From Flavitalea plasmicola (lineage in GTDB: Bacteria > Bacteroidota > Bacteroidia > Chitinophagales > Chitinophagaceae), in assembly GCF_030546645.1 (NCBI RefSeq), contig NZ_JAUOTO010000003.1:588956-652955 (forward strand): a DNA stretch of 64,000 bases. Reading direction: 5' to 3'. Positions 1-64,000 of the stretch are shown piece after piece. The position numbers and the translations under genes were made by a program. The notes beneath the pieces are model-generated. The model had not been told where the DNA came from. It saw only the letters and a program-made list of their open reading frames with translations, and did not search any database. Position 1 is the stretch's first letter. Each line of letters starts with the position of its first letter.

Positions 1-393
1 CATCTCGATCTCAAAGTCGATATGGGGGGCATCAGGCACCTTTAACCGCAATAATTTCATCTCTTCGATCTTTGGCACAGGCCGTTTGATGTATTTCCAC
101 CAGGGGAAGTCCGGCCCCCCGCCATATTGCCATTTATCAATATAAATGGTCTTATTTCCCAGGGATTTGATGTCATTTTTCACCGCCAGCTGCATACTGC
201 TGATAGTAGACAACACACTGATAATGCAGAAGATACCGAAGGTTATTCCCAGCAGGGACAGGAAGGTCCGGAGCTTATTGGAACGGAATTCCTGCAAGGC
301 CATCCTGAAGCTGGTCCATGCGATCTCCCGGTGTCGGAACAGAAACCGGAACAAACGCTGGGTTTTATACGCAAACATAATTCGAATATACAT
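1..393 (-). CDS. ABC transporter permease, MacB/FtsX-like (N-terminal part, cut by window edge)
   Basis: Only the first 131 codons lie in the window; the gene runs off the left edge. The translation starts MYIRIMFAYK; a second in-frame Met follows at residue 6. A charged stretch with EFRSNKLRTFLSLLGI leads into one membrane segment at about residues 43-64, followed by a periplasmic part with KNDIKSLGNKTIYIDKW. This is the usual start of the MacB-type periplasmic core domain permeases of Bacteroidota, which work with an ATPase in export of lipoproteins, peptides or drugs; the substrate cannot be told. The ATPase is not in view. The call rests on the family-like N-terminus only. Confidence 0.75.
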   Translation of the reverse strand, partial: MYIRIMFAYKTQRLFRFLFRHREIAWTSFRMALQEFRSNKLRTFLSLLGITFGIFCIISVLSTISSMQLAVKNDIKSLGNKTIYIDKWQYGGGPDFPWWKYIKRPVPKIEEMKLLRLKVPDAPHIDFEIEM

Positions 394-478
394 ATTCGGA
401 GACACCTGGCAACGACAAAAACCATTAATATTGCATCTTAAAATACCATTCGAATTACAACCTAAAAAAAGATCTTTC

Positions 479-1354
479 ATGCTCAATATTGAGAATCAGA
501 ATCTGAAAGTTACCATCAACGCGAAAGGAGCGGAATTGACAAGCATTTATCATAAGGGGCTGCAAATGGAATATCTATGGGGCGGCGATCCCAATGTGTG
601 GGGCAAGCATTCTCCGTTGCTTTTCCCCATCGTAGGCACGCTGCGCCAGAATACCTGGAAATATAAAGGCAAGACCTGGACGCTCCCCCGTCATGGTTTT
701 GCCAGGGATATGGAGTTTGCCGTGGAGCAACAGAGCAAGGATGGTCTTACCCTGCTGTTGAAAAGCAATGAGACCACCCGCGCCAAATATCCTTTTGACT
801 TCGAGTTACGGGTCATTTATCAGCTGGCGCCCAATGGACTCGCCACTACTTACAATGTCAAGAATAATTCAGGGGAAGAAATGTACTTCTCCATCGGCGG
901 TCATCCCGCTTTCAGAGTGCCCCTGGCCGAAAGGACCACTTACACTGACTATTTCCTGGAGTTCGAGCAGAAAGAAACGGCCAACAGGTGGCCCATCTCC
1001 AAAGAAGGACTGATTGAAACGACACCCCAGCCTATCCTGGACAACACGAATATCATGCCCATCACCAGGGACCTGTTCTCCAGCGATGCCCTGGTGTTTA
1101 AAAACCTGGCCTCTACCACCGTCAGTCTCAAATCCCGCCGAAGCCGGCATGGCCTGGACTTTGACTTCACCGACTTCCCTTACCTGGGTATCTGGTCGGC
1201 AAAAAATGAAAAGGCTGATTTTATTTGCATAGAACCCTGGTGCGGCATTGCTGACAGCGTGGATTCGGATCAGGAAATGGAAGATAAGGAAGGGATACAA
1301 AGGCTGGCTCCGGGAGAGACTTTCGAAAGGATCTGGGCCGTGACGTTGTATTAA
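479..1354 (+). CDS. aldose 1-epimerase family protein (galactose mutarotase-like)
   Basis: 291 residues, the usual size of LacX/YeaD-like mutarotase relatives. The reading frame is open further upstream, but that extension lies opposite the divergent permease and does not look like protein; ATG at 479 (MLNIENQNLKVT) begins the fold cleanly. Residues likely to act in catalysis are His72 (PRHGFAR), His142 (GGHPAFR) and Glu252 (CIEPWCGIAD), the His/His/Glu arrangement of aldose epimerases, which interconvert alpha and beta sugar anomers. The protein has no signal peptide and should be cytoplasmic. Sugar specificity is unknown. It converges with the MgtC gene, with 31 bp between the stops. Confidence 0.85.
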   Translation: MLNIENQNLKVTINAKGAELTSIYHKGLQMEYLWGGDPNVWGKHSPLLFPIVGTLRQNTWKYKGKTWTLPRHGFARDMEFAVEQQSKDGLTLLLKSNETTRAKYPFDFELRVIYQLAPNGLATTYNVKNNSGEEMYFSIGGHPAFRVPLAERTTYTDYFLEFEQKETANRWPISKEGLIETTPQPILDNTNIMPITRDLFSSDALVFKNLASTTVSLKSRRSRHGLDFDFTDFPYLGIWSAKNEKADFICIEPWCGIADSVDSDQEMEDKEGIQRLAPGETFERIWAVTLY

Positions 1355-1385
1355 ATCTATCGTTTCTGACGGTTTTCGTGCCCCG

Positions 1386-2033
1386 TTAGAATTCAAAAGC
1401 CTTTACTGCCGGATCGCGGAGGATCTCATGGATACAATGACGATGATCCTTTTCCGAGCCTTGCACCACCCACTCGCCGGTGATGATGCCTGTATCGGTC
1501 TTGGACTGCCGGCTGCGTTTGAAGGAGAGGTGATGCCCCCGGAACAGGTCTTCATACCGGTGAAGCGTTTCATTCTCGAAGGCGCAGATGATCTTATAAT
1601 TGCGTATCTGGTTCACCCTTTCGATCCATCCTTCCAGCATGCTGAAGGTGAGGATAACGAGCAGCACCAACAGACAGGCCATACAGGAGATCAGCTTGTA
1701 TCCGGCGCCGATGCCCATGCCCAGGGCTGCCGTCACCCAGATCATGGCTGCTGTAGTGATACCGTTGACCTTGCTATTCGTGGGTTCTCCACGGAAGATC
1801 ACTCCCGCACCTACAAATCCGATGCCCACCACTACATTGGATGCGATCCTTTCGGGCGCATGGACGGCCCCGATCAATTCCGATAGGATTGTAAAGAGAG
1901 CGGCGCCAAGACAAATGAGCGTCAATGTCCTGAACCCGGCAGACTTGCTCCTGTATTCTCTTTCGGCCCCGATGAGGCCTCCCACCACCACCGCCAGGAC
2001 CAATCTCCAGGCAATCTCTTCAGTAGATAGCAT
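1386..2033 (-). CDS. MgtC/SapB family membrane protein
   Basis: 215 residues. The N-terminal 150 or so hold four to five membrane segments with the family signatures GGLIGAEREYRSKSAGFRT, VGIGFVGAGVIFRG and GITTAAMIWVTAALGMGIG. A soluble C-terminal tail of about 65 residues (from YKIICAFENE) resembles the small ACT-like domain of full-length MgtC. Family members influence magnesium homeostasis, membrane potential or F-type ATPase activity, but no reaction is known for this branch. It lies 17 bp behind the DUF2252 gene on the same strand and is probably co-transcribed with it. Confidence 0.9.
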   Translation of the reverse strand: MLSTEEIAWRLVLAVVVGGLIGAEREYRSKSAGFRTLTLICLGAALFTILSELIGAVHAPERIASNVVVGIGFVGAGVIFRGEPTNSKVNGITTAAMIWVTAALGMGIGAGYKLISCMACLLVLLVILTFSMLEGWIERVNQIRNYKIICAFENETLHRYEDLFRGHHLSFKRSRQSKTDTGIITGEWVVQGSEKDHRHCIHEILRDPAVKAFEF

Positions 2034-2050
2034 AGTTATTTTGTTTTATG

Positions 2051-3265
2051 TCAGCCGGCGGCCGGTGAGAAATATCCGGCCTTATAAGCGGCAAAATAAT
2101 CCTTGTAATCTTTTTTGACCTGCTCCGCGTAGGCGACCCCATATGCTATGACCCCATTCTGCCAGTGATGGTCCGCACCAAAGGCGATGAGGTCGTCCGG
2201 CAATGCCGACCCCTGCCGGCCTGCGCTGCGCAGCTGGGCCGAGGCCGTCAACAGCGCCATGTCGATGACCACGCATTCGATGTCCCGGGGACTGTCCCGC
2301 AACAGCGTAAAATTGATCTTGTCCGCTGTGGGCTGCATCTCCTTCACCACGTAAAAGTCGTCCCGGAAGCGGGTGGTTCCCAGCAAGGCGGGACAGACAT
2401 TCTGCATCCGCTGCTGCACTGCAACGACCCGCTCGGCCTCGGAGGCCCAGGATGGTTGGGTAATGTTAATCCGGCCCTGAAGACAGGAAGGCATGGCCCG
2501 TTTCATATCGATCAGCAGATATTTATCGGGGTTTTTCATCTGCCGTACGAGAAAGACATAGCGATGGACTCCCAGGCTACCGGTGCCGGCTATGCGGAAA
2601 GCGACATCCACCACCTCATGGGGCTTTCGTAGCAACGACTCATCCCTGGTCCATTTCTGCAGATGAGCCGCCAGCTCTTTCCTTAAGGACTTTTCCAGGG
2701 GAAAGAAGCGGATATTGTCGATCCGCAGTGCAAGCTTTCCGTTCTTTTCCACCGTCCGCTGGCGGATGAGTTCCTTCTGCCTGCGCTCGCAGACCTTATC
2801 CAGGAATGTCCGCACAATGCCATTTGCCGTGCGGGGTTCGATATAACGCGATTTCCCTTTTGCCAGCGTTTCGCTGTACTTGTCCAGGAACAGAACGGCC
2901 ATCCGCCTGGACTCTTTTTTGCTGATGCCCAGGGAGCCCAGACCGGAGCAAATGCTCGTCACCATCCGGGCGAGCTCCCATACAGCGGGCGCCAGCGCGC
3001 CCTCGTCAAAATCATTCATATCGAAATAGACCAGGCGGTTGTCGCCCTTATAGCTCCCGAAATTTTCCAGGTGCAGGTCCCCGCAGATCCAGCTCAGCGG
3101 GTATTGGGGAAGGGCATCACTCCTTTGCAGGTCTTCATAAAACAGGTGACAGGTGCCGCGGAGGAAGCGGAAGGGGTTTTGCGCCATCTGCTGATATTTC
3201 AGGGCCGTATAGGCGGGAAGCCTGTCGTCGTTGAACGCTTTGACCCTTTGTGCAATAGTGGCCAC
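2051..3265 (-). CDS. DUF2252 family protein (kinase-like fold)
   Basis: 404 residues with the DUF2252 hallmarks: RFLRGTCHLFYEDL near residue 35, WICGDLHLENFGSYKG near 60, and VYFDMNDFDEG near 80. GDLHLENFG recalls the catalytic loop of aminoglycoside-phosphotransferase-like kinases and FDMNDFDE their metal-binding Asp, so the fold is probably kinase-like; the substrate is unknown. MATIAQRVKAFNDDRLP is a plausible start with little space before the divergent lipoprotein gene. The gene precedes the MgtC-like gene by 17 bp. Family assignment is firm; function is not known. Confidence 0.88.
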   Translation of the reverse strand: MATIAQRVKAFNDDRLPAYTALKYQQMAQNPFRFLRGTCHLFYEDLQRSDALPQYPLSWICGDLHLENFGSYKGDNRLVYFDMNDFDEGALAPAVWELARMVTSICSGLGSLGISKKESRRMAVLFLDKYSETLAKGKSRYIEPRTANGIVRTFLDKVCERRQKELIRQRTVEKNGKLALRIDNIRFFPLEKSLRKELAAHLQKWTRDESLLRKPHEVVDVAFRIAGTGSLGVHRYVFLVRQMKNPDKYLLIDMKRAMPSCLQGRINITQPSWASEAERVVAVQQRMQNVCPALLGTTRFRDDFYVVKEMQPTADKINFTLLRDSPRDIECVVIDMALLTASAQLRSAGRQGSALPDDLIAFGADHHWQNGVIAYGVAYAEQVKKDYKDYFAAYKAGYFSPAAG

Positions 3266-3331
3266 GATGGTTTGTTTTCAGAAAGATAGGTATTATTCAG
3301 GAATTCGTAAATCCACGTATCTTACAGCCTT

Positions 3332-3808
3332 ATGCAGCGTACCAATTATAAGATATTCCTCATTATCCTGGTTCTGGCAGGACTGATGACTGGCTGCCGG
3401 CAACCGCAAGCCCCTGAGTATTACGGATTTCAGGATCTGCGCTTCGGCAGGGGCGAAGGACAGCAGGCGACCCTTGGCACTACCCTGAAATTCTACAATC
3501 CCAACTCTTATGGCCTGCAGCTCAAAGGTGCGGAAATGGACGTGATGCTCAACGGCAAACCGGCCGGACATTCCGTGCTGGATTCCACTGTCCTCATTCC
3601 GAAAAAGGATACATTCTATGTCCCTGTAACCATGCAGGTGAACCTTCAGGGCCTCCTGGGCAATGCCATCCAGATCTTCCTGGACAGGCAGGTGACGGTG
3701 ACCCTGGACGGAAGAATACATCTGAAGAAAGGCGCTATTCCTTTCAGCCGGCCTTTTCACTACGAGGGCAAGGAAGACCTGAATGCACTTTTAAAGGGAG
3801 ATTATTGA
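3332..3808 (+). CDS. LEA type 2 / LEA14-like lipoprotein
   Basis: 158 residues. The N-terminus KIFLIILVLAGLMTGCRQ is a lipoprotein signal with lipobox LMTGC (Cys about residue 22), so the mature protein is membrane-anchored. The remainder is a single beta-rich domain; LKFYNPNSYGLQLKGAEMDV is the typical LEA14/WHy start, where a paired NPN element opens the fold. Such small lipoproteins are common in Bacteroidota and have no assigned reaction. It is a single gene converging with the phosphatase-like gene, with only 4 bp between stops. Confidence 0.8.
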   Translation: MQRTNYKIFLIILVLAGLMTGCRQPQAPEYYGFQDLRFGRGEGQQATLGTTLKFYNPNSYGLQLKGAEMDVMLNGKPAGHSVLDSTVLIPKKDTFYVPVTMQVNLQGLLGNAIQIFLDRQVTVTLDGRIHLKKGAIPFSRPFHYEGKEDLNALLKGDY

Positions 3809-3812
3809 AAGG

Positions 3813-5045
3813 TCACTTCACCATGATCCACCGGTTCACTGTATTGTAGGTCCCTTCCAGCACCACCTTATAAAAAGCAGAAGGGTAGGAGCCTATTCCA
3901 AATGCCGCCGACTGCTGGCCTGCCGGCACTTCCGCCAGTAACTTGTAATCATCCTTACCACCTGTCTTAAAATCATTGGTCCTGGCAAGCCAGATCTTTA
4001 CCGATCCATCCTTGTCGAAGGACTTCCAGCGTATATCCAGCTTGTTGTTATCCAGGCGCACCACGGGTAAGGCCACGGAAACTTTTCCGATCAGGGGCAC
4101 GCCGTCCGTCTCAAGCTGGTTTTCCCTGGGAATGTTGATATCCATAAATCGTGCGATGGTAGGCATGATATCCACGATGGCAGGCGTATAGTCGCGCCAA
4201 TAGTGATTGAGGTCTTTGGCATTCGTTGCGATCCAGGTGGTACGCTCTCTTTCCGACTGCCCTCCATGTCCCTTGCCTGTGATGGAATCCCTTCCATGAT
4301 CCGTCGTGACGACGATCATCCAGTCTTCCCTGAACTGCTGCTGCCGGTACTGCAGGGCGCTCCAGATCTTACCTATCTGCTTGTCGGTGTACTTTACGGC
4401 CTCTTTCTGTTCCGGGCTGTCTCCATACTTGTGCCCCATGTCGTCCGTGTATTCGAGGTAAAGCCACGTGAGGTCTGGTCCCTGCTCCCGGATGCATTTC
4501 TCCGCTTCTTCCGTTACTTTTTCATCAATTGCATGAATATATTGACTTTGTTTGTCGTGAGGGTAGTTGACGGTGTCCAGCTCAAGCCCGTCGGCATGAT
4601 AATCCACCTTAATATTGCCTGTCTGCGGCAGGGATTCGCCCACCAGCCTGGTGCGGTTGTCCAACCAGGTGGAAAATACGGCGATCTTTTTGGTGCTGTC
4701 AGCCTTTTTCAGGAGCCGGAAGATGGTAGGGTAATGATAATTGGGTTCCTTGATATCGTTGTCCCAAACATTATGCTTGTTCACCCACACGCCTGTAAGC
4801 AGGCTATTGTATCCCACGGCGGAAATGGTCGGCGTCTGCGAATAACCTCCCCGCTCCCCGCCGACAAAAGCACGCTTATACCCGTCCCGCCGTCCGATCT
4901 GTTCGGGAAAGGATACATGCGCTTTCTCCAGTACGTCGGCCGGAATGCCATCGGCAATGATGAAGACGACCTTTTTCTTTTTCGGCTGCGCCACTGCGTG
5001 GAGGGCCAACGTTGCCATCGCGATTAAAACGAGGATGTGTTTCAT
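3813..5045 (-). CDS. alkaline phosphatase superfamily protein (type I phosphodiesterase/nucleotide pyrophosphatase-like), exported
   Basis: 410 residues. A signal peptide covers roughly the first 19 (LIAMATLALHAVAQ). The catalytic core runs from about 25 to 320: VVFIIADGIPADVLE supplies the first metal-binding Asp, QTPTISAVGYNSLLTG the nucleophile Thr, YTDDMGHKYG and VVTTDHGRDS plus GHGG the other metal ligands. This is the zinc-dependent phosphodiesterase/pyrophosphatase architecture. A beta-sandwich-like C-terminal domain of about 85 residues (KLDIRWKSFDKDGS onward) follows. Substrate unknown; acts in the periplasm or outside. A TATTTTTG box lies 26 bp upstream of the start. Confidence 0.85.
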   Translation of the reverse strand: MKHILVLIAMATLALHAVAQPKKKKVVFIIADGIPADVLEKAHVSFPEQIGRRDGYKRAFVGGERGGYSQTPTISAVGYNSLLTGVWVNKHNVWDNDIKEPNYHYPTIFRLLKKADSTKKIAVFSTWLDNRTRLVGESLPQTGNIKVDYHADGLELDTVNYPHDKQSQYIHAIDEKVTEEAEKCIREQGPDLTWLYLEYTDDMGHKYGDSPEQKEAVKYTDKQIGKIWSALQYRQQQFREDWMIVVTTDHGRDSITGKGHGGQSERERTTWIATNAKDLNHYWRDYTPAIVDIMPTIARFMDINIPRENQLETDGVPLIGKVSVALPVVRLDNNKLDIRWKSFDKDGSVKIWLARTNDFKTGGKDDYKLLAEVPAGQQSAAFGIGSYPSAFYKVVLEGTYNTVNRWIMVK

Positions 5046-5070
5046 ATCTGCCGTGTTAAGAAATTTTCGT

Positions 5071-5078
5071 CAAAAATA
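5071..5078 (-). promoter_or_regulatory. -7 promoter box for the phosphatase-like gene
   Basis: TATTTTTG on the minus strand fits the Bacteroidota -7 consensus TAnnTTTG. I see no convincing TTTG-type -33 box at the right distance, so this is a half-supported promoter. Confidence 0.45.
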
Positions 5079-5107
5079 AGCAGTCCGGCATTATCAGGTC
5101 ATTAATT

Positions 5108-5115
5108 TATATTTG
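5108..5115 (+). promoter_or_regulatory. -7 promoter box of the flippase gene, 4 bp before its ATG
   Basis: TATATTTG matches TAnnTTTG exactly. It ends 4 bp before the ATG at 5120, so transcription would begin at or next to the start codon (leaderless mRNA). No clear -33 box is seen. Confidence 0.5.
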
Positions 5116-5119
5116 CAGC

Positions 5120-6619
5120 ATGAGCACCATCCGGCGGCAGAGCATCATTTCTTCTGGCATCGTTTACATAGGCTTTGCGCTGGGTGCCCTCAATACGCTC
5201 CTGCTGACAAAAGAGTTCTCGGCGGCCCAATACGGATTGATAACTATCTTTATGTCGCTTGCCAATATCATGTTCCCCCTGGCGAGCCTGGGTATGCATG
5301 CCTATGTCTATAAATTCTATCCTTACTACAACGATAATCTCCCTCCGGAAAAAAATGACATGATGACCTGGGCGCTCGTCGCCAGCTTCGTCGGCTTCCT
5401 CCTTGTCATATCCGGAGGCATCTTCTTCGAAGACTTCGTGGTAGAAAATTATAGCAGGAACTCCCCCGATCTAGTCACGTATTATTATTGGACATTCCCT
5501 TTTGGATTAGGGCTTACGTTCTATTCGATCCTGGAAGCTTTTGCATGGCAGCTGAAAAAGTCCGTCCTGACCACCTATTTCCGGGAGATCCAGTTCCGTC
5601 TTTTCACATTTGTGCTCATCGTTTTGTTCCTGGCGGGCGCCCTGCATAATTTTGACGCGGTCATAAAGATCTATGCCTGGACATACCCGCTGCTGGCCCT
5701 GAGCTTATTGGGTTACCTGATGATAAAACGCCAGCTGCACTTTACATTCCATGTCAGCAGGGTCACCAAAAAATTCTTTAAAAAGATCCTGGCCCAGGTC
5801 AGCCTGGTATGGACCGGCCAGGTGCTGTTCAATATCTCTTTTTACTTCGCGCAGCTCGTCATTGGCGCTGTAGTCACGGATGGCATGCGCTTTGTCGGGA
5901 TCTACATGCTGGCCCTCTATGTCGGAAGTCTGATCCAGGCCATCCAGCGCAGCGTGATCGCCGCCAGCATAGGCCCGTTGTCCCGTGCATGGAAGGACAA
6001 AGACTATGGAAGGATCAACCGCATCTATCAGCGTTCCTCCATCAACCAGCTGATCTTTTCTGCCGGCATGTTCGTCCTGATATGGCTTAATTTCACGGAC
6101 GGAGTGCGTACGTTCAACTTAAAGGATGACTACCTGCTGGCACGGTCTGTCTTCTTTTATATCGGGTTGACCAGGGTCGTGGATATGGGCACCGGCGTGA
6201 ATACGCAGATCATCGGCACTTCGACATTCTGGCGTTTTGACTTCTTTACGGGCATCGTGCTCACGATCCTTACCTTGCCGGCGAATTATTTCCTGACAAA
6301 AGCATTGGGTTACATCGGGCCGGCCATCGCCGACCTCGTCACCTTCTCCATTTACAACGGTATCCGCTTTCTCTTCCTGTACAGGAAGTTCGGCATGCAG
6401 CCCTTCACCCGCAAAACCGTTTATACCCTTCTCCTGGCCCTCGCGGGATACCTGGTCTGTTATCTCCTTTTTGATACCCATCATGGTTTTATCTGGCTGG
6501 TACTCAGAAGCGCTGTGTTCATCGGCATTTTTGGCACGGGCGTGCTGACACTACGCCTCTCCGACGACATATTGCCCGTATGGCATACCATCAAAAAGAG
6601 ACTTCACCTGATCAGGTGA
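5120..6619 (+). CDS. polysaccharide/lipid-linked oligosaccharide flippase (MOP superfamily, Wzx-like)
   Basis: 499 residues, almost entirely hydrophobic, with about 12-14 membrane segments; the first is [20 protein letters not shown] with the conserved start of Wzx-type exporters. Proteins of this group flip undecaprenol-linked sugar units to the periplasmic face for O-antigen, capsule or exopolysaccharide assembly. No glycosyltransferase lies next to it; the glycan operon in this window is some 19 kb away on the other strand. The start is set by the ATG directly after a TATATTTG box, and [10 protein letters not shown] leads straight into the first membrane helix. Confidence 0.85.
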
Positions 6620-6671
6620 CCAATGGCCATCAATGCGGACAGGGTGGCCTGTCCGGTTCCCCAAAATTTCG

Positions 6672-6679
6672 TACTTTTG
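6672..6679 (+). promoter_or_regulatory. -7 promoter box upstream of prfC
   Basis: TACTTTTG fits TAnnTTTG. It lies 7 bp before the ATG of a short upstream reading frame (6687) and about 60 bp before prfC. No clear -33 box. Confidence 0.5.
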
Positions 6680-6686
6680 CCGCCCA

Positions 6687-6752
6687 ATGGAACGAAAGCA
6701 ACGACTGCCTTCGACCATTGAAAAGACATATATACCGAATGACACGATATAG
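6687..6752 (+). CDS. possible 21-residue upstream reading frame overlapping the prfC start
   Basis: ATG at 6687, TAG at 6750-6752; the peptide begins MERKQRL and ends IPNDTI and is strongly basic at its N-terminus. It overlaps the first 14 bases of prfC in another frame. The predicted transcription start would lie within a few bases of its ATG, so it could be translated from a leaderless message. The same DNA holds the hairpin and GACCATTGAAAAGACAT motif described separately, so the open frame could be incidental. No homologue is known to me. Confidence 0.3.
6693..6729 (+). repeat. hairpin + GACCATTGAAAAGACAT motif, third copy (prfC leader)
   Basis: The stem pairs CGAA-A-GCA (6693-6700) with TGC-C-TTCG (6706-6713), one mismatch, loop ACGAC. 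GACCATTGAAAAGACAT follows at 6713-6729, sharing the last stem base. The same hairpin-then-motif order occurs twice on the opposite strand near 50.94-51.06 kb. Confidence 0.6.
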
Positions 6753-8328
6753 CAGCGAGATCAATAAGCGCAAGACTTTTGCCATCATATCCCACCCCGA
6801 TGCCGGTAAAACGACCCTGACGGAGAAATTCCTCCTTTTTGGCGGCGCCATTCAGACTGCCGGGGCAGTAAAAAGCAACAAGATCAAAAAGCATGCGACC
6901 AGCGATTTTATGGAGATTGAAAGGCAGCGCGGTATCTCCGTGGCCACCTCCGTGATGAGCTTCGAATATAAAGGCATGCTGGTGAACCTCCTGGATACCC
7001 CCGGTCACAAAGATTTCGCTGAAGACACTTACCGTACCCTTACGGCCGTGGACAGCGTCATCCTGGTCATCGACAGCGTCAACGGGGTGGAAGCCCAGAC
7101 CCGCCGTCTGATGGAAGTATGCCGTATGCGGGATACCCCCGTCATCGTGTTCATCAATAAAATGGACCGGGATGGGAAGAACCGTTTTGACCTCCTGGAA
7201 GAAATCGAAAAAGAGTTGAATATCCAGCTGCACCCCATGACCTGGCCGATCAACAGCGGAAAGGATTTTAAAGGTGTTTACAATCTTTATGATAAGAACC
7301 TCGTCCTGTTCACTGCCAATACAAAAGCAGCAGATGAGGATACCCTGCGTATCGATAGCCTGGATAGTTCGCTCCTGGAAGAGCGGTTGGGGGAAAAGGA
7401 CGCCGCGACGTTGCGGGAAGACGTGGAGCTGGTGGACGGTGTCCATGGTGAACTGGACGTGGACGACTACCTTGGCGGCAAGGTAGCACCCGTTTTCTTC
7501 GGCAGCGCCATCAATAACTTTGGGGTACGGGAAATGCTGGACACTTTTATCCGGATCGCCCCGACACCCCGCAGCCGCGAAACCTCCACCAGGCACCTGG
7601 ATGTGGAAGAAGATAAGTTTAGCGGCTTTATCTTTAAGATCCATGCCAACCTGGACCCCAAGCACAGGGATCGGATTGCATTCCTCCGGGTCTGCAGCGG
7701 AAAGTTCGAAAGGAATAAATATTTTCACCATGTACGGTTGGACAAGGACGTACGCTTCAGCAATCCCTATACTTTTCTCGCACGTGATAAGGATGTCATC
7801 GATGCTGCTTATCCGGGCGATGTGGTAGGGCTGTTCGACACCGGTAACTTTAAGATAGGAGATACCCTCACGGAAGGGGAGGATTTCTTCTTTACAGGCA
7901 TCCCATCCTTTTCACCGGAGATCTTCAAGGAAGTAGTGAACAAGGACCCTATGAAGACCAAGCAACTGGAGAAAGGGCTGCTGCAGCTCACGGATGAAGG
8001 TGTCGCCCAGCTATTTACCCAATATGGCGGCAATAAGAAGATCATCGGCTGCGTGGGCGAATTGCAGTTCGAGGTGATCCAATATCGCCTGCTGCATGAA
8101 TATGGCGCTTCGGTCCAGTTCAACGCAATGCCGTTCTATAAGGCTTGCTGGATCACCAGCGCCGATCCCAAAAAGCTGGAGGAGTTCACTCGGTTTAAAC
8201 ACGCTAATATCGCAGAGGACAAAGACGGCTACATCGTCTACCTGGCCCAGAGCGAATGGTTCCTGAATACCGAAAGGACTAATAACCCGGCTATCGAATT
8301 CCATTTTACTTCAGAAATACACAAGTAG
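6739..8328 (+). CDS. prfC: peptide chain release factor 3 (RF3)
   Basis: 529 residues with the start chosen here ([16 protein letters not shown]), the same length as the E. coli protein; the frame is open upstream to 6580 but that part overlaps the flippase gene. GTPase motifs are all present: SHPDAGKTT (G1), ERQRGISVA (G2), [11 protein letters not shown] (G3), NKMDRDG (G4) and GSA (G5), followed by the beta-barrel domain and an RF3-type C-terminal domain. RF3 uses GTP to remove RF1 and RF2 from the ribosome after peptide release. The gene appears to stand alone with its own -7 box. Its leader carries a repeat motif and an overlapping short frame that may control it. Confidence 0.97.
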
Positions 8329-8363
8329 CAGGTCTTTCCGTTCAGGCTTCGGACTGTCGATCG

Positions 8364-9686
8364 TTACCTTATCAGTGTAAGGTTGCCGGTGCGGGTGACT
8401 GGGCCACAAAAGGTCTTTGTCCTTATGACATAGATATAGTTTCCCTCTGGCTGAGGATGTCCGTTGAAACTGCCGTCCCAGCTTTTGCCCGGATCATGGG
8501 TAGTGAAGACGCGGACTCCCGCCCGGCTGTATATGGAAAACTCCTCGACCTCCACTTTTCCCCATCTCTGGATGCCAAAGTAGTCGTTGTGGCCGTCCCC
8601 ATTTGGGGTAAAGGCATTGGGGAGCACAAAAAGATCTTTCCCTGCAACCCCGACATTGACAGTCACCGTATCAAGGCCATAGCATCCGTCCCCATTGACA
8701 CCTTTGACAGTGTAGGTCGTAGTGTTCCCGATGCTGACAGTGGGATTGGCTGCATCCGTGTCGCTGAGGCCTTCGGCAGGGTACCACGTATACGTTGACG
8801 CTCCTGAGGCATTCAGCCCGGTGGTCGGATGGTAACAGTCGATGTCATGCGCTTTTCCCGCCCTGACAATGGGATTGCTGTCTACTGCGATCGTCACCGA
8901 ATCCCTTAACACAGTGATGGGTATGAATGAAATGTCATCCAGTGCAAAATCATTGCCCCACAGGAGAGTGTTCTGATTCACCAGGCTTATGATCGCCACC
9001 GTGCTGCCGTCCGAATGCCAGGTGCGTTGCAGCTGTTGCCAGGTACAGGCTGCGCCGGCAGTGACGGCGTTTCCCAGCGGTGTCCCGTTGATGAAAAATT
9101 GCAGGACCGCAACGTTCGAGGATGTAAAGGATTGGATCCAGCTGCAAAATATAAAATCGGTATTCGGCTGCACGTCGACCTTCTGCGTCCATACGCTGGT
9201 GCCGGCATCAGGGCTGCCATTCACCATCATCATATTGCCGCTGCCGCTTGTGTGATCGCCGCAGGGAGCCAAAGACTGGTTCCAGCGATGTGGGTTGGCG
9301 CCGACGAAGTATTGCCCTTCACTGCGGTTCACGGGCTCATAGTCATAACGGGATGTAAATCCGGTGTTGCCATTGCTGAAATCCCCGTTCACGATGAGGT
9401 TTGCGCCTATGAACCTGGCGGTAAAATAATAGGTCGTGGTGACGGAAGGGGTGGCTGTCGGGTTGGCTGATGCAGGGCTATCCAGATCATTTATGGGCGA
9501 CCAGTAATAGTCCTGCAAAGGCGTCGCAGATAGCTTAACATGTTTGCCCGCACAGATGGTTGTGTCCCCGGTATGGATGAGGCCGGGAGATGGATGGAAA
9601 CGTATGCCCTGACCTATGCCGTAATACGGAAGGAATGGGATAAGCACAGCTGCACACGCCCTTATGGGAAATCTTTGTGGTTTCAT
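8364..9686 (-). CDS. secreted protein with type B T9SS sorting domain; shortened duplicate of its neighbour
   Basis: 440 residues: signal peptide (about 1-26), an Ig-like segment from GDTTICAG, a carbohydrate-binding-like jelly-roll segment at about 95-270 (ANLIVNGDFSNGNTGF ... NDFALDDISF), one Ig-like repeat, and a gliding-motility-associated C-terminal domain at about 353-440 (LPNAFTPNGDGHNDYFGI). The type IX system exports such proteins and attaches or releases them at the cell surface. The whole protein is collinear with parts of the 1381-residue neighbour upstream, but lacks its N-terminal half and three internal repeats. Role unknown, perhaps adhesion or glycan binding. Confidence 0.88.
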   Translation of the reverse strand: MKPQRFPIRACAAVLIPFLPYYGIGQGIRFHPSPGLIHTGDTTICAGKHVKLSATPLQDYYWSPINDLDSPASANPTATPSVTTTYYFTARFIGANLIVNGDFSNGNTGFTSRYDYEPVNRSEGQYFVGANPHRWNQSLAPCGDHTSGSGNMMMVNGSPDAGTSVWTQKVDVQPNTDFIFCSWIQSFTSSNVAVLQFFINGTPLGNAVTAGAACTWQQLQRTWHSDGSTVAIISLVNQNTLLWGNDFALDDISFIPITVLRDSVTIAVDSNPIVRAGKAHDIDCYHPTTGLNASGASTYTWYPAEGLSDTDAANPTVSIGNTTTYTVKGVNGDGCYGLDTVTVNVGVAGKDLFVLPNAFTPNGDGHNDYFGIQRWGKVEVEEFSIYSRAGVRVFTTHDPGKSWDGSFNGHPQPEGNYIYVIRTKTFCGPVTRTGNLTLIR

Positions 9687-9742
9687 GCCTGGAGGACAGG
9701 CAATAAGGGCAATACTAAACTACCGATTTATTAGTAAATTTC

Positions 9743-9772
9743 AAAAAATGCAAGGCATGCCGCCAAGGCGGC
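9743..9772 (-). terminator. intrinsic terminator behind the 1381-residue T9SS gene
   Basis: On the minus strand a GCCGCC-TT-GGCGGC stem (9759-9772) begins one base after the stop codon; a run of six T follows 10 bases later (9743-9748). The gap to the hairpin makes it an imperfect terminator. Confidence 0.5.
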
Positions 9773-9773
9773 T

Positions 9774-12700
9774 TTATCTCACCAGTGTAAGATTTCCCAT
9801 CCGGGTCACAGGTCCGCAGAAAGTCTTTGCCCTGATGACATAGACATAGGCGCCTGCCGGCTGGGGATGCCCGTTGAAATTCCCATCCCAGCACTGCGCT
9901 GGATTCCGGGTAGTAAAGACACGTACACCCCACCGGTTGAATACGGAAAATTCTTCCACCTCCACTTCTCCCCATCGTTGGATGCCATAGCAGTCATTGT
10001 GTCCGTCCCCGTTCGGAGTAAAGGCATTGGGGACGACAAAAAGATTCGGACCGATGTTTTTGACATGAACTGTCACGGAATCGTAAGCGTAGCACTCGTC
10101 GAAGGCAGTGCCTTTCACATAATATTTCATAGTGCTGTCGATACTGACAACGGGATTGGCGCTGGAGGTGTCGCTGAGACCCATGGAAGGGAACCAGGAA
10201 TAAGTGACGCCACCGGTTGCATTCAGCTGCGTGGTGGGCTGCGAGCAGTCTATGTCATGGGCCTTAGACGCTTTGACCACCGGGTTGGGCTTCACATTGA
10301 CATTGACAAAGAAATCGCTGTTATAACGGGGACAGGTGGAGTCCGAGATATGCACCGTATACTGTCTGGAGGCAGAGGGCGTCACAATGGGACGGGGTGA
10401 AGAAGCATCGTCCAGGTCAGTGGCGGGTGACCAGGAATAGACATAATGTATATAATCGTTGCGCCCCAGGACGCCGGAGAACCCTTCGCAGACCGGCAGG
10501 TCCAGCGGCTGTACAAAGACCGGTGCAGGCCGGATAAATACTTTGACGGAATCCTGTTCGATGCAGCCGTTGCCATCGGTGATGGACACCCGAAACATCG
10601 TATCCAGCGACAACGTGCCGACCGGCGCAGCGCTGGTCGGATCATCCAGCAAAGCCACCGGCAACCATGAGAAAGAGGCTCCGGAGCCGGCCTCGACATG
10701 CAGGTGGATATTGTCGCCGCTGCAAATGGCCGTGTCGGAGCTGATCCTGATATAGGGCGGATAGTACAATGCTACGTCAATGGTGTCATTGGCACTGCAG
10801 CCTTCCAGGGAAGTACCTTTTACGATGTATTCTGTCGTGACATCCGGTGTGGCCACAGGGCTGGCGCTGGCCGGATCCGACAGGGTGGATGCCGGCGTCC
10901 AGGAATAAATGGCGGCTCCCGTCACCTGCAAAGGGACGGACTTACCCGGGCAGACGGAAGTGTCGGGCCTGGCCTGCACATCAGGCAGCGGACTGACCGT
11001 GATCGTGACGGAATCCCGCTGCAGCGCCACCGGGCTGAATGAAATGTCATCCAACGCAAAGTCATTGCCTGAGAACACCATATTTTGGTTGACGATGGAG
11101 ATGACAGCCGTCGTGTTGCTGCCTGAATTCCAAACGGTGTAATACTGATCCCAGACGCAGCTGTTGACATTGGCCGTAAGCAGATTGCCCAGCGGATGCC
11201 CGTTGATGGAGAATTGAAGGATGGAAGGGTTCACCGTAGTGATGTTCTCGAGCCAGGCGGAAAAAGCATAATCGGTATTCGGGGTCACGGTGACCGTCTG
11301 TGACCAGACATTTACGTTCGGCTGCTGTGCTCCATTGATCATCAGCATATTCCCGGCCCCACTGGTATGATCAGTACAAGCAAACATGCCGGGATTCCAT
11401 ATCGATGGATTTTTACCTACTAAATATTCTGCCGGACCCTGGTTAACCTGGGTGTAGGTATAGTCGGAAGTGAACCCTGTATTGCCAGCTGAAAAATCTC
11501 CGTTGGCGACCAGGTTTGCACCGGTGACCCTGGCCGTGAAATAATATTTGGTGGTGACAGGGGGCGTTGCCACGGGACTAGGTGATGCCGGATTGTCCAG
11601 GTAGTCGGTGGGACTCCAGCAAAACTCGAGGACGGGCTTGGTAGATAAAGGGACAGGCAGGCCCGCGCAGAGGGTGGTATCTCCTGTATGGATGAGCTCG
11701 GAGGGCTGCACCTGCACGGCAATGGTTTTCATAGCGCTGTTGGAGCAGGTGCCGTCTGTAATTTTCAACATCACAGGATAGGTCCCGGGACTTGTAAAAA
11801 TATAAGGGAGATCCGGAGATCCCGCCACAATATGGTCCACGCCTTCGATATTCCAGGTATAGGTTAACCCTGACTGTGCGACGCCTGAAAATTTCACCTG
11901 GAGGGGTGAACAGACCTGCTGGATAAAGACAAAATCCGCATTCGGAAGCGCCCTCGTCGTCAGGATGCTGACATTGGACGCTACCCGGCAGGCGGGGGAT
12001 TGGATGTTATTCCCATCCGCCGCCAGCATACGATAATAATAATCCACGGCTTGCCCTGTCACGGGGGCCGTGACAGGCAACTGCACCGCATTGGAATTGG
12101 GTATATCGGTCCAGGTCTTCCCGCTGTCGGCGCTCACCTGCCATAAGTACTGAGGATTGGGATATCCCGCTGAAAGCGTCCCATATAGCGTTGCTCCTCC
12201 ACCTTCACAAATCTTCAGCTGTGTCAGGGGGGTGGCAGCCGAAAAGGAAGAGGTAGTGGCAGGGCCGCAGGGGCGGAAGGTGATATCGTCGATGGCAAAA
12301 TCATTGCCCGGCTGGGCTGTCCCGCCAGGGTTGTTATCCAGTATCCTGATGACCACAGTGCTTACTCCGGAGGGCAGGGTGAAGAAGAATCCGTATTGCC
12401 GCCAGGTCCAGACAGATGACTGTGGCACCGGGCCCGAGTTATACGCGTCGAGGACGGTGCCATCCTCCGTTTGCACGATGAAGGTGAGGTCGGGCAGGAT
12501 GGCGTTGAGCACAGCCGGATTATCCGCATTGCCGAACCATGCGGCGAATTCATACTTGCCGCCTCCACAGAGGTTGGTCACTTTTTGCCGGAAGAACTCG
12601 CCCGGGTTGACCCCGGCATTTGCAAAAAGCATATATCCGTCCACGTCATTCGGTGTATGGTCGGCGGCGCCGGAAAACCATGCGCCGTTAACAGGCACAT

Positions 12701-13919
12701 TGTTGGTGATGGTATATTGTCCATCCAGCGGAGTCGGGAGGGCGGGGTTGCCGCTGACGGGAACATAAGTAAGATTGATCGTGGTGGCTCCCGGCACAGC
12801 TGTTTCCAGGGGCGGGGAGTTTCCCGGGCCGGTGCCGAAGTCGACATTGACGATGGGGTCCCCCAAGGCGCCTGTGCATAAGCTGCAACTGCCCGGATTG
12901 ATGGTGGCTGTAACGCCAGGCGGCGCTGTCGTGGGGGCACAGCCGCTGTTGTCCTGGATGGATTGCAGCGTATAGACAGTGGGGACCGTTGGCTGGACCT
13001 GTACGGCAAAAGGCTCTCCGTCCTTTACGTTGGGTTGTGAATAGACATTGGTACCATCTGAATAGGAGATAGTGAAAGGACCGGTGCCGGTGCCGGGACT
13101 GGAATGGAAGGTCAGCATGCCGGGGGCATTGTTACAGGTATTGCTGCCAGTGAGTGTTCCCGCCAGGGTGGGGCAGGTTTGCAAAGGGCAGAACGCGGCG
13201 GCGTCTGCCGCACTTAGTTCCCGGTCGTAGATCCGCACTTCATCGATCTTGCCTTGGAAAAACAACGGGTTGCCGCTCCACCACGAACCGATTTGAATAG
13301 CGCCATGCGGGCATTGATTCAGGTCTGTAAAGCCAGCATTCACCGTGCTGACCAAGACTCCGTCCACGTAAAGCTTATGTACACCTTTTTTAAATGTAGC
13401 AACGAAACAATGCCATTGATTCAGCGCAAATACTGTCCCGGAATTGGTGTAGGAGTCGTTCAAATGTATACCGGCACATCCGGTGGCTGCAGCGTTCACA
13501 CCAAACATGATGCCCGGATATAGACTAAAATCCATGGCTGCCTGGAATTGAATACCCAGGCCGTCGGTATAGTTGACCTTTCCTACCATGGTCGCCACCT
13601 GATGACGGGTGGGATAAAAATACATCGCTACAGACAGCTCGTCCGTTGGGCTGATATCGGTGCTGGTGGGGATCTGTATATAGTCGTCTATACCATCGAA
13701 ATTATAAGCGCCGTTGGGATTGCCTGCCTTGTCGGTGGTAAGCGTGGGGCCATTTATCAAAACGCCATTGTAACCATTCCCGGTGGCGTCGTTTACATTA
13801 CCATTAAATGGATAATAAGCCCGCAGACCAGTGGTAAGGTCCTGACCGGCGCCGGAATAGGAAAAGAATAAAAAAAACAAGGCTATGCCTGATACAGCAC
13901 GGGGAATTTTCGCTTTCAT
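9774..13919 (-). CDS. large secreted multidomain protein, LamG/PKD/Ig-like, type B T9SS sorting domain
   Basis: 1381 residues. Order: signal peptide about 1-26; LamG/concanavalin-like domain about 28-245 (GLRAYYPFNGNVNDATGNG ... GKIDEVRIYDREL); a jelly-roll-like segment about 350-560 ending NDFAIDDITF; a PKD-like domain near 640-730; a second jelly-roll about 803-975 (ANLVANGDFSAGNTGF ... NDFALDDISF); four Ig-like repeats of roughly 78 residues with the pattern CxG...YxWxP...LxDxxxxxP up to 1293; and the C-terminal sorting domain (VPNAFTPNGDGHNDCYGI). Probably a surface adhesin or glycan-binding protein exported by the type IX system. Divergent from the 900-residue T9SS gene across a 194-bp control region. 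Confidence 0.9.
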   Translation of the reverse strand: MKAKIPRAVSGIALFFLFFSYSGAGQDLTTGLRAYYPFNGNVNDATGNGYNGVLINGPTLTTDKAGNPNGAYNFDGIDDYIQIPTSTDISPTDELSVAMYFYPTRHQVATMVGKVNYTDGLGIQFQAAMDFSLYPGIMFGVNAAATGCAGIHLNDSYTNSGTVFALNQWHCFVATFKKGVHKLYVDGVLVSTVNAGFTDLNQCPHGAIQIGSWWSGNPLFFQGKIDEVRIYDRELSAADAAAFCPLQTCPTLAGTLTGSNTCNNAPGMLTFHSSPGTGTGPFTISYSDGTNVYSQPNVKDGEPFAVQVQPTVPTVYTLQSIQDNSGCAPTTAPPGVTATINPGSCSLCTGALGDPIVNVDFGTGPGNSPPLETAVPGATTINLTYVPVSGNPALPTPLDGQYTITNNVPVNGAWFSGAADHTPNDVDGYMLFANAGVNPGEFFRQKVTNLCGGGKYEFAAWFGNADNPAVLNAILPDLTFIVQTEDGTVLDAYNSGPVPQSSVWTWRQYGFFFTLPSGVSTVVIRILDNNPGGTAQPGNDFAIDDITFRPCGPATTSSFSAATPLTQLKICEGGGATLYGTLSAGYPNPQYLWQVSADSGKTWTDIPNSNAVQLPVTAPVTGQAVDYYYRMLAADGNNIQSPACRVASNVSILTTRALPNADFVFIQQVCSPLQVKFSGVAQSGLTYTWNIEGVDHIVAGSPDLPYIFTSPGTYPVMLKITDGTCSNSAMKTIAVQVQPSELIHTGDTTLCAGLPVPLSTKPVLEFCWSPTDYLDNPASPSPVATPPVTTKYYFTARVTGANLVANGDFSAGNTGFTSDYTYTQVNQGPAEYLVGKNPSIWNPGMFACTDHTSGAGNMLMINGAQQPNVNVWSQTVTVTPNTDYAFSAWLENITTVNPSILQFSINGHPLGNLLTANVNSCVWDQYYTVWNSGSNTTAVISIVNQNMVFSGNDFALDDISFSPVALQRDSVTITVSPLPDVQARPDTSVCPGKSVPLQVTGAAIYSWTPASTLSDPASASPVATPDVTTEYIVKGTSLEGCSANDTIDVALYYPPYIRISSDTAICSGDNIHLHVEAGSGASFSWLPVALLDDPTSAAPVGTLSLDTMFRVSITDGNGCIEQDSVKVFIRPAPVFVQPLDLPVCEGFSGVLGRNDYIHYVYSWSPATDLDDASSPRPIVTPSASRQYTVHISDSTCPRYNSDFFVNVNVKPNPVVKASKAHDIDCSQPTTQLNATGGVTYSWFPSMGLSDTSSANPVVSIDSTMKYYVKGTAFDECYAYDSVTVHVKNIGPNLFVVPNAFTPNGDGHNDCYGIQRWGEVEVEEFSVFNRWGVRVFTTRNPAQCWDGNFNGHPQPAGAYVYVIRAKTFCGPVTRMGNLTLVR

Positions 13920-13943
13920 GCCTACGGGAACAAGGGTTAGGGC

Positions 13944-13974
13944 TAAAACTAATGAATTATCCCGGATATGTCAA
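13944..13974 (-). promoter_or_regulatory. candidate promoter of the 1381-residue T9SS gene
   Basis: On the minus strand TTG (13974-13972), 20 bp, then TAGTTTTA (13951-13944), a TAnnTTTG box with final G changed to A. The box ends 24 bp before the ATG. Confidence 0.4.
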
Positions 13975-14012
13975 CCCGGAGATAACCTGGAGCACCCGAA
14001 TAACAATCAAAC

Positions 14013-14060
14013 CGACACGAAAAACGGCCAAATCGACACACTTATTGCTATTTTCGACAC
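14013..14060 (+). promoter_or_regulatory. triple YGACAC direct repeat with 21-bp period (copy 1), probable activator site
   Basis: CGACAC occurs at 14013, 14034 and 14055, exactly 21 bp apart; the second and third units share CGACACACTTAT. The last unit starts 43 bp before the -7 box of the downstream T9SS gene. A matching array lies at 32507-32554 before a LamG lipoprotein gene. Two-turn spacing of direct repeats is typical of LytTR-type regulators such as AgrA. Confidence 0.65.
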
Positions 14061-14097
14061 ACTTATCAAATATGATAATATGTACGCGTTTTTGATA

Positions 14098-14105
14098 TAT
14101 TTTTA
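14098..14105 (+). promoter_or_regulatory. -7-like box of the 900-residue T9SS gene
   Basis: TATTTTTA, one base off TAnnTTTG, ends 8 bp before the ATG at 14114. No good -33 box, as expected of an activator-dependent promoter behind the 21-bp array. Confidence 0.4.
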
Positions 14106-14113
14106 GGCCCCAG

Positions 14114-16816
14114 ATGGCCCCGAGACTGTTATTGCTGATACTGACTAGCTGCTTATCCACCTGCTCCCTGATGGGACAGATCCCCGGATTTACCATGCCA
14201 TCCGTCGTTTGCCCCAATACACCTATTACTATTAAGAACACCTCTACGGGCGGTACTTCTTTCTATTGGAGTTTTTGTGATGCAGACCCGAATACTGTCC
14301 CGGAGGCCGTCAACCTGGGCAATATCAGCAACCAGCTGTCCCAACCCGTATTTCTGGACATCGTCTCACAGAATGGCAACTATTATGGCTTCCTGGTCAA
14401 CCACTATCCCGGCGCATTGGTCCGGCTGGACTTCGGCAATAGCCTGTTGAATACGCCTACAGCTGTCAGCTTTGGTAACATGGGCGTCCTCAATCCGGGC
14501 TATGGCTCCGAAGGTATCCAGATGGTAAATGACAATGGCCATTGGTATGGAGTGATCGTCGGCGGGTGCACCTGTTCCAACACCAATATCCAGCTGGTGC
14601 AGGTAGATTTCGGCAACAGTGTCACCAATACCCCGAAAGCTACCAACTGGGGCAACCTGGGCAATATGGATCAGGCTGTCGACCTTTATGTATTCCGGGA
14701 GAGCGGCAATTGGCATGGCTTCACAGTCAATGCCAATAACAATACCGTCACCCGTTTTGACTTCGGCGCTACCGGTATCGCTAATCCCCCCACTGCTGTG
14801 AACCTGGGCGGGTTTGGCCTGATGAATTATCCCACTGGCATCTTCGCCCTCAACACGGCCGGCAGCTGGCATGTTTTCATTACCAATGGCCTGGGTGGTC
14901 ATATCATCCGGCTTGATTTCGGGGCCAGTCTCCTGAACAATACGCCGGCGGCCGTCGACCTGGGGGATCCCAGCGGCGCCATCCAGTCTGGTCGCGATAT
15001 CACTATCATCCAGTCCTGCGACCAGATCATCGGTCTTGTCGCTGATGGCACGGCTGAGTCCGTTGTCAGGCTGGACTTCCATAACGACATCCTCAGCATC
15101 CCTACAGGCGTCAACATGGGCAATATCGGCAACTTTACATTCCCCCATTCCCTTTCCACGCCATTCAGGGTTGGAGGAGATCTGTACAGTTTTCTGCCCA
15201 ACGCCTATAACAACACGCTTTCCAGGATCCGCTTCCCGGGCTGCAGCAGCTCCAGCATTCCCGGATCCAATCAGATCAATCCACCCGTGATCTCCTATGC
15301 GCTGCCTGGCACCTATCATGTCAGTATGATCATGGATGATGGTCTACCCACCCAGACCTCCCTTTGCCAGACTATCACGGTGCTGGACAGCCCTAAAGTT
15401 ACCTTGCCTCCCGACACATCTCTTTGTCTGGGTGACAGCGTCGTGCTGCGATACAGCGGTCCAACCTTACCCCTGCAATGGCAGGATGGCTCCAGCCTGG
15501 ACACTTTCACCGTCCATGCCGCCGGAAAGTACAGCCTGACAGCTACGAATGCAGCCGGATGCGCTGGTCATGACTCTATTCATGTGGAGATGGTTTCCTT
15601 ACCCGTCGTCGCAACCCGGGCCGACACGTCCATTTGTAAGGGCACCAGCCTGCTGCTGTCCTCCACAGTGCAGAATATGGATTCGCTTCAGTGGACGCCT
15701 TCCTCATGGCTTTCCGGTACGACGGCGGTCAGTCCGGTGGCGAGCCCGGAATTGGACATCCGCTATATTCTAACGGCCTGGCACAAGTTCTGCCCTGTCA
15801 GTGATACGGTCCGGCTTACGATGCTGGATACGCCCTCTATAGCCGTGAGCAATGACACCCTGATCTGCCTTGGACAGACCGCAGATCTGAAGGTCACCGG
15901 CGCCGGCACCTATCAATACAAATGGTCTCCGGGTACATTCACCTCAGATCAAATACTCGTCACTCCCGACACTTCCACTTATTTTCATGTGAAGGCTACA
16001 TCCGCCAACGCCTGTACGAAAGAAGATTCCACCCTCGTACAGGTGAAATACCCGGATGTCTTTCGGGTAAAGGCCGCCCCTCCCAGCATTTGTGTCGGTG
16101 ACTCCACCCGGCTGACTGTGACAGGCGGCGACCCGACGTTGGGAGATCGTTACACGTGGACGGCTGACATCGGCGCCCAGGACCCTTCTTCCGGGTTCAT
16201 TGTCGTATCCCCATCCACGTCCACTTCCTACCAGGTAACGGGATGGGACAGCATCTGCGCATTGCAGACACAGCTGTCCATACAGGTCACGGTCGGGCAA
16301 TTGCCAGTCACTTCCGTTGACAAGTCCAATGACATCGACTGCATCTATGGCGAGGCACAGCTAACTGCCTCCGGCGGCATCCGATATACATGGTCCCCGG
16401 CGGCTACGCTGGACAATCCCTACAAACAGGACCCAATCGCCCGCACTGACAGCAATACCTGGTACTATGTGCTGGTCACCGGCGCCAATGGGTGCTCCTC
16501 CGTGGATAGCATCGCGCTTTATGCGAGCAAGGCGGGCGGGAGCATCGGCTTCCCCGTCGCCAGCGCCTTTACTCCGAACGGGGACGGTAACAATGATTGC
16601 TTCGGTATCAAATACTGGGGCTACGTAGGCGATTTTGAAATGGCCATCTTCGACAGGTGGGGCGCAAGAGTGTACTACAGTAAAGACCCCTACCAGTGCT
16701 GGAACGGCACTTTCAACGGACAGCCGCAGCCGGCGGGCGCCTACGTATATTATATAAGGGCACATGCGCTCTGCGGCGATGCTGTTAGAAAGGGAACCGT
16801 CATGCTCATTCGCTAG
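14114..16816 (+). CDS. secreted beta-propeller/PKD/Ig-like protein with type B T9SS sorting domain
   Basis: 900 residues. After a signal peptide (about 1-22) a PKD-like domain begins (CPNTPITIKNTSTGGTSFYWSF). At about residue 60 it is interrupted by six to seven repeats of about 50-60 residues (pattern VNLGNxG...xxGxWxGFxxN...VxRLDFGxSxxNTPTA), probably a beta-propeller, and PKD-like sequence resumes near 400 (ISYALPGTYHVSMIMDDG). Ig-like repeats follow, then the sorting domain at about 813-900 (ASAFTPNGDGNNDCFGI). Exported by the type IX system; function unknown. Its stop overlaps the purB stop by 3 bp. Three 21-bp-spaced repeats lie upstream. Confidence 0.9.
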   Translation: MAPRLLLLILTSCLSTCSLMGQIPGFTMPSVVCPNTPITIKNTSTGGTSFYWSFCDADPNTVPEAVNLGNISNQLSQPVFLDIVSQNGNYYGFLVNHYPGALVRLDFGNSLLNTPTAVSFGNMGVLNPGYGSEGIQMVNDNGHWYGVIVGGCTCSNTNIQLVQVDFGNSVTNTPKATNWGNLGNMDQAVDLYVFRESGNWHGFTVNANNNTVTRFDFGATGIANPPTAVNLGGFGLMNYPTGIFALNTAGSWHVFITNGLGGHIIRLDFGASLLNNTPAAVDLGDPSGAIQSGRDITIIQSCDQIIGLVADGTAESVVRLDFHNDILSIPTGVNMGNIGNFTFPHSLSTPFRVGGDLYSFLPNAYNNTLSRIRFPGCSSSSIPGSNQINPPVISYALPGTYHVSMIMDDGLPTQTSLCQTITVLDSPKVTLPPDTSLCLGDSVVLRYSGPTLPLQWQDGSSLDTFTVHAAGKYSLTATNAAGCAGHDSIHVEMVSLPVVATRADTSICKGTSLLLSSTVQNMDSLQWTPSSWLSGTTAVSPVASPELDIRYILTAWHKFCPVSDTVRLTMLDTPSIAVSNDTLICLGQTADLKVTGAGTYQYKWSPGTFTSDQILVTPDTSTYFHVKATSANACTKEDSTLVQVKYPDVFRVKAAPPSICVGDSTRLTVTGGDPTLGDRYTWTADIGAQDPSSGFIVVSPSTSTSYQVTGWDSICALQTQLSIQVTVGQLPVTSVDKSNDIDCIYGEAQLTASGGIRYTWSPAATLDNPYKQDPIARTDSNTWYYVLVTGANGCSSVDSIALYASKAGGSIGFPVASAFTPNGDGNNDCFGIKYWGYVGDFEMAIFDRWGARVYYSKDPYQCWNGTFNGQPQPAGAYVYYIRAHALCGDAVRKGTVMLIR

Positions 16817-18162
16817 GGAAGGTTGATGCCGGTATAATTTTGCGGTGTGATCCTTTTAAGCTCTTTCTTCAATGCCTGGGAGACCTTCAGTTTCTCGACA
16901 AATTGATGGATGGATGCTTTGTCGATGCCACCCTTGCCTCTTGTCAGCTCCTTCAATGCTTCATACGGCTGTGGATAATTCTCACGACGCAGAATGGTCT
17001 GGATGGCTTCCGCTACTACGGCCCAGTTGTTTTCCAGGTCCCTGTCCAGGCGGGCCCGGTTGAGCACCAGCTTTTCCAGCCCTTTTTCGATCGATTTCAG
17101 GGCAAGGATGGTGTGGGCAAAAGGAACGCCGATATTGCGCAGCACGGTTGAATCTGTCAGATCCCTCTGCAGCCGGGACACAGGAAGCTTTGACGCAAAA
17201 TGCCCGAACAGGGCATTGGCCACACCAAGATTGCCCTCGGCATTTTCGAAGTCGATGGGATTGACCTTATGAGGCATGGCGGAAGAGCCAATCTCTCCTT
17301 TTTTTGTCTTTTGTGAGAAGTAATCCATGGAGACATAGGTCCATATATCCCGGCAAAAATCTATGAGGATGGTATTTATCCGCTCCATGGCATGAAAATG
17401 GGCGGCCAGGTTGTCGTAATGCTCAATCTGGGTGGTATATTGCTGGCGTTGCAATCCCAGCGTGCCTTCCACAAAACCATTCGCCAGCTTTACCCAGTCT
17501 TTCTTAGGGAAGGCGACATAATGTGCATTGAAGTTACCGGTGGCCCCTCCGAACTTGGCGGAAAAAGGCACCTGGATGAACAGCTCCACCTGGTTCTCCA
17601 ACCTTTCGACAAACACCATGATCTCTTTCCCGAGGCGGGTAGGGCTTGCCGGTTGCCCGTGCGTCCTGGCCAGCATCGGCACATCCTTCCAGTCGCGAGC
17701 CAGTACCTGCAGCTGTCTCTTCAGATTCAGCAGGCCGGGAAGATATTCAAATTCCACGGCATGTTTCCACAACAGCGGGATGGCCGTATTATTGATATCC
17801 TGGGAGGTAAGGCCGAAATGCACCCACTCCCGGATATCCGGAGCGCCCGTACCGGTCTCCTCTATTTTTGTTTTGAGAAAATATTCGACAGCCTTCACAT
17901 CATGGTTGGTGACCTTCTCTGTCTTCTTCACCAGCTGTGCATCTTCCTGACTGAAGTTCTCCACTGCCGACTGCAGGCTCTTTCGCTGTGCGGCGGACAG
18001 GGGGAAAAGCTTTTGCTTTGCCAGGAACTGGAAATACTCCACCTCCACCAGCACCCGATAGCGGATCAGTGCAAATTCCGAAAAGTAATCATCCAGGTGT
18101 TGCACCTGGTGGCGATAGCGGCCGTCGATAGGGGAAATGGCGGTCAATGAGTTCAATTCCAT
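16813..18162 (-). CDS. purB: adenylosuccinate lyase
   Basis: 449 residues, near the usual 430-456. It starts MELNSLTAISPIDGRYRHQ, the standard opening of the long PurB form, and carries the superfamily signature SSAMPHKVNPIDFENAEGN at about residues 283-301 with the catalytic Ser. Other conserved parts are THGQPASPTRLGKE and TSQDINNTA. The enzyme cleaves SAICAR to AICAR and adenylosuccinate to AMP, releasing fumarate. It follows hutU by 46 bp on the same strand, so read-through from the hut genes is possible, although no functional link is needed. Its stop codon overlaps that of the convergent T9SS gene. Confidence 0.97.
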   Translation of the reverse strand: MELNSLTAISPIDGRYRHQVQHLDDYFSEFALIRYRVLVEVEYFQFLAKQKLFPLSAAQRKSLQSAVENFSQEDAQLVKKTEKVTNHDVKAVEYFLKTKIEETGTGAPDIREWVHFGLTSQDINNTAIPLLWKHAVEFEYLPGLLNLKRQLQVLARDWKDVPMLARTHGQPASPTRLGKEIMVFVERLENQVELFIQVPFSAKFGGATGNFNAHYVAFPKKDWVKLANGFVEGTLGLQRQQYTTQIEHYDNLAAHFHAMERINTILIDFCRDIWTYVSMDYFSQKTKKGEIGSSAMPHKVNPIDFENAEGNLGVANALFGHFASKLPVSRLQRDLTDSTVLRNIGVPFAHTILALKSIEKGLEKLVLNRARLDRDLENNWAVVAEAIQTILRRENYPQPYEALKELTRGKGGIDKASIHQFVEKLKVSQALKKELKRITPQNYTGINLP

Positions 18163-18208
18163 ATGGCGAAATTAACGTATTGCTCGTGGACAGAAAAATG
18201 ATCCGTAT

Positions 18209-19894
18209 TTATCGCTCTCCCAGGCGGCCGCCGATGTCCAGATGGTAACGGCGGGCAGTGTCCAGTGCAATGTCGTATCCGGCATCGGCATGACGGATCA
18301 CTCCCAGTCCGGGATCGTTGCGCAATACGCGTCCCAAACGCGCGGCTGCTTCAGCTGTCCCATCGGCAACGATGACCATGCCTGCATGAATGCTGTAGCC
18401 CATCCCAACACCTCCGCCATGATGGAGACTGACCCAGCTGGCTCCTCCTGCCGTATTCAGCAGGGCATTCAGCAACGGCCAATCGGCAACGGCATCGCTG
18501 CCATCCTTCATTGCCTCTGTCTCCCTGTTCGGGCTGGCCACGGAGCCCGTATCCAGGTGATCGCGACCGATGACAATGGGTGCTTTTACCTTTCCTTGCC
18601 TGACCAGCTCATTAAAGGCCAAACCGGCTTTTTCCCTTTCACCTTGCCCAAGCCAGCAGATCCTGGCAGGCAATCCCTGAAAAGCTATCTTTTCTTTCGC
18701 CAACTGAAGCCAGCGCTGCAGGCTGGCATTTTCCGGGAAAAGGCCGGCAATCACTTCGTCCGTGACAGCGATGTCAGCCGCATCGCCGCTGAGGGCTGCC
18801 CAGCGGAACGGCCCCTTACCTTCACAGAACAATGGACGTATGTAGGCGGGTACAAACCCTGGAAAATCAAACGCATTTTCCAGGCCCTTCTCCTTAGCCC
18901 TGGCGCGAAGGTTATTGCCATAGTCAAATGTGATCGCGCCGAGTCCCTGCATCTCCAGCATCAATTCAACATGGCGCCGCATGGACCGGTAAGCGTAGTC
19001 GATATATTCCTGCGGATTATCCGTCCTGAGCACTTTTGCCTGCTCATAGCTTATCTCATGCGGCCAGTAGCCGATGAGGGGGTCATGGGCAGAGGTCTGG
19101 TCCGTCAGCGTATCGGGTATGCAATTGCGTTGGATCATCCGCTCCAGCAGCAAGACGGCATTGCAAAGGACGCCGATGGACAGCGCCTGTCCTTTTTCTT
19201 TGGCTTCCAGGGCTTTGTCGATCGCTTCGTCTATGTCGCGGACCTTGATGTCAAGGTACCTTGTTTCCACCCGCTTGTCGATCCTCCACTCCTCCACTTC
19301 GGCGATCAGCGCAACTCCGCCATTCATCGTAATGGCCAGTGGCTGCGCTCCACCCATACCGCCCAGGCCCGCTGTGACGTTCAGCGTGCCTTTCAACGAT
19401 CCGCTGAAATGTTTGGCAGCGGCGGCGGCATAGGTCTCATAGGTGCCTTGTACAATACCCTGGCTGCCGATGTATATCCAGCTGCCGGCCGTCATCTGGC
19501 CGTACATCATGAGTCCCTTCTTTTCCAGCTCATCGAAGTGCTCCCAATCCGCCCATTTAGGCACAAGCTGCGAGTTGGAGATAAGTACACGGGGGGCGTC
19601 GCGATGTGTCCGCAGAATGCCCACTGGCTTACCGCTTTGTACCAGCAGGGTCTCATCTGCTTCCAGGTCTTTCAGCGCTTTGATGATCAGGTCCAGTGCT
19701 TCGAAATTACGGGCTGCCTTACCCCGGCCTCCATATACGATGAGCTCGTCGGGCCTTTCGGCCACTTCGGGGTCCAGGTTATTGAGCAGCATGCGGAGGG
19801 CAGCCTCCTGTATCCAGCCTTTGCATTGCAGCTGAGACCCCGTAGGTGTTTTGTATTTGACTGGATCGTAATGCCTGAAAGTAGTTGTGCTCAT
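18209..19894 (-). CDS. hutU: urocanate hydratase
   Basis: 561 residues from the ATG at 19894 ([19 protein letters not shown]); an upstream in-frame ATG adds 8 residues but would run into hutH. Conserved blocks of the NAD-dependent urocanase family are present: [33 protein letters not shown] (dinucleotide binding), [32 protein letters not shown] and [15 protein letters not shown] near the C-terminus. It converts urocanate to imidazolonepropionate, step two of histidine breakdown. The start codon is separated from the hutH stop by one base, so translation is probably coupled. Confidence 0.97.
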
Positions 19895-19895
19895 G

Positions 19896-21464
19896 TCAGA
19901 TGATTTTAAAAGCTTCAAATGTGCTGTTCAGATCGACGCCTTTCGCAGTGGCGGCTTCATCCACCTTCTTTACAAAGGAATGATCCCGGATGATGGTGCG
20001 CAATTGCAGAATATCTTCCGAAAAGATCCGGTCCTCACTGGCAAACCCGACAAAGTTACGGGCGTATTCATGGGCGGCTTCAAGTATTTCGCTGCTTCTC
20101 AGCGGCCGGCGGAACTCAATGGCCTGGCAGGCGCTCATCAGCTCGATGGCCAGGATATATTCTAAATTATCCAGCACCAGGCTGAGCTTGCGTCCGCTGA
20201 TACTGCCCATGCTGACATGATCTTCCTGTCCCAGGGAGGTGGGAATGCTGTCGGCACTGGCCGGGAAGCAAAGCGTCTTATTCTCCGTTACCAGCGCTGC
20301 TGTCGTATATTGAGGGATCATAAAACCGCTGTTAAGCCCTACATTTTTCATCAGCAGCAGCGGAAGCCCCCATTTACCTTCCAGCAGCAGGTAACACCGA
20401 CGGTCCGATATATTTCCGATCTCGGCCGCCGCCAGACAGGCATAGTCCAACGGCAGCGCCAGGGGCTGGCCGTGGAAATTACCCCCGCTGATCGTATCGC
20501 CCGCCCCTAAAATGATAGGATTATCAGTGACTGCATTCAGCTCTGTTTCGGTGAGCGCTCGGAGATGTTGCCAGGCATTGCGGGAGGCCCCGTGCACCTG
20601 GGGCATACAACGAAGGGAATAAGGGTCCTGTACGCGACCGCAATCCACATGGCTTTGCATGATGGCGCTGTTGTTCAGCAGGAGCCGGAGCCGCTGGGCC
20701 ACCAGCGTTGTGCCGGCGAAAGGCCGCAGCCGGTGTAGTCGTTCATCAAAAGGTGCCTTGGTGCCTGTGAGGGCCTCCAGGCTCATGGCGCCGATGATAT
20801 CGGCGGCTTCCAGGCAATAATGCAGCCGCTGGACGCCACTGGCGGCAAAAGCCAGGATGAATTGCGTACCGTTGATAAGGGCCAGCCCTTCCTTCGGACC
20901 CAACTGAAGAGGGGCGATCCCGAACAGGTCCAGCACTTCCCGGGCCGGCCTCCGGAGACCCTTGTGAAATACTTCTCCCAATCCTATCAGGGGCAGAAAA
21001 AGATGGGCGAGAGGGGCCAGGTCGCCGGATGCTCCAACCGAACCTTTTTCGGGCACCACGGGAATGACGTCATTATCGATATGCCAGCTGATACGTTGCA
21101 GGGTTTCCAGCCGGACGCCGGAAAAACCCTGGGCCAGGGCATGGATCTTTGTAATGAGCATGATACGCGCGATCGGCAAAGGGATCGGATCACCTACACC
21201 CACGCTGTGGCTCTGGAGGATCTTATGCTGCAGCGTACGGGTATCCTCCTCCGAGATCCTGGTATCGGCCAGGATGCCAAAACCGGTGTTGATACCATAC
21301 ACCGTAATATTGCGCTGGACGATGTCGGATACATGTTGCTGGCTGGCCAGCACTTTGGCGACGGCGCCAGGGGAAAGCTGTCCTTTCCGGCTGCCTTCAG
21401 CCAGGGCCATCACTGCCCCTATATCCAGGACGTCTTCGCCGTAATGGAAGATCTTTTCATTCAT
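19896..21464 (-). CDS. hutH: histidine ammonia-lyase
   Basis: 522 residues, usual for the family (about 505-525). The MIO prosthetic group forms from Ala-Ser-Gly in [17 protein letters not shown] near residue 145. YGINTGFG (about 55) holds the active-site Tyr loop, and [15 protein letters not shown] and [14 protein letters not shown] are also conserved. The enzyme deaminates histidine to urocanate. It is the first gene of a hutH-hutU pair; purB follows. The ATG is only 4 bp behind a TATTTTTG box, suggesting a leaderless message. The remaining hut genes are some 16 kb away on the other strand. Confidence 0.96.
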
Positions 21465-21468
21465 CGGC

Positions 21469-21476
21469 CAAAAATA
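21469..21476 (-). promoter_or_regulatory. -7 promoter box of hutH, 4 bp before its ATG
   Basis: TATTTTTG on the minus strand, a full TAnnTTTG match. The message would start at or beside the initiation codon. No -33 box recognised. Confidence 0.5.
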
Positions 21477-21545
21477 ACGGCTTTTGACGGATTCCTTTTC
21501 TACTTATGCAGGTTGCGGAACAGGATGGACGAAACGGTGCTTAAA

Positions 21546-22292
21546 CTATTTAAGCAGCCTTCGAAGGAACTCCTCGCGGCGCCGGCTGGCGACCTCGATC
21601 GTATTACCGTCTTCCATCACCACATATCCCCCTCTTCCCTTATGGTACTTCTGGATCTTATGGAGGTTGATGATGTGCGAATTATGCACCCGGCAAAAGA
21701 TGGCGGCAGGCAGCAGGTCCTCATATTCCTTGATATTACGGGTCGCGATTATCTGTTCACCGTTCGTCAGGTAGATCGTGGTATAGCTGCCCTTGGCTTC
21801 AAAGCGCATAATGTCCTTGATAGGAATGAACACCAGCCCCGTCAGGGTAGGAACGGCCATTTTCTGCTGGGTGAGCTGGAAGGTCTCCACATTGTACAGG
21901 AGGGTTTCCATCTGGTCGATAAAGTTCTTTCCCTGCACTTCCCGCATGGCCCTTTGCAGGGCCGCCTGGAGATCATCGATGTCCACCGGTTTCAGCAGGT
22001 AGTCCACCGCACTGTACTTGAAGGCCCGGATGGCATAATTGTCAAATGCCGTGACAAAGATGACCTGAAAATCGATAGGCTGCAGCTGGTTCAACAGATC
22101 GAAAGCGTTGCCCTGCGCCATCTCGATATCCAGGAAAACCAGGTCTGGTTTTGCGCTCTGGATAGTGTGTACGCCCATTTCCACGCCGTCGGCTTTACCG
22201 ACAATCGTTACTTCAGGGCAATATCGCTCCAGGAGCCTTTCCAGCACCCTGATGCTGTCGATTTCATCATCGATCAATACTGTTCTGATCAT
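21546..22292 (-). CDS. LytTR-family response regulator
   Basis: 248 residues. A receiver domain (about 1-118) starts MIRTVLIDDEIDS with the acidic pair, has the phospho-acceptor Asp at about 55 (LVFLDIEM), the VTA Thr region and LLKP Lys. A LytTR DNA-binding domain fills about 140-245 (RFEAKGSYTTIYLTNGEQIIATRNIKEYEDLL ... FCRVHNSHIINLHKI). It overlaps the upstream sensor kinase gene by 4 bp and should be its partner. LytTR proteins usually bind pairs of short direct repeats about 21 bp apart; two such arrays of YGACAC occur in this window and are candidate targets. Confidence 0.95.
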   Translation of the reverse strand: MIRTVLIDDEIDSIRVLERLLERYCPEVTIVGKADGVEMGVHTIQSAKPDLVFLDIEMAQGNAFDLLNQLQPIDFQVIFVTAFDNYAIRAFKYSAVDYLLKPVDIDDLQAALQRAMREVQGKNFIDQMETLLYNVETFQLTQQKMAVPTLTGLVFIPIKDIMRFEAKGSYTTIYLTNGEQIIATRNIKEYEDLLPAAIFCRVHNSHIINLHKIQKYHKGRGGYVVMEDGNTIEVASRRREEFLRRLLK

Positions 22293-25219
22293 ATGGTATG
22301 TTTTTGATAGGCTGGATCGAACTTCGGAAATTTTACGATCACCCTGGTGCCCGATGCCTCTCCGTTGGCCTCTTTCAGGTCGATGATCTCCACTGTGATC
22401 TCCTCTTCGTTGGCGGCATTGATCAGCCGGATACGGTCCGCCGTAAGAGACATGCCCCTCGACTGGTATTCGATGTGCTCCCGCGTCTTGTAGCTGGCGG
22501 CTTTTTCGCGACCGATGCCGTTGTCCTCGATAGCGAATACAAGCAGCCTTTCCTCCTGACTGATGTTAATGCGTATATATCCTCCGGCGGATCTGCGATG
22601 ACGCAGTCCATGCCGCATGCAATTCTCTACATAAGGTTGAAGGATCATGGGAGGAATATACAGCGATTGGGCGTGCTTCAGCGAAGGGGCCACTTCGATG
22701 GAATAGTTCATTTTTTCCTTGAACCGAAGCTTTTCCAGCGAAAGATAGGTAGACAGATAATCTATCTCATCTGCCAGCGTGATATACGCTTTCGTGGAAT
22801 TGTTCAAGGTGGCGCGTATCAGCTTGGCAAAACCCGTGATATACTTATTGGCGGCGAATACGTCCTGGTCGAATACATATTGCTGGATGGAATTCAGGCA
22901 ATTGAAGATAAAGTGCGGGTTCATCTGCGCCTGCAGCGCCACGTGCTCCATTTCCATCAGCCGTGTGTTCAACATTTCTTTTTCCTCCTGCTGCCGGCGG
23001 ATGCTCCTGATGCGCAGACTGACGAACAGCCAGGTAAGGGAAAGGAAGGAGAGGAGGATGACCATGTAGAACCAGGTGGTCCGCCAGAAAGGAGTATCGA
23101 CGTTGAAGCGGATGGAACGTACTCCGCTCTCTACCCCGAACTTATTAACAGCCGCTAGCTGCAGCTCATAATCGCCGAAAGGCAGGGTGGGGTATTCCAG
23201 GAAAGTCTCCTTCGTGCTTTTCCAGTTGCTGTCCAGTCCGATCAAACGGTAGCGATAAGTGATATTGCCTGTGGACTTATAAGAGATGCCGGCAAAATCA
23301 AAGCGTATATTGTTCTCCGTATGACGCAGCTGCAGGAAAGGAGTATCAGGCAACCTGTCCCTGCCGGCATTGGTGATGCCCAGCAACACCAGACGGCAGC
23401 CGGCATTCAGGAAAGAGTTAGTGGCGTTGAAATAGCTCATCCCCTCCGGCGTTCCCGCAAACACAGTTTGTCCGGCAACGTAGACCGTATTGATCATGTT
23501 GGAAGCCAGGCCGTCCTTGGCGGTATAATGAGTAATGGAATACTCATGTCTGCTGATGTCCACCTTGTTCAGGCCTTTGTCCGTACCGACCCACAGTTCG
23601 TTGTCATGTGTGGCGAGCGCCCGGCAGATATCGCTGCTTAGTCCTTGTTTGACGGTTAGATAGGCCTGGGGCTTCCCGTCAACCAGGCCGATGACTCCTG
23701 CATCATAGGTCGCTACCCAGATCGTATGCCCCTTCGATACTGCAATGGACGAGATCCTCCTGTGGAGAAAGGGGATGCTATCTCCCAGGAATCGGGGTGG
23801 CCTGCCGCAGCATAATTTATAAAGCCCGTTGAGAGTACCGAAATACAACGTATCCTGATCCAGGAACAGGGCAGTACACCTTTCTCTCCAAAGCGTATCT
23901 TTAATCTTGAGTGACATTATATCCAGCAGGAACAGCCCCTTGCCATTGCCTATGATCAATTCCGAGGTATTCTTTCTCACAGCCACTTTCACCGGCATAG
24001 CCACTTCCATCTTGTATTCTTTGTACCGGGAAGTAGCCAGTCCCATATGGTCATGGCAGCCATAGACCAGGCCTCCGTCAAGGGTTCTATCTACAAACGT
24101 CGTGAAACCATAAGTAAAAAGAGCGACCTGATGTCCCTGCAGCGGCCCCTCCGGCAAAGGATATCTGAAGATCATTTCGTGATTGGCGCCGATCAGCAGT
24201 TCGCTGCCCACCTTGTTAATATATATAGCCGCACATGGCCTCGCGCGTAAATCGGGAAGGATCATATTTCTGATCTCATTGGAATTCAGGCGGTAGATCC
24301 CTTGCCCTACCGTACTGAACCAGAGATTACCTTCGTCGTCCGAGTAGGTCCTGCTCACTTGTACTCCTGGCAGGTAGGTCCTTTCCCTGCCAGTGTTTAC
24401 ATTCAGCTCAATTACGCCCGTGGCTGTATTTTCATATATTAGGCTATCTCCCTGGACGCCAAAAGATTCGTGGGTAAAATGCGACGCTTCGAATGGCCGG
24501 TGAAAGAACTTGCCTGTTTTCAGACTGCGAATGGAGGACTCCCTTATTGCTTCATGCCATATGGCAAGCCAGCTGTTGACGGCAACTCCAAGCGTATTCA
24601 GGGGCGAGTGCGGCGCGTGGAACAGCAGGGAGAAACGACCGTTCGACAGCCTGTAGAAGTCTTCGTCAGCCATCACCACAAAAGAATTGCCGTCGCCACC
24701 ACCAACGGCATAGAATCGGTCAACAGTCTTGCCATCGATGGCCTTGTAGTCAGTGACGCTTCCCTCAGGCGTTATGATGTGCAGCGCCTTCTGCTCCTGC
24801 AGGAGGATATTCCCATCCCTGTCTTCGGCAAAACCTTCGATATTATTGGCGCAATGGATCTTTTGCAGCAGGGTATCATTGTGCTGATTGTGGATCTTTC
24901 CCTTATAGTAGTAGCAGATGGAGGAATGAAAAGCGCCCATCCAGACCCGTCCTCTGGAATCACAGAACATCTGCAGCACTTCCATATCCGGAAGGCCGTC
25001 AGCCGTGGTAAAGCTGACGAAATGGGTCCCGTCAAACCTGCTCAGCCCCGTCTCCGTGCCGATCCACATAAACCCTTCCTTATCCTGTACGATACAATAG
25101 GCCGTTGAGCCGGCCAGGCCATCGCTGATATCGTAATGCGTATAGCTGTATTCCTGCGAAAGTGCGGAATAAGACAGCGTGATAAGGGCAATGATCAGCA
25201 GGAATAGGCTTGGCTTCAT
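22289..25219 (-). CDS. membrane sensor histidine kinase, two-component-propeller + Y_Y_Y + LytS-type kinase
   Basis: 976 residues. Signal peptide about 1-21; a long extracytoplasmic part with reg_prop repeats (DKEGFMWIGTETGLSRFDG, DDEGNLWFSTVGQGIYRL, THDNELWVGTDKGLNKVD) forming two predicted propellers; a Y_Y_Y-like domain about 630-710 (YRYRLIGLDSNWKS ... GDYELQLAAVNKFG); one membrane helix about 716-735; a coiled coil; then a His_kinase domain with His at about 769 (QMNPHFIFNCLNSI) and an ATPase domain with EDNGIGREKA. It senses something in the periplasm and should phosphorylate the LytTR partner. Its ATG overlaps the preceding glycosyltransferase stop (ATGA), placing it inside the glycan operon. 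Confidence 0.93.
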   Translation of the reverse strand: MKPSLFLLIIALITLSYSALSQEYSYTHYDISDGLAGSTAYCIVQDKEGFMWIGTETGLSRFDGTHFVSFTTADGLPDMEVLQMFCDSRGRVWMGAFHSSICYYYKGKIHNQHNDTLLQKIHCANNIEGFAEDRDGNILLQEQKALHIITPEGSVTDYKAIDGKTVDRFYAVGGGDGNSFVVMADEDFYRLSNGRFSLLFHAPHSPLNTLGVAVNSWLAIWHEAIRESSIRSLKTGKFFHRPFEASHFTHESFGVQGDSLIYENTATGVIELNVNTGRERTYLPGVQVSRTYSDDEGNLWFSTVGQGIYRLNSNEIRNMILPDLRARPCAAIYINKVGSELLIGANHEMIFRYPLPEGPLQGHQVALFTYGFTTFVDRTLDGGLVYGCHDHMGLATSRYKEYKMEVAMPVKVAVRKNTSELIIGNGKGLFLLDIMSLKIKDTLWRERCTALFLDQDTLYFGTLNGLYKLCCGRPPRFLGDSIPFLHRRISSIAVSKGHTIWVATYDAGVIGLVDGKPQAYLTVKQGLSSDICRALATHDNELWVGTDKGLNKVDISRHEYSITHYTAKDGLASNMINTVYVAGQTVFAGTPEGMSYFNATNSFLNAGCRLVLLGITNAGRDRLPDTPFLQLRHTENNIRFDFAGISYKSTGNITYRYRLIGLDSNWKSTKETFLEYPTLPFGDYELQLAAVNKFGVESGVRSIRFNVDTPFWRTTWFYMVILLSFLSLTWLFVSLRIRSIRRQQEEKEMLNTRLMEMEHVALQAQMNPHFIFNCLNSIQQYVFDQDVFAANKYITGFAKLIRATLNNSTKAYITLADEIDYLSTYLSLEKLRFKEKMNYSIEVAPSLKHAQSLYIPPMILQPYVENCMRHGLRHRRSAGGYIRINISQEERLLVFAIEDNGIGREKAASYKTREHIEYQSRGMSLTADRIRLINAANEEEITVEIIDLKEANGEASGTRVIVKFPKFDPAYQKHTI

Positions 25220-26223
25220 AACACCTTATAAAAATAAGGCTTATTTCGGATGATGGTCAGGCTCTTGCCAAGGACAATCTTAAAATTTTTACAATATTGC
25301 CGGAACTGAAAAAAAGTATAACGGGCACGGCGCCCATAGAATACCCGGGATACCCATACTCCTGCAAGGAACACGGGTACTTCCAGGAGATAACATACCA
25401 CATGGAACAGGAACCAACCAACGCCAAACTGCTTGCGTATGCGGACAAATGTCGAGAGCATGATCTGTAGGCCCTTGCGGTCGTAAAGATTATAGTAGCC
25501 TTTACCTTCCGATCCGAAGGTCTCGTTAGCCGAAGCGCCTTGCAGGTGTACGACATGCAGCTGCCCGTAGATGCACATTTTCCCCTGGCGTCGCAGCCGG
25601 CTGCACCATTCCGCCTCTTCGGCATAAAGAAAAAAATCCTCGTCCATCAGACCAGCCAGCTTGATAGCAGCCTTCTTCACCATCAGGAAAGCGCCATTGA
25701 TCCAATCCACTTCCACCAGGTCGCCTGCCTCCGGCACATTGGGCTTTGCGACCTTGAACAGCTCTCCCGCCTTTTTCACCAGGCTGCCCAGATAGGGCAG
25801 GGGCAGCAGGTAGTTCAGGCCCCCTTTCATGAAGTAATTTCCGGAGATCTGGGGCGTCCGGTCCAGGTTCAGCAGTTGAACGCCACAGGCGATGTAAGAT
25901 GAATCCCTGAAATTGGCATAGGACCTCTCAATTGCACGGTCCTCTATCAGCGTGTCGGAATTTAGCAAAAGCACGGTATTGCTTTGCGAGATCCGGATCC
26001 CCTCATTGTTCGACCGGGCAAAACCCGCATTGTAGTCCATGGCCAGCCACCTTATCTCCGGGAAGATCTGCATGACACGCTGCCGGCTGTCATCTCCCGA
26101 AGCATTATCCACTACAATGACTTCGAAAGACAGATCGCCCGCCTGTGCATACACTGTCCGCAGGCAATCGATCACCAGGTCAGGTGTCTTATAATTTACG
26201 ATGATGATGGAAAGGTCCGTCAA
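25216..26223 (-). CDS. glycosyltransferase family 2 (rhamnosyltransferase-like)
   Basis: 335 residues from a TTG start at 26223. This start is chosen because TTGA overlaps the stop of the preceding gene exactly as ATGA does elsewhere in this operon, and because the fold begins at once (LSIIIVNYKTPDLVIDCL). The longer ATG frame (from 26358) has a junk-like N-terminus inside the neighbour. GT2 features: VIVVDNASGDDS, LNSDTLI (DxD-like), then WINGAFLMVKKAA and EEAEWCSRLRRQG. The C-terminal 60 residues are hydrophobic. It should transfer a sugar, perhaps rhamnose, to a lipid-linked glycan at the inner membrane. Confidence 0.85.
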   Translation of the reverse strand: MTDLSIIIVNYKTPDLVIDCLRTVYAQAGDLSFEVIVVDNASGDDSRQRVMQIFPEIRWLAMDYNAGFARSNNEGIRISQSNTVLLLNSDTLIEDRAIERSYANFRDSSYIACGVQLLNLDRTPQISGNYFMKGGLNYLLPLPYLGSLVKKAGELFKVAKPNVPEAGDLVEVDWINGAFLMVKKAAIKLAGLMDEDFFLYAEEAEWCSRLRRQGKMCIYGQLHVVHLQGASANETFGSEGKGYYNLYDRKGLQIMLSTFVRIRKQFGVGWFLFHVVCYLLEVPVFLAGVWVSRVFYGRRARYTFFQFRQYCKNFKIVLGKSLTIIRNKPYFYKVL

Positions 26224-27158
26224 TGTTTTTTCTTTTTGGTAAAGCAAAGCCGGAGAAAGGCCCCCCATCCTGTGAGGCTCAGTGCCGCCAGGTGCTTCAG
26301 CTTCATCAGCGGCACATATAGAACCGTGACGAATGCCTGTCTCCGGGAGAGGTCCCATAATTTGCCGAGATACAGTCTGTACTTGCGCGCATTATTCTTC
26401 TGCACGGCATTGAAGACCGCAAACTTCCGGTATAGCAGCGCCAGCTGTGGCGGCGGGAGCTTCTTCTCCAGGCCCGTCATTTGTCTTTCGATCATGATCT
26501 TCGCAAGGTCATTTACCACGTCTCCCTGTGTCGAGGTGAGAGAGGAGGGATGTTCCCGGTAGAAATAAAGGTCGTATCCCGGAAGGTAGTAAAAGTTGAA
26601 TTGCAGGAAGGCCCGCATAAAGAAATCATAATCTTCGATCAGGAAAGCGCCCGGGTTATACCCTTTGTTTGCCCGGAATACCTCCTCTTTATACAGGAAA
26701 CATGCGCCGCATCCCAACCAGTCCGTAAAGCTGTCATAGATGTTGTGGAACGTCCGGGTGCCGAATACATGGCACTCTTCGTCGACAAGGGAATAGTCCG
26801 TGTATACAAGGTCCCGGTGAGGATCTGCCTCAAGAATGGCAACCATCTTTTCCAGGGCATCGGGCGCATAATAATTATCATCGGATGTCCATGTATGGTA
26901 TTTACCTCTTGCCTGTGCGAAACCGGTATTCAGCGAAAGGGGCAACTTCTTGTTGAACTCATTATGGATGATCTTGATACGGGCGTCCTGTCTCCCCAGC
27001 TCTTCAATGATCGATGCCGTATCATCGGTGGAGCAATCGTTGACGATGATCAGTTCGAAGTCCGTAAAATGCTGTGCCAGACAGCTCCCGACAGATTGCC
27101 GGATATACCGGGACCCATTATAGGTAGGCAGGACAATGGAAACCAGGGGGGCACTCAT
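26220..27158 (-). CDS. glycosyltransferase family 2
   Basis: 312 residues of GT-A type. It begins VSIVLPTYNGSRYIRQSVGS with ELIIVNDCSTDDT for nucleotide binding, WTSDDNYYAPDAL around the metal-binding Asp pair (about 90-100), and IEDYDFFMRAFLQF around the probable catalytic ED. The C-terminal third is basic and partly hydrophobic, probably membrane-associated. Donor and acceptor are unknown. It overlaps the wecB-like gene by 4 bp and the next glycosyltransferase by 4 bp, so all three are translationally coupled. Confidence 0.9.
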   Translation of the reverse strand: MSAPLVSIVLPTYNGSRYIRQSVGSCLAQHFTDFELIIVNDCSTDDTASIIEELGRQDARIKIIHNEFNKKLPLSLNTGFAQARGKYHTWTSDDNYYAPDALEKMVAILEADPHRDLVYTDYSLVDEECHVFGTRTFHNIYDSFTDWLGCGACFLYKEEVFRANKGYNPGAFLIEDYDFFMRAFLQFNFYYLPGYDLYFYREHPSSLTSTQGDVVNDLAKIMIERQMTGLEKKLPPPQLALLYRKFAVFNAVQKNNARKYRLYLGKLWDLSRRQAFVTVLYVPLMKLKHLAALSLTGWGAFLRLCFTKKKKH

Positions 27159-28270
27159 AACGCTTCGTTTAGTAATATATCCGTGATCTTTTTGGCCGTG
27201 GTCCCGTCGCCATATGGGTTGACAGCCTTCGCCATCCGTTCGTATACCGCAGGCTCATCCAGCAGTTGCCGGGCATGGGTAAGTATCTTTTCCCTGGAAG
27301 TCCCTACCAGTATGGCAGTGCCCGCATCTATCCCTTCCGTCCGCTCCGTTACGTCGCGGATCACCAGTACTGGCTTGCCTAACGCAGGCGCCTCTTCCTG
27401 GATACCGCCGCTGTCGGTGATAACAAAATAACACTTGTCCAGCAGCCACACTAACTGTGGGTATTCGACAGGAGGTATCAGGTGGATCGACGGTACTCCT
27501 TTCATCCGGGCGTTCACCACTTCCTGGATATGGGGGTTCAGGTGTACAGGGTAAACGATCTGCACGTCCGGGTAGGCACGGACCAGGTCCACCAATGCAT
27601 CGCAGATGTTCTCGAATGGCTTGCCAAAGCTTTCCCTCCTGTGACCCGTTACCAGGATCAATTTTTTTGCCGGGTCCAGGAAAGGGAAGCTGTCCGCCTG
27701 TCCGCCTGCTTTCCTGACCTTATCGACGCCGTACAGCAGGGCGTCAATTACAGTATTGCCCACTTCGAAGATCTTTCCTCTGGTAGCTTCTTTCACAAGG
27801 TTATCTGTTGCACGGGAGGTAGGCGTGAAATGTATATCGGCCAGGGGACCGATCAGCTTGCGATTGATCTCCTCGGGGAATGGCGAGTATTTATCATTGC
27901 TTCTAAGGCCTGCTTCGACATGCGCAATGGCAACCTTGCTGTAGAAAGCCGCCAGCGCACCCACAAAAGCGCTGGTCGTATCCCCCTGGACAAGCACCAG
28001 GTCGGGACGGCTTTCAGCCATGACAGGCTGAAGCAGGCTCAGCCCTTTCGACGTTATATCAAAGAGGGTCTGGCCGGGCTGCATCAGGGAAAGGTCATAG
28101 TCGCCTTTGATACCGAAGAAATGCAACACCTGGTCCAGCATTTCCCGATGCTGCCCCGTGAGACAGACCTTTACATCCAGCTCCTGCGGGTATTGCAGGC
28201 AGGCATGGATGATGGGAGCCATTTTTATCGCCTCGGGCCTTGTTCCGAATATAAATAATAATTTACGCAT
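27155..28270 (-). CDS. wecB: UDP-N-acetylglucosamine 2-epimerase (non-hydrolysing)
   Basis: 371 residues, usual length. Conserved family blocks: FGTRPEAIKMAPI at the N-terminus, CLTGQHREMLDQVL, VLVQGDTTSAFVGALAAFY, HVEAGLRSND, PFPEEINRKL, LVTGHRRESFG, and SGGIQEEAPALGKPVLVIRD towards the end. The enzyme interconverts UDP-GlcNAc and UDP-ManNAc and so supplies ManNAc-type sugars to surface glycans, in keeping with the glycosyltransferases around it. It overlaps the upstream glycosyltransferase gene by 8 bp and the downstream one by 4 bp. No UDP-ManNAc dehydrogenase is in view. Confidence 0.95.
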   Translation of the reverse strand: MRKLLFIFGTRPEAIKMAPIIHACLQYPQELDVKVCLTGQHREMLDQVLHFFGIKGDYDLSLMQPGQTLFDITSKGLSLLQPVMAESRPDLVLVQGDTTSAFVGALAAFYSKVAIAHVEAGLRSNDKYSPFPEEINRKLIGPLADIHFTPTSRATDNLVKEATRGKIFEVGNTVIDALLYGVDKVRKAGGQADSFPFLDPAKKLILVTGHRRESFGKPFENICDALVDLVRAYPDVQIVYPVHLNPHIQEVVNARMKGVPSIHLIPPVEYPQLVWLLDKCYFVITDSGGIQEEAPALGKPVLVIRDVTERTEGIDAGTAILVGTSREKILTHARQLLDEPAVYERMAKAVNPYGDGTTAKKITDILLNEAL

Positions 28271-29417
28271 GCGCAGTGTATGTATTCATCAGTTTATCCA
28301 GCAAAGTTTTCCCCGGAGCGGGATCATACAATTCAAGTGCCCGTTGGTGGGCCCGCAGTCCTATGGAAGGCCATTCTTCCCTGGCCGACCAGGCCCTTTC
28401 CAGGGCTTTATCCAGCGTGGGGATAGCCGCCGCGTCCGCCAGGAAGCCCGAAATACCATCTTCGATCCATTCGGCCGCGCCACCCACATCGGTGGCTACA
28501 CAAGGACGGCCACAAAGCATGGCCTCTACAATGGCCAACGGCATGCCTTCCATATGTGAGGGCATCAGCAATACCTGGTTGTCCCGCCAGACCTGCCGGA
28601 TATCGCCTACTCTGCCGTGGAAGAAGACCCTGCCTTTCAGTCCGTAAAATTCCGCCAGCTCCTGCAGGTATTGTTTATCGGGGCCGTCGCCATAGATATT
28701 CAGTATCCAATTCCTTTCCTGCCATTTGCTTTCCTTTAATACGGACAGTAGCATATCTTGTCCTTTGTGGGCGGTCAATAAATTACCTACGAGTGCCCAG
28801 TGTACCGCATCTTGCGAAGGAAAGGGTAAGGCAGAGATATCGGGCATGTTGACGGGGTTTCGCACCTGTGCCGCATTCGGGATATCCCGGCAAAGTTGGC
28901 GCCTGGCCGTCTCCTCACTGCGTCGCGAGATAAAGAATACCTTCTCCGCCCGGCCATATGCCGCCAGGATCGTATCCCGCTCCGAAGGGCCAAATCCACG
29001 ATCCTGCTCTCCATTGAGATGCCCGATGATAAAAAACCTTGGGCCTCCGGCCAGCAAAGCTTTCATCAGCTGTTTTTCAACGCCGATGGAATAACAGGTG
29101 CCGTTGTATAGTACGATGTCCGGACGCTGCCGGAACAAAGGGACAAATGGGTCGCGGATCCTTTTTTTGATGAAATTGATCAGCATTCTGATAGCCCGTG
29201 CCTTGGGACTGAGTCCCGGACGATAATACCCCGGGCGCCGGAATAGCTGCGCTCCCAGCTGCCGAAGCTCCTTCAGACGCGGATGGAGTGTGTCAAAGTC
29301 GAATGAAAGATGCATCACCGTATGTCCTTCCGCCATAGCCTGTTTGGCCATGGCGAACCAGAGCTCCTCGCTGCCTCCCCAGGGCTCCCGGATCATGGAA
29401 ATAACGGCTATCTTCAT
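28263..29417 (-). CDS. glycosyltransferase, GT4/GT1-type (GT-B fold)
   Basis: 384 residues. The N-terminal part (MKIAVISMIREPWGGSEELWFAMA) is a typical donor-independent Rossmann half. The second half has the GT1 pattern: WILNIYGDGPDKQYLQELA, GRVFFHGRVGDI, VLLMPSHMEGMPLAIVEAMLCGRPCVATDVGG, in which EGMPLAIVEAM holds the E-x7-E motif for nucleotide sugar binding. It adds a sugar to the glycan assembled by this operon. It overlaps the methyltransferase gene upstream by 4 bp and wecB downstream by 8 bp. Confidence 0.92.
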   Translation of the reverse strand: MKIAVISMIREPWGGSEELWFAMAKQAMAEGHTVMHLSFDFDTLHPRLKELRQLGAQLFRRPGYYRPGLSPKARAIRMLINFIKKRIRDPFVPLFRQRPDIVLYNGTCYSIGVEKQLMKALLAGGPRFFIIGHLNGEQDRGFGPSERDTILAAYGRAEKVFFISRRSEETARRQLCRDIPNAAQVRNPVNMPDISALPFPSQDAVHWALVGNLLTAHKGQDMLLSVLKESKWQERNWILNIYGDGPDKQYLQELAEFYGLKGRVFFHGRVGDIRQVWRDNQVLLMPSHMEGMPLAIVEAMLCGRPCVATDVGGAAEWIEDGISGFLADAAAIPTLDKALERAWSAREEWPSIGLRAHQRALELYDPAPGKTLLDKLMNTYTAHA

Positions 29418-30133
29418 ATCTTATTCCTCACTTTTTTACAAAGGATGACATTGTTGAGATAAAGGTCTTTCCGGTCGGGCAGCAGCCTGCTGAACAGTAG
29501 CGCTATGATATTGAGGCTGGTATAGGAGAAGAACCGGAATGCGCTCCGGACAACAGGTATTTTCCGGAATTTGGGATTGATATGCTGGTGAAGGTACATG
29601 ATCCACAATTGGACGACCACCTCCACATTATTGCCTGTCTTGTCCTGGTGCACTACCTCAAAACCGTTCCGCTCGAAAAGGCTTCGCAGCCCGTAGGAAG
29701 AATAGCGGGCAAAATCGTTAGGAATCTCGTGTTCACAGATCGCAAAAGGACAGGTGGCAAGGATTAATCCACCTGTCTTCATCACCCTGTTCAGTTCTTT
29801 CAGCGCTTCTTCGAGGTTGAAAACATGCTCGAATACTTCGCTGCTGAAGACGGCGTCAAAACTGTCATCGCCGAAGGGAATGCGCCTGCCGTCATAAAAA
29901 ACGTCTATCTGTTCGTTCAGGTGCGGATGGCCGGGGTTTTCAAAGTCGATGCCGGTATATTCGTCCACGTTGAACAGCGACCGGTAGGGCTTACTTCCGC
30001 AACCGAAATCCATCAGGCGTCCTTTAAGCAGGGGAGCATATTGTGCGATGCTTTTCAGTAGTCTGTTACGGGTGAGAAAAGAGGGAAAGGTTATCCCCGG
30101 ATCGAATTCATATGCCAGATTCGGGTATTTCAT
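29414..30133 (-). CDS. class I SAM-dependent methyltransferase
   Basis: 239 residues with the Methyltransf_11 pattern: LLKGRLMDFGCGSKPYRSLF (motif I, about 35-54), GIDFENPGHP (acidic loop after beta 2), DDSFDAVFSSEVFEHVFNLEEAL (motif II) and LNRVMKTGGLILATCPF (motif III). A basic C-terminal extension of about 70 residues follows. In this setting it probably methylates a sugar or glycan intermediate, although the acceptor is not evident. Overlaps both neighbours by 4 bp. Confidence 0.9.
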   Translation of the reverse strand: MKYPNLAYEFDPGITFPSFLTRNRLLKSIAQYAPLLKGRLMDFGCGSKPYRSLFNVDEYTGIDFENPGHPHLNEQIDVFYDGRRIPFGDDSFDAVFSSEVFEHVFNLEEALKELNRVMKTGGLILATCPFAICEHEIPNDFARYSSYGLRSLFERNGFEVVHQDKTGNNVEVVVQLWIMYLHQHINPKFRKIPVVRSAFRFFSYTSLNIIALLFSRLLPDRKDLYLNNVILCKKVRNKI

Positions 30134-30888
30134 CCTATTTGTTTGACGGCAATCCGGCCCGTCTCGTCGATACGGTTTAGCAACAGCGGCTGTTTGTTGG
30201 CTGCGAAATATTCGTCCACCGCTTTTTTAGCGCCTGCCCAGAAACCATAATCATCCAATATCAACACACCCCCTTTTGCCAGCAGTGGATAGAGATGATG
30301 CAGCTCATGCCTGGTGGACTCATACCAGTCCGTATCCAACCGCAATAGTGCAATGCCGGTAGGCAAGGTCGATGGGATCGTATCTTCCACCTTCCCCTTG
30401 ACATAATGGATCTTTTCCCTGGGATAGCGGGTGGTATCCATGCCTGCCCGGACAGTCTCAAGGGTGGAATACGCCCAGACCGTATTTTTTTCCTTGTCGA
30501 TATTGTTTCTAAGAAGATCGCTGGCGGATTCACCGAAATAAGTCTTATCCATTTCTTCCGGCGCTGACATACCTTCGTAGGTGTCGTAGAGATATAGTTC
30601 TCTCGAAGTAACTTTTAGATGCTGCAAAGTCTCAGCCACTGCCATCATACTACCGCCTTTCCAGACGCCGCATTCCACGATGGCACCCGGGATATCGTTT
30701 GCCACAACGTATTTTACAGCCTCGATGAGCGAATAGATCCGCTCCGCGCTGGTCATCGTGTTGTTCCTGACTTTTCCGTAAACATCCTGGTGCAACGGTT
30801 CAAAATCGGGCGGAAGGCTCCTGGGCTTGTTCCTTTTCACAATATCGTACCCAAGCTTATGTATTTGCTGGCCCAGCCATTTCTTCAT
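30130..30888 (-). CDS. TylF/MycF family O-methyltransferase
   Basis: 252 residues. Family marks are SAERIYSLIEAVKYVVAND, GAIVECGVWKGGSMMAVAETL (SAM binding), ELYLYDTYEGMSAPEE, and IALLRLDTDWYESTRHELHHLYPLLAKGGVLILDDYGFW with the metal-binding Asp residues. Macrocin O-methyltransferase relatives methylate sugar hydroxyls, so a role in decorating the glycan made by the following genes fits. It lies 12 bp behind mqnA and overlaps the next methyltransferase by 4 bp. Confidence 0.9.
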   Translation of the reverse strand: MKKWLGQQIHKLGYDIVKRNKPRSLPPDFEPLHQDVYGKVRNNTMTSAERIYSLIEAVKYVVANDIPGAIVECGVWKGGSMMAVAETLQHLKVTSRELYLYDTYEGMSAPEEMDKTYFGESASDLLRNNIDKEKNTVWAYSTLETVRAGMDTTRYPREKIHYVKGKVEDTIPSTLPTGIALLRLDTDWYESTRHELHHLYPLLAKGGVLILDDYGFWAGAKKAVDEYFAANKQPLLLNRIDETGRIAVKQIG

Positions 30889-30900
30889 AGATATAATGCT

Positions 30901-31647
30901 TTAGCGTGCAATATAATACAAAAACTTTTCCAATCCCGCCCGTTTGCGGTCGTCCAGCCGGTAGTCCAGATAACGTGTAAAATAATCGCGCAAATCGAAG
31001 ATGTGATACGGATTTTGTTCCACTACTTTATCGAGCTGCTGCAATCCCTGGCAATTGGCCTCGTCGAATTTCTTTATGAAAGCCTTGTCAAGGGGCTTGT
31101 TACTGATCCAGGCGGCGAAAACAAAGGGCAATCCCGTCAACTTTTTCCAGGCCTCGCCCAGATCGTATATATAAGGAGAAACCTTTCTTTGCTCCAATGC
31201 ACGGTCGCCGATGACAACACCGCCTGTGGCGCCATTGATATGATTGCGGAAGTCGCGCCCCCCGTCCTCCAGCTGGGGGGTCACGCGCCAGTATTCTTTC
31301 AGCAGGATCCGCGCCAGCTGTACTGAAGTACGGCTCTGATAGTCCAGCAGCACTTTCTCCAGCTTTTCCACCGGCGACTCGCTGAAAAGACATACGGAAG
31401 CAACGGGGCCGTCACTGCCGATGCAATAGTCTCCATTGATGTAATACTCCTTCATACGGGGAATAACAGCCACGGGCACCAGCCCCATATCGATCTCGTC
31501 CCTTAATAGCATATCGGCGATCCGGGATGGATAATCTATGATCAGCTCAATTTCCTCCATGATGGGAGATTGTTGGATGCCGTAAAGCAACGGTTTGGTA
31601 TTCAAATAACTAACTGCGCCTATTCTAATTTTTCTTTCCAATGCCAT
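30901..31647 (-). CDS. mqnA: chorismate dehydratase of the futalosine menaquinone pathway
   Basis: 248 residues. The start IRIGAVSYLNTKPLLYGI matches MqnA, and DYPSRIADMLLRDEIDMGLVPVAVIPRM, CLFSESPVEKLEKVLLDYQSRTSVQLARILLKEYW and IGDRALE are family blocks of this periplasmic-binding-protein-like enzyme. It dehydrates chorismate to 3-enolpyruvyl-benzoate, the first committed step. Other mqn genes are not in the window. It is the first gene before the glycan operon with only 12 bp in between, so glycan genes may be read from its promoter. That promoter overlaps the one of the divergent LamG lipoprotein. Confidence 0.9.
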   Translation of the reverse strand: MALERKIRIGAVSYLNTKPLLYGIQQSPIMEEIELIIDYPSRIADMLLRDEIDMGLVPVAVIPRMKEYYINGDYCIGSDGPVASVCLFSESPVEKLEKVLLDYQSRTSVQLARILLKEYWRVTPQLEDGGRDFRNHINGATGGVVIGDRALEQRKVSPYIYDLGEAWKKLTGLPFVFAAWISNKPLDKAFIKKFDEANCQGLQQLDKVVEQNPYHIFDLRDYFTRYLDYRLDDRKRAGLEKFLYYIAR

Positions 31648-31648
31648 G

Positions 31649-31679
31649 TTTGATTTGGCAGCAAAAGTATATATATTTG
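31649..31679 (+). promoter_or_regulatory. promoter of the first LamG lipoprotein
   Basis: TTTG (31649-31652), 19 bp, TATATTTG (31672-31679): a full Bacteroidota -33/-7 promoter. The start codon lies 33 bp beyond. Confidence 0.7.
31662..31669 (-). promoter_or_regulatory. -7 box of mqnA, interleaved with the divergent promoter
   Basis: TACTTTTG on the minus strand, 14 bp before the mqnA ATG. It lies between the -33 and -7 boxes of the divergent lipoprotein promoter, so polymerase can occupy only one of the two at a time. Confidence 0.55.
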
Positions 31680-31712
31680 CGCTTCGTAATTGAATACCTA
31701 AACCAGACCGTC

Positions 31713-32498
31713 ATGAAAAATGCTACGTCCGTATTCTTTGGCCTTGCCCTGCTTATTTCCCTCGGAACTGTTTTCTCCTGTAAAAAGGATCATAATCCAC
31801 CTCCCTCCAATGTCAATCTGAAAAAAGGATTGCTGCTTTACCTTCCCTTTAATGGTAGCTTTGCCGATTCCAGCGGCAATAACAATCCTGCCACCACCAT
31901 CGGAGGTGCGACACTTACCTATGATGAGCATGGATACGCTAATAGCGCTTTCGGAGCCACCGGCAATGGAGAGAAAGTATTGATTACAAACAATGGGTCA
32001 ATCAAGTTTGACACTGCTTTTACTGCTTCTTTTAACTTCATGGTTTGGGACCTTCGGAACCAGATCTTCGTGGGGCTCGTGGAGCATTCGAACGCCCATG
32101 GCCTCGCTTTCGACTGTGGCCTGAATGTACCCGGCGACGAGCAGTTTGAATTCGGCGCAGGTGATATCTCCAATGATTGTTCGAAGACCGTAGAGCAGAA
32201 TCCATATAATATTGCCGATTCCACCGGGTTTCGCGTCGCTCCAGGCAGTTGGTATAATGTCATTTGTGAGTACCACAATGGGACTATTACTACTTATATT
32301 AACGGAAAGTTCATTTCTTCCAAAACGGGTGCGGGCAGGAAGGCTCTGAACTGTCCCAATGCCCAGTTCATCGTGGGCGGCTGGTGGCAGAATGACCCTC
32401 AGTCCATCAATGGAAAGATTGACGAGGTCAGGTTCTACAATAGGGTACTGACCAAGGAGGAGATAACGGACCTGGCAAAGGATTTTCAGCAGAATTAA
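31713..32498 (+). CDS. LamG-domain lipoprotein, first of two paralogues
   Basis: 261 residues from ATG 31713 (MKNATSVFFGLALLISLGTVFSC); upstream in-frame ATG lies within mqnA sequence. The lipobox Cys is at about residue 23. The mature protein is one LamG/concanavalin-A-like jelly roll: KKGLLLYLPFNGSFADSSGNNN at the start and INGKIDEVRFYNRVLTKEEI at the end, as in the LamG part of the 1381-residue T9SS protein. Probably a surface- or periplasm-facing glycan-binding lipoprotein. It differs from its downstream paralogue mostly in the middle (about 110-170). Confidence 0.85.
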   Translation: MKNATSVFFGLALLISLGTVFSCKKDHNPPPSNVNLKKGLLLYLPFNGSFADSSGNNNPATTIGGATLTYDEHGYANSAFGATGNGEKVLITNNGSIKFDTAFTASFNFMVWDLRNQIFVGLVEHSNAHGLAFDCGLNVPGDEQFEFGAGDISNDCSKTVEQNPYNIADSTGFRVAPGSWYNVICEYHNGTITTYINGKFISSKTGAGRKALNCPNAQFIVGGWWQNDPQSINGKIDEVRFYNRVLTKEEITDLAKDFQQN

Positions 32499-32506
32499 CC
32501 CCCCTC

Positions 32507-32554
32507 CGACACAAAAACACCCCTGATTGACACACCTGTTGGAGATTCCGACAC
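32507..32554 (+). promoter_or_regulatory. triple YGACAC direct repeat with 21-bp period (copy 2), probable activator site
   Basis: CGACAC at 32507, TGACAC at 32528 and CGACAC at 32549, exactly 21 bp apart, as in the array at 14013. The last unit starts 45 bp before the -7 box and 22 bp before the TTG of the -33 region. Confidence 0.65.
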
Positions 32555-32570
32555 GCTGGTGAACTCTTGA

Positions 32571-32601
32571 TTGCAGCTCGCAGCGATATAGTTTACTTTT
32601 G
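32571..32601 (+). promoter_or_regulatory. promoter of the second LamG lipoprotein
   Basis: TTG (32571-32573), 20 bp, TACTTTTG (32594-32601). The start codon is 24 bp beyond. The 21-bp repeat array abuts the -33 region. Confidence 0.6.
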
Positions 32602-32625
32602 CGCAAAACCCTAAATTTATTAATT

Positions 32626-33474
32626 ATGAACCCGCTACCTTTTAAGAAAATAGCTGCAATATCTTTACTATCAGCTTTTTGTGTGGTATTTGCCTGTAAA
32701 AAAGAATCTCATGAACCGCCGCCTGTCAATTCCGACACTGCGGACCTGAAGAAAGGCCTATTACTCTACCTGCCCTTTACAGGCAACTTTGCCGATTCAA
32801 GCGGCAACAATAACCCGACATCAGCTCTTGGCGGCGCTTCCCTGACCTATGATGCCCACGGCTATGCCAACAGCGCCTTTGGTGGCACAGGCAATGGAGA
32901 GCGAGTGGTGGTGACCAATAATGGTTCTATTAAATTCGATACTGCTTTTACATTCTCCGCCAGCGTACTGTCAAGGACAACGAATGGCCAGTCTTTTGTA
33001 TCGATGGTGAAAAGGGCTACTGGTACAGGCGTTACCTTTGGTCTTGGCTACGGGATACCGGGTATTCCTCATGTGAATTTCACCGTGTCCAACAGCCTGG
33101 CGACCTGCGATGACATCGCCAGTGAAGCCAATACGATTGTAGATACTTCCAACCTGACCTTACAGCCCGAGGCCTGGTACAATCTGGTGGTGGTATTCCA
33201 TAAAGGAACCCTGAAGATGTATTCCAATGGTCAGCTGATCTCAACAAAAACAGGGGGCAGTCAGACAGTCCCCATCTGCCCGAATGCAGACCTGGTTATT
33301 GGCGGTTGGTGGGATTATGGCACCGCACAATCAATCGATGGTAAGATGGACAATGTCCGGCTGTACAACCGTGTGCTTACACCCGCAGAGATCGCGTTGC
33401 TGGCAACGCATTATCAGCCTTCATCCAACAGCGTCACGAAGGGCGTGAACCAAGGCACCCAGACTCGCTGGTAA
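32626..33474 (+). CDS. LamG-domain lipoprotein, second of two paralogues
   Basis: 282 residues from ATG 32626 (MNPLPFKKIAAISLL), nine codons inside a longer open frame; this start follows the promoter and gives a clean lipoprotein signal with Cys in VVFACKKES. The LamG domain runs from KKGLLLYLPFTGNFADSSGNNNP to IDGKMDNVRLYNRVLTPAEI. A tail of about 25 polar residues extends beyond its paralogue. It has its own promoter with a triple 21-bp repeat shared with a T9SS gene, so the two paralogues are probably controlled differently. Confidence 0.85.
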   Translation: MNPLPFKKIAAISLLSAFCVVFACKKESHEPPPVNSDTADLKKGLLLYLPFTGNFADSSGNNNPTSALGGASLTYDAHGYANSAFGGTGNGERVVVTNNGSIKFDTAFTFSASVLSRTTNGQSFVSMVKRATGTGVTFGLGYGIPGIPHVNFTVSNSLATCDDIASEANTIVDTSNLTLQPEAWYNLVVVFHKGTLKMYSNGQLISTKTGGSQTVPICPNADLVIGGWWDYGTAQSIDGKMDNVRLYNRVLTPAEIALLATHYQPSSNSVTKGVNQGTQTRW

Positions 33475-33499
33475 CAATCTAAGCTTCAATTTGTTCAAG

Positions 33500-33521
33500 A
33501 AGTCCCCCTATGGGGACTTTT
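33500..33521 (+). terminator. short hairpin terminator behind the LamG gene pair
   Basis: AAGTCCCC (33500-33507), loop CTAT, GGGGACTT (33512-33519), running into TTTT. The T-run is short. Confidence 0.55.
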
Positions 33522-33535
33522 CCCATTTTCGGCCT

Positions 33536-33543
33536 TATTTTTG
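33536..33543 (+). promoter_or_regulatory. -7 box of the trehalose gene pair
   Basis: TATTTTTG, full TAnnTTTG match, 19 bp before the ATG. No clear -33 box. Confidence 0.5.
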
Positions 33544-33562
33544 GAATAGAGGGTGCATAACT

Positions 33563-35797
33563 ATGGGCCGTCTTATCATTATATCCAATCGCCTGCCCTT
33601 TTCCCTGGATAGGGAAGGGGATAAGCTCACCCTCCGCCAAAGTTCCGGTGGACTGGTGTCAGCCATCAAAAGCTATTTCGAGAGCAATTCGAATAAGGAT
33701 CAGCTGACGGAAAAACTGTGGATGGGTGTGGCGGATTTTCCCCAGGAAGACTGGGACCAGGCTGTGGCATCTCACGTGGCGGACCAGGATTTCAGCGTCA
33801 TACCCTTGTATGTAGATAACACCCTGTATGACAACTACTATAACGGGTTTTCAAATTCCGTTCTCTGGCCCCTTTTCCATTATTTCTCTTCCCTGGCCAT
33901 TTATGACAGCAAGTTCTTCGACGCATATGTGCAGATGAACCAGCTCTTTGCCGAAAAGCTGGCGCCCCTGCTCAGGCCGGACGATCAGGTATGGGTGCAT
34001 GACTACCAGCTGATGCTGCTGCCGCACCTGTTGCGCCAGAAACGACAGGACGCCACTATCGGCTTTTTCCTGCATATCCCATTTCCGTCCTACGAGATCT
34101 TCCGTCTGCTGCCCACGGAATGGAAGAAGATCCTTTTGCAGGGTGTCATGGGGGCGGATCTCATCGGCTTTCACACTTATGACTATGTACAGCATTTCCT
34201 GCAGTCCGTAAAGATGCTGCTGGGAGTGGATAACTATTTTCATAACCTGCAATACCAGGATAGGCTGGTCCGCATCGACCTCTTTCCCATTGGCATCGAT
34301 TATAATAAGTTCAGCCAGGCGGCCAACGATCCCGAAGTGATGGACATGTGCAATAAGATCCGCCATAATCTGGAAGATAAAAAGATCATCTTCAGCGTGG
34401 ACCGGCTGGACTATACAAAAGGCCTTCCCAGCAGGCTCAGCGGATTTGAATACTTCCTGGAAAGATACCCGGAGTGGCGGGAAAAAATGGTCTTCATACT
34501 CAACATCGTTCCTTCCCGCAGCAATATTCCCGCCTATCTCGAGCGGAAAAAGATGATCGAAGAAAAAATAGGCATGATCAATGGAAGGTTCTCGACCATC
34601 AGCTGGCAACCGGTGATCTATAGATATAACCATCTTTCGTTTAAAGAGCTGATCGCTTTATACCAGGCGGCTGATGTGGCCCTTATCACGCCGCTGCGGG
34701 ATGGGATGAACCTGGTGGCGAAAGAATATGTCGCCAGTTGTACCTCGGGCAGGGGTGTATTGATCCTCAGCGAGCTGGCCGGTGCTGTCAGTGAGCTAAG
34801 CGAAGCCATCCTGGTGAATCCGACCGATACTGCTGACGTTGCCTCTTCTATTACCCGCGCGCTGGCCATGCCGTTGTATGAACAACGGAACCGGCTTGCC
34901 CTCATGCAGCGGCGATTACAGGAGTACGATGTGATCAAATGGGTGAATGATTTCATGGATCAACTTACACAGGTCAAACAGGAACAACAAAAACAAAAAG
35001 TAAAGATCCTGGATGACAAGGCTCTTGCTGCCATACGCAAGCATTACGGTAATTCCAAGAACCGGTGCCTCCTGCTGGACTATGACGGCACATTAGTGCC
35101 TTTCACCCGTTTGCCTTCAGAGGCATCTCCCGATAATGCGGTGAAAGAAATGCTCGCCAGGCTCACCGGCGATCCCAGGAACCATGTCATTGTCATCAGC
35201 GGCCGGGACGTTTCCTCATTGGACCGCTGGCTGGGCGCATTGCCCGTGACCCTGGTGGCCGAACATGGCGCCAGCTTCAAAATGCGCAACAGCGGCTGGC
35301 AGCAAATGGTGTCTGTTTCCGATATGTGGAAGGAGGAGATCCGCCGCGTCATGCAGCTGTTCGTCATCCGTTGCGCGGGCTCTTTCATTGAAGAAAAGAC
35401 CAATACCATCGCCTGGCATTACCGCAATACCCAGACAGGCCTGGGCTTCAGCAGATCGCGGGAATTGCTTAACACATTGTCCCAGCTTATCCAGAACACC
35501 ACCCTCCAGGTGATCGACGGCAATAAAGTGGTGGAAGTACGCATAGCAGGCTTTGATAAAGGTGCTACGGCCCTGAAGATCGTGAATGAATCGGACCCGG
35601 ATTTTGTCCTTTGCATCGGAGATGATACGACAGATGAAGATATGTTCAAGGCATTGGAAGGAGAAGCTTATACGATAAAGGTCAATAATGGCGCTTCGGC
35701 GGCTCAATATACCATCCTTTCGCAAACACAGGTTCTTCCTTTGTTGAACATGCTGGCCACTCCTCTAAGCGAGCCATTGGTTGAACACCTAAAATAA
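33563..35797 (+). CDS. otsAB: bifunctional trehalose-6-phosphate synthase/phosphatase
   Basis: 744 residues from ATG 33563 (MGRLIIISNRLPFSL); the 24-codon upstream extension covers the terminator and promoter. The GT20 synthase half (about 1-475) has GGLVSAIKSYF, NGFSNSVLWPLFHY, VHDYQLMLLPHLL, FFLHIPFPSYEIFR, VDRLDYTKGLPSRL and LRDGMNLVAKEYVA. The phosphatase half (about 500-740) is a HAD fold: LLLDYDGTLVPF with the nucleophile Asp, VISGRDVSSLDRWL, VAEHGA and CIGDDTTDEDMF. Fusion of both activities converts UDP-glucose and glucose-6-phosphate to trehalose without releasing the phosphate ester. Four bp before a GH15 gene, clearly one operon. Confidence 0.95.
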   Translation: MGRLIIISNRLPFSLDREGDKLTLRQSSGGLVSAIKSYFESNSNKDQLTEKLWMGVADFPQEDWDQAVASHVADQDFSVIPLYVDNTLYDNYYNGFSNSVLWPLFHYFSSLAIYDSKFFDAYVQMNQLFAEKLAPLLRPDDQVWVHDYQLMLLPHLLRQKRQDATIGFFLHIPFPSYEIFRLLPTEWKKILLQGVMGADLIGFHTYDYVQHFLQSVKMLLGVDNYFHNLQYQDRLVRIDLFPIGIDYNKFSQAANDPEVMDMCNKIRHNLEDKKIIFSVDRLDYTKGLPSRLSGFEYFLERYPEWREKMVFILNIVPSRSNIPAYLERKKMIEEKIGMINGRFSTISWQPVIYRYNHLSFKELIALYQAADVALITPLRDGMNLVAKEYVASCTSGRGVLILSELAGAVSELSEAILVNPTDTADVASSITRALAMPLYEQRNRLALMQRRLQEYDVIKWVNDFMDQLTQVKQEQQKQKVKILDDKALAAIRKHYGNSKNRCLLLDYDGTLVPFTRLPSEASPDNAVKEMLARLTGDPRNHVIVISGRDVSSLDRWLGALPVTLVAEHGASFKMRNSGWQQMVSVSDMWKEEIRRVMQLFVIRCAGSFIEEKTNTIAWHYRNTQTGLGFSRSRELLNTLSQLIQNTTLQVIDGNKVVEVRIAGFDKGATALKIVNESDPDFVLCIGDDTTDEDMFKALEGEAYTIKVNNGASAAQYTILSQTQVLPLLNMLATPLSEPLVEHLK

Positions 35798-35801
35798 ATC
35801 T

Positions 35802-37580
35802 ATGCCGGTCCACAAATACAACATGGGCATCATCGGGAATTGCTCTTACCTGGCCTATATCGACACCAGCGCCAACGTGAAATGGATGTGCCTACCCCGT
35901 TTTGACAGCAGCTTCCTTTTCGGCAGCTTGCTCGACGAAGAAAAGGGGGGACATTTCTTCATCCGCCCCGTAGACGACACCTATAGCTCCACGCAGTATT
36001 ATGTACCCAATACCAATGTGCTCTGCACCGAATTCAAATGCCGGGACGGCAGCTTCATCGTGAAAGACTGCGCTCCACGTATGCGCATCCACGATAGGCA
36101 ATTCCGTCCTCTGATGCTGGTGAGGAAAATAGAATTGCTGGAAGGGGAGCCGGCCATCCTCGTTTCCTGCCGGCCAAGAGGCGACTTTGGTAAACTCGTG
36201 CCGGAAACTGTCATTGCCAGCAATCATATACGCTACCTCAACCTGGACCAGCAGGTGCGGCTCACCACCGACGTGGCCCTCACCTATATCCAGAAGGAAC
36301 AATCTTTCATCCTGGACCAGGATCGTTACCTGGTGCTTACCTATGGCGAGCCGCTGGAAGCCCCGCTGAAAGAAACAGCGGACGAATTTATCCGCAAGAC
36401 GGTGGAAGACTGGCAGAGCTGGATCAAAAGCTCATACCTGCCTGACATCTACCAGGAAGAGATCATCCGAAGCGCCCTGGTCCTGAAACTGCACCAGTAT
36501 GAGGACACCGGGGGCATCATCGCTTCCGGCAGCACCAGCCTCCCGGAGTTTCATGACAGCACCCGCAACTGGGACTACCGTTACTGCTGGTTCCGCGACG
36601 CACATTATACCCTTCGCGCTTTCAACCAGATAGGTCACTTCGAAGAGCTGGAAAAGTATTTCGACTTCATCTACAACATCATTCACAATGCCACCAACTC
36701 CCTGCAGCCATTATACTCCGTCACAGGAGACAAAAAACTATTCGAAACAAGCCTGGACCTGGAAGGCTACCTTGGCAATAAACCTGTCCGTATAGGTAAT
36801 AAAGCTTATATCCAATCACAGCATGACGTATATGGTCAGGTACTGGTAAGCCTTCTGCCTCTTTATTCAGACAAACGCCTGATCTTTAAAAAGAAGAACA
36901 GCTACCGTAAGATCGTTCCCTGGCTGCTGAACCAGATCGAACGGACCCTCTCCGTGCCGGATTCAGGCCTCTGGGAGTTCAGAAGCGAAGTACAGGTGCA
37001 TACCTATACGCTGCTGTTCCACTGGGCCGGCGCCAAAGCCGCCTATAAGATCGGTGCACTCTTCGGTGACAAGGAGTTGATGCACAAGGCAGGCCAGCTG
37101 GCCGTCGCTGCGGACAAAATGATTGACAAAGCCTATGATCCGGGACGCGGCCTGTACACCCAGGCCATCGGCTCCGTCAACCTGGACGCCAGTACCCTCA
37201 CCATGATCACTATGGACTATCTGGATCATAATTCTGATAAGGCAAAGCAACACATCGCCGCCCTGGAGAAGGAGCTGCTGACGGAGAAAGGATTGTTCTA
37301 CCGGTATAAACACTACGACGACTTTGGCTTCCCGGAAAGCACCTTTCTGGTATGCGCGTTCTGGTATGTCGATGCGCTGGCCTGTGTGGGAAGGATCGAC
37401 GACGCCATACTTAATCTGAACCAGCTGCTGCAGTTCAGCAATCACCTGGGGATCTTTAGCGAGGATGCCACCACCGACGGCTCGCAATGGGGTAATTTCC
37501 CGCAAACCTATAGTCACGTGGGATTGATCAATGCAGCATGCCGCATTTCCCGCAAGCTGGATAAGGCTGATTTTTTGTAG
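35802..37580 (+). CDS. glycoside hydrolase family 15 protein (glucoamylase/trehalase-like)
   Basis: 592 residues. An N-terminal beta-sandwich (about 1-210; GIIGNCSYLAYIDTSANVKWMCLPRFDS) precedes an alpha/alpha barrel. GH15 marks include STRNWDYRYCWFRDAHYTL with the general-acid region, GLWEFRSEVQVHTYT and the late catalytic Glu region DDFGFPESTFLVCAFWYVDAL. No signal peptide, hence cytoplasmic. GH15 enzymes cleave alpha-glucosidic bonds; bacterial members of this form include trehalases. Being 4 bp behind the trehalose synthase fusion, trehalose is the likeliest substrate, but maltodextrin cannot be excluded. Confidence 0.9.
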   Translation: MPVHKYNMGIIGNCSYLAYIDTSANVKWMCLPRFDSSFLFGSLLDEEKGGHFFIRPVDDTYSSTQYYVPNTNVLCTEFKCRDGSFIVKDCAPRMRIHDRQFRPLMLVRKIELLEGEPAILVSCRPRGDFGKLVPETVIASNHIRYLNLDQQVRLTTDVALTYIQKEQSFILDQDRYLVLTYGEPLEAPLKETADEFIRKTVEDWQSWIKSSYLPDIYQEEIIRSALVLKLHQYEDTGGIIASGSTSLPEFHDSTRNWDYRYCWFRDAHYTLRAFNQIGHFEELEKYFDFIYNIIHNATNSLQPLYSVTGDKKLFETSLDLEGYLGNKPVRIGNKAYIQSQHDVYGQVLVSLLPLYSDKRLIFKKKNSYRKIVPWLLNQIERTLSVPDSGLWEFRSEVQVHTYTLLFHWAGAKAAYKIGALFGDKELMHKAGQLAVAADKMIDKAYDPGRGLYTQAIGSVNLDASTLTMITMDYLDHNSDKAKQHIAALEKELLTEKGLFYRYKHYDDFGFPESTFLVCAFWYVDALACVGRIDDAILNLNQLLQFSNHLGIFSEDATTDGSQWGNFPQTYSHVGLINAACRISRKLDKADFL

Positions 37581-37607
37581 AGGAGGCGGAAATATCTATC
37601 TTGAGGC

Positions 37608-38837
37608 ATGTCTACCCAACTCATCGTAAACTGTAAGCTGGCAGGCGTCCACCAGGTGCAAGGACCCTTGCGGGGACCTTCATTGGCCGTACTCCCCTGC
37701 ATAGAGGACGGATGGCTCATGATAGAGGATGAGCACATCGCGGCACTGGGGCCTATGACGCAATTGCCATCGTCCCCCGCCACCGTCTTGGATGCCGCCG
37801 GCCGTCATATCCTCCCCGCCTGGTGCGACAGCCATACCCACCTCGTATATGCGGGCAGCAGGGAAACTGAATTCGTGGACAAGATCCGTGGCCTCAGCTA
37901 TGCAGAGATCAACGCCAGAGGGGGAGGTATCCTTAACTCTGCCCGCGTTCTGCGGGAAACCTCGGAGGATGCCCTATTCGACCAGGCCTGGAAAAGACTG
38001 CAGGAGCTCAGCCGCCTGGGCACCGGCGCCATCGAAATAAAGAGCGGATATGGATTGACGGTAGATGGAGAGCTGAAGATGCTGCGCGTCATCAAAAAAC
38101 TGAAAGAACGCAGCCGTCTTTCCATCAAAGCCACATTTCTTGGCGCCCACAGCTATCCGCCGGAATATAAGGATAACCACCGGGGATATATCGATCTGCT
38201 TATCAGCGACATGCTGCCAGTGATCGCCCGTGAGAAGCTGGCGGATTATATCGACGTATTCTGTGAGCAGGGATTCTTCAGCCCGGAAGAAACGACGGAG
38301 ATATGCCGTGCCGGTATGAAGCATGGCCTCAAACCGAAGATCCATGCCAACCAGTTGCATCTGTCGGGAGGCGTGCAGGCCGGAGTAAAACTGGGCGCCG
38401 TGTCTGTCGATCACCTGGAAATGATGGACGGGGACACTATCGCCCTATTAAAGGATTCACCCACCATCGGGACACTATTGCCTACCGCAGCTTTCTTCCT
38501 GCGCATGCCTTTCCAGCCGGCAAGACAGTTGATAGACGCCGGATGTGCGATAGCCCTGGCCTCCGATCTGAACCCCGGCTCTTCTCCCAGCGGCAACATG
38601 AACCTGGTAGTGGCGATGAGCTGTATCCAGATGAGGATGTTGCCCGAGGAGGCCATTAATGCAGCAACGATCAATGGAGCATATGCTATGGAACTGGGCG
38701 CCGTCACAGGCAGCCTTACACCCGGCAAAAGGGCCGATCTTATCATTACCCAACCTATTCCATCCCTGTCTTACCTGCCCTATTCCTTTGGGTCCAACCT
38801 GATCGACAAGGTCATCATCAGAGGGGAATTTGTTTAA
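37608..38837 (+). CDS. hutI: imidazolonepropionase
   Basis: 409 residues of the amidohydrolase superfamily. ILPAWCDSHTHLVYAGSRETEF carries the HxH metal motif and substrate-binding Arg; GAIEIKSGYGLTVDGELKMLRV, ATFLGAHSYPPEY, HANQLHLSGGVQAG, SVDHLEMM and ALASDLNPGSSPSGNM complete the family pattern. It hydrolyses imidazolone-5-propionate to N-formimino-glutamate. The start is 27 bp behind the GH15 gene, preceded by GAGGAGG-like bases and TATCTTG, so whether it has its own promoter is open. First of four closely spaced plus-strand genes ending in hutG. Confidence 0.96.
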   Translation: MSTQLIVNCKLAGVHQVQGPLRGPSLAVLPCIEDGWLMIEDEHIAALGPMTQLPSSPATVLDAAGRHILPAWCDSHTHLVYAGSRETEFVDKIRGLSYAEINARGGGILNSARVLRETSEDALFDQAWKRLQELSRLGTGAIEIKSGYGLTVDGELKMLRVIKKLKERSRLSIKATFLGAHSYPPEYKDNHRGYIDLLISDMLPVIAREKLADYIDVFCEQGFFSPEETTEICRAGMKHGLKPKIHANQLHLSGGVQAGVKLGAVSVDHLEMMDGDTIALLKDSPTIGTLLPTAAFFLRMPFQPARQLIDAGCAIALASDLNPGSSPSGNMNLVVAMSCIQMRMLPEEAINAATINGAYAMELGAVTGSLTPGKRADLIITQPIPSLSYLPYSFGSNLIDKVIIRGEFV

Positions 38838-38848
38838 AAGCTTTTAGC

Positions 38849-40879
38849 ATGTTTGGACGCAAGAAAAAGGGAAAAGCAGATTTTATCCGGACTGTATCTG
38901 AAAGGAGCACCATCCTTCCCATATCGGACAGCCAGCAGGGACTTGACTTTCTCGTGTCCTTTTTATCCACTATACGGCCGTCCTCCTCACCCGGCCGGCG
39001 CCCAGCCGCCGAGAATATTCGTCGCGTTACCGCAGCTCTTCACCAAAGTCCTGTGCTGCTAAGCAACCTGCAGCACGCCATTCTTTCCCAGCTGGTGCGT
39101 ACTGACCTTTCGTCCGCATTGACGGAGAGCGGTATACCATTGGCCCGCGGCTTCTGGCAGGAATTCTTTGGAAGGCTGCGGCACAAGCTGCTGCCGACTT
39201 TACGGAATGAAAATGACTTCCTGTATGTCCTGAACCGGGTCTTCTTTCACAATGATGACTATAAATGGGTAGAAGACATCCCCCGCGAAGACTGGGTGCT
39301 CTTCTTCCAAAGCATTGGCCTCAGCCTGCACATAGACGACCGGCGCATACTTTCCCAGCTGCTGTACTCCCTGAGGACGCTTAGCTTCCAGGTGGCCCAG
39401 CTGGGATTGGAAAAGGAAGTGCAGGACTATATGCCGGAAGGAGAAAAGGAAGAAAACCCCTTCGTAGCACAGCATTACCATATACATGAGATGGAGCAGG
39501 AGCTGCTGTTCCCTTCTTCACCAGACCATATCGCCCTCAAAAAAATTACAGAAAAGATCAACCAGACGCTTGCCCAGTGTTATGACAGTCTGGAATTCAT
39601 CCGGGAGAACCATACTCAGCGGGGCGCCAGCCTCCATCAGACCTATATCCTGATCCTCCTGGCCAATCGCCTGGAACGGATGTCCATTCTCACGGACCTG
39701 CTGGATAAAGATCATTCCTTTGATGCAGGCAAGTTCGTCGACTTCTTCCGCATGCTGGTCCGTAACGAGAACAGAAAGAACAGTCTCCTGGAGTTCATGT
39801 CCCAGACCATGGGGTACCTGGCCTACCAGATCGCGGAGCACAAAGGGGCAAAAGGGAATAAATATATCACGGCAACCTGGGCGGAATACCGTGCCATGCT
39901 GGTGAGCGCGATGGGCGGCGGCGCCTGGGTGTGCCTGGTGGTTATTATCAAAAACCTGCTTACCAGGCTGCCGATGGCACTCTTCTGGCATGGATTTGCT
40001 TACAGCGTCAACTACAGCCTGGGCTTTATCCTCATTGAAGAGACCCATACCACCCTGGCTACCAAGCAGCCCGCTTTCACGGCCAGCGCCGTGGCCGGCA
40101 GCCTGGATACACGCCGCAATACCCGGCAGCCCAATCTCTACAACCTGGCCGTCACCGTTGCAAAGGTCTCCCGCAGCCAGATAGCTTCCTTTGCTGGCAA
40201 TCTGCTCATCGTGTTCCCCGGTACCTTTGGCCTGGCCTGGGCCTATGATAAGATCTTCGGCACGCCCCTGGTGAACGGAGAAGTGGCGCTGCGGATGCTG
40301 AAGGACCAGCATCCCTGGCAAAGCTTGTCCCTGCTGTACGCCTGCAACGCTGGCTTCTTCCTTTTTCTCAGCGGTATCATCGCCGGCTATGTGCAGAACA
40401 AGATCCAGTATGGACACATTTCCCGGCGATTGCAGATGCATCCTGTTTTGCGGATATCCATGCGGCAGGAAAGATTAAAAAAACTGGCCGATTACGTGGA
40501 AAAGAATGCCGGCGCCCTCGTGGGAAATGTGGCCCTTGGCTTCTTCCTGGGAATGGCGGGATTCGTAGGTGAGATCTTCGGCATTCATTTCGATATCCGG
40601 CATATTACCATCTCTGCCGGCAATACCGCCCTGGCGATGTATAGCCTGGGCTTCCATCACGTCAATCCCTGGTATCTTGCCACCGTCATCGGCGGCGTGC
40701 TGGGCATCGGCCTCCTGAATTTTCTTGTCAGCTTTTCCCTGGCCTTTGCGGTGGCGCTGAAGAGCAGGGGCGTTCGTCTCCGGGACTACCCCGGATTCCT
40801 CGGTATCCTTGGACGATATTTCATCAGTAATCCCCTGGATTTTATCCGTCCAAGGAGAAGGCTGGCGGAGAATGACTGA
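38849..40879 (+). CDS. polytopic membrane protein of the 'Gcr site-specific recombinase' family (PF10136-like)
   Basis: 676 residues. The first half (about 1-350) is soluble, charged and helical; the second half has about six to seven membrane segments, among them GGGAWVCLVVIIKNLL, FWHGFAYSVNYSLGFILIEE, FAGNLLIVFPGTFGLAWAY, CNAGFFLFLSGIIAGY, NVALGFFLGMAGFVGEIFG and VIGGVLGIGLLNFLVSFSLA. The length and layout fit the family named after gonococcal gcr. I see no Ser- or Tyr-recombinase motif, so the recombinase label is doubtful. It sits 11 bp behind hutI and 33 bp before the FTCD gene, suggesting a role at the membrane linked to histidine use. Confidence 0.75.
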   Translation: MFGRKKKGKADFIRTVSERSTILPISDSQQGLDFLVSFLSTIRPSSSPGRRPAAENIRRVTAALHQSPVLLSNLQHAILSQLVRTDLSSALTESGIPLARGFWQEFFGRLRHKLLPTLRNENDFLYVLNRVFFHNDDYKWVEDIPREDWVLFFQSIGLSLHIDDRRILSQLLYSLRTLSFQVAQLGLEKEVQDYMPEGEKEENPFVAQHYHIHEMEQELLFPSSPDHIALKKITEKINQTLAQCYDSLEFIRENHTQRGASLHQTYILILLANRLERMSILTDLLDKDHSFDAGKFVDFFRMLVRNENRKNSLLEFMSQTMGYLAYQIAEHKGAKGNKYITATWAEYRAMLVSAMGGGAWVCLVVIIKNLLTRLPMALFWHGFAYSVNYSLGFILIEETHTTLATKQPAFTASAVAGSLDTRRNTRQPNLYNLAVTVAKVSRSQIASFAGNLLIVFPGTFGLAWAYDKIFGTPLVNGEVALRMLKDQHPWQSLSLLYACNAGFFLFLSGIIAGYVQNKIQYGHISRRLQMHPVLRISMRQERLKKLADYVEKNAGALVGNVALGFFLGMAGFVGEIFGIHFDIRHITISAGNTALAMYSLGFHHVNPWYLATVIGGVLGIGLLNFLVSFSLAFAVALKSRGVRLRDYPGFLGILGRYFISNPLDFIRPRRRLAEND

Positions 40880-40912
40880 CAAAATGAACCAGTTTGCTTA
40901 AATTGCCACCCT

Positions 40913-42604
40913 ATGGCGTATCAAATCATCGAATGCGTACCAAATTTCAGCGAAGGACAAGATAGTAATATCATCCGGCAGATCACCGGTGAAATAGAGA
41001 CCGTAACAGGCGTTCGCCTGTTGAATGTGGACCCGGGCAAAGCCACCAATCGTACCGTGGTGACCTTCGTAGGCAACCCGGCTGCCGTGGTCGAAGCGGC
41101 ATTCAGAGCCATCAAAAAGGCCGGCGAGCTTATCGACATGTCACGACATAAAGGTGAGCATCCCCGCATGGGAGCCACGGATGTCTGTCCTCTCATACCC
41201 ATCGCAGGTATCAGTATGGAAGAGGTGGCCGCATGGGCGCGGCAATTAGCTAAAAGGGTAGGAGAGGAGCTTCAGATCCCCGTCTATTTATACGAAGCCG
41301 CACAGCCTGACAAGAACCGCAGCAATCTTTCCGTCATCAGGGCCGGTGAATACGAAGGTTTTTTTAAAAAGATCCAGCTGCCGGAATGGGCGCCCGACTT
41401 TGGACCTTCGGTCTTCGATGCCCGCCGGGGCGCCACTGTAATAGGGGCGCGTGACTTCCTGGTAGCCTACAACGTCAACCTCAATACCACTTCCACCCGT
41501 CGTGCCAATGCTGTCGCTTTTGACGTCAGGGAGGCCGGTCGCGTACTCAGGGAAGGCGATCCTATAACAGGTAAGCCAGTGACGGGCGCCGATGGAAAGC
41601 CTATTCATACCCCGGGCCGGCTGAAAGCCGTCAAAGCCATCGGCTGGTACATCGAAGAATATGGCATCGCCCAGATCTCCATGAACCTGACGAATATCAG
41701 CGTGACACCGGTGCACATTGCCTTTGATGAAGTTTGCAGGTCGGCGACAGAAAGAGGGCTTCGCGTGACAGGCAGCGAGCTGGTGGGTTTGATCCCCCTG
41801 CAGGCCATGCTGGATGCCGGCCGCTATTTCCTGGAAAAGCAACAACGCTCTACAGGCGTCTCTGAAAAAGAGCTGATCCGCATCGCCATCCTCTCCATGG
41901 GACTGGATGAACTGGCACCTTTCAAACCAGAGGAACGCATCATAGAATATCTGCTCGCTAACGACTCCGATCATACGCTGGTTGGCAAGAGCCTTGTAGA
42001 CTTTGCCGACGAAACGGCCAGCGAAAGCCCTGCGCCGGGTGGTGGTTCTATTTCAGCCTATGTCGGCGCCCTGGGCGCCGCCCTAGCCACTATGGTAGCC
42101 AACCTGTCCGCTCATAAAAAAGGATGGGATGGCCGGTGGAAAGAGTTCAGCGATTGGGCAGAGAAAGGTCAGGCACATAAAAAAGAGCTGCTCAGCCTGG
42201 TAGACGCCGATACCCGCGCTTTCAATGGCATCATGGCCGCTTTTGGTCTGCCCAAATCTACGCCGGAAGAGAAAGCCGCACGTACGGCAGCCATCCAGGC
42301 GGTTACAAAAGTCGCTATCGAAGTACCTTTACGGGTAATGGAGCTGGCCTATGCCAGCATGGAGACCATCCGCGCCATGGCGGAAACCGGCAATCCCAAT
42401 TCCGTATCTGATGCAGGCGTGGGCGCCCTCTGTGCCCGCACCGCTGTCATGGGCGCCTGGCTCAACGTACGTATCAATGCCGCCGGCTATGAGGACAGGC
42501 AATGGGTGGAGCAGGTACTCTCGCGTGGAAAGGATCTGGAAATAAAGACCGCCGCCGCCGAGGCGGAGATACTCAGGATCGTCGATAATAAGATCTCTTC
42601 ATAA
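40913..42604 (+). CDS. ftcD: bifunctional glutamate formimidoyltransferase / formimidoyltetrahydrofolate cyclodeaminase
   Basis: 563 residues combining both FTCD halves. The transferase (about 1-300) begins IIECVPNFSEGQD and has HKGEHPRMGATDVCPLIP with the catalytic His, and NLTNISVTPVHIAFDEV. The cyclodeaminase (about 355-560) begins LVDFADETASESPAPGGGSISAYVGALGAALA and is all-helical. The enzyme moves the formimino group of N-formiminoglutamate to tetrahydrofolate and then releases ammonia to give methenyl-THF. In many bacteria the two activities are separate or absent. It stands 11 bp before hutG, which breaks down the same substrate another way. Confidence 0.95.
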   Translation: MAYQIIECVPNFSEGQDSNIIRQITGEIETVTGVRLLNVDPGKATNRTVVTFVGNPAAVVEAAFRAIKKAGELIDMSRHKGEHPRMGATDVCPLIPIAGISMEEVAAWARQLAKRVGEELQIPVYLYEAAQPDKNRSNLSVIRAGEYEGFFKKIQLPEWAPDFGPSVFDARRGATVIGARDFLVAYNVNLNTTSTRRANAVAFDVREAGRVLREGDPITGKPVTGADGKPIHTPGRLKAVKAIGWYIEEYGIAQISMNLTNISVTPVHIAFDEVCRSATERGLRVTGSELVGLIPLQAMLDAGRYFLEKQQRSTGVSEKELIRIAILSMGLDELAPFKPEERIIEYLLANDSDHTLVGKSLVDFADETASESPAPGGGSISAYVGALGAALATMVANLSAHKKGWDGRWKEFSDWAEKGQAHKKELLSLVDADTRAFNGIMAAFGLPKSTPEEKAARTAAIQAVTKVAIEVPLRVMELAYASMETIRAMAETGNPNSVSDAGVGALCARTAVMGAWLNVRINAAGYEDRQWVEQVLSRGKDLEIKTAAAEAEILRIVDNKISS

Positions 42605-42615
42605 AAAGAACCTAT

Positions 42616-43662
42616 ATGCAATACCTTCGCGTTTATACCAAACAGGATATCCTCTCCCGGACCCATATCCGGAAATTTGAGACGAAACTAGGCGAACAGG
42701 TATTGACGATTGCCGATGCCAGGTCCCTGACCTCCTCCATTGAAAAAACCACCGCAGAATATATATTGATAGGCGTGCCCGAAGATGTAGGGGCCCGCGC
42801 CAATGGCAGCCAGGGAGGAAGCTCGACCGCCTGGTTGCCGTTCCTGGATTGCTTCCTGAACATCCAAAGCAATGATTTTTTCACAGGCGATAATATCCTC
42901 GTACTGGGCCATTTCGATTTCAGCGAAGTGCAGCGGCTGATAGAAGCCAATGCGCACGATGGGCAGGAGAAACAGGAAGCATACCGCCATGCCCTGCATA
43001 CCATCGACGAGGCCGTGGAAGACCTGGTGAAGGTCATCACTGCCAGCGGTAAGATCCCCATCGTCATCGGAGGTGGTCACAATAATTCCTATCCTCTTAT
43101 CAAGGGTTCCGCCAAAGGTTTGTACAAGGCGGGGTTGATACCTCTGGCGCAGATCAACTGTGTCAACCTGGATGCCCACACCGATTTCAGGCCCGCAGAA
43201 GGAAGGCACAGCGGCAATGGCTTCCGTTATGCCGAAGAGGATGGATATCTGCAGAAATACTGCGTCCTCGGCGTACATGAGAACTATCTTCAGCAAAATG
43301 TTTGGCTGGACATCGTCAACAACCCATTTATCGATCTCATCACCTATGAGGATATCTTCATCCTGGAGAAGCGGAATTTCATCCAGGCTGTCGCCCATGC
43401 CACTTCTTTTACTGAAGACGGCTATATTGGGCTGGAGCTGGACCTGGATAGCATTCAGAATACGCTTAGCGCCGGCATGACGCCATCGGGACTTACCCCG
43501 CTCAATGCCCGTCAATACCTGACGCTGGCGGCTACGGATTCTAAAGTAGCCTATCTGCATATCTGCGAAGGCGCCGCCACGCTGGATGACGGACGCAACG
43601 ATCCCATGACCGGGAAGCTCATCAGCTATCTGGTCAGTGATTTTGTGAAGGCGAGGGAATGA
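42616..43662 (+). CDS. hutG: formimidoylglutamase, arginase/ureohydrolase family
   Basis: 348 residues. The dimanganese site of the ureohydrolase fold is visible: IVIGGGHNNSYPLIKG (first His), NLDAHTDFRPAEGRHSGNGFRYA (DxHxD) and LELDLDSIQNT (DxD). The first 60 residues form a longer N-terminal part than in classical arginases, as in the Bacteroidota formimidoylglutamase group. It hydrolyses N-formimino-glutamate to glutamate and formamide. Last gene of the hutI cluster; the next gene converges with 4 bp between stops. Substrate is inferred from the family branch and the operon. Confidence 0.88.
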   Translation: MQYLRVYTKQDILSRTHIRKFETKLGEQVLTIADARSLTSSIEKTTAEYILIGVPEDVGARANGSQGGSSTAWLPFLDCFLNIQSNDFFTGDNILVLGHFDFSEVQRLIEANAHDGQEKQEAYRHALHTIDEAVEDLVKVITASGKIPIVIGGGHNNSYPLIKGSAKGLYKAGLIPLAQINCVNLDAHTDFRPAEGRHSGNGFRYAEEDGYLQKYCVLGVHENYLQQNVWLDIVNNPFIDLITYEDIFILEKRNFIQAVAHATSFTEDGYIGLELDLDSIQNTLSAGMTPSGLTPLNARQYLTLAATDSKVAYLHICEGAATLDDGRNDPMTGKLISYLVSDFVKARE

Positions 43663-43666
43663 GCTG

Positions 43667-45931
43667 TCAGAAAGGTATCCCGATATTCACGTATCCCAGT
43701 ACCTCTTTGGACTGATCGGAATACATAGCGCTCACCTCCAGCGGCCCCAGCGCAAAATTGTAGGTGAATGTCAGCGCATACCCGGAAAGAAAGTCCGGCG
43801 TAGTAAAGAAAGTCTGGTTGTTCGTAATGAAATTATTGAAGAGTATATTGGCTTTGCCGGTGATAAAGGTATTGCTGAACAGCTGGTAGCGCAATCCCAC
43901 CAGCATGGAGGCCAGGCTGGAAGAATAGAAGGTCCCTTCCCGCAGACCAGCGAAAGTCACCTGGTTATGGAAATTACTCGTGAGCCCCCCGATGGAAAAT
44001 TCATTCATGATGTTGCGGAGGTAGTTGAAATTCATGCCGGCCTGTACATGCGTCAGCAGGGTATAGCGCCTGGCGAGCGGCGTGTACCTGTCCAGGCTGA
44101 ACAACACCCGCTGATAGGGTTTGTCCGAAAAGCTAGTGTCGTTGCGCGTGGTATTGGAGGCGAAATATTGCGCATGAGGGCTTTGCTCAAAGACATAGTC
44201 CGCCTCAGCTTCGATCTTCGTTCCTTTACGAGGGAAGACGGGCCTGTCAAGGGTGTTGTGGCGAAGAAAGAAATAGCTGGTCATAAAATCGTTCCGTCCT
44301 TTGAACTCCAGGCTGGAAGTGATCGAGGGATCGTAATGTATCCATTCAAATCTGCTGCCAAGCCCGAAACTAAGATCCCTGTTCGTGGAATAGCTGAACT
44401 TGCCGTCCAGCTTGAAGTAATTCTGGTCGTAAAGACCTGCTTCCTTGAAGCCGGCATTATAGCTGGTGATGCGGAATTGATCGAACTGTGTTCCAAGGAT
44501 AAATGCAAATTTACCACCCCGGCTGAAATATTGGAGGTGCTCGGCCCGCATCCTGAAATTCTGCCCGATGTTCAGGGTCACCAGGCTGCGGGACGTAGGC
44601 GTAAAGAAATTCCGGCTGGTAAGATTGATGATAGCGCTGATGCCGCTGAACTGGTTGTAATTGAGGCCGATCTTCGCAAAAGTGAGCGGGTTCTCCGTCG
44701 CTTCGAAAATGACACGGTTGCTGTCGCCACTGCCAAGTGGTTCGAGGGAATACGTGATCCGGTTGTAATAGCGGGTGCCAAAGGCCCGGCGCACCATCCG
44801 GGAAAGATTCTGTGCGGAATAATACCGGTTGACCTCCAGCCCCGTCGCCTGGATAAAAAATGATTCCGATGTTCTTTCCGTCCCTTTCACCTCGAAGGAT
44901 GAGATCTTGACGGGTATTTCGGCGGGAAGTCTGTTCCCGGAAATCTCCTGTGGACCGTAAATAGCATTCAGGCTATCGGCCAGCCGCTTGAAGACCGGAT
45001 AAAGTCTGCGCCCTTCCGTGACACCCGTGTCGATGATCTGATCGGCTTCGCCAAAGCTGCCCATTCCAAACTTTTCCAGGGGCTGATGCACATAAATATT
45101 ACATAACGGGATTTGTTTGCGCGTGTCTTCCGCCTCCCGAAAAAATGCCACCTGCAGCAGGACCTGGATGGCATTGGTCACCTGCTCCGAAGTACGCAGG
45201 GCGCCTGATACATTGCTGCCGATCACCAGGTCGGCCCCCATGTCACGTACGTTCTGCACCGGGAAGTTGCGGACAACGCCGCCATCCACTAATTTGCGGC
45301 CATTGTAGCCAACGGCGGTAAAGAGGGACGGAATGGCCATGCTGCTGCGAATGGCCGAAACGATCTCACCGCTGTCCAGCACCATTGCATCGCCCGTGGA
45401 CACATCGGTGGCGACACATTCGAAAGGAATGGAAAATTTATGGAAGTTCTTGATATTATAAACGGGACGGAATAGTTCCGCGAATTTGAGCCAGAGTTCC
45501 TGCCCTTCTATTACACCCGTGGCAATACGGAACCAATGGTTCACCCAGGGCAGCTCGATGTCATATTTGCCATATTCGTCCTTTTCCTCCATGATCATGC
45601 TGCGCATGGTGGACTGGTTGGAGAGCAGCAGGTCCCAGTCGATCCGGCGGGCAATCCTTTCAATGCTGTCAGCGGAATACCCTACGGCATACAATGCGCC
45701 GAGGATGCTGCCCATACTGGTCCCCGTGATATAGTCAATTTTCAGCCCCGCCGAGTCGATGGCTTTGAGTATGCCGATATGGGCGAGGCCCTTCGCACCA
45801 CCCCCGCTGAGGGTTAGCCCGATCCTGGGACGCTTGCCCGGCGACTGCGCAAGAACGCTTCCGGCGGTCACCATCAGTAAAAGCACGGTAAAAAAGTATC
45901 TCGCTAGGCTGTTCATATCGGCATCGGTCAC
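43667..45931 (-). CDS. patatin-like phospholipase with POTRA and outer-membrane barrel (type Vd-like)
   Basis: 754 residues; a second start MNSLARYFF at 45916 gives the better signal peptide (cleavage near LAQ). The patatin domain (about 35-250) has the oxyanion hole GLTLSGGGAKGLAHIG, the nucleophile elbow GTSMGS, and the Asp of DGGVVRNFP. After a spacer and one POTRA-like segment (about 345-415), an Omp85/surface-antigen-type barrel fills the rest and ends in Phe (YVNIGIPF). This is the order of PlpD-like type Vd proteins, which place a lipase at or beyond the outer membrane. ATGA overlap with the ABC-F gene upstream. Confidence 0.92.
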   Translation of the reverse strand: MTDADMNSLARYFFTVLLLMVTAGSVLAQSPGKRPRIGLTLSGGGAKGLAHIGILKAIDSAGLKIDYITGTSMGSILGALYAVGYSADSIERIARRIDWDLLLSNQSTMRSMIMEEKDEYGKYDIELPWVNHWFRIATGVIEGQELWLKFAELFRPVYNIKNFHKFSIPFECVATDVSTGDAMVLDSGEIVSAIRSSMAIPSLFTAVGYNGRKLVDGGVVRNFPVQNVRDMGADLVIGSNVSGALRTSEQVTNAIQVLLQVAFFREAEDTRKQIPLCNIYVHQPLEKFGMGSFGEADQIIDTGVTEGRRLYPVFKRLADSLNAIYGPQEISGNRLPAEIPVKISSFEVKGTERTSESFFIQATGLEVNRYYSAQNLSRMVRRAFGTRYYNRITYSLEPLGSGDSNRVIFEATENPLTFAKIGLNYNQFSGISAIINLTSRNFFTPTSRSLVTLNIGQNFRMRAEHLQYFSRGGKFAFILGTQFDQFRITSYNAGFKEAGLYDQNYFKLDGKFSYSTNRDLSFGLGSRFEWIHYDPSITSSLEFKGRNDFMTSYFFLRHNTLDRPVFPRKGTKIEAEADYVFEQSPHAQYFASNTTRNDTSFSDKPYQRVLFSLDRYTPLARRYTLLTHVQAGMNFNYLRNIMNEFSIGGLTSNFHNQVTFAGLREGTFYSSSLASMLVGLRYQLFSNTFITGKANILFNNFITNNQTFFTTPDFLSGYALTFTYNFALGPLEVSAMYSDQSKEVLGYVNIGIPF

Positions 45932-47886
45932 TGGTTTTTTTCCAGCTCCATGATCTTCTCGAAGACCTGTTCGTATTCCTTGTTGGCCTTGTTTAGCTCT
46001 TCACTGGCCTTTTTATAATCCGTTTCTGCCTGTACGAACTTATTCCTGTCGGAATACGTTGCAGGATCCGCCAGAGATGCTTCCAGCTGGCTTTTTTGAC
46101 GGGTGAGAGTAGCTATCTTTTCTTCCAGCTGTTGGAAGATCCGTTGTTGTTTCTGTAGCTCTTTTTTCTGCTCTTTGTTGACTGGCGGGGGCGGAGGCGT
46201 TGCCTTCACGGGCGCAGGGGCTGTCTGAACGGGTTTGGCGACAGGCTCAGCCGCGGTCAGGGAATTTTTTTTTTGAGCCGCCTCCATCCTTTCCTTCCAT
46301 TCCACATATTCCTCGTAGCCGCCCTTGAATTCCCTGATGCGACGGTGCTCGTCTATCTCCCAGATCTTATTGGCTGTCTTTGAGATGAAATACCGGTCGT
46401 GGCTTACCAGCAGAAAGCTGCCTTCGTATTTGTTCAGCGCTTCGATCAGCAGGTCGCAGGAATGCATGTCCAGGTGGTTGGTAGGTTCGTCCAGCAAGAG
46501 GAAGTTGGCCTTGCTGACAATGGTCTTGGCCAGCGCCACCCGGGCCTTTTCGCCACCGCTGAGCACCTTGATCTTCTTGTCCACATCGTCTCCGCTGAAT
46601 AAGAAACAGCCTAACAGCACCCGTAGCTCCAGGTCTGTTTTCTGGCTGCCGCAAAGCTGCATCTCTTCCAAAAGTGTATTGTTCACGTCCAGCGCTTCCA
46701 ATTGGTGCTGGGCATAAAAGCTCTCTTCCACGTTGTGTCCCCACACCCGCTCGCCTTCGAAAGGTTCCGTGCCGCCGATGATGCGCAGCATCGTGGATTT
46801 TCCCTTGCCGTTGGCGCCGATCAGTGCGATCTTGTCTCCCCGGTCAATTTCTACCGAAGTATCCTGAATGATGGTGAGGTTGCCGAATCGCTTCGTGGCA
46901 TGCTTCAATGTCGCCAGTACGCGTCCCGGCGTCTTATCCACCCGGAAGTTGATCTTGATATTGGGACGTTCTATTTCCACGTCCTCGATGCGATCGATCT
47001 TATCCAGCCGCTTCATGGCGCTTTGCGCCGCTGCCGCCTTACTGGCCTTGGCGCGGAAACGTTCGATAAAACGTTCCTGCTGGCGGATATAATCCTGCTG
47101 GTTTTCGAAAGCCCGCTGCTGCAGCTCTACCCGCATGGCTTTTTCCGTCTCGTAGTAACTGTAGTTGCCGTTGTAGACGTGCAGCTCTTTCTGGTACAGC
47201 TCCACGATCTTGGTCACCATCTTGTCGAGGAAGAATTTATCGTGGCTGACGATGATCACCGAGCCCTGGTAATGCTGCAGGTATTTCTCCAGCCATTCGA
47301 TGGAAGGAAGGTCCATGTGGTTGGTCGGTTCGTCCAATAGCAGCAGATCAGGCTGCTGGAGGATCATCTTGGCCAGCAATACCCGCATCCGCCATCCACC
47401 GCTGAATTCCCGGAAAGGTCTTTGCAGGTCGGAATTGGCAAAACCGAGCCCCTGAAGGATCTCCTCCGTCTTGTGATGGATGCTGTACCCATCCAAGGTA
47501 TCCATTTCATGCAAGGCATCCGTATACTGGTGGAGCAGGGCCTCGTCCTCGGAGTTCTGCTCCAGGCGCTTACCCAGCACGTCGATCTCTTTTTCCAGCT
47601 GCAGCACTCTGTCGAAGGCCGTCATGGCCACCTCCAGTATCGAGCCGTTGGTATCGAAGCTCAGCAGGTCCTGGTGCAGGTAGCCAATGCTGGTGCTGCG
47701 GCTCCGCTCCACAGTGCCCTCCGAAGGGCGGTAGTCGCCGGCAAATAATTTCAATAAGGTGGATTTTCCCGTACCATTATAGCCGATGAGGCCGATACGT
47801 TCATTGGGTTGGATATGCCAGGTGGCGTTGCGTACAATGGTCCGGGCCCCGAATTCGAAAGTTACATTCTGTAGTCCTGCTAACAT
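45928..47886 (-). CDS. ABC-F family ATPase (Uup/YdiF-like)
   Basis: 652 residues from ATG 47886 (MLAGLQNVTFEFGAR); an earlier in-frame ATG adds 12 residues but lies upstream of the promoter box. Two ABC cassettes: Walker A GYNGTGKST and GANGKGKST, signatures FSGGWRMR and LSGGEKARVA, Walker B LLLLDEPTNHMD and FLLLDEPTNHLD, with the charged ABC-F linker between. A Pro/Ala-rich hinge (about 545-575) and a C-terminal coiled coil follow, as in Uup. No membrane part. ABC-F proteins act on the ribosome; which function applies here is unclear. Translationally coupled to the patatin gene. Confidence 0.93.
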   Translation of the reverse strand: MLAGLQNVTFEFGARTIVRNATWHIQPNERIGLIGYNGTGKSTLLKLFAGDYRPSEGTVERSRSTSIGYLHQDLLSFDTNGSILEVAMTAFDRVLQLEKEIDVLGKRLEQNSEDEALLHQYTDALHEMDTLDGYSIHHKTEEILQGLGFANSDLQRPFREFSGGWRMRVLLAKMILQQPDLLLLDEPTNHMDLPSIEWLEKYLQHYQGSVIIVSHDKFFLDKMVTKIVELYQKELHVYNGNYSYYETEKAMRVELQQRAFENQQDYIRQQERFIERFRAKASKAAAAQSAMKRLDKIDRIEDVEIERPNIKINFRVDKTPGRVLATLKHATKRFGNLTIIQDTSVEIDRGDKIALIGANGKGKSTMLRIIGGTEPFEGERVWGHNVEESFYAQHQLEALDVNNTLLEEMQLCGSQKTDLELRVLLGCFLFSGDDVDKKIKVLSGGEKARVALAKTIVSKANFLLLDEPTNHLDMHSCDLLIEALNKYEGSFLLVSHDRYFISKTANKIWEIDEHRRIREFKGGYEEYVEWKERMEAAQKKNSLTAAEPVAKPVQTAPAPVKATPPPPPVNKEQKKELQKQQRIFQQLEEKIATLTRQKSQLEASLADPATYSDRNKFVQAETDYKKASEELNKANKEYEQVFEKIMELEKNQ

Positions 47887-47891
47887 GAGTG

Positions 47892-47899
47892 CAAATGTA
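47892..47899 (-). promoter_or_regulatory. -7 promoter box of the ABC-F gene, 5 bp before its ATG
   Basis: TACATTTG on the minus strand, full TAnnTTTG match, predicting a leaderless message. It supports the ATG at 47886 over the longer frame. Confidence 0.55.
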
Positions 47900-47962
47900 C
47901 TGCAAACAGACTGTAACCCCATGTCCCTGCCCGTTCTATGAGTAGATTTTTATGCTACCTTT

Positions 47963-48592
47963 ATGAAAATTTCCTTAATGAAGAAGTTGGTTTTATTGAT
48001 CATAGTACTTGTAATAGCAGGACTGGTTGGCTGGAAGCTATTATCAAAGAAAGAGGCCTCCCAACCAGGCCAACCCGATCAGGCCCTGAAAATCAGTAAG
48101 AATTCAGGCTCTTTTAACTCGGCTTTTGCCGGCCTGCTGAACGATTATTACGCCCTCAAGGACGCTCTTGTTGCATGGGACACCGTAAAAGCGGATCAGG
48201 CGGCGTATGCCCTGGCCCACAGGACCGATAGCTTGCCCGTGGATCAGATCAAGGGTGACAGCGACATCGTCAATACGGCGAAAAGTCTTATTGCCAGCGT
48301 GGGCAGTGAAGCAAAAGGCATTGTGGGAGAGGGGAATATCGAACAAAAGAGAAGGGGGTTGAATATGCTCACCGGCTATCTGTATGACCTGATACGTACG
48401 GTGCGCTATGACGCCGAGATCGTGTACCATGAGCGTTGTCCAATGGCATTCAATGGGGAAGAAGAAGGCTTCTGGCTGTCTAATTCATCGAAGATCGTCA
48501 ACCCTTACCTGGGGGACAAGCATCCCACCTATAAGTCGAAGATGCTGGGTTGCGGAGAGGTCGTCGATTCCGTGAATTTTGCCAAAAAGTAG
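47963..48592 (+). CDS. DUF3347 domain protein, membrane-anchored
   Basis: 209 residues. One N-terminal hydrophobic segment (LVLLIIVLVIAGLVGW) anchors or exports the protein. The remainder is a helical DUF3347 domain with VYHERCPMAFNGEEEGFWLSNSSKIVNPYLGDK and MLGCGEVVDSV; the two Cys, together with Met and His, are the residues proposed to bind copper in relatives found with CusB-type efflux proteins. No metal-efflux gene is nearby. The stop codon TAG is the first part of the heptad repeat element that fills the gap to the convergent gene. Confidence 0.8.
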   Translation: MKISLMKKLVLLIIVLVIAGLVGWKLLSKKEASQPGQPDQALKISKNSGSFNSAFAGLLNDYYALKDALVAWDTVKADQAAYALAHRTDSLPVDQIKGDSDIVNTAKSLIASVGSEAKGIVGEGNIEQKRRGLNMLTGYLYDLIRTVRYDAEIVYHERCPMAFNGEEEGFWLSNSSKIVNPYLGDKHPTYKSKMLGCGEVVDSVNFAKK

Positions 48593-48672
48593 CTGCAAGC
48601 TGTGAGCTACAAGCTGCAAGCGAAGCACTTATTAAGATCTAACTTGTAGCTTGAAGCTTGTGGCTTGAAGCT
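48591..48672. repeat. heptad-repeat hairpin element, copy A (between convergent genes)
   Basis: Left arm: AGCTGCA, AGCTGTG, AGCTACA, AGCTGCA (48591-48618). Core ACTTATTAAG at 48627-48636. Right arm: AACTTGT, AGCTTGA, AGCTTGT, GGCTTGA, AGCT (48641-48672). The arms pair over about 30 bases with a few mismatches at the variable positions of each 7-base unit. The element fills the gap exactly: both flanking stop codons (48590-48592 and 48671-48673) lie at its ends. Related copy at 63686-63764. Confidence 0.8.
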
Positions 48673-49558
48673 AATCCGGTTTGTACACAAATCGTACCGC
48701 CGCACTTTTTTGCTCACTGGAAGTAAGAAAGACCTCGATCTTTCGCGCCCCGGCGGTCACCATCATCAGCGCGGTGTTGGGGGGTATTTCTCCCAGGTTG
48801 TCCGCATACATCACCAGCTCGTATTCCGTGCCTGCGATCGCGTGGACGTTCATCGTCAGCGGCCGGTCGGTCAGCATTTGCCGGTAGAGCAGCAATTTTC
48901 CATTGATAAATACGGTCACCGTATCATGGTCGATCTCCCCATTGTCATACAGCTCGATCTTTACGTCGGGGCTATTCAGCGTGATGGTTTTTATGACTTC
49001 TTTCTCCCGCGGCTGGATATGCAGCTGCCGCTGTAAGCGTATCAACGTGTCGTTTTGAGCTGTCTCCTCCGGGAAGTCTGCAACGGTCGCCCGCTTTAAA
49101 ACTATCTTTCCAGGCGGACATGGCAGCCGTTTGCCCAGCATAACTCCTTTCCAATCGCCTTGAAGCACTTCTTCCGCACCTTCCAGGGAATAGGTCAGAT
49201 CATAGGTCTTGATACAAGCGGCGCAGTCTTCAGGGATGTCTGCCTGCAGGACCTGTTCTTCTATCAGCACCAGCCGCCGGGTCCTGGTATTATAGCGCCC
49301 CGTAAAGCTCATCTTGACGAAATGCGTTTTATCATAATAGTCATAAGCCCTGCCCGTGACCTGGTCATTGGTAACATCGATCTGCAGCTCCAGGAAATAC
49401 CGGGGATAGCAGCCGCCGGGCCCCTGCGTCAGCGTCCCTTTCCAGATGCCCGCGATATTCTCTGCCAGGAGGCAGCAGGGCATTATCCAGCAGCATATGA
49501 TCAGGTAGAGGAGGCGCATACGAATAAAGTTAATGACAATCCAACCATGGGGAAACAT
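48671..49558 (-). CDS. secreted protein of unknown function, paralogue of the next gene
   Basis: 295 residues; signal peptide about 12-30 (LYLIICCWIMPCCLLAEN). An N-terminal beta-rich, lipocalin-like part (IAGIWKGTLTQGPGGCYPRYFLELQIDV ... LQGDWKGVML) is followed by a C-terminal domain of about 95 residues (VKIELYDNGEIDHDTVTVFINGK ... NLGEIPPNTALMMVTAGARKIEVFLTSSEQKSAAVRF). The C-terminal domain recurs in the upstream neighbour at clear similarity. I recognise the domain from other Chitinophagaceae proteins but know no function or name. The 16-bp gap to the neighbour suggests one operon. Confidence 0.75.
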   Translation of the reverse strand: MFPHGWIVINFIRMRLLYLIICCWIMPCCLLAENIAGIWKGTLTQGPGGCYPRYFLELQIDVTNDQVTGRAYDYYDKTHFVKMSFTGRYNTRTRRLVLIEEQVLQADIPEDCAACIKTYDLTYSLEGAEEVLQGDWKGVMLGKRLPCPPGKIVLKRATVADFPEETAQNDTLIRLQRQLHIQPREKEVIKTITLNSPDVKIELYDNGEIDHDTVTVFINGKLLLYRQMLTDRPLTMNVHAIAGTEYELVMYADNLGEIPPNTALMMVTAGARKIEVFLTSSEQKSAAVRFVYKPD

Positions 49559-49574
49559 CGAACTGTAGGAGCGG

Positions 49575-50837
49575 TCACTTCTGGTACCTGAACGTCACCA
49601 TGGCATTCTTTTGTTCTGTGGAGGTGATGCGCACTTCGTATTCTTTATCGCCTGCTTTGACGATCATCAACGAGGTATTGGGTGGGATCTCGCCTTCATT
49701 CTCCGCCACCATTACCAGTTCATGGTAGTCCTCGGATTCATCCAGGTGCAGCGTCACCACCAGCGGTCTGTCCGTCAGCATCGCGTGAGAGATCACCATT
49801 TTCTTATCCAGGTAGATCGACACGGTGTCGTGGTCGATGGCCCCGTCGTCGTAAATGTTCAAAATAACTTCGCGTGTATTCACCGTAATGGCTCTGGTCA
49901 GCACGGTGGACCTGGACTGCAATACTTTTGGTGTAATGACGGAGAAATGCTTTCCGATGCCTGTAGAGGAATCCATCCGGGCAGTGGATGATGCAGGAGC
50001 CTGCGGTATGCTGGCTTTCGCCAGGGGAGCGTTTTCCGGCTCTTTTATTTTGGCGGGAGGTCTTACCGCAGATGGTTTGGCGCCTGCCCTTGCGGTTGCC
50101 CCGGACGTATCGGTCCGTCTTGTAGCAGGAGGAGGCGGCTTTCTGCCCGCATTCGTCGTTTTAGCTACATCGGCCGGCTTCTTTGTCTCAGACCGTTTAC
50201 CCGCATTATTTCCTCCTTTGGCCACCTCCGCCGGCCTTGCTGTTTCATTTCCTGCCTTTCCCGCATCGGGGCTTTTCGGCTTTTCCGTTTCGACCGCCAG
50301 CGGCGGGTTCCTGTGCTTTGCCATATCCAGCTCTTTCTCCCGCTTGACCAGGAAAGGCTCTTTATAAAAATCGGACTGGGGCACTTTACGGAGGAAGATG
50401 GATCCCCGGCCGCAATTGGAGGAATCCCGCACATTCATGCTGACATAATTGCCTTCCAGGAACTCTTCATTGCCGGACCGGGAATACTGGAGGAAACAGG
50501 TCATGATACAAACGTCCCCCGACTGGTTGCGCACTTCCAGCAACTTTACTTCCTGTAAAAGAGCTTTGCTGGTCTTAGGGTTCACCGCACCGTTGGCAGC
50601 TGCCTTACCGTAAAAAATAGAGGAAAGATAAGAGTAAGTGACGGCTTCGATCGTTTTGTCATGCTGGGCGATCTGTACCTCGAACTTATACCGGTCGTCA
50701 AACAGTGAGCTGCGAGTGGACATATTGGTGGCACGGAAATGTCCCTGCCAGACACCCGTCAGGTCCTGCCCATGGATAAAGCCAAAAATAAGTAATGAAA
50801 GGAGTGTAAATGTGCTCCGCATTGCCGACTGTTTCAC
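49575..50837 (-). CDS. secreted protein of unknown function with Lys/Ala/Pro-rich linker
   Basis: 420 residues; signal peptide about 1-23 (FTLLSLLIFGFIHGQ). The N-terminal domain (DLTGVWQGHFRATN ... EEFLEGNYVSMNV) and the C-terminal domain (EVILNIYDDGAIDHDTVSIYLDKK ... NEGEIPPNTSLMIVKAGDKEYEVRITSTEQKNAMVTF) match those of the downstream paralogue. Between them, about residues 165-300, lies a low-complexity stretch rich in Lys, Pro, Ala and Thr, probably an unfolded spacer that the paralogue lacks. Function unknown. Two tandem hairpin-plus-motif repeats lie about 100 bp upstream in sense orientation. Confidence 0.75.
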   Translation of the reverse strand: MKQSAMRSTFTLLSLLIFGFIHGQDLTGVWQGHFRATNMSTRSSLFDDRYKFEVQIAQHDKTIEAVTYSYLSSIFYGKAAANGAVNPKTSKALLQEVKLLEVRNQSGDVCIMTCFLQYSRSGNEEFLEGNYVSMNVRDSSNCGRGSIFLRKVPQSDFYKEPFLVKREKELDMAKHRNPPLAVETEKPKSPDAGKAGNETARPAEVAKGGNNAGKRSETKKPADVAKTTNAGRKPPPPATRRTDTSGATARAGAKPSAVRPPAKIKEPENAPLAKASIPQAPASSTARMDSSTGIGKHFSVITPKVLQSRSTVLTRAITVNTREVILNIYDDGAIDHDTVSIYLDKKMVISHAMLTDRPLVVTLHLDESEDYHELVMVAENEGEIPPNTSLMIVKAGDKEYEVRITSTEQKNAMVTFRYQK

Positions 50838-50936
50838 TTAGCAAGGTAAAGAAATAATTTGTTCCCGCGGTCCCGGCTGTCAATAAAGGACAACCATTTG
50901 TGGCAATACTTTGTTAATTTTTTACTTGCGATGATG

Positions 50937-51061
50937 ATGTCTTTTCAATGGTCTAAGTGAATTCGCCGGAAGGTGGCGAATTTCCCTGGCGATCAATGTC
51001 TTTTTACTTCGGGGCATAATGTCCTTTTCAATGGTCTCAGTGATTCCGGCCGAGCCGGAAT
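50937..51061 (-). repeat. two tandem hairpin + GACCATTGAAAAG(G)ACAT motif copies
   Basis: Read on the minus strand: stem ATTCCGGC/GCCGGAAT (51061-51043, loop TCG), CACTGA, then GACCATTGAAAAGGACAT (51036-51019); next, stem AATTCGCC/GGCGAATT (50982-50960), CACTTA, then GACCATTGAAAAGACAT (50953-50937). Both stems differ in sequence but keep position and pairing. A third copy lies in the prfC leader. The 333-bp gap 50838-51170 otherwise holds only the thrS promoter; I see no gene in it. Confidence 0.65.
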
Positions 51062-51133
51062 TCAATGGACGGGAAGAACCTAACCGACTGCATAACAGCA
51101 CTGGATATGAGTATATGGTCCCTCTTACTTCCA

Positions 51134-51163
51134 TTGACAATTGAGCATTTTAGCGTAGGTTTG
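51134..51163 (+). promoter_or_regulatory. thrS promoter
   Basis: TTG (51134-51136), 19 bp, TAGGTTTG (51156-51163), ending 7 bp before the thrS ATG. The message would start about at the initiation codon, leaving no room for a leader riboregulator. Confidence 0.6.
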
Positions 51164-51170
51164 CACCCTT

Positions 51171-53114
51171 ATGATCAAGATCACTTTTCCAGATGGAGCC
51201 GTAAGGGAATATCCCTACGGCAGCACTGCGCTGGACATAGCGAAGTCCATCAGTGAAGGATTGGCAAGAAAGGTTTTAGCTGCGAATGTCAACGGACAGG
51301 TATGGGACGCTACACGCCCTATTCCCGCGGACGCTTCATTGAAATTGCTCACCTGGGATGACACGGAAGGTAAATCCACTTTCTGGCACTCTTCCGCCCA
51401 CCTGATGGCAGAAGCCATCGAATCAATGTATCCCGGCGTAAAATTCTGGGTCGGACCTGCCACAGAAAACCCTCCGGGTTTCTATTATGATATGGATCTG
51501 GGCGGCCATCAGATCTCCGATGAGGATCTTCGGAAGCTGGAAGCTAAAATGGCCGAGCTGGCCAAACAGAATACGGCTTATCAGCGGAAGGACATCAGCA
51601 AGGCTGATGCAATAGGCTATTTCACCGACAAAGGCGACGAATACAAGCTGGACCTCCTGGGCAACCTCCAGGATGGCGAGATAACTTTCTATACGCAGGG
51701 ACAGTTCACCGATCTCTGCCGGGGACCGCACATCCCGCATACCGGGTTCATCAAGGCGGTGAAGCTGACCAATATCGCCGGCGCTTACTGGAAAGGTGAT
51801 GAAAAGAACAAAATGCTCACCCGCATCTACGGCATTACTTTCCCCGCCAGAAAAGACCTGGAGGAATACGAGGCCCTGCAGGAAGAGGCGCGGAAAAGGG
51901 ATCACCGTAAATTGGGTAAAGAGCTGGGGATTTTCACGTTCGACGACCAGGTCGGTCCCGGGCTTCCTTTATGGATGCCGAATGGCGGGATTGTCATCGA
52001 GGAGCTGGAAAAGCTGGCCAAGGAAAGCGAGGACAAGGCTGGATATAAAAGGGTGGTCACCCCCCATATCGCAAAAGAGAGCCTTTACCTCACCAGTGGT
52101 CACCTGCCTTATTACCAGGACAGCATGTACCCCCCCATGGAGCTGGAAGGGGTGAAGTACTACCTGAAAGCCATGAACTGCCCGCATCATCACAAGATCT
52201 TTGATGCTGAACCGAAAAGCTATAAGGACCTGCCTTACAGGCTTGCGGAATATGGCACTTGCTACCGGTATGAGCAAAGCGGCGAGCTGTTCGGGCTCAT
52301 GCGGGTACGATGTTTGCACATGAACGATGCGCATATCTATTGCACCAAAGAGCAGTTTTACGAGGAGTTCAAGGCTGTGAACGAAATGTACCTGAAGTAT
52401 TTCAAGATCTTCGGCGTTGATAAGTATGTCATGCGGCTGAGCCTCCACGACCCCGCGAAGCTGGGGAAGAAATATGTAGACGAGCCGGAACTATGGAAAG
52501 AGACGGAAGCCCTGGTCAGGGACGTGCTGATCCGGACCAATACCCCCTTCAAGGAGGTGGCGGATGAGGCGGCATTTTATGGTCCCAAAATAGACGTGCA
52601 GATCTGGAGCACCATTGGCCGGGAGTTCACCCTGGCCACCAACCAGGTGGATTTCGCCCAGGGCCGCCGCTTCAAGCTGACCTTTACCAATAAGGACAAC
52701 CAGCCAGAGACGCCCCTCATTATCCACCGGGCGCCCCTGGGGACGCACGAGCGCTTTATAGGGTTCCTTTTGGAGCATTTTGCCGGGAAATTTCCCCTAT
52801 GGCTGGCCCCGTTGCAGGTGAAGATCCTGCCGATCAGCGATAAGTCCATGGAATATGCACAAACTCTTTTGGATTCCCTGAAAAATGCGGATATTCGTGC
52901 TGAGGTGGATGATCGCAGCGAAAAAATAGGGAAGAAGATCCGCGACACGGAGCTGGCGAAAGTTCCCTATATGCTGGTGATAGGAGAGAAGGAAATGCAG
53001 GAAGGGAAAGTGGCAGTGAGAAGGCAAGGTAAAGGAGACCTCGGCACAAAGACCATCGACGAGTTCATCCTTGAGGCCAGAAAAGAGATCAAAGAAAGGA
53101 CTCCCAACCCCTAA
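51171..53114 (+). CDS. thrS: threonyl-tRNA synthetase
   Basis: 647 residues (E. coli 642). TGS domain about 1-62 (MIKITFPDGAVREYPYGSTAL), editing domain with the metal motif HSSAHLMAEAIE (about 73-84) and CRGPHIPHTG, class II core with MNCPHHHKIF (zinc ligand region), RLAEYGTCYRYEQSGELFGLMRVR (motif 2) and HRAPLGTHERFIGFLLEH (motif 3), and the anticodon-binding domain from LAPLQVKILPISD. It charges tRNA-Thr. The order thrS-infC-rpmI-rplT is the conserved translation block. The ATG directly follows its promoter. Confidence 0.98.
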   Translation: MIKITFPDGAVREYPYGSTALDIAKSISEGLARKVLAANVNGQVWDATRPIPADASLKLLTWDDTEGKSTFWHSSAHLMAEAIESMYPGVKFWVGPATENPPGFYYDMDLGGHQISDEDLRKLEAKMAELAKQNTAYQRKDISKADAIGYFTDKGDEYKLDLLGNLQDGEITFYTQGQFTDLCRGPHIPHTGFIKAVKLTNIAGAYWKGDEKNKMLTRIYGITFPARKDLEEYEALQEEARKRDHRKLGKELGIFTFDDQVGPGLPLWMPNGGIVIEELEKLAKESEDKAGYKRVVTPHIAKESLYLTSGHLPYYQDSMYPPMELEGVKYYLKAMNCPHHHKIFDAEPKSYKDLPYRLAEYGTCYRYEQSGELFGLMRVRCLHMNDAHIYCTKEQFYEEFKAVNEMYLKYFKIFGVDKYVMRLSLHDPAKLGKKYVDEPELWKETEALVRDVLIRTNTPFKEVADEAAFYGPKIDVQIWSTIGREFTLATNQVDFAQGRRFKLTFTNKDNQPETPLIIHRAPLGTHERFIGFLLEHFAGKFPLWLAPLQVKILPISDKSMEYAQTLLDSLKNADIRAEVDDRSEKIGKKIRDTELAKVPYMLVIGEKEMQEGKVAVRRQGKGDLGTKTIDEFILEARKEIKERTPNP

Positions 53115-53167
53115 AGGAGTCGTTAAACAAAACGAAAAAATTAAAGCCTTCAGAATGGGGGAAGGCT
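53099..53167 (+). other. two hairpins between thrS and infC, possible leader/attenuator
   Basis: GACTCC (53099-53104) pairs with GGAGTC (53116-53121) across the thrS stop codon. A second stem, AGCCTTC (53145-53151) with GAAGGCT (53161-53167), ends 17 bases before the infC ATG. Neither is followed by a long T-run, so they are more likely leader structure than terminators. Confidence 0.4.
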
Positions 53168-53184
53168 GAACTTAAAAATTGTAA

Positions 53185-53772
53185 ATGGCATTTCCACCGA
53201 GACCTCCGAGAGGTAATTTCAATCCACGTTTCAGGAAAGAACAACAACAAGAACACCGTACCAATAACATGATCAGGGTACCGCAGGTACGCCTGGTGGG
53301 AGAGAATATAGAGGTAGGAGTGTATTCCTTCCAGGAAGCGCTGAAAATGGCGCAGGAGCAAGGGCTCGACCTGGTAGAGATCTCTCCCAATGCAGACCCT
53401 CCAGTATGTAAGATCATCGATTATAATAAGTTCCTTTACGAAAAGAAGAAGAAGGAAAAGGAAATGAAGGCCAAGAGCAAGGCCTCTGAAGTAAAAGAGA
53501 TCCGGTTCACGCCGAATACGGATGACCATGATTTCGACTTCAAGGCGAAGCATGCCGAAAAGTTCCTGAAAGATGGTAATAAAGTAAAGGCTTATGTCCA
53601 GTTCAAGGGACGGGCCATCCAGTTCAAGGAAAGGGGGGAGCTGCTGCTGCTGAAGTTTGCCGAGCGCCTCAATGACTCTGGCGTGCTGGAAGGCATGCCC
53701 AAAATGGAAGGCAAGCGCATGTTGGCGATCTGGGCGCCAAAACCCCAGAAAAAGAAGGAAAAGAACGCCTAA
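53185..53772 (+). CDS. infC: translation initiation factor IF-3
   Basis: 195 residues. The ATG is fixed by an in-frame TAA right before it, so the rare AUU start that many infC genes use is not possible here. N-terminal domain: RTNNMIRVPQVRLVGENIEVGVYSFQEAL and LDLVEISPNADPPVCKIIDYNKFLYE; C-terminal domain: VKEIRFTPNTDDHDFDFKAKHAEKFLKDGNKVKAYVQFKGR. A Pro/Arg-rich extension of about 25 residues precedes the fold. IF-3 keeps 30S free and checks the initiator codon. Probably co-transcribed with thrS, 70 bp upstream. Confidence 0.97.
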   Translation: MAFPPRPPRGNFNPRFRKEQQQEHRTNNMIRVPQVRLVGENIEVGVYSFQEALKMAQEQGLDLVEISPNADPPVCKIIDYNKFLYEKKKKEKEMKAKSKASEVKEIRFTPNTDDHDFDFKAKHAEKFLKDGNKVKAYVQFKGRAIQFKERGELLLLKFAERLNDSGVLEGMPKMEGKRMLAIWAPKPQKKKEKNA

Positions 53773-53790
53773 ACGGGCTTATTACGATAA

Positions 53791-53817
53791 AAAACCCGCC
53801 TGGAAGGCGGGTTTTTT
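53791..53817 (+). terminator. intrinsic terminator behind infC
   Basis: ACCCGCCT (53794-53801), loop GGA, AGGCGGGT (53805-53812), then TTTTTT; A residues before and T residues after extend the stem. Strong, and separates infC from rpmI. Confidence 0.9.
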
Positions 53818-53830
53818 CATTTTTATGGCT

Positions 53831-53838
53831 TACCTTTG
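53831..53838 (+). promoter_or_regulatory. -7 box of the rpmI-rplT promoter
   Basis: TACCTTTG, full TAnnTTTG match, just behind the infC terminator and 81 bp before rpmI. Confidence 0.6.
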
Positions 53839-53842
53839 CGCT

Positions 53843-53884
53843 CCGTTTACCCAAACGGCTCCATAAGTGTTCCGCCTGTGCGGA
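53843..53884 (+). other. structured leader of rpmI-rplT (two hairpins)
   Basis: CCGTTT (53843-53848) pairs with AAACGG (53853-53858); TCCGC (53871-53875) pairs with GCGGA (53880-53884). TCCGCC recurs at 53885-53890, so an alternative is conceivable. Position fits an L20-type autoregulatory leader, but no known leader consensus is recognised. Confidence 0.45.
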
Positions 53885-53919
53885 TCCGCCAGCAGGGTAT
53901 CATGCAAAAAGCATTCAAA

Positions 53920-54117
53920 ATGCCAAAGGTCAAAACGAATTCGAGTGCCAAAAAGAGGTTTAAGATCACCGGCACCGGAGAGATCACCTTCCAACGTGCG
54001 TTCAAACGCCACATTCTTACCAAGAAATCTAAGAAACGTAAGCGCAGCCTCAATAAGAAAGGTGTTGTGCACCATGCTAACCAGGATTTCGTCAAACGTC
54101 TGTTAAGACTGAAATAA
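53920..54117 (+). CDS. rpmI: 50S ribosomal protein L35
   Basis: 65 residues, the standard L35 length, starting [22 protein letters not shown] at 53920; the 28-codon upstream extension is the structured leader. Very basic, with [20 protein letters not shown] in the middle and FVKRLLRLK at the end. Part of the large ribosomal subunit. Followed by rplT after 54 bp under the same promoter. Confidence 0.97.
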
Positions 54118-54171
54118 ATAAGCCTTGATGCTTATTTGCACTTTATTTATTAATTGAAAATTAGTTAAGAT

Positions 54172-54516
54172 ATGCCACGTTCAGTAAATGCTGTTGCTTC
54201 CAGGGCACGCAGAAAACGCATCTTAAAAGAAGCAAAAGGTTTCTATGGCAAACGTAAGAATGTTTACACCGTAGCCAAGAACGTATTGGAAAAAGGCCTT
54301 CAGTACCGTTATGTCGGCCGCAAATTAAAGAAAAGGGAATATCGCACGCTGTGGATCGCCCGTATCAACGCCGCTGTCCGTGCAGAGGGGCTGACCTATT
54401 CCGCTTTCATCCACAAGCTGTCCCTGAAAGGCATCGGCCTGGATCGCAAGGTGCTGGCAGACCTGGCTATGAATGAGCCGGAAACGTTTAAGAAATTGGT
54501 AGATTCCGTTAAGTAG
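54172..54516 (+). CDS. rplT: 50S ribosomal protein L20
   Basis: 114 residues, standard length. Begins [37 protein letters not shown], the conserved rRNA-binding helix, and ends with the globular part [25 protein letters not shown]20 assembles early on 23S rRNA and in other bacteria represses its own operon by binding a leader. Last gene of the block, followed by a terminator. Confidence 0.98.
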
Positions 54517-54540
54517 GTTTTATTGCACCACAATTATACA

Positions 54541-54568
54541 CCGGCTCTCCAAAGGGGCCGGTTTTTTT
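54541..54568 (+). terminator. intrinsic terminator behind rplT
   Basis: CCGGCTC (54541-54547) pairs with GGGCCGG (54555-54561, one G-T pair), then seven T. Confidence 0.85.
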
Positions 54569-54669
54569 ATGGGGTCATCTAAAAAAAATCCCCATTATTT
54601 ATCCAAAAAACTTCACATTTGCATAGTTTTTTTATAAACCGATAAATACCATATAACCTGGACCAGTCA

Positions 54670-56067
54670 ATGAACAATACGTACACCGACCTGGTGACAC
54701 AAACCTTCAACTTCCCCCAGGAAGGATTCGAGGTTAAAGATGCTTACCTTCAATTCAACGGCCTGGACCTGAAAGCGCTGATCGATAAATATGGCACGCC
54801 CATGAAGCTAACCTATCTCCCCAAGATCGGGATGCAGATACGGAAGGCGAAAAAGATGTTCGCCGCCGCCATTAAGCGCCATCACTATGAAGGGAAGTAT
54901 TATTACTGCTATTGCACAAAGAGCTCTCATTTCTCTTTCATTGTGGAAGAAGCGCTGAATCATGAGATCCACCTGGAGACCTCTTACGCCTACGATATCG
55001 AGATCATCAAAAAACTTTACGCCCGTAAAAAGATCACGAAGGATACCTTCATCATCTGCAACGGGTTTAAACAGAAACCCTACACCAGCCGTATCGCCTC
55101 CCTGCTGAACAGCGGCTTCAAGAACGTTGTTCCCATCCTGGACAATAAGGAGGAGCTGCAGCAATACAAGCGCTCGGTGAAAGTTCCTTTCAAGCTGGGC
55201 ATCCGGGTGGCGGCTGAAGAAGAGCCCAATTTCCCTTTCTATACCTCCCGTTTGGGTTTCCGGGCCCGTGATGTGCTGGAATTTTATGTGGACAAGATCG
55301 AGGGCAATGAAGACAGGTTCCAGCTGAAGATGCTGCATATCTTCCTCAACAAGGGCATCAAGGATGATATCTACTACTGGTCAGAGCTGAATAAGGTCAT
55401 CAACCTGTACTGCCAGCTGAAGAAGATCTGTCCCGAGCTGGACTCCATCAATATTGGCGGCGGCTTTCCCATCAAGCATTCCCTGGGCTTCGAATATGAC
55501 TACCAGTTCATGATCAATGAGATCGTGGGAAATATCAAAAAGGCCTGTAAGCGCAGCAATGTGCCCATGCCCCATATCTTCACAGAGTTCGGCAGCTATA
55601 CGGTAGGAGAGAGCATGGCGCATATCTACAGCGTCATCGGACAAAAGATGCAGAACGATCGCGAGATCTGGTACATGATAGATTCTTCTTTTATCACCAC
55701 GCTGCCTGATACCTGGGGCATCGGGGAACGCTTCCTCATGTTGCCGATCAATAAATGGGATGTGGAATATCAGCGTGTGGTATTGGGCGGCATCACCTGT
55801 GACAGCCACGACTATTACGATTCGGAAGAGCATATTAATGAAGTGTTCCTGCCCAAGATCATTAATGGCGAACCCCTGTATGTCGGCTTTTTCCATACCG
55901 GGGCTTACCAGGACCAGATCAGCGGGTACGGCGGCATCAAGCACTGTCTGATCCCTTCTCCCAAACATGTCATTGTAGGGCATGATAAGAATGGGAAACT
56001 GGTGGACTGGGTATACGCCAAGGAACAGACGGCGCAGAGCATGTTGAAGATACTTGGGTATAAATAG
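54670..56067 (+). CDS. fold-III PLP-dependent decarboxylase (arginine decarboxylase-like)
   Basis: 465 residues. The alanine-racemase-like barrel starts near residue 35; the PLP lysine is probably in YCYCTKSSHFSF (about residue 77-88), and NIGGGFPIKHS (about 260) binds the cofactor phosphate. The C-terminal part has GGITCDSHDYYD (CDS motif with active-site Cys and Asp) and HTGAYQDQISGYGG with the Tyr that contacts PLP. It belongs to the short Bacteroidota group usually labelled arginine decarboxylase, giving agmatine for polyamine synthesis; ornithine, lysine or diaminopimelate relatives share the fold, so the substrate is inferred. Confidence 0.82.
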   Translation: MNNTYTDLVTQTFNFPQEGFEVKDAYLQFNGLDLKALIDKYGTPMKLTYLPKIGMQIRKAKKMFAAAIKRHHYEGKYYYCYCTKSSHFSFIVEEALNHEIHLETSYAYDIEIIKKLYARKKITKDTFIICNGFKQKPYTSRIASLLNSGFKNVVPILDNKEELQQYKRSVKVPFKLGIRVAAEEEPNFPFYTSRLGFRARDVLEFYVDKIEGNEDRFQLKMLHIFLNKGIKDDIYYWSELNKVINLYCQLKKICPELDSINIGGGFPIKHSLGFEYDYQFMINEIVGNIKKACKRSNVPMPHIFTEFGSYTVGESMAHIYSVIGQKMQNDREIWYMIDSSFITTLPDTWGIGERFLMLPINKWDVEYQRVVLGGITCDSHDYYDSEEHINEVFLPKIINGEPLYVGFFHTGAYQDQISGYGGIKHCLIPSPKHVIVGHDKNGKLVDWVYAKEQTAQSMLKILGYK

Positions 56068-56084
56068 TGTCCTAAAATCTGCAT

Positions 56085-56540
56085 ATGGCCCTTAAATACC
56101 TGCTCACCTGCGCATTGCTGATGGCGATCGGCGGCGCCCGCGCCCAATCGGCGCAGGATTCCGTCAGGACAGCCGTCAATCAATTATTTACGGCGATGAA
56201 AAATGCGGATAGTGCGCAGCTGGTGGCCGCTTTCGACGACAGCGCGGTACTGCAGACCATCGTAGTAGACAGCGCCGGGAAAGTAAGCGCCCGCAGCTAT
56301 CCCGTAACCCAGTTCGCTTCCGCCATCAGTAGGCTTCCCAAAGGCGCCGCTGATGAACAGATCCATATTGAAACGCTGAAAATTGATGGCCCCCTGGCAG
56401 CCGTCTGGGCCTCTTACCATTTTTACTACAATGGCACGCTGCTCCATTGCGGGGTGGACTCCTTTCAACTGGTCCGTGTAAATGGGGTCTGGAAGATCCT
56501 TTATATCGTGGATACCCGGAAAAAGGGCGCGTGTGAATAG
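56085..56540 (+). CDS. exported NTF2-like/SnoaL-fold protein
   Basis: 151 residues with a signal peptide (about 1-20, LLTCALLMAIGGARAQ). The mature domain has the NTF2-like pattern VRTAVNQLFTAMKNADSAQLVAAFDDSAVL ... AAVWASYHFYYNGTLLHCGVDSFQLVRVNGVWKILYIVDTRK. Related small proteins bind hydrophobic ligands or have no known activity. It lies 17 bp behind the decarboxylase gene and may be co-transcribed, but no functional link is evident. Confidence 0.78.
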   Translation: MALKYLLTCALLMAIGGARAQSAQDSVRTAVNQLFTAMKNADSAQLVAAFDDSAVLQTIVVDSAGKVSARSYPVTQFASAISRLPKGAADEQIHIETLKIDGPLAAVWASYHFYYNGTLLHCGVDSFQLVRVNGVWKILYIVDTRKKGACE

Positions 56541-56551
56541 CCGCACAGGCG

Positions 56552-57835
56552 CTATTTCCTTTTCAGCCTGTACTTTTTGTTCACCCTGGGATTGTTAAAG
56601 TAAGCGTTCAGCTGTTCCTCCGTCATGCTGCTGGTCTCCTCCAGCGGAACGTCAATCAGCTGTACCTGGGTCTGTTTCAGCTCATTTTTCAGGGCAGTCA
56701 CTTTTTTGGCGATCTCCATGTCTTTTTCTCCTACGAGAGCATTGTCCCGCATGCTATACTCCAGTCTCTTGATGGAGCTGCGGATAAGACCCGCCTGGTT
56801 CTGCTCCGCCTGAAGGGTAGGGGCTACCGCCTCTTTTACAGGTACCAGTGCAACCCCGACACTGGGTAATATCGTGCCGGCAGTTTTCGCATCCTGGCTG
56901 GCGGCCGAGGAGAAGATGGTGCCGCCCAGCGCTGTGGTGGCGGTGGTCATATCGAAATCCGTTCGAGTATTCTTGGTCTTCTTCACCTTTTTGTCCAGCT
57001 GAAAGAAAGCGTACTTCAGCCGGAGAATATAAGTATTGATGTTATGGATGGCCAGGCTAAATTCCTCCTTCATATAGGGGTAGTTCAGGGCTTCTTTTAT
57101 ATAGATGCGGATGGTGGCCGTGTCGCGCATAAAGATCTTGTTCGTACCGACAAAGTAGAGGATAAGAAGCTTCGTTTTGGAGGAATCGCTCTCTTTTACG
57201 AAGTCATAAGGCGGGCTCCAGGTAAAATCGTCGTTACATCCTTTGATACTGGAATTCGTTTTGATCGGTATGTTGGAGTAGAAGTTGATGCCTTCGATGG
57301 GATAGGTGCCCGTCTCGCATTGCACTTTGAAGCTGATGGTATCCCCTTCGTCCATATATAAGACATTGCTTACCGTAGGCTTCACATGGGAAGGCATGAT
57401 CTCTGTCGTAAAAAACACCAGCGTAAAGGAAGTATCCACCCGTTCCTGCGGGTTATTGAGATTTTGCACGCCAATATTGACCTTGTATTCGTTGTCGTAT
57501 TTCAGCCTGCCGGAAAGGAAGTAGGATTTATCTGCTTTGAAGGTCAGCAAGCCATTTTCTTTGATCTTCAGGCCGACCGGTGCATTCTTCATAAAAAAGA
57601 AGTACTTGCTGGGGTCCCGGTTAAGCTCTAGTTGATAAGTAAGCGTGGAATCTACATGCAATGTGAAGTATGGGTTGAGATTGCGTATTCGCAAAGCGGA
57701 GTCATCCCGGATCTTTCCCGTATCGGACATAGCCATGGGAATATGAAAAACGGGATTCTGGGAAAATGCGCTGTCGGAAAATGCCAAGCCTACCACCAAA
57801 AGCCAAAACTGAAAAACTTTCACGGGTTTAATCAT
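56552..57835 (-). CDS. exported protein of unknown function
   Basis: 427 residues; signal peptide about 1-25 (FWLLVVGLAFSDSAFSQ). The first half looks like two beta-sandwich domains (about 45-250; ESDTTF-like pattern with GLLTFKADKSYFLSGRLKYDNEYKVNIGVQNL and EGDTISFKVQCETGTYPIEG). The second half is helical, with a heptad-like stretch near 340-400 (IRSSIKRLEYSMRDNALVGEKDMEIAKKVTALKNELKQ) and a basic end. I do not recognise a family. A TAATTTTA box (57854-57861, minus strand) may be its promoter. Converges with the NTF2-like gene. Confidence 0.7.
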   Translation of the reverse strand: MIKPVKVFQFWLLVVGLAFSDSAFSQNPVFHIPMAMSDTGKIRDDSALRIRNLNPYFTLHVDSTLTYQLELNRDPSKYFFFMKNAPVGLKIKENGLLTFKADKSYFLSGRLKYDNEYKVNIGVQNLNNPQERVDTSFTLVFFTTEIMPSHVKPTVSNVLYMDEGDTISFKVQCETGTYPIEGINFYSNIPIKTNSSIKGCNDDFTWSPPYDFVKESDSSKTKLLILYFVGTNKIFMRDTATIRIYIKEALNYPYMKEEFSLAIHNINTYILRLKYAFFQLDKKVKKTKNTRTDFDMTTATTALGGTIFSSAASQDAKTAGTILPSVGVALVPVKEAVAPTLQAEQNQAGLIRSSIKRLEYSMRDNALVGEKDMEIAKKVTALKNELKQTQVQLIDVPLEETSSMTEEQLNAYFNNPRVNKKYRLKRK

Positions 57836-57981
57836 ATTCTTGGATGATGTTGCCTAAAATTAGGTGTAAATGAAGCCCGAAATTAAAACAATCAGGCTAA
57901 AAATCCGGAAAACAAATAAAGAAAGTCCTTATTCGTCGCCTTCACAACTTCGTATATACAGGCCAATATCATGCCGGCGTA

Positions 57982-58014
57982 TAAAAAAACAAGCCCTCCC
58001 AGGACTGGGAGGGC
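57982..58014 (-). terminator. intrinsic terminator behind the Hsp20 gene
   Basis: GCCCTCCC (57993-58000) pairs with GGGAGGGC (58007-58014). On the minus strand a run of seven T (57983-57989) follows after TTG. The rest of the gap 57836-58077 holds only the neighbour's upstream region. Confidence 0.85.
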
Positions 58015-58077
58015 CTAAACCAAAACCAACTGCTAAATGAACGTTCTAATATCTTTTAGGCATTGAAGCCCACCCGA

Positions 58078-58509
58078 TTACTGGATCGAGATCTGTTTGG
58101 TGCTTTCCTTTTCCTGTTCTTTCTTGGGCAGGAGAAGCTTCAGGACGCCATTTTCATATTTTGCCTGGATACCATTGGTATCGATGCGATCATCCAGGTT
58201 AAAAGTGCGCTTGAAGCTCTTGAAAGAGAATTCCTTCCGGACTGTCTTGTAATCCTCCGTCTTGGTTTCTTCTTTCTTTTCAAAGGCGATGGTCAACTGG
58301 CCCTTGTCGACAGAAAGCTGAAAGTCTTCTTTTGCACGGCCTGGAGCGCTCAGTTCCAGATGATAAGCATCCTTAGTCTCATGGATGTTCACCGGGGGAA
58401 AACCAAAATTGCTTTCACGACCCCAGGTTGCGGGGAAATCCTGGAAAAATCCATCAACTAAGCCGGAGAGGTTCCTGGCGGGATGATTGTTAACTTTTAC
58501 GAGTGTCAT
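58078..58509 (-). CDS. Hsp20/alpha-crystallin family small heat-shock protein
   Basis: 143 residues. The alpha-crystallin domain covers about 38-130: PPVNIHETKDAYHLELSAPGRAKEDFQLSVDKGQLTIAFEKK ... RTFNLDDRIDTNGIQAKYENGVLKLLLPKKEQ, with the GVLxLxLPK edge motif, followed by a short tail for oligomer contacts. It binds unfolding proteins without ATP. Monocistronic, with a strong terminator behind it. I see no clear heat-shock operator; the upstream gap 58510-58776 holds an AAAACATGTTTT palindrome and repeats nearer the divergent gene. Confidence 0.93.
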   Translation of the reverse strand: MTLVKVNNHPARNLSGLVDGFFQDFPATWGRESNFGFPPVNIHETKDAYHLELSAPGRAKEDFQLSVDKGQLTIAFEKKEETKTEDYKTVRKEFSFKSFKRTFNLDDRIDTNGIQAKYENGVLKLLLPKKEQEKESTKQISIQ

Positions 58510-58685
58510 AGTGAGTTCCTATTTTAGATTTATCAATTTTGTTTGACAGGTAGGAGGGATCAAACCACGTACCATGGGCCAAAAACATGTTTTATTGGGA
58601 ATTTTTGACGGGTTTGCATCCCAAATACCAGGTTTAAGGTGACATTATTGCATTTGAAGCCAACTTATGGTGACATTTATTCCGA

Positions 58686-58719
58686 TTTGGGCCGCTACGC
58701 AACTTTTTGTTTATTTTTG
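58686..58719 (+). promoter_or_regulatory. promoter of the bacilliredoxin gene
   Basis: TTTG (58686-58689), 22 bp, TATTTTTG (58712-58719); start codon 57 bp beyond. Two GGTGACATT repeats (58638-58646, 58669-58677) lie just upstream. Confidence 0.55.
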
Positions 58720-58776
58720 TGTTTACAATAGGCACTTGGTCACAGCGCCAAATCAACTTTTAAATAGCATATAAAA

Positions 58777-59190
58777 ATGTATCCAGCAGAAATAGTACAA
58801 CCGATGAAAGAAGAACTCACAGATAATGGGTTCGAAGAGCTACTGACTTCCACAGAAGTAGAGAACCAGCTGAAAAAGTCCGGCACGACCCTGGTCATGG
58901 TCAATTCCGTATGCGGATGTTCCGCCGGTTCCGCCCGTCCGGGCGTGCTGATGGCCGTGGCCAACACCGCTAAAAAACCGGATTTCCTGACCACCAGCTT
59001 TGCCGGCTTTGATATGGAGGCGGTAAATACATTAAGACAGCATTTGTTGCCCTATCCCCCCTCATCCCCGGCTATTGCCTTGTTCAAGGACGGGCAATTG
59101 GTGCATATGATCGAGCGTCACCAGATCGAAGGCCGCCCGGCCCAATTGATCGCCCAGAACCTGATCGGGGCTTTCAATGAGTATTGTTAA
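58777..59190 (+). CDS. BrxA/BrxB-family bacilliredoxin (YphP/YqiW)
   Basis: 137 residues, the usual length. Thioredoxin-like fold with the CGC active site in VNSVCGCSAGSARPGV (about residues 45-60) and LFKDGQLVHMIERHQIEGR at the end, both family marks. In Firmicutes these proteins remove bacillithiol from proteins; Bacteroidota members keep the fold, and the thiol partner here is uncertain. Single gene with its own promoter and terminator. Confidence 0.92.
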   Translation: MYPAEIVQPMKEELTDNGFEELLTSTEVENQLKKSGTTLVMVNSVCGCSAGSARPGVLMAVANTAKKPDFLTTSFAGFDMEAVNTLRQHLLPYPPSSPAIALFKDGQLVHMIERHQIEGRPAQLIAQNLIGAFNEYC

Positions 59191-59216
59191 ACAAGCAGAT
59201 TTTAATCATAGCAATA

Positions 59217-59247
59217 AAAACCTTCCGGTTCGTCCGGAAGGTTTTTT
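59217..59247 (+). terminator. intrinsic terminator behind the bacilliredoxin gene
   Basis: AAAACCTTCCGG (59217-59228), loop TTCGT, CCGGAAGG (59234-59241), then six T. Confidence 0.9.
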
Positions 59248-59305
59248 GTTTGTGGTATAGTCAGCAGTCTATTATCCCTCAACGCCCATTCCCGGAGCAA
59301 CCGCC

Positions 59306-59525
59306 TGTGGATAACCCTAACACCCGATCTGTTCTTGTGAAAACCATGTTTCTTCGATGAGAAAATATCCACAGCTGTGAATAATCAACGTAATGCTGAC
59401 GTGGCCTAAATTTGAAGGAAAAAGTGTTCCCCGTGGAACACTCGTGTGGAACGGCATTCCCCAGAATTTAGTATTTGTGGAAAATTTATTTTTAATTTTT
59501 TTTGGAAACTTTGATATAACAACTT
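59306..59525. other. candidate replication origin: DnaA-box cluster and AT-rich tract
   Basis: TGTGGATAA (59306-59314) is a perfect DnaA box. One-mismatch boxes are ATATCCACA (59365-59373), TGTGAATAA (59376-59384, facing the previous one) and TGTGGAAAA (59476-59484). A strongly AT-rich tract follows (about 59461-59525). A parS-like palindrome lies inside. The gap 59191-59628 holds no gene. Some boxes could be chance; gene content (no dnaA, no dnaN) does not help decide. Confidence 0.4.
59423..59442. other. parS-like palindrome
   Basis: AGTGTTCCCCGTGGAACACT: arms of 8 bp are perfectly inverted. The inner 16 bases match the general ParB site TGTTnCACGTGnAACA at all fixed positions but one (C for A at position 7). 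Confidence 0.45.
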
Positions 59526-59573
59526 CATCTTCCATTCTTTCGGCAGGATATTCGTTGTTTGCCCTTTTTAATG

Positions 59574-59581
59574 TACGTTTG
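59574..59581 (+). promoter_or_regulatory. -7 box of lgt
   Basis: TACGTTTG, full TAnnTTTG match, 47 bp before the ATG; a TTG lies 16 bp upstream (59555-59557), slightly short spacing. Confidence 0.5.
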
Positions 59582-59628
59582 TGCCCGGCTATGATCTCCC
59601 AATGCACACATAGCACCTAAATTTTTTT

Positions 59629-60933
59629 ATGTATCCTAACCTTTATTTCGCCTTCAAGGATCTTTTCGGAATATCGTGGCCTCCTTTGCGGTTCGTTAAT
59701 TCGTTTGGCTTCTTTGTAGCATTTTCCTTTATCGCAGCGGCGATCACGCTGTCCCGGGAATTGCTCCGGAAGGAAAGAGAAGGTTTGCTCCAGGGCAGGG
59801 ATCAAATGGTGCTGATCGGCAAACCCGCCAGCGCCGGCGAACTGGTGCTGAATTTTGTCATCGGGTTCCTGCTCGGCTATAAGCTTATCGGTCTTTTTAT
59901 TTCAAATAGTCCATTGACTGCCAATCCCCAGGACTTTATTAAATCCACCGAAGGCAGCCTTCCGGCAGGGGTTTTCCTGGGCGTTCTCATGGCCGGCTGG
60001 AAATGGTATGAGAAGAACAAACAGAAACTGCCGCAGCCGCAGGAGAAAAAGATCCGTATCTGGCCACATGACAGGGTAGGAGATCTCACCATCTATGCCG
60101 CCCTCTTCGGTTTCGCAGGCGCCAAGGTCTTCAACAGCCTGGAGACATGGGACGACTTTGTAAGAAATCCCATCGATTCGCTCTTTTCTTTCAGCGGCCT
60201 CACTTTCTATGGAGGACTGATTTGCGCGGCGCTGGCCATCTGGTACTATGCCCGTAAGAACGGCATCGGTTTCTGGTACCTCAACGATGCGGCGGCCCCC
60301 GGTCTCATGCTGGCTTATGCCCTTGGACGCATCGGCTGCCAGGTATCCGGTGACGGCGACTGGGGGATCCTGAACAGCGCCTATTATACGAACATCGGTG
60401 AAAAGGCTGCTCTCGCAGGTCCCGGTGACTTTCAGCGCATTACCGAGCAGTACAAAGAAGTTTACCTGCCTCAGTTCGGCAGCCTGGATAAAATTCCCCA
60501 CCTGGCAGTAAAAGCGCCGTCCTGGCTGCCGGATTGGTTCTTTGCCTATTCCTATCCACACAATGTTGTGAGCGAAGGCGTACGCATCCCCGGCTGTGAT
60601 GGCGCCTATTGCAGCCAGCTGCCTATTCCCGTTTTTCCGACCCCATTTTATGAGACATTGGTTTGCCTTGGCCTCTTCTTTCTGCTTTGGTCCCTGCGCA
60701 AAAAATTGAAAGTACCCGGGACTTTGTTTGGTGTCTACCTCTTTGTCAACGGGGTCGAACGCTTTTTCATTGAAAAGATCCGTGTCAACTCCAAGTACGA
60801 TATCTTCGGCATCCATCCCACCCAGGCCGAGATCATCTCACTGCTCCTGGTTATCACAGGGGCTACCATTTATTTCAGACTCAAATCCCGTCCACCACAG
60901 AACGACCCGCCCCGGGAAGCCGCTGCCTCCTAG
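59629..60933 (+). CDS. lgt: prolipoprotein diacylglyceryl transferase
   Basis: 434 residues, longer than the E. coli enzyme (291) because of a hydrophilic insertion near 85-145 and longer loops, as usual in Bacteroidota. About seven membrane segments. FSGLTFYGGLICAALAIWYYARKNGI and LMLAYALGRIGCQVSGDGDWG contain the family signature with the conserved Arg; PTPFYETLVCLGLFFLLW and NGVERFFIEKIRVN match the C-terminal signature. The enzyme puts diacylglycerol from phosphatidylglycerol onto the lipobox Cys of prolipoproteins such as those at 3.3 and 31.7-33.5 kb. Confidence 0.94.
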   Translation: MYPNLYFAFKDLFGISWPPLRFVNSFGFFVAFSFIAAAITLSRELLRKEREGLLQGRDQMVLIGKPASAGELVLNFVIGFLLGYKLIGLFISNSPLTANPQDFIKSTEGSLPAGVFLGVLMAGWKWYEKNKQKLPQPQEKKIRIWPHDRVGDLTIYAALFGFAGAKVFNSLETWDDFVRNPIDSLFSFSGLTFYGGLICAALAIWYYARKNGIGFWYLNDAAAPGLMLAYALGRIGCQVSGDGDWGILNSAYYTNIGEKAALAGPGDFQRITEQYKEVYLPQFGSLDKIPHLAVKAPSWLPDWFFAYSYPHNVVSEGVRIPGCDGAYCSQLPIPVFPTPFYETLVCLGLFFLLWSLRKKLKVPGTLFGVYLFVNGVERFFIEKIRVNSKYDIFGIHPTQAEIISLLLVITGATIYFRLKSRPPQNDPPREAAAS

Positions 60934-61083
60934 CCATCCTTCCCGTATTACTTCCTTTTATCATTCCTCTTTTGCTGCCTGTAACCTACCGGCAAAATCC
61001 TCGTCTTATTCTTTACGAGCAATGCCTGTCGTCAACAAAATCGAACCCTACATCTAAAAAATTATCCGCCTGCCCGTTCTCTG

Positions 61084-61100
61084 GGTAAGTTTGACTTACC
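61084..61100. other. inverted repeat upstream of the outer-membrane barrel gene
   Basis: GGTAAG (61084-61089), loop TTTGA, CTTACC (61095-61100). Further on, AATAGTACT occurs at 61151-61159 and 61185-61193. These may be regulator sites; the 276-bp gap 60934-61209 has no gene and no clear promoter (TAaccTTTG at 61159-61167 is one base too long). Confidence 0.3.
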
Positions 61101-61209
61101 AATTATCAACAAAATCAGCCATCCGACACAAAGCAATGTACTATGTAATAAATAGTACTAACCTTTGTATTGTAATTGCCTACGAATAGTACTGAATAAT
61201 ATAAAATAA

Positions 61210-63687
61210 ATGACCATGACCAGCTTTAAGACCCTGCTGACTGCACTTTTCGCAACACTTTTGTCCTTATCCCTTGCCGCCCAGGCGCCTGGCCGCATCA
61301 GCGGGGAGATCACCGATGACAACCACAAACCTATCGAAGCCGCCACCATTTCCTTATTAAATGCCGGTGACTCGTCCCGGGTCCACCAGACCGTCACCGA
61401 CAAAACGGGCCGGTATGTCTTTGAAAAGGTCGCTGAAGGAAAATACCTGGTTTCGGCCAGCAGCGTGGGCCACGACATCCGGTATTCCCCCCTATTCGAG
61501 GTTTCCGCCGCCCAGGCCTCCGTCGCCCTTGGCTCCCTGGCCCTGTCTGCGGCCTCTAAGAATCTACAGGAAGTCTCCGTTGTTGGCAAAAAACCCCTGA
61601 TCGAACAAAAAGCTGACCGTATGGTGGTCAATGTGGACGCATCTCCAGCCAATGCCGGCTCCACAGCCCTGGACGTATTGGAAAGGTCACCAGGCGTCAC
61701 CCTGGACAAGGACGACAACATCAGCCTGAAAGGTAAGCAAGGTGTCACCATAATGATCGATAACAAACCCACTTATCTGTCGGCCGCCCAGCTGACCAGC
61801 TATCTGAAAAGCCTCCCTGCATCCGCCATCGACCAGATCGAGCTGATGACCAACCCTTCGGCAAAATATGATGCCGCCGGTAATTCAGGGATCATCAATA
61901 TCAAAACAAAGAAGAATAAAACGAAAGGCTTCAATGGCAGTGTCAATCTCACCCATACCCAGGGCGTCTATCCCAAACCAAGCGGCAGCCTCAACCTCAA
62001 CTATCGCAATGGGAAAGCCAACTTCTTCCTCAACGGTGGCTATTCCCGCTGGGAAGGCTTTCAACACCTGGATATCGGGCGTACGTACCTTGATCCGGGC
62101 CCGACCAGGGTCGTGAACTCTATCTTCTCGCAAGGCACCGAGATCCATTTCGCCAATCCCCAAATGAACCTCAAGTTCGGTATGGATTATTTCCTGTCCA
62201 ACAGGACTACCCTTGGATTTGTGGTCAGCGGCTTCCAGAATAAAGAGAACAATTTCACCACCAGCGATATTTTATTGAAAGACGCGCATAATGCAGTGGA
62301 CTCCATGGTCAACTCTACCAGCGTTTCCAAAAACAATTGGAAGAACGGCTCCGTTAACCTCAATTTCCGTCATCAGTTCGACTCCACAGGAAGAGAATGG
62401 ACGGTCGATCTGGACTATGTCCGCTATTCCTCTCAAAGCGATCAGCATTTCGATAATATAACTACCTACCCCCGCAAGGACGATAAGACGGAGACCGTCC
62501 TCACAGGCAACCTGCCCAGCACCATCAATATCTATACATTTAAATCGGACTATACCCATCCACTGGCCAAGGATCTCAAGCTGGAGACTGGCGTCAAATC
62601 CAGCTATGTCAACACGGATAATATGGCCAACTACTTCAACATCATCAACAACAACCCGGAAGTGGATACGGCCAAGACCAACCATTTTCTTTACCGGGAA
62701 AATATCAACGCGGCCTATATCAATCTGAACAAGCAATACGGGAAATGGGGCATCCAGGGAGGGCTCCGCGTGGAGAATACCAACTACCGCGGTCATCAGC
62801 TGGGCAACGGTATCTCCGTCATCAACAAGGATTCCATCTTCTCCCGCAACTATTTCAGCTTTTTCCCCACCCTGTATTTCAGCTACCAGGCCAATGAAAA
62901 GAACCAGCTTTCCGTCAACTATGGCCGCCGGATCGATCGTCCCGCCTACCAGGACCTGAACCCTTTCCTTTTCTTCCTGGACCAATATACCTATCAGGCA
63001 GGTAACCCTTTCCTCCAGCCCCAGTTCTCCCACAATGTAGAGCTGTCCCATACCTATGCGGGTTTTCTTTCCACCACCCTCAATTATAGCTATACCAAAG
63101 ATTTCTTTTCGGAGACCTTCGAGCAGTCGGGCCGTGCTACCATCCTCCGCAATGGCAATATCGGCAGCCGCCAGAACGCAGGTATCGCCGTCAGCGCACA
63201 GCTGCATGTTACAAAATGGTGGATGTCCATCCTGTATGGCAATGTCAATTATACCAAATTTAATGGAGTATTGTATGGAGAACCCATCAGTGTGGACGCG
63301 ACGACGCTTACGCTGAACGTAAACAACCAATTCACTTTCTCCAACGGTTGGAGCGCCGAGGTCTCCGGCTGGTACCGCACCAAGGGCGTGGAAGGACAGG
63401 TCGTCATCTACTCACTGGGACAGGCCACCGCCGCCGTGTCGAAGAAGCTGTTGCAGGACAAGGCAAGTATCAAGCTGGGCATCCGGGATTTCCTGTACAG
63501 CAATAAACCCCACGGCTACCTCAACTTCCAGCAGACAGAGGCTACTTTCCATAACTACAGGGACAGCCGCCAGGTGAGCCTGACCTTCAGCTACCGTTTT
63601 GGCAAGCCCCTGAAAGTCCCGGCACGCCACAGGACCACCGGTGCGGGCGAAGAGGAAAGCAGGGTGAAAACGGGGGGCAATAATTAG
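61210..63687 (+). CDS. outer-membrane beta-barrel protein, TonB-dependent-receptor-like (OMP_b-brl_3)
   Basis: 825 residues. Signal peptide about 1-25 (LLTALFATLLSLSLAAQ); carboxypeptidase-regulatory-like beta domain about 28-115 (GRISGEITDDNHKPIEAATISLLNAGDSSRV); plug-like part about 125-225 (GSTALDVLERSPGVTLDKDDNISLKGKQGVTIMIDN ... IELMTNPSAKYDAAGNSGIINIKTKK); then a long barrel. No SusD-like gene is adjacent, so it is not a classical SusC. Ligand unknown; such proteins often take up peptides, metals or siderophores. Its TAG stop begins a heptad repeat element. Confidence 0.92.
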   Translation: MTMTSFKTLLTALFATLLSLSLAAQAPGRISGEITDDNHKPIEAATISLLNAGDSSRVHQTVTDKTGRYVFEKVAEGKYLVSASSVGHDIRYSPLFEVSAAQASVALGSLALSAASKNLQEVSVVGKKPLIEQKADRMVVNVDASPANAGSTALDVLERSPGVTLDKDDNISLKGKQGVTIMIDNKPTYLSAAQLTSYLKSLPASAIDQIELMTNPSAKYDAAGNSGIINIKTKKNKTKGFNGSVNLTHTQGVYPKPSGSLNLNYRNGKANFFLNGGYSRWEGFQHLDIGRTYLDPGPTRVVNSIFSQGTEIHFANPQMNLKFGMDYFLSNRTTLGFVVSGFQNKENNFTTSDILLKDAHNAVDSMVNSTSVSKNNWKNGSVNLNFRHQFDSTGREWTVDLDYVRYSSQSDQHFDNITTYPRKDDKTETVLTGNLPSTINIYTFKSDYTHPLAKDLKLETGVKSSYVNTDNMANYFNIINNNPEVDTAKTNHFLYRENINAAYINLNKQYGKWGIQGGLRVENTNYRGHQLGNGISVINKDSIFSRNYFSFFPTLYFSYQANEKNQLSVNYGRRIDRPAYQDLNPFLFFLDQYTYQAGNPFLQPQFSHNVELSHTYAGFLSTTLNYSYTKDFFSETFEQSGRATILRNGNIGSRQNAGIAVSAQLHVTKWWMSILYGNVNYTKFNGVLYGEPISVDATTLTLNVNNQFTFSNGWSAEVSGWYRTKGVEGQVVIYSLGQATAAVSKKLLQDKASIKLGIRDFLYSNKPHGYLNFQQTEATFHNYRDSRQVSLTFSYRFGKPLKVPARHRTTGAGEEESRVKTGGNN

Positions 63688-63764
63688 CCGTGAGCCGTGA
63701 GCTGTGAGCTGCGAGCCAAGGACTTATTAAGTCCACTCATAGCTCGAAGCTCGTAGCTCAAAGC
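63686..63764. repeat. heptad-repeat hairpin element, copy B (behind the barrel gene)
   Basis: Left arm: AGCCGTG, AGCCGTG, AGCTGTG, AGCTGCG, AGCCAAG (63686-63720). Core ACTTATTAAG at 63722-63731 within the palindrome GGACTTATTAAGTCC (63720-63734). Right arm: CACTCAT, AGCTCGA, AGCTCGT, AGCTCAA, AGC (63734-63764). Same plan as copy A at 48591-48672, but arm bases differ in a paired way (GAGC/GCTC instead of AAGC/GCTT). Confidence 0.8.
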
Positions 63765-63772
63765 TTTTTCCT

Positions 63773-63780
63773 TAGCTTTG
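63773..63780 (+). promoter_or_regulatory. -7 box of yajQ
   Basis: TAGCTTTG, full TAnnTTTG match, 17 bp before the ATG and 8 bp behind the repeat element, whose right arm would overlap the -33 position. Confidence 0.55.
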
Positions 63781-63797
63781 CCTCTCAACTTCTTACA

Positions 63798-64000
63798 ATG
63801 CCATCTTTTGATATCGTCAGCAAAGTCGATCCTCAGACATTGGACAACGCAGTCAACGTGACTAAGAAAGAGATCACCAATCGCTTTGACTTTAAGGATT
63901 CTCCCGTCGTCATCGACCTGGACAAAAAGGAAATGAAGATCAAGCTGGAAGCGGAAAGCGACATGAAGATCACCCAGATCACCGATGTGCTGATCAGCCG
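63798..64000 (+). CDS. yajQ: YajQ-family nucleotide-binding protein (cut by window edge)
   Basis: The first 67 codons are in view. MPSFDIVSKVDPQTLDNAVNVTKKEITNRFDFK is the standard YajQ (DUF520) start, and the frame continues DSPVVIDLDKKEMKIKLEAESD. Relatives bind RNA or nucleotides, and some respond to cyclic di-GMP. The promoter lies directly behind the heptad repeat element. Confidence 0.92.
   Translation, partial: MPSFDIVSKVDPQTLDNAVNVTKKEITNRFDFKDSPVVIDLDKKEMKIKLEAESDMKITQITDVLIS

Follow-up and report, generated by a model that had tools for sequence, protein, structure and literature searches.

The locus raises the question of whether two short arrays in a window of 64,000 nucleotides from Flavitalea plasmicola, each repeating the hexamer YGACAC and each standing before a gene for a surface protein or lipoprotein, mark a common regulon, and which regulator would bind them. 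The features concerned, all on the plus strand, are the following.

14011–14077, plus strand: three-unit LytTR-type array 1, recognized by its period and profile scores
14098–14106, plus strand: predicted -7-like box, imperfect, recognized by sequence and promoter geometry
14114–16816, plus strand: CHU_C-type T9SS surface protein, predicted target (Pfam CHU_C, 8.6e-17; arrays precede similar proteins in G030, G117 and G245)
32505–32571, plus strand: three-unit LytTR-type array 2 (units 32505–32525, 32526–32546 and 32547–32567, exact 21-bp period)
32570–32601, plus strand: predicted Bacteroidetes promoter (-33 ATTG at 32570–32573, -7 TACTTTTG at 32594–32601)
32626–33474, plus strand: LamG lipoprotein, predicted target (Pfam Laminin_G_3, 3.8e-20; arrays precede its orthologs)

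A preliminary description had placed YGACAC at 14013, 14034 and 14055 and again at 32507, 32528 and 32549, and all six positions are found in the sequence with an exact 21-bp period; across the whole window these two arrays alone contain YGACAC pairs spaced 18–25 bp apart. The -7 box lies 45 bp after the last Y of array 2, as described. For array 1 the proposed position of the box, 43 bp after the last Y, holds, but the sequence there, TATTTTTAG, is not a perfect TAnnTTTG. The paralog just upstream of the LamG gene (31641–32498) had been said to lack an array, and profile scoring indeed finds no site before 31641. In both arrays unit 1 is degenerate, reading CACRAAAAA in place of CACRSTTAT.

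Since the earlier comparison rested on a 6-base seed at two places, the two arrays might be alike by chance. We consider the probability of this negligible, as a held-out three-unit profile, trained on 36 arrays all from other genomes, gives array 1 a score of 54.8 bits and array 2 a score of 35.7 bits, whereas 40 simulated 64-kb windows (first-order Markov) reach at most 8.7 bits, and as arrays of this kind recur across many genomes; the comparison with simulated windows rules out a chance resemblance. A further profile (R2) scores the two arrays at 48.3 and 35.4 bits respectively.

The repeated unit is larger than YGACAC. It spans about 21 bp with the consensus aTCGACACRSYTATTGNCNAA, of which about 14 bases (TYGACACRSYTAT) are conserved and are followed by a weaker GNC/AA tail. 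A two-unit pattern run against the whole genome (G000; 8.73 Mb in 19 contigs) revealed further arrays sharing the extension RSYTAT, giving 13 arrays in F. plasmicola, about 11 of them beyond the pair in the window, whereas a control pattern gave 1 match. With a sequence-only profile built from eleven arrays (R1), arrays are found in 11 of the 33 genomes examined in the genus, the three richest carrying 12, 14 and 12, and under a strict family-wide filter they are present in 15 of 246 Chitinophagaceae genomes; 10 of the 103 genera of the family have them. G240, apparently the cultivable relative Niastella populi, has 20 arrays. When 56 arrays were registered by expectation maximization (EM), with only unit spacings of 20–22 permitted, most arrays have three units, spaced mostly by 21 bp (a 12-bp spacer) and in a minority by 20 or 22 bp. 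The unit consensus from this registration reads aTCGACACGSYTATTGNCNAA. The 9-bp core CACRSTTAT appears in the consensus of all three units on the same strand, the third unit terminates in TCGACACGSTTATGAAMT, and unit 1 carries the lowest information of the three.

The placement of the arrays is equally regular. Among 44 arrays TTT peaks 50–52 bp past the first base of unit 3, where a TAnnTTTG -7 box would stand, and a promoter spacer of 19–20 bp then puts the beginning of the -33 element about 10 bp beyond the last core; the -33 element itself is weakly conserved across arrays. Of the 13 arrays in the F. plasmicola genome, 11 lie outside open reading frames with a co-oriented start within 310 bp, and a twelfth has such a start at 379 bp, compared with 6.8% of random positions meeting the same rule, or 45% when random positions inside open reading frames are left out. 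One array (L075:7997–8063; G000:C15:347212) sits between two opposite-strand genes and has no co-oriented target.

The ends of IS21 and Tn7-like elements hold several transposase sites, each about 20 bp long, and the arrays could be remnants of such ends. However, their orientation and distance to promoters and genes are fixed, they occur in conserved synteny before orthologous genes, and no transposase was found among the downstream genes scanned with Pfam. We regard an origin from transposon ends as extremely improbable and have rejected it on the fixed gene orientation and the lack of transposases among the Pfam matches listed for the downstream genes.

What these arrays precede is also consistent. 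Across several genomes 61 of 77 arrays have a co-oriented open reading frame within 400 bp, and 45 of these 61 encode secreted proteins or lipoproteins by a crude signal-peptide rule, which missed some that are plainly similar. The Pfam domains of the targets include LamG, CHU_C, Por_Secre_tail, PKD, Ig and carbohydrate-binding domains, and the Pfam scan gave no match for several targets. A paralogous secreted family of about 480 residues (FPSRFFNRIQHKTASLD...), of which the member scanned had no Pfam match, recurs as an array target; among the array targets of G000, G004 and G018 it is the most frequent, and it is found again in the g72 genomes. Its members include:

L066:6485–7936, L069:8134–9561, L109:6481–7917 and others: members of the secreted family of about 480 residues

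Among the targets that are not surface proteins are a TerC protein, a PMT-like transferase and hutU. The array is retained before LamG orthologs in G004, G018, G028, G030 and, more weakly, G001, and before genes for CHU_C-type T9SS proteins in the three genomes listed above; for the 14114 ortholog no array was found in G018, while G021 and G023 have theirs before hutU instead, so that the expectation that orthologous promoters keep the 21-bp period is borne out in part. The regulon proposed for two genes proves far larger, with 13 arrays in this genome, most of which stand upstream of genes for secreted or surface proteins, and the comparative evidence from sequence indicates that a surface-protein regulon with these arrays is real. 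The PorX-PorY-SigP system resembles the present one in tying two-component control to type IX secretion in Bacteroidota (PMC4800418). It differs in governing the machinery of secretion itself, by way of an ECF sigma factor, and neither a LytTR domain nor a repeat array is known to take part in it.

The form of the arrays points to LytTR regulators. LytTR operators consist of two direct or inverse repeats of 9–11 bp with a spacer of 11–13 bp (PMC4847170), often located 10 bp before the -35 element, as with BrsR, whose site is ACCACTTAT-12-ACCGCTTAT and lies 8 bp before -35 (PMC6193735). The arrays agree with this in repeat length, in their single orientation, in spacer length and in the gap of about 10 bp that separates the last core from the -33 element. 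The canonical operator has two repeats, whereas most arrays have three units, although several of the arrays adjacent to LytTR genes have two detectable units. Triple LytTR operators are known for RcoM1 and CoxC (PMC11347149), and the arrays share with these three direct repeats at a spacing of two helical turns near -35. The RcoM1/CoxC repeat differs (TTCNNGCA), and the proteins are CO-responsive regulators of cox genes in Paraburkholderia and Afipia; CoxC is a repressor whose site overlaps -35 (PMC11347149).

The paired operators of AgrA, ComE, BrsR/HdrR and YpdB are likewise built of head-to-tail repeats of about 9 bp with a 12-bp spacer, in the same orientation toward the gene, with the last repeat about 10 bp before -35 and a linked LytTR regulator gene (PMC6193735, PMC4847170). 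The present arrays differ from these in usually having three units, in the first bases of the core (they mismatch the ACCnCTTA-type consensus at the first two), in the Bacteroidetes -33/-7 promoter, and in the regulon served, which is one of surface proteins and has about a dozen genes in each genome. The LRS-like LytTR operons of Bacteroides, in the same phylum, also have direct repeats, which lie 11 bp upstream of a TAnnTTTG promoter, but these are two 11-bp units (TCCGGTATTCA type) with an 11-bp spacer, and the LytTR proteins are membrane-bound (PMC6193735).

A candidate regulator of this type is encoded within the window, between the two arrays, together with the following neighbors.

21546–22292, minus strand: LytTR response regulator, the best candidate to bind the arrays (Pfam Response_reg and LytTR)
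22289–25219, minus strand: sensor kinase, presumed partner (Pfam Reg_prop, Y_Y_Y and His_kinase; 4-bp overlap with the LytTR gene)
18209–21464, minus strand: hutU (18209–19918) and a hutH-like lyase gene (19896–21464), by Pfam and synteny

As in LytS/LytTR two-component systems, receiver and LytTR domains are combined in the product of 21546–22292 and the gene overlaps the His_kinase gene at 22289–25219; in its orthologs the phospho-acceptor Asp55 and Lys101 are invariant. The kinase-LytTR pair adjoins arrays in relatives as well. In G004, G018, G023 and G001 the ortholog lies a few kb from arrays, in the gene order kinase, LytTR, hutH, hutU, array, LamG, trehalose synthesis, with the array before hutU in G023; hutU and hutH are conserved neighbors in relatives, placed after the LytTR gene and ahead of the array of the LamG gene. 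In relatives the block corresponding to 18209–25219 runs collinearly with the LamG genes, whereas in the window the hut block is inverted and glycosyltransferase-like genes (25216–31647) come between the LytTR/kinase block and the LamG genes.

In other genomes the linkage is closer still. Arrays lie 2–45 bp past the LytTR stop codon in G020, G022, G030, G115, G133, G192, G205 and G255, and in G159 an array lies upstream of the kinase-LytTR operon. A position weight matrix (PWM) trained only on arrays of G000, G004 and G018 finds a two-unit site within 95 bp after the stop codon in 12 of about 90 LytTR genes, as against 0.09% of random windows. These 12 genes span about eight genera, and one belongs to a Saprospiraceae MAG outside the family (L240), where a two-unit array-like site (TTTTACACACTTAT...CGAATCACTTAT) directly follows a 42% identical LytTR gene, which suggests that the linkage of array and LytTR gene is older than the family. 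A clear 3' array follows 10 of 34 LytTR genes of at least 47% identity, the other 24 having none directly behind them, compared with 2 of 54 below 45% identity (Fisher p = 0.001); the corresponding shift in 3'-flank scores between close and distant LytTR genes is not significant (Mann-Whitney p = 0.07). Over the 246 family genomes, 12 of the 15 with arrays have a close LytTR ortholog (E <= 1e-75), as do 17 of the 231 others (Fisher p = 2e-10, uncorrected for phylogeny), and several of these other genomes have an array 2–45 bp past the LytTR stop codon that scores below the strict family-wide filter. In G028, which has 7 arrays, a close match was not found (best 38%; fragmented assembly).

In F. 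plasmicola itself there is no array at the 3' end of the 21546–22292 gene, and 3–4 of the 13 arrays lie within about 11 kb of any LytTR gene, a weak excess over the expectation of roughly 1.5, so that linkage is argued from the other genomes. With orthologs linked to arrays across genomes, the suggestion that this LytTR gene is the regulator gains strong support at the level of the subfamily, and a LytTR regulator of the 21546–22292 subfamily is, judging from these patterns, by far the best candidate for the binding protein.

The 21-bp period would also suit an AraC/XylS-type activator, as the AraC I1-I2 and XylS direct half-sites are about 21 bp apart, and the genome has 119 HTH_18 domains. 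Nevertheless, just 1 of its 13 arrays has an HTH_18 gene within about 10 kb (C15:352040), below the expectation from density, and in the relatives inspected it is LytTR genes, not AraC-type genes, that are seen repeatedly next to arrays. With HTH_18 genes not enriched near the arrays of this genome we rejected an AraC-type regulator, which we consider very unlikely.

Alternatively, the arrays may be LytTR operators on which a different LytTR protein acts, either the 46% identical paralog C14:126860 or another, the linkage to 21546–22292 being purely historical; with 49 LytTR domains in the genome, another paralog could be the binder. In favor of this, the kinase gene of C14:126860 stands divergently beside a T9SS gene that bears an array (C14:123879), and unit 1 of both window arrays is degenerate, but the proximity of orthologs of the 21546 gene to arrays in the four relatives named above argues against it, and we hold this alternative to be possible though rather unlikely.

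We propose, with considerable confidence, that the array is a triple LytTR operator through which a response regulator of the 21546–22292 subfamily activates a surface-protein regulon. This proposal builds on the sequence, period, number, placement and conservation of the arrays, their distance from the promoter, and their genetic linkage to a LytTR gene; from these we infer binding, its dependence on phosphorylation, activation rather than repression, and which of the two subfamily paralogs (C13:610504 or C14:126860) acts. In this model the array comprises three head-to-tail LytTR half-sites, and because each unit is a 9-bp core plus a 12-bp spacer, successive protomers would lie two helical turns apart on the same face of the DNA, with the last core stopping about 10 bp short of the -33 element. 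The sensor kinase (22289–25219) would drive phosphorylation of the regulator, which would then occupy the three units side by side and bring RNA polymerase to the -33/-7 promoter, so turning on about a dozen genes, mostly for secreted, lipoprotein and type IX surface proteins.

Some arrays behind LytTR genes may precede a small RNA. In G133, G205 and G255 the LytTR gene is followed by a two-unit array, a promoter-like TTGTAnTTTRG and then a near-identical segment of about 115 nt in which no gene is obvious. The segment closes with an intrinsic terminator (GGGGAGG...CCTCCCTTTTTT), beyond which lies a convergent gene that may share this terminator.

L167:8300–8560 (G133), L168:7560–7840 (G205) and L169:7130–7410 (G255): candidate small-RNA regions

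Rfam gave no match in the LytTR-adjacent regions, the candidate small RNA included. In L159 (reverse strand, oriented 7800–8000) and L090 (reverse strand, oriented 11324–11560) a terminator-like hairpin occurs within about 170 bp past the array with no co-oriented gene before it, a layout compatible with a short transcript after the array. Tentatively, the Chitinophagaceae LytTR module may have had the ancestral form kinase, LytTR, array and small RNA, as in the one genus of these three genomes, with the operator later enlarged to three protomer sites and spread to a dozen surface-protein promoters in the genus of F. plasmicola; we would not put this above a speculative possibility.

In the literature searched, largely open papers, nothing was found on LytTR regulators in Chitinophaga, and none of the titles and abstracts listed for LytTR in Bacteroidetes describes a surface-protein regulon of this kind; the operator type is already known. 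Large genomes of Bacteroidota can hold many LytTR regulators, as here, together with many surface proteins, and with a defined motif, a specific candidate regulator and predicted targets numbering about a dozen in each genome, the LytTR surface-protein regulon becomes directly testable. The array model can be used to find targets in related genomes, and the triple array offers a natural system for cooperation among three LytTR protomers.
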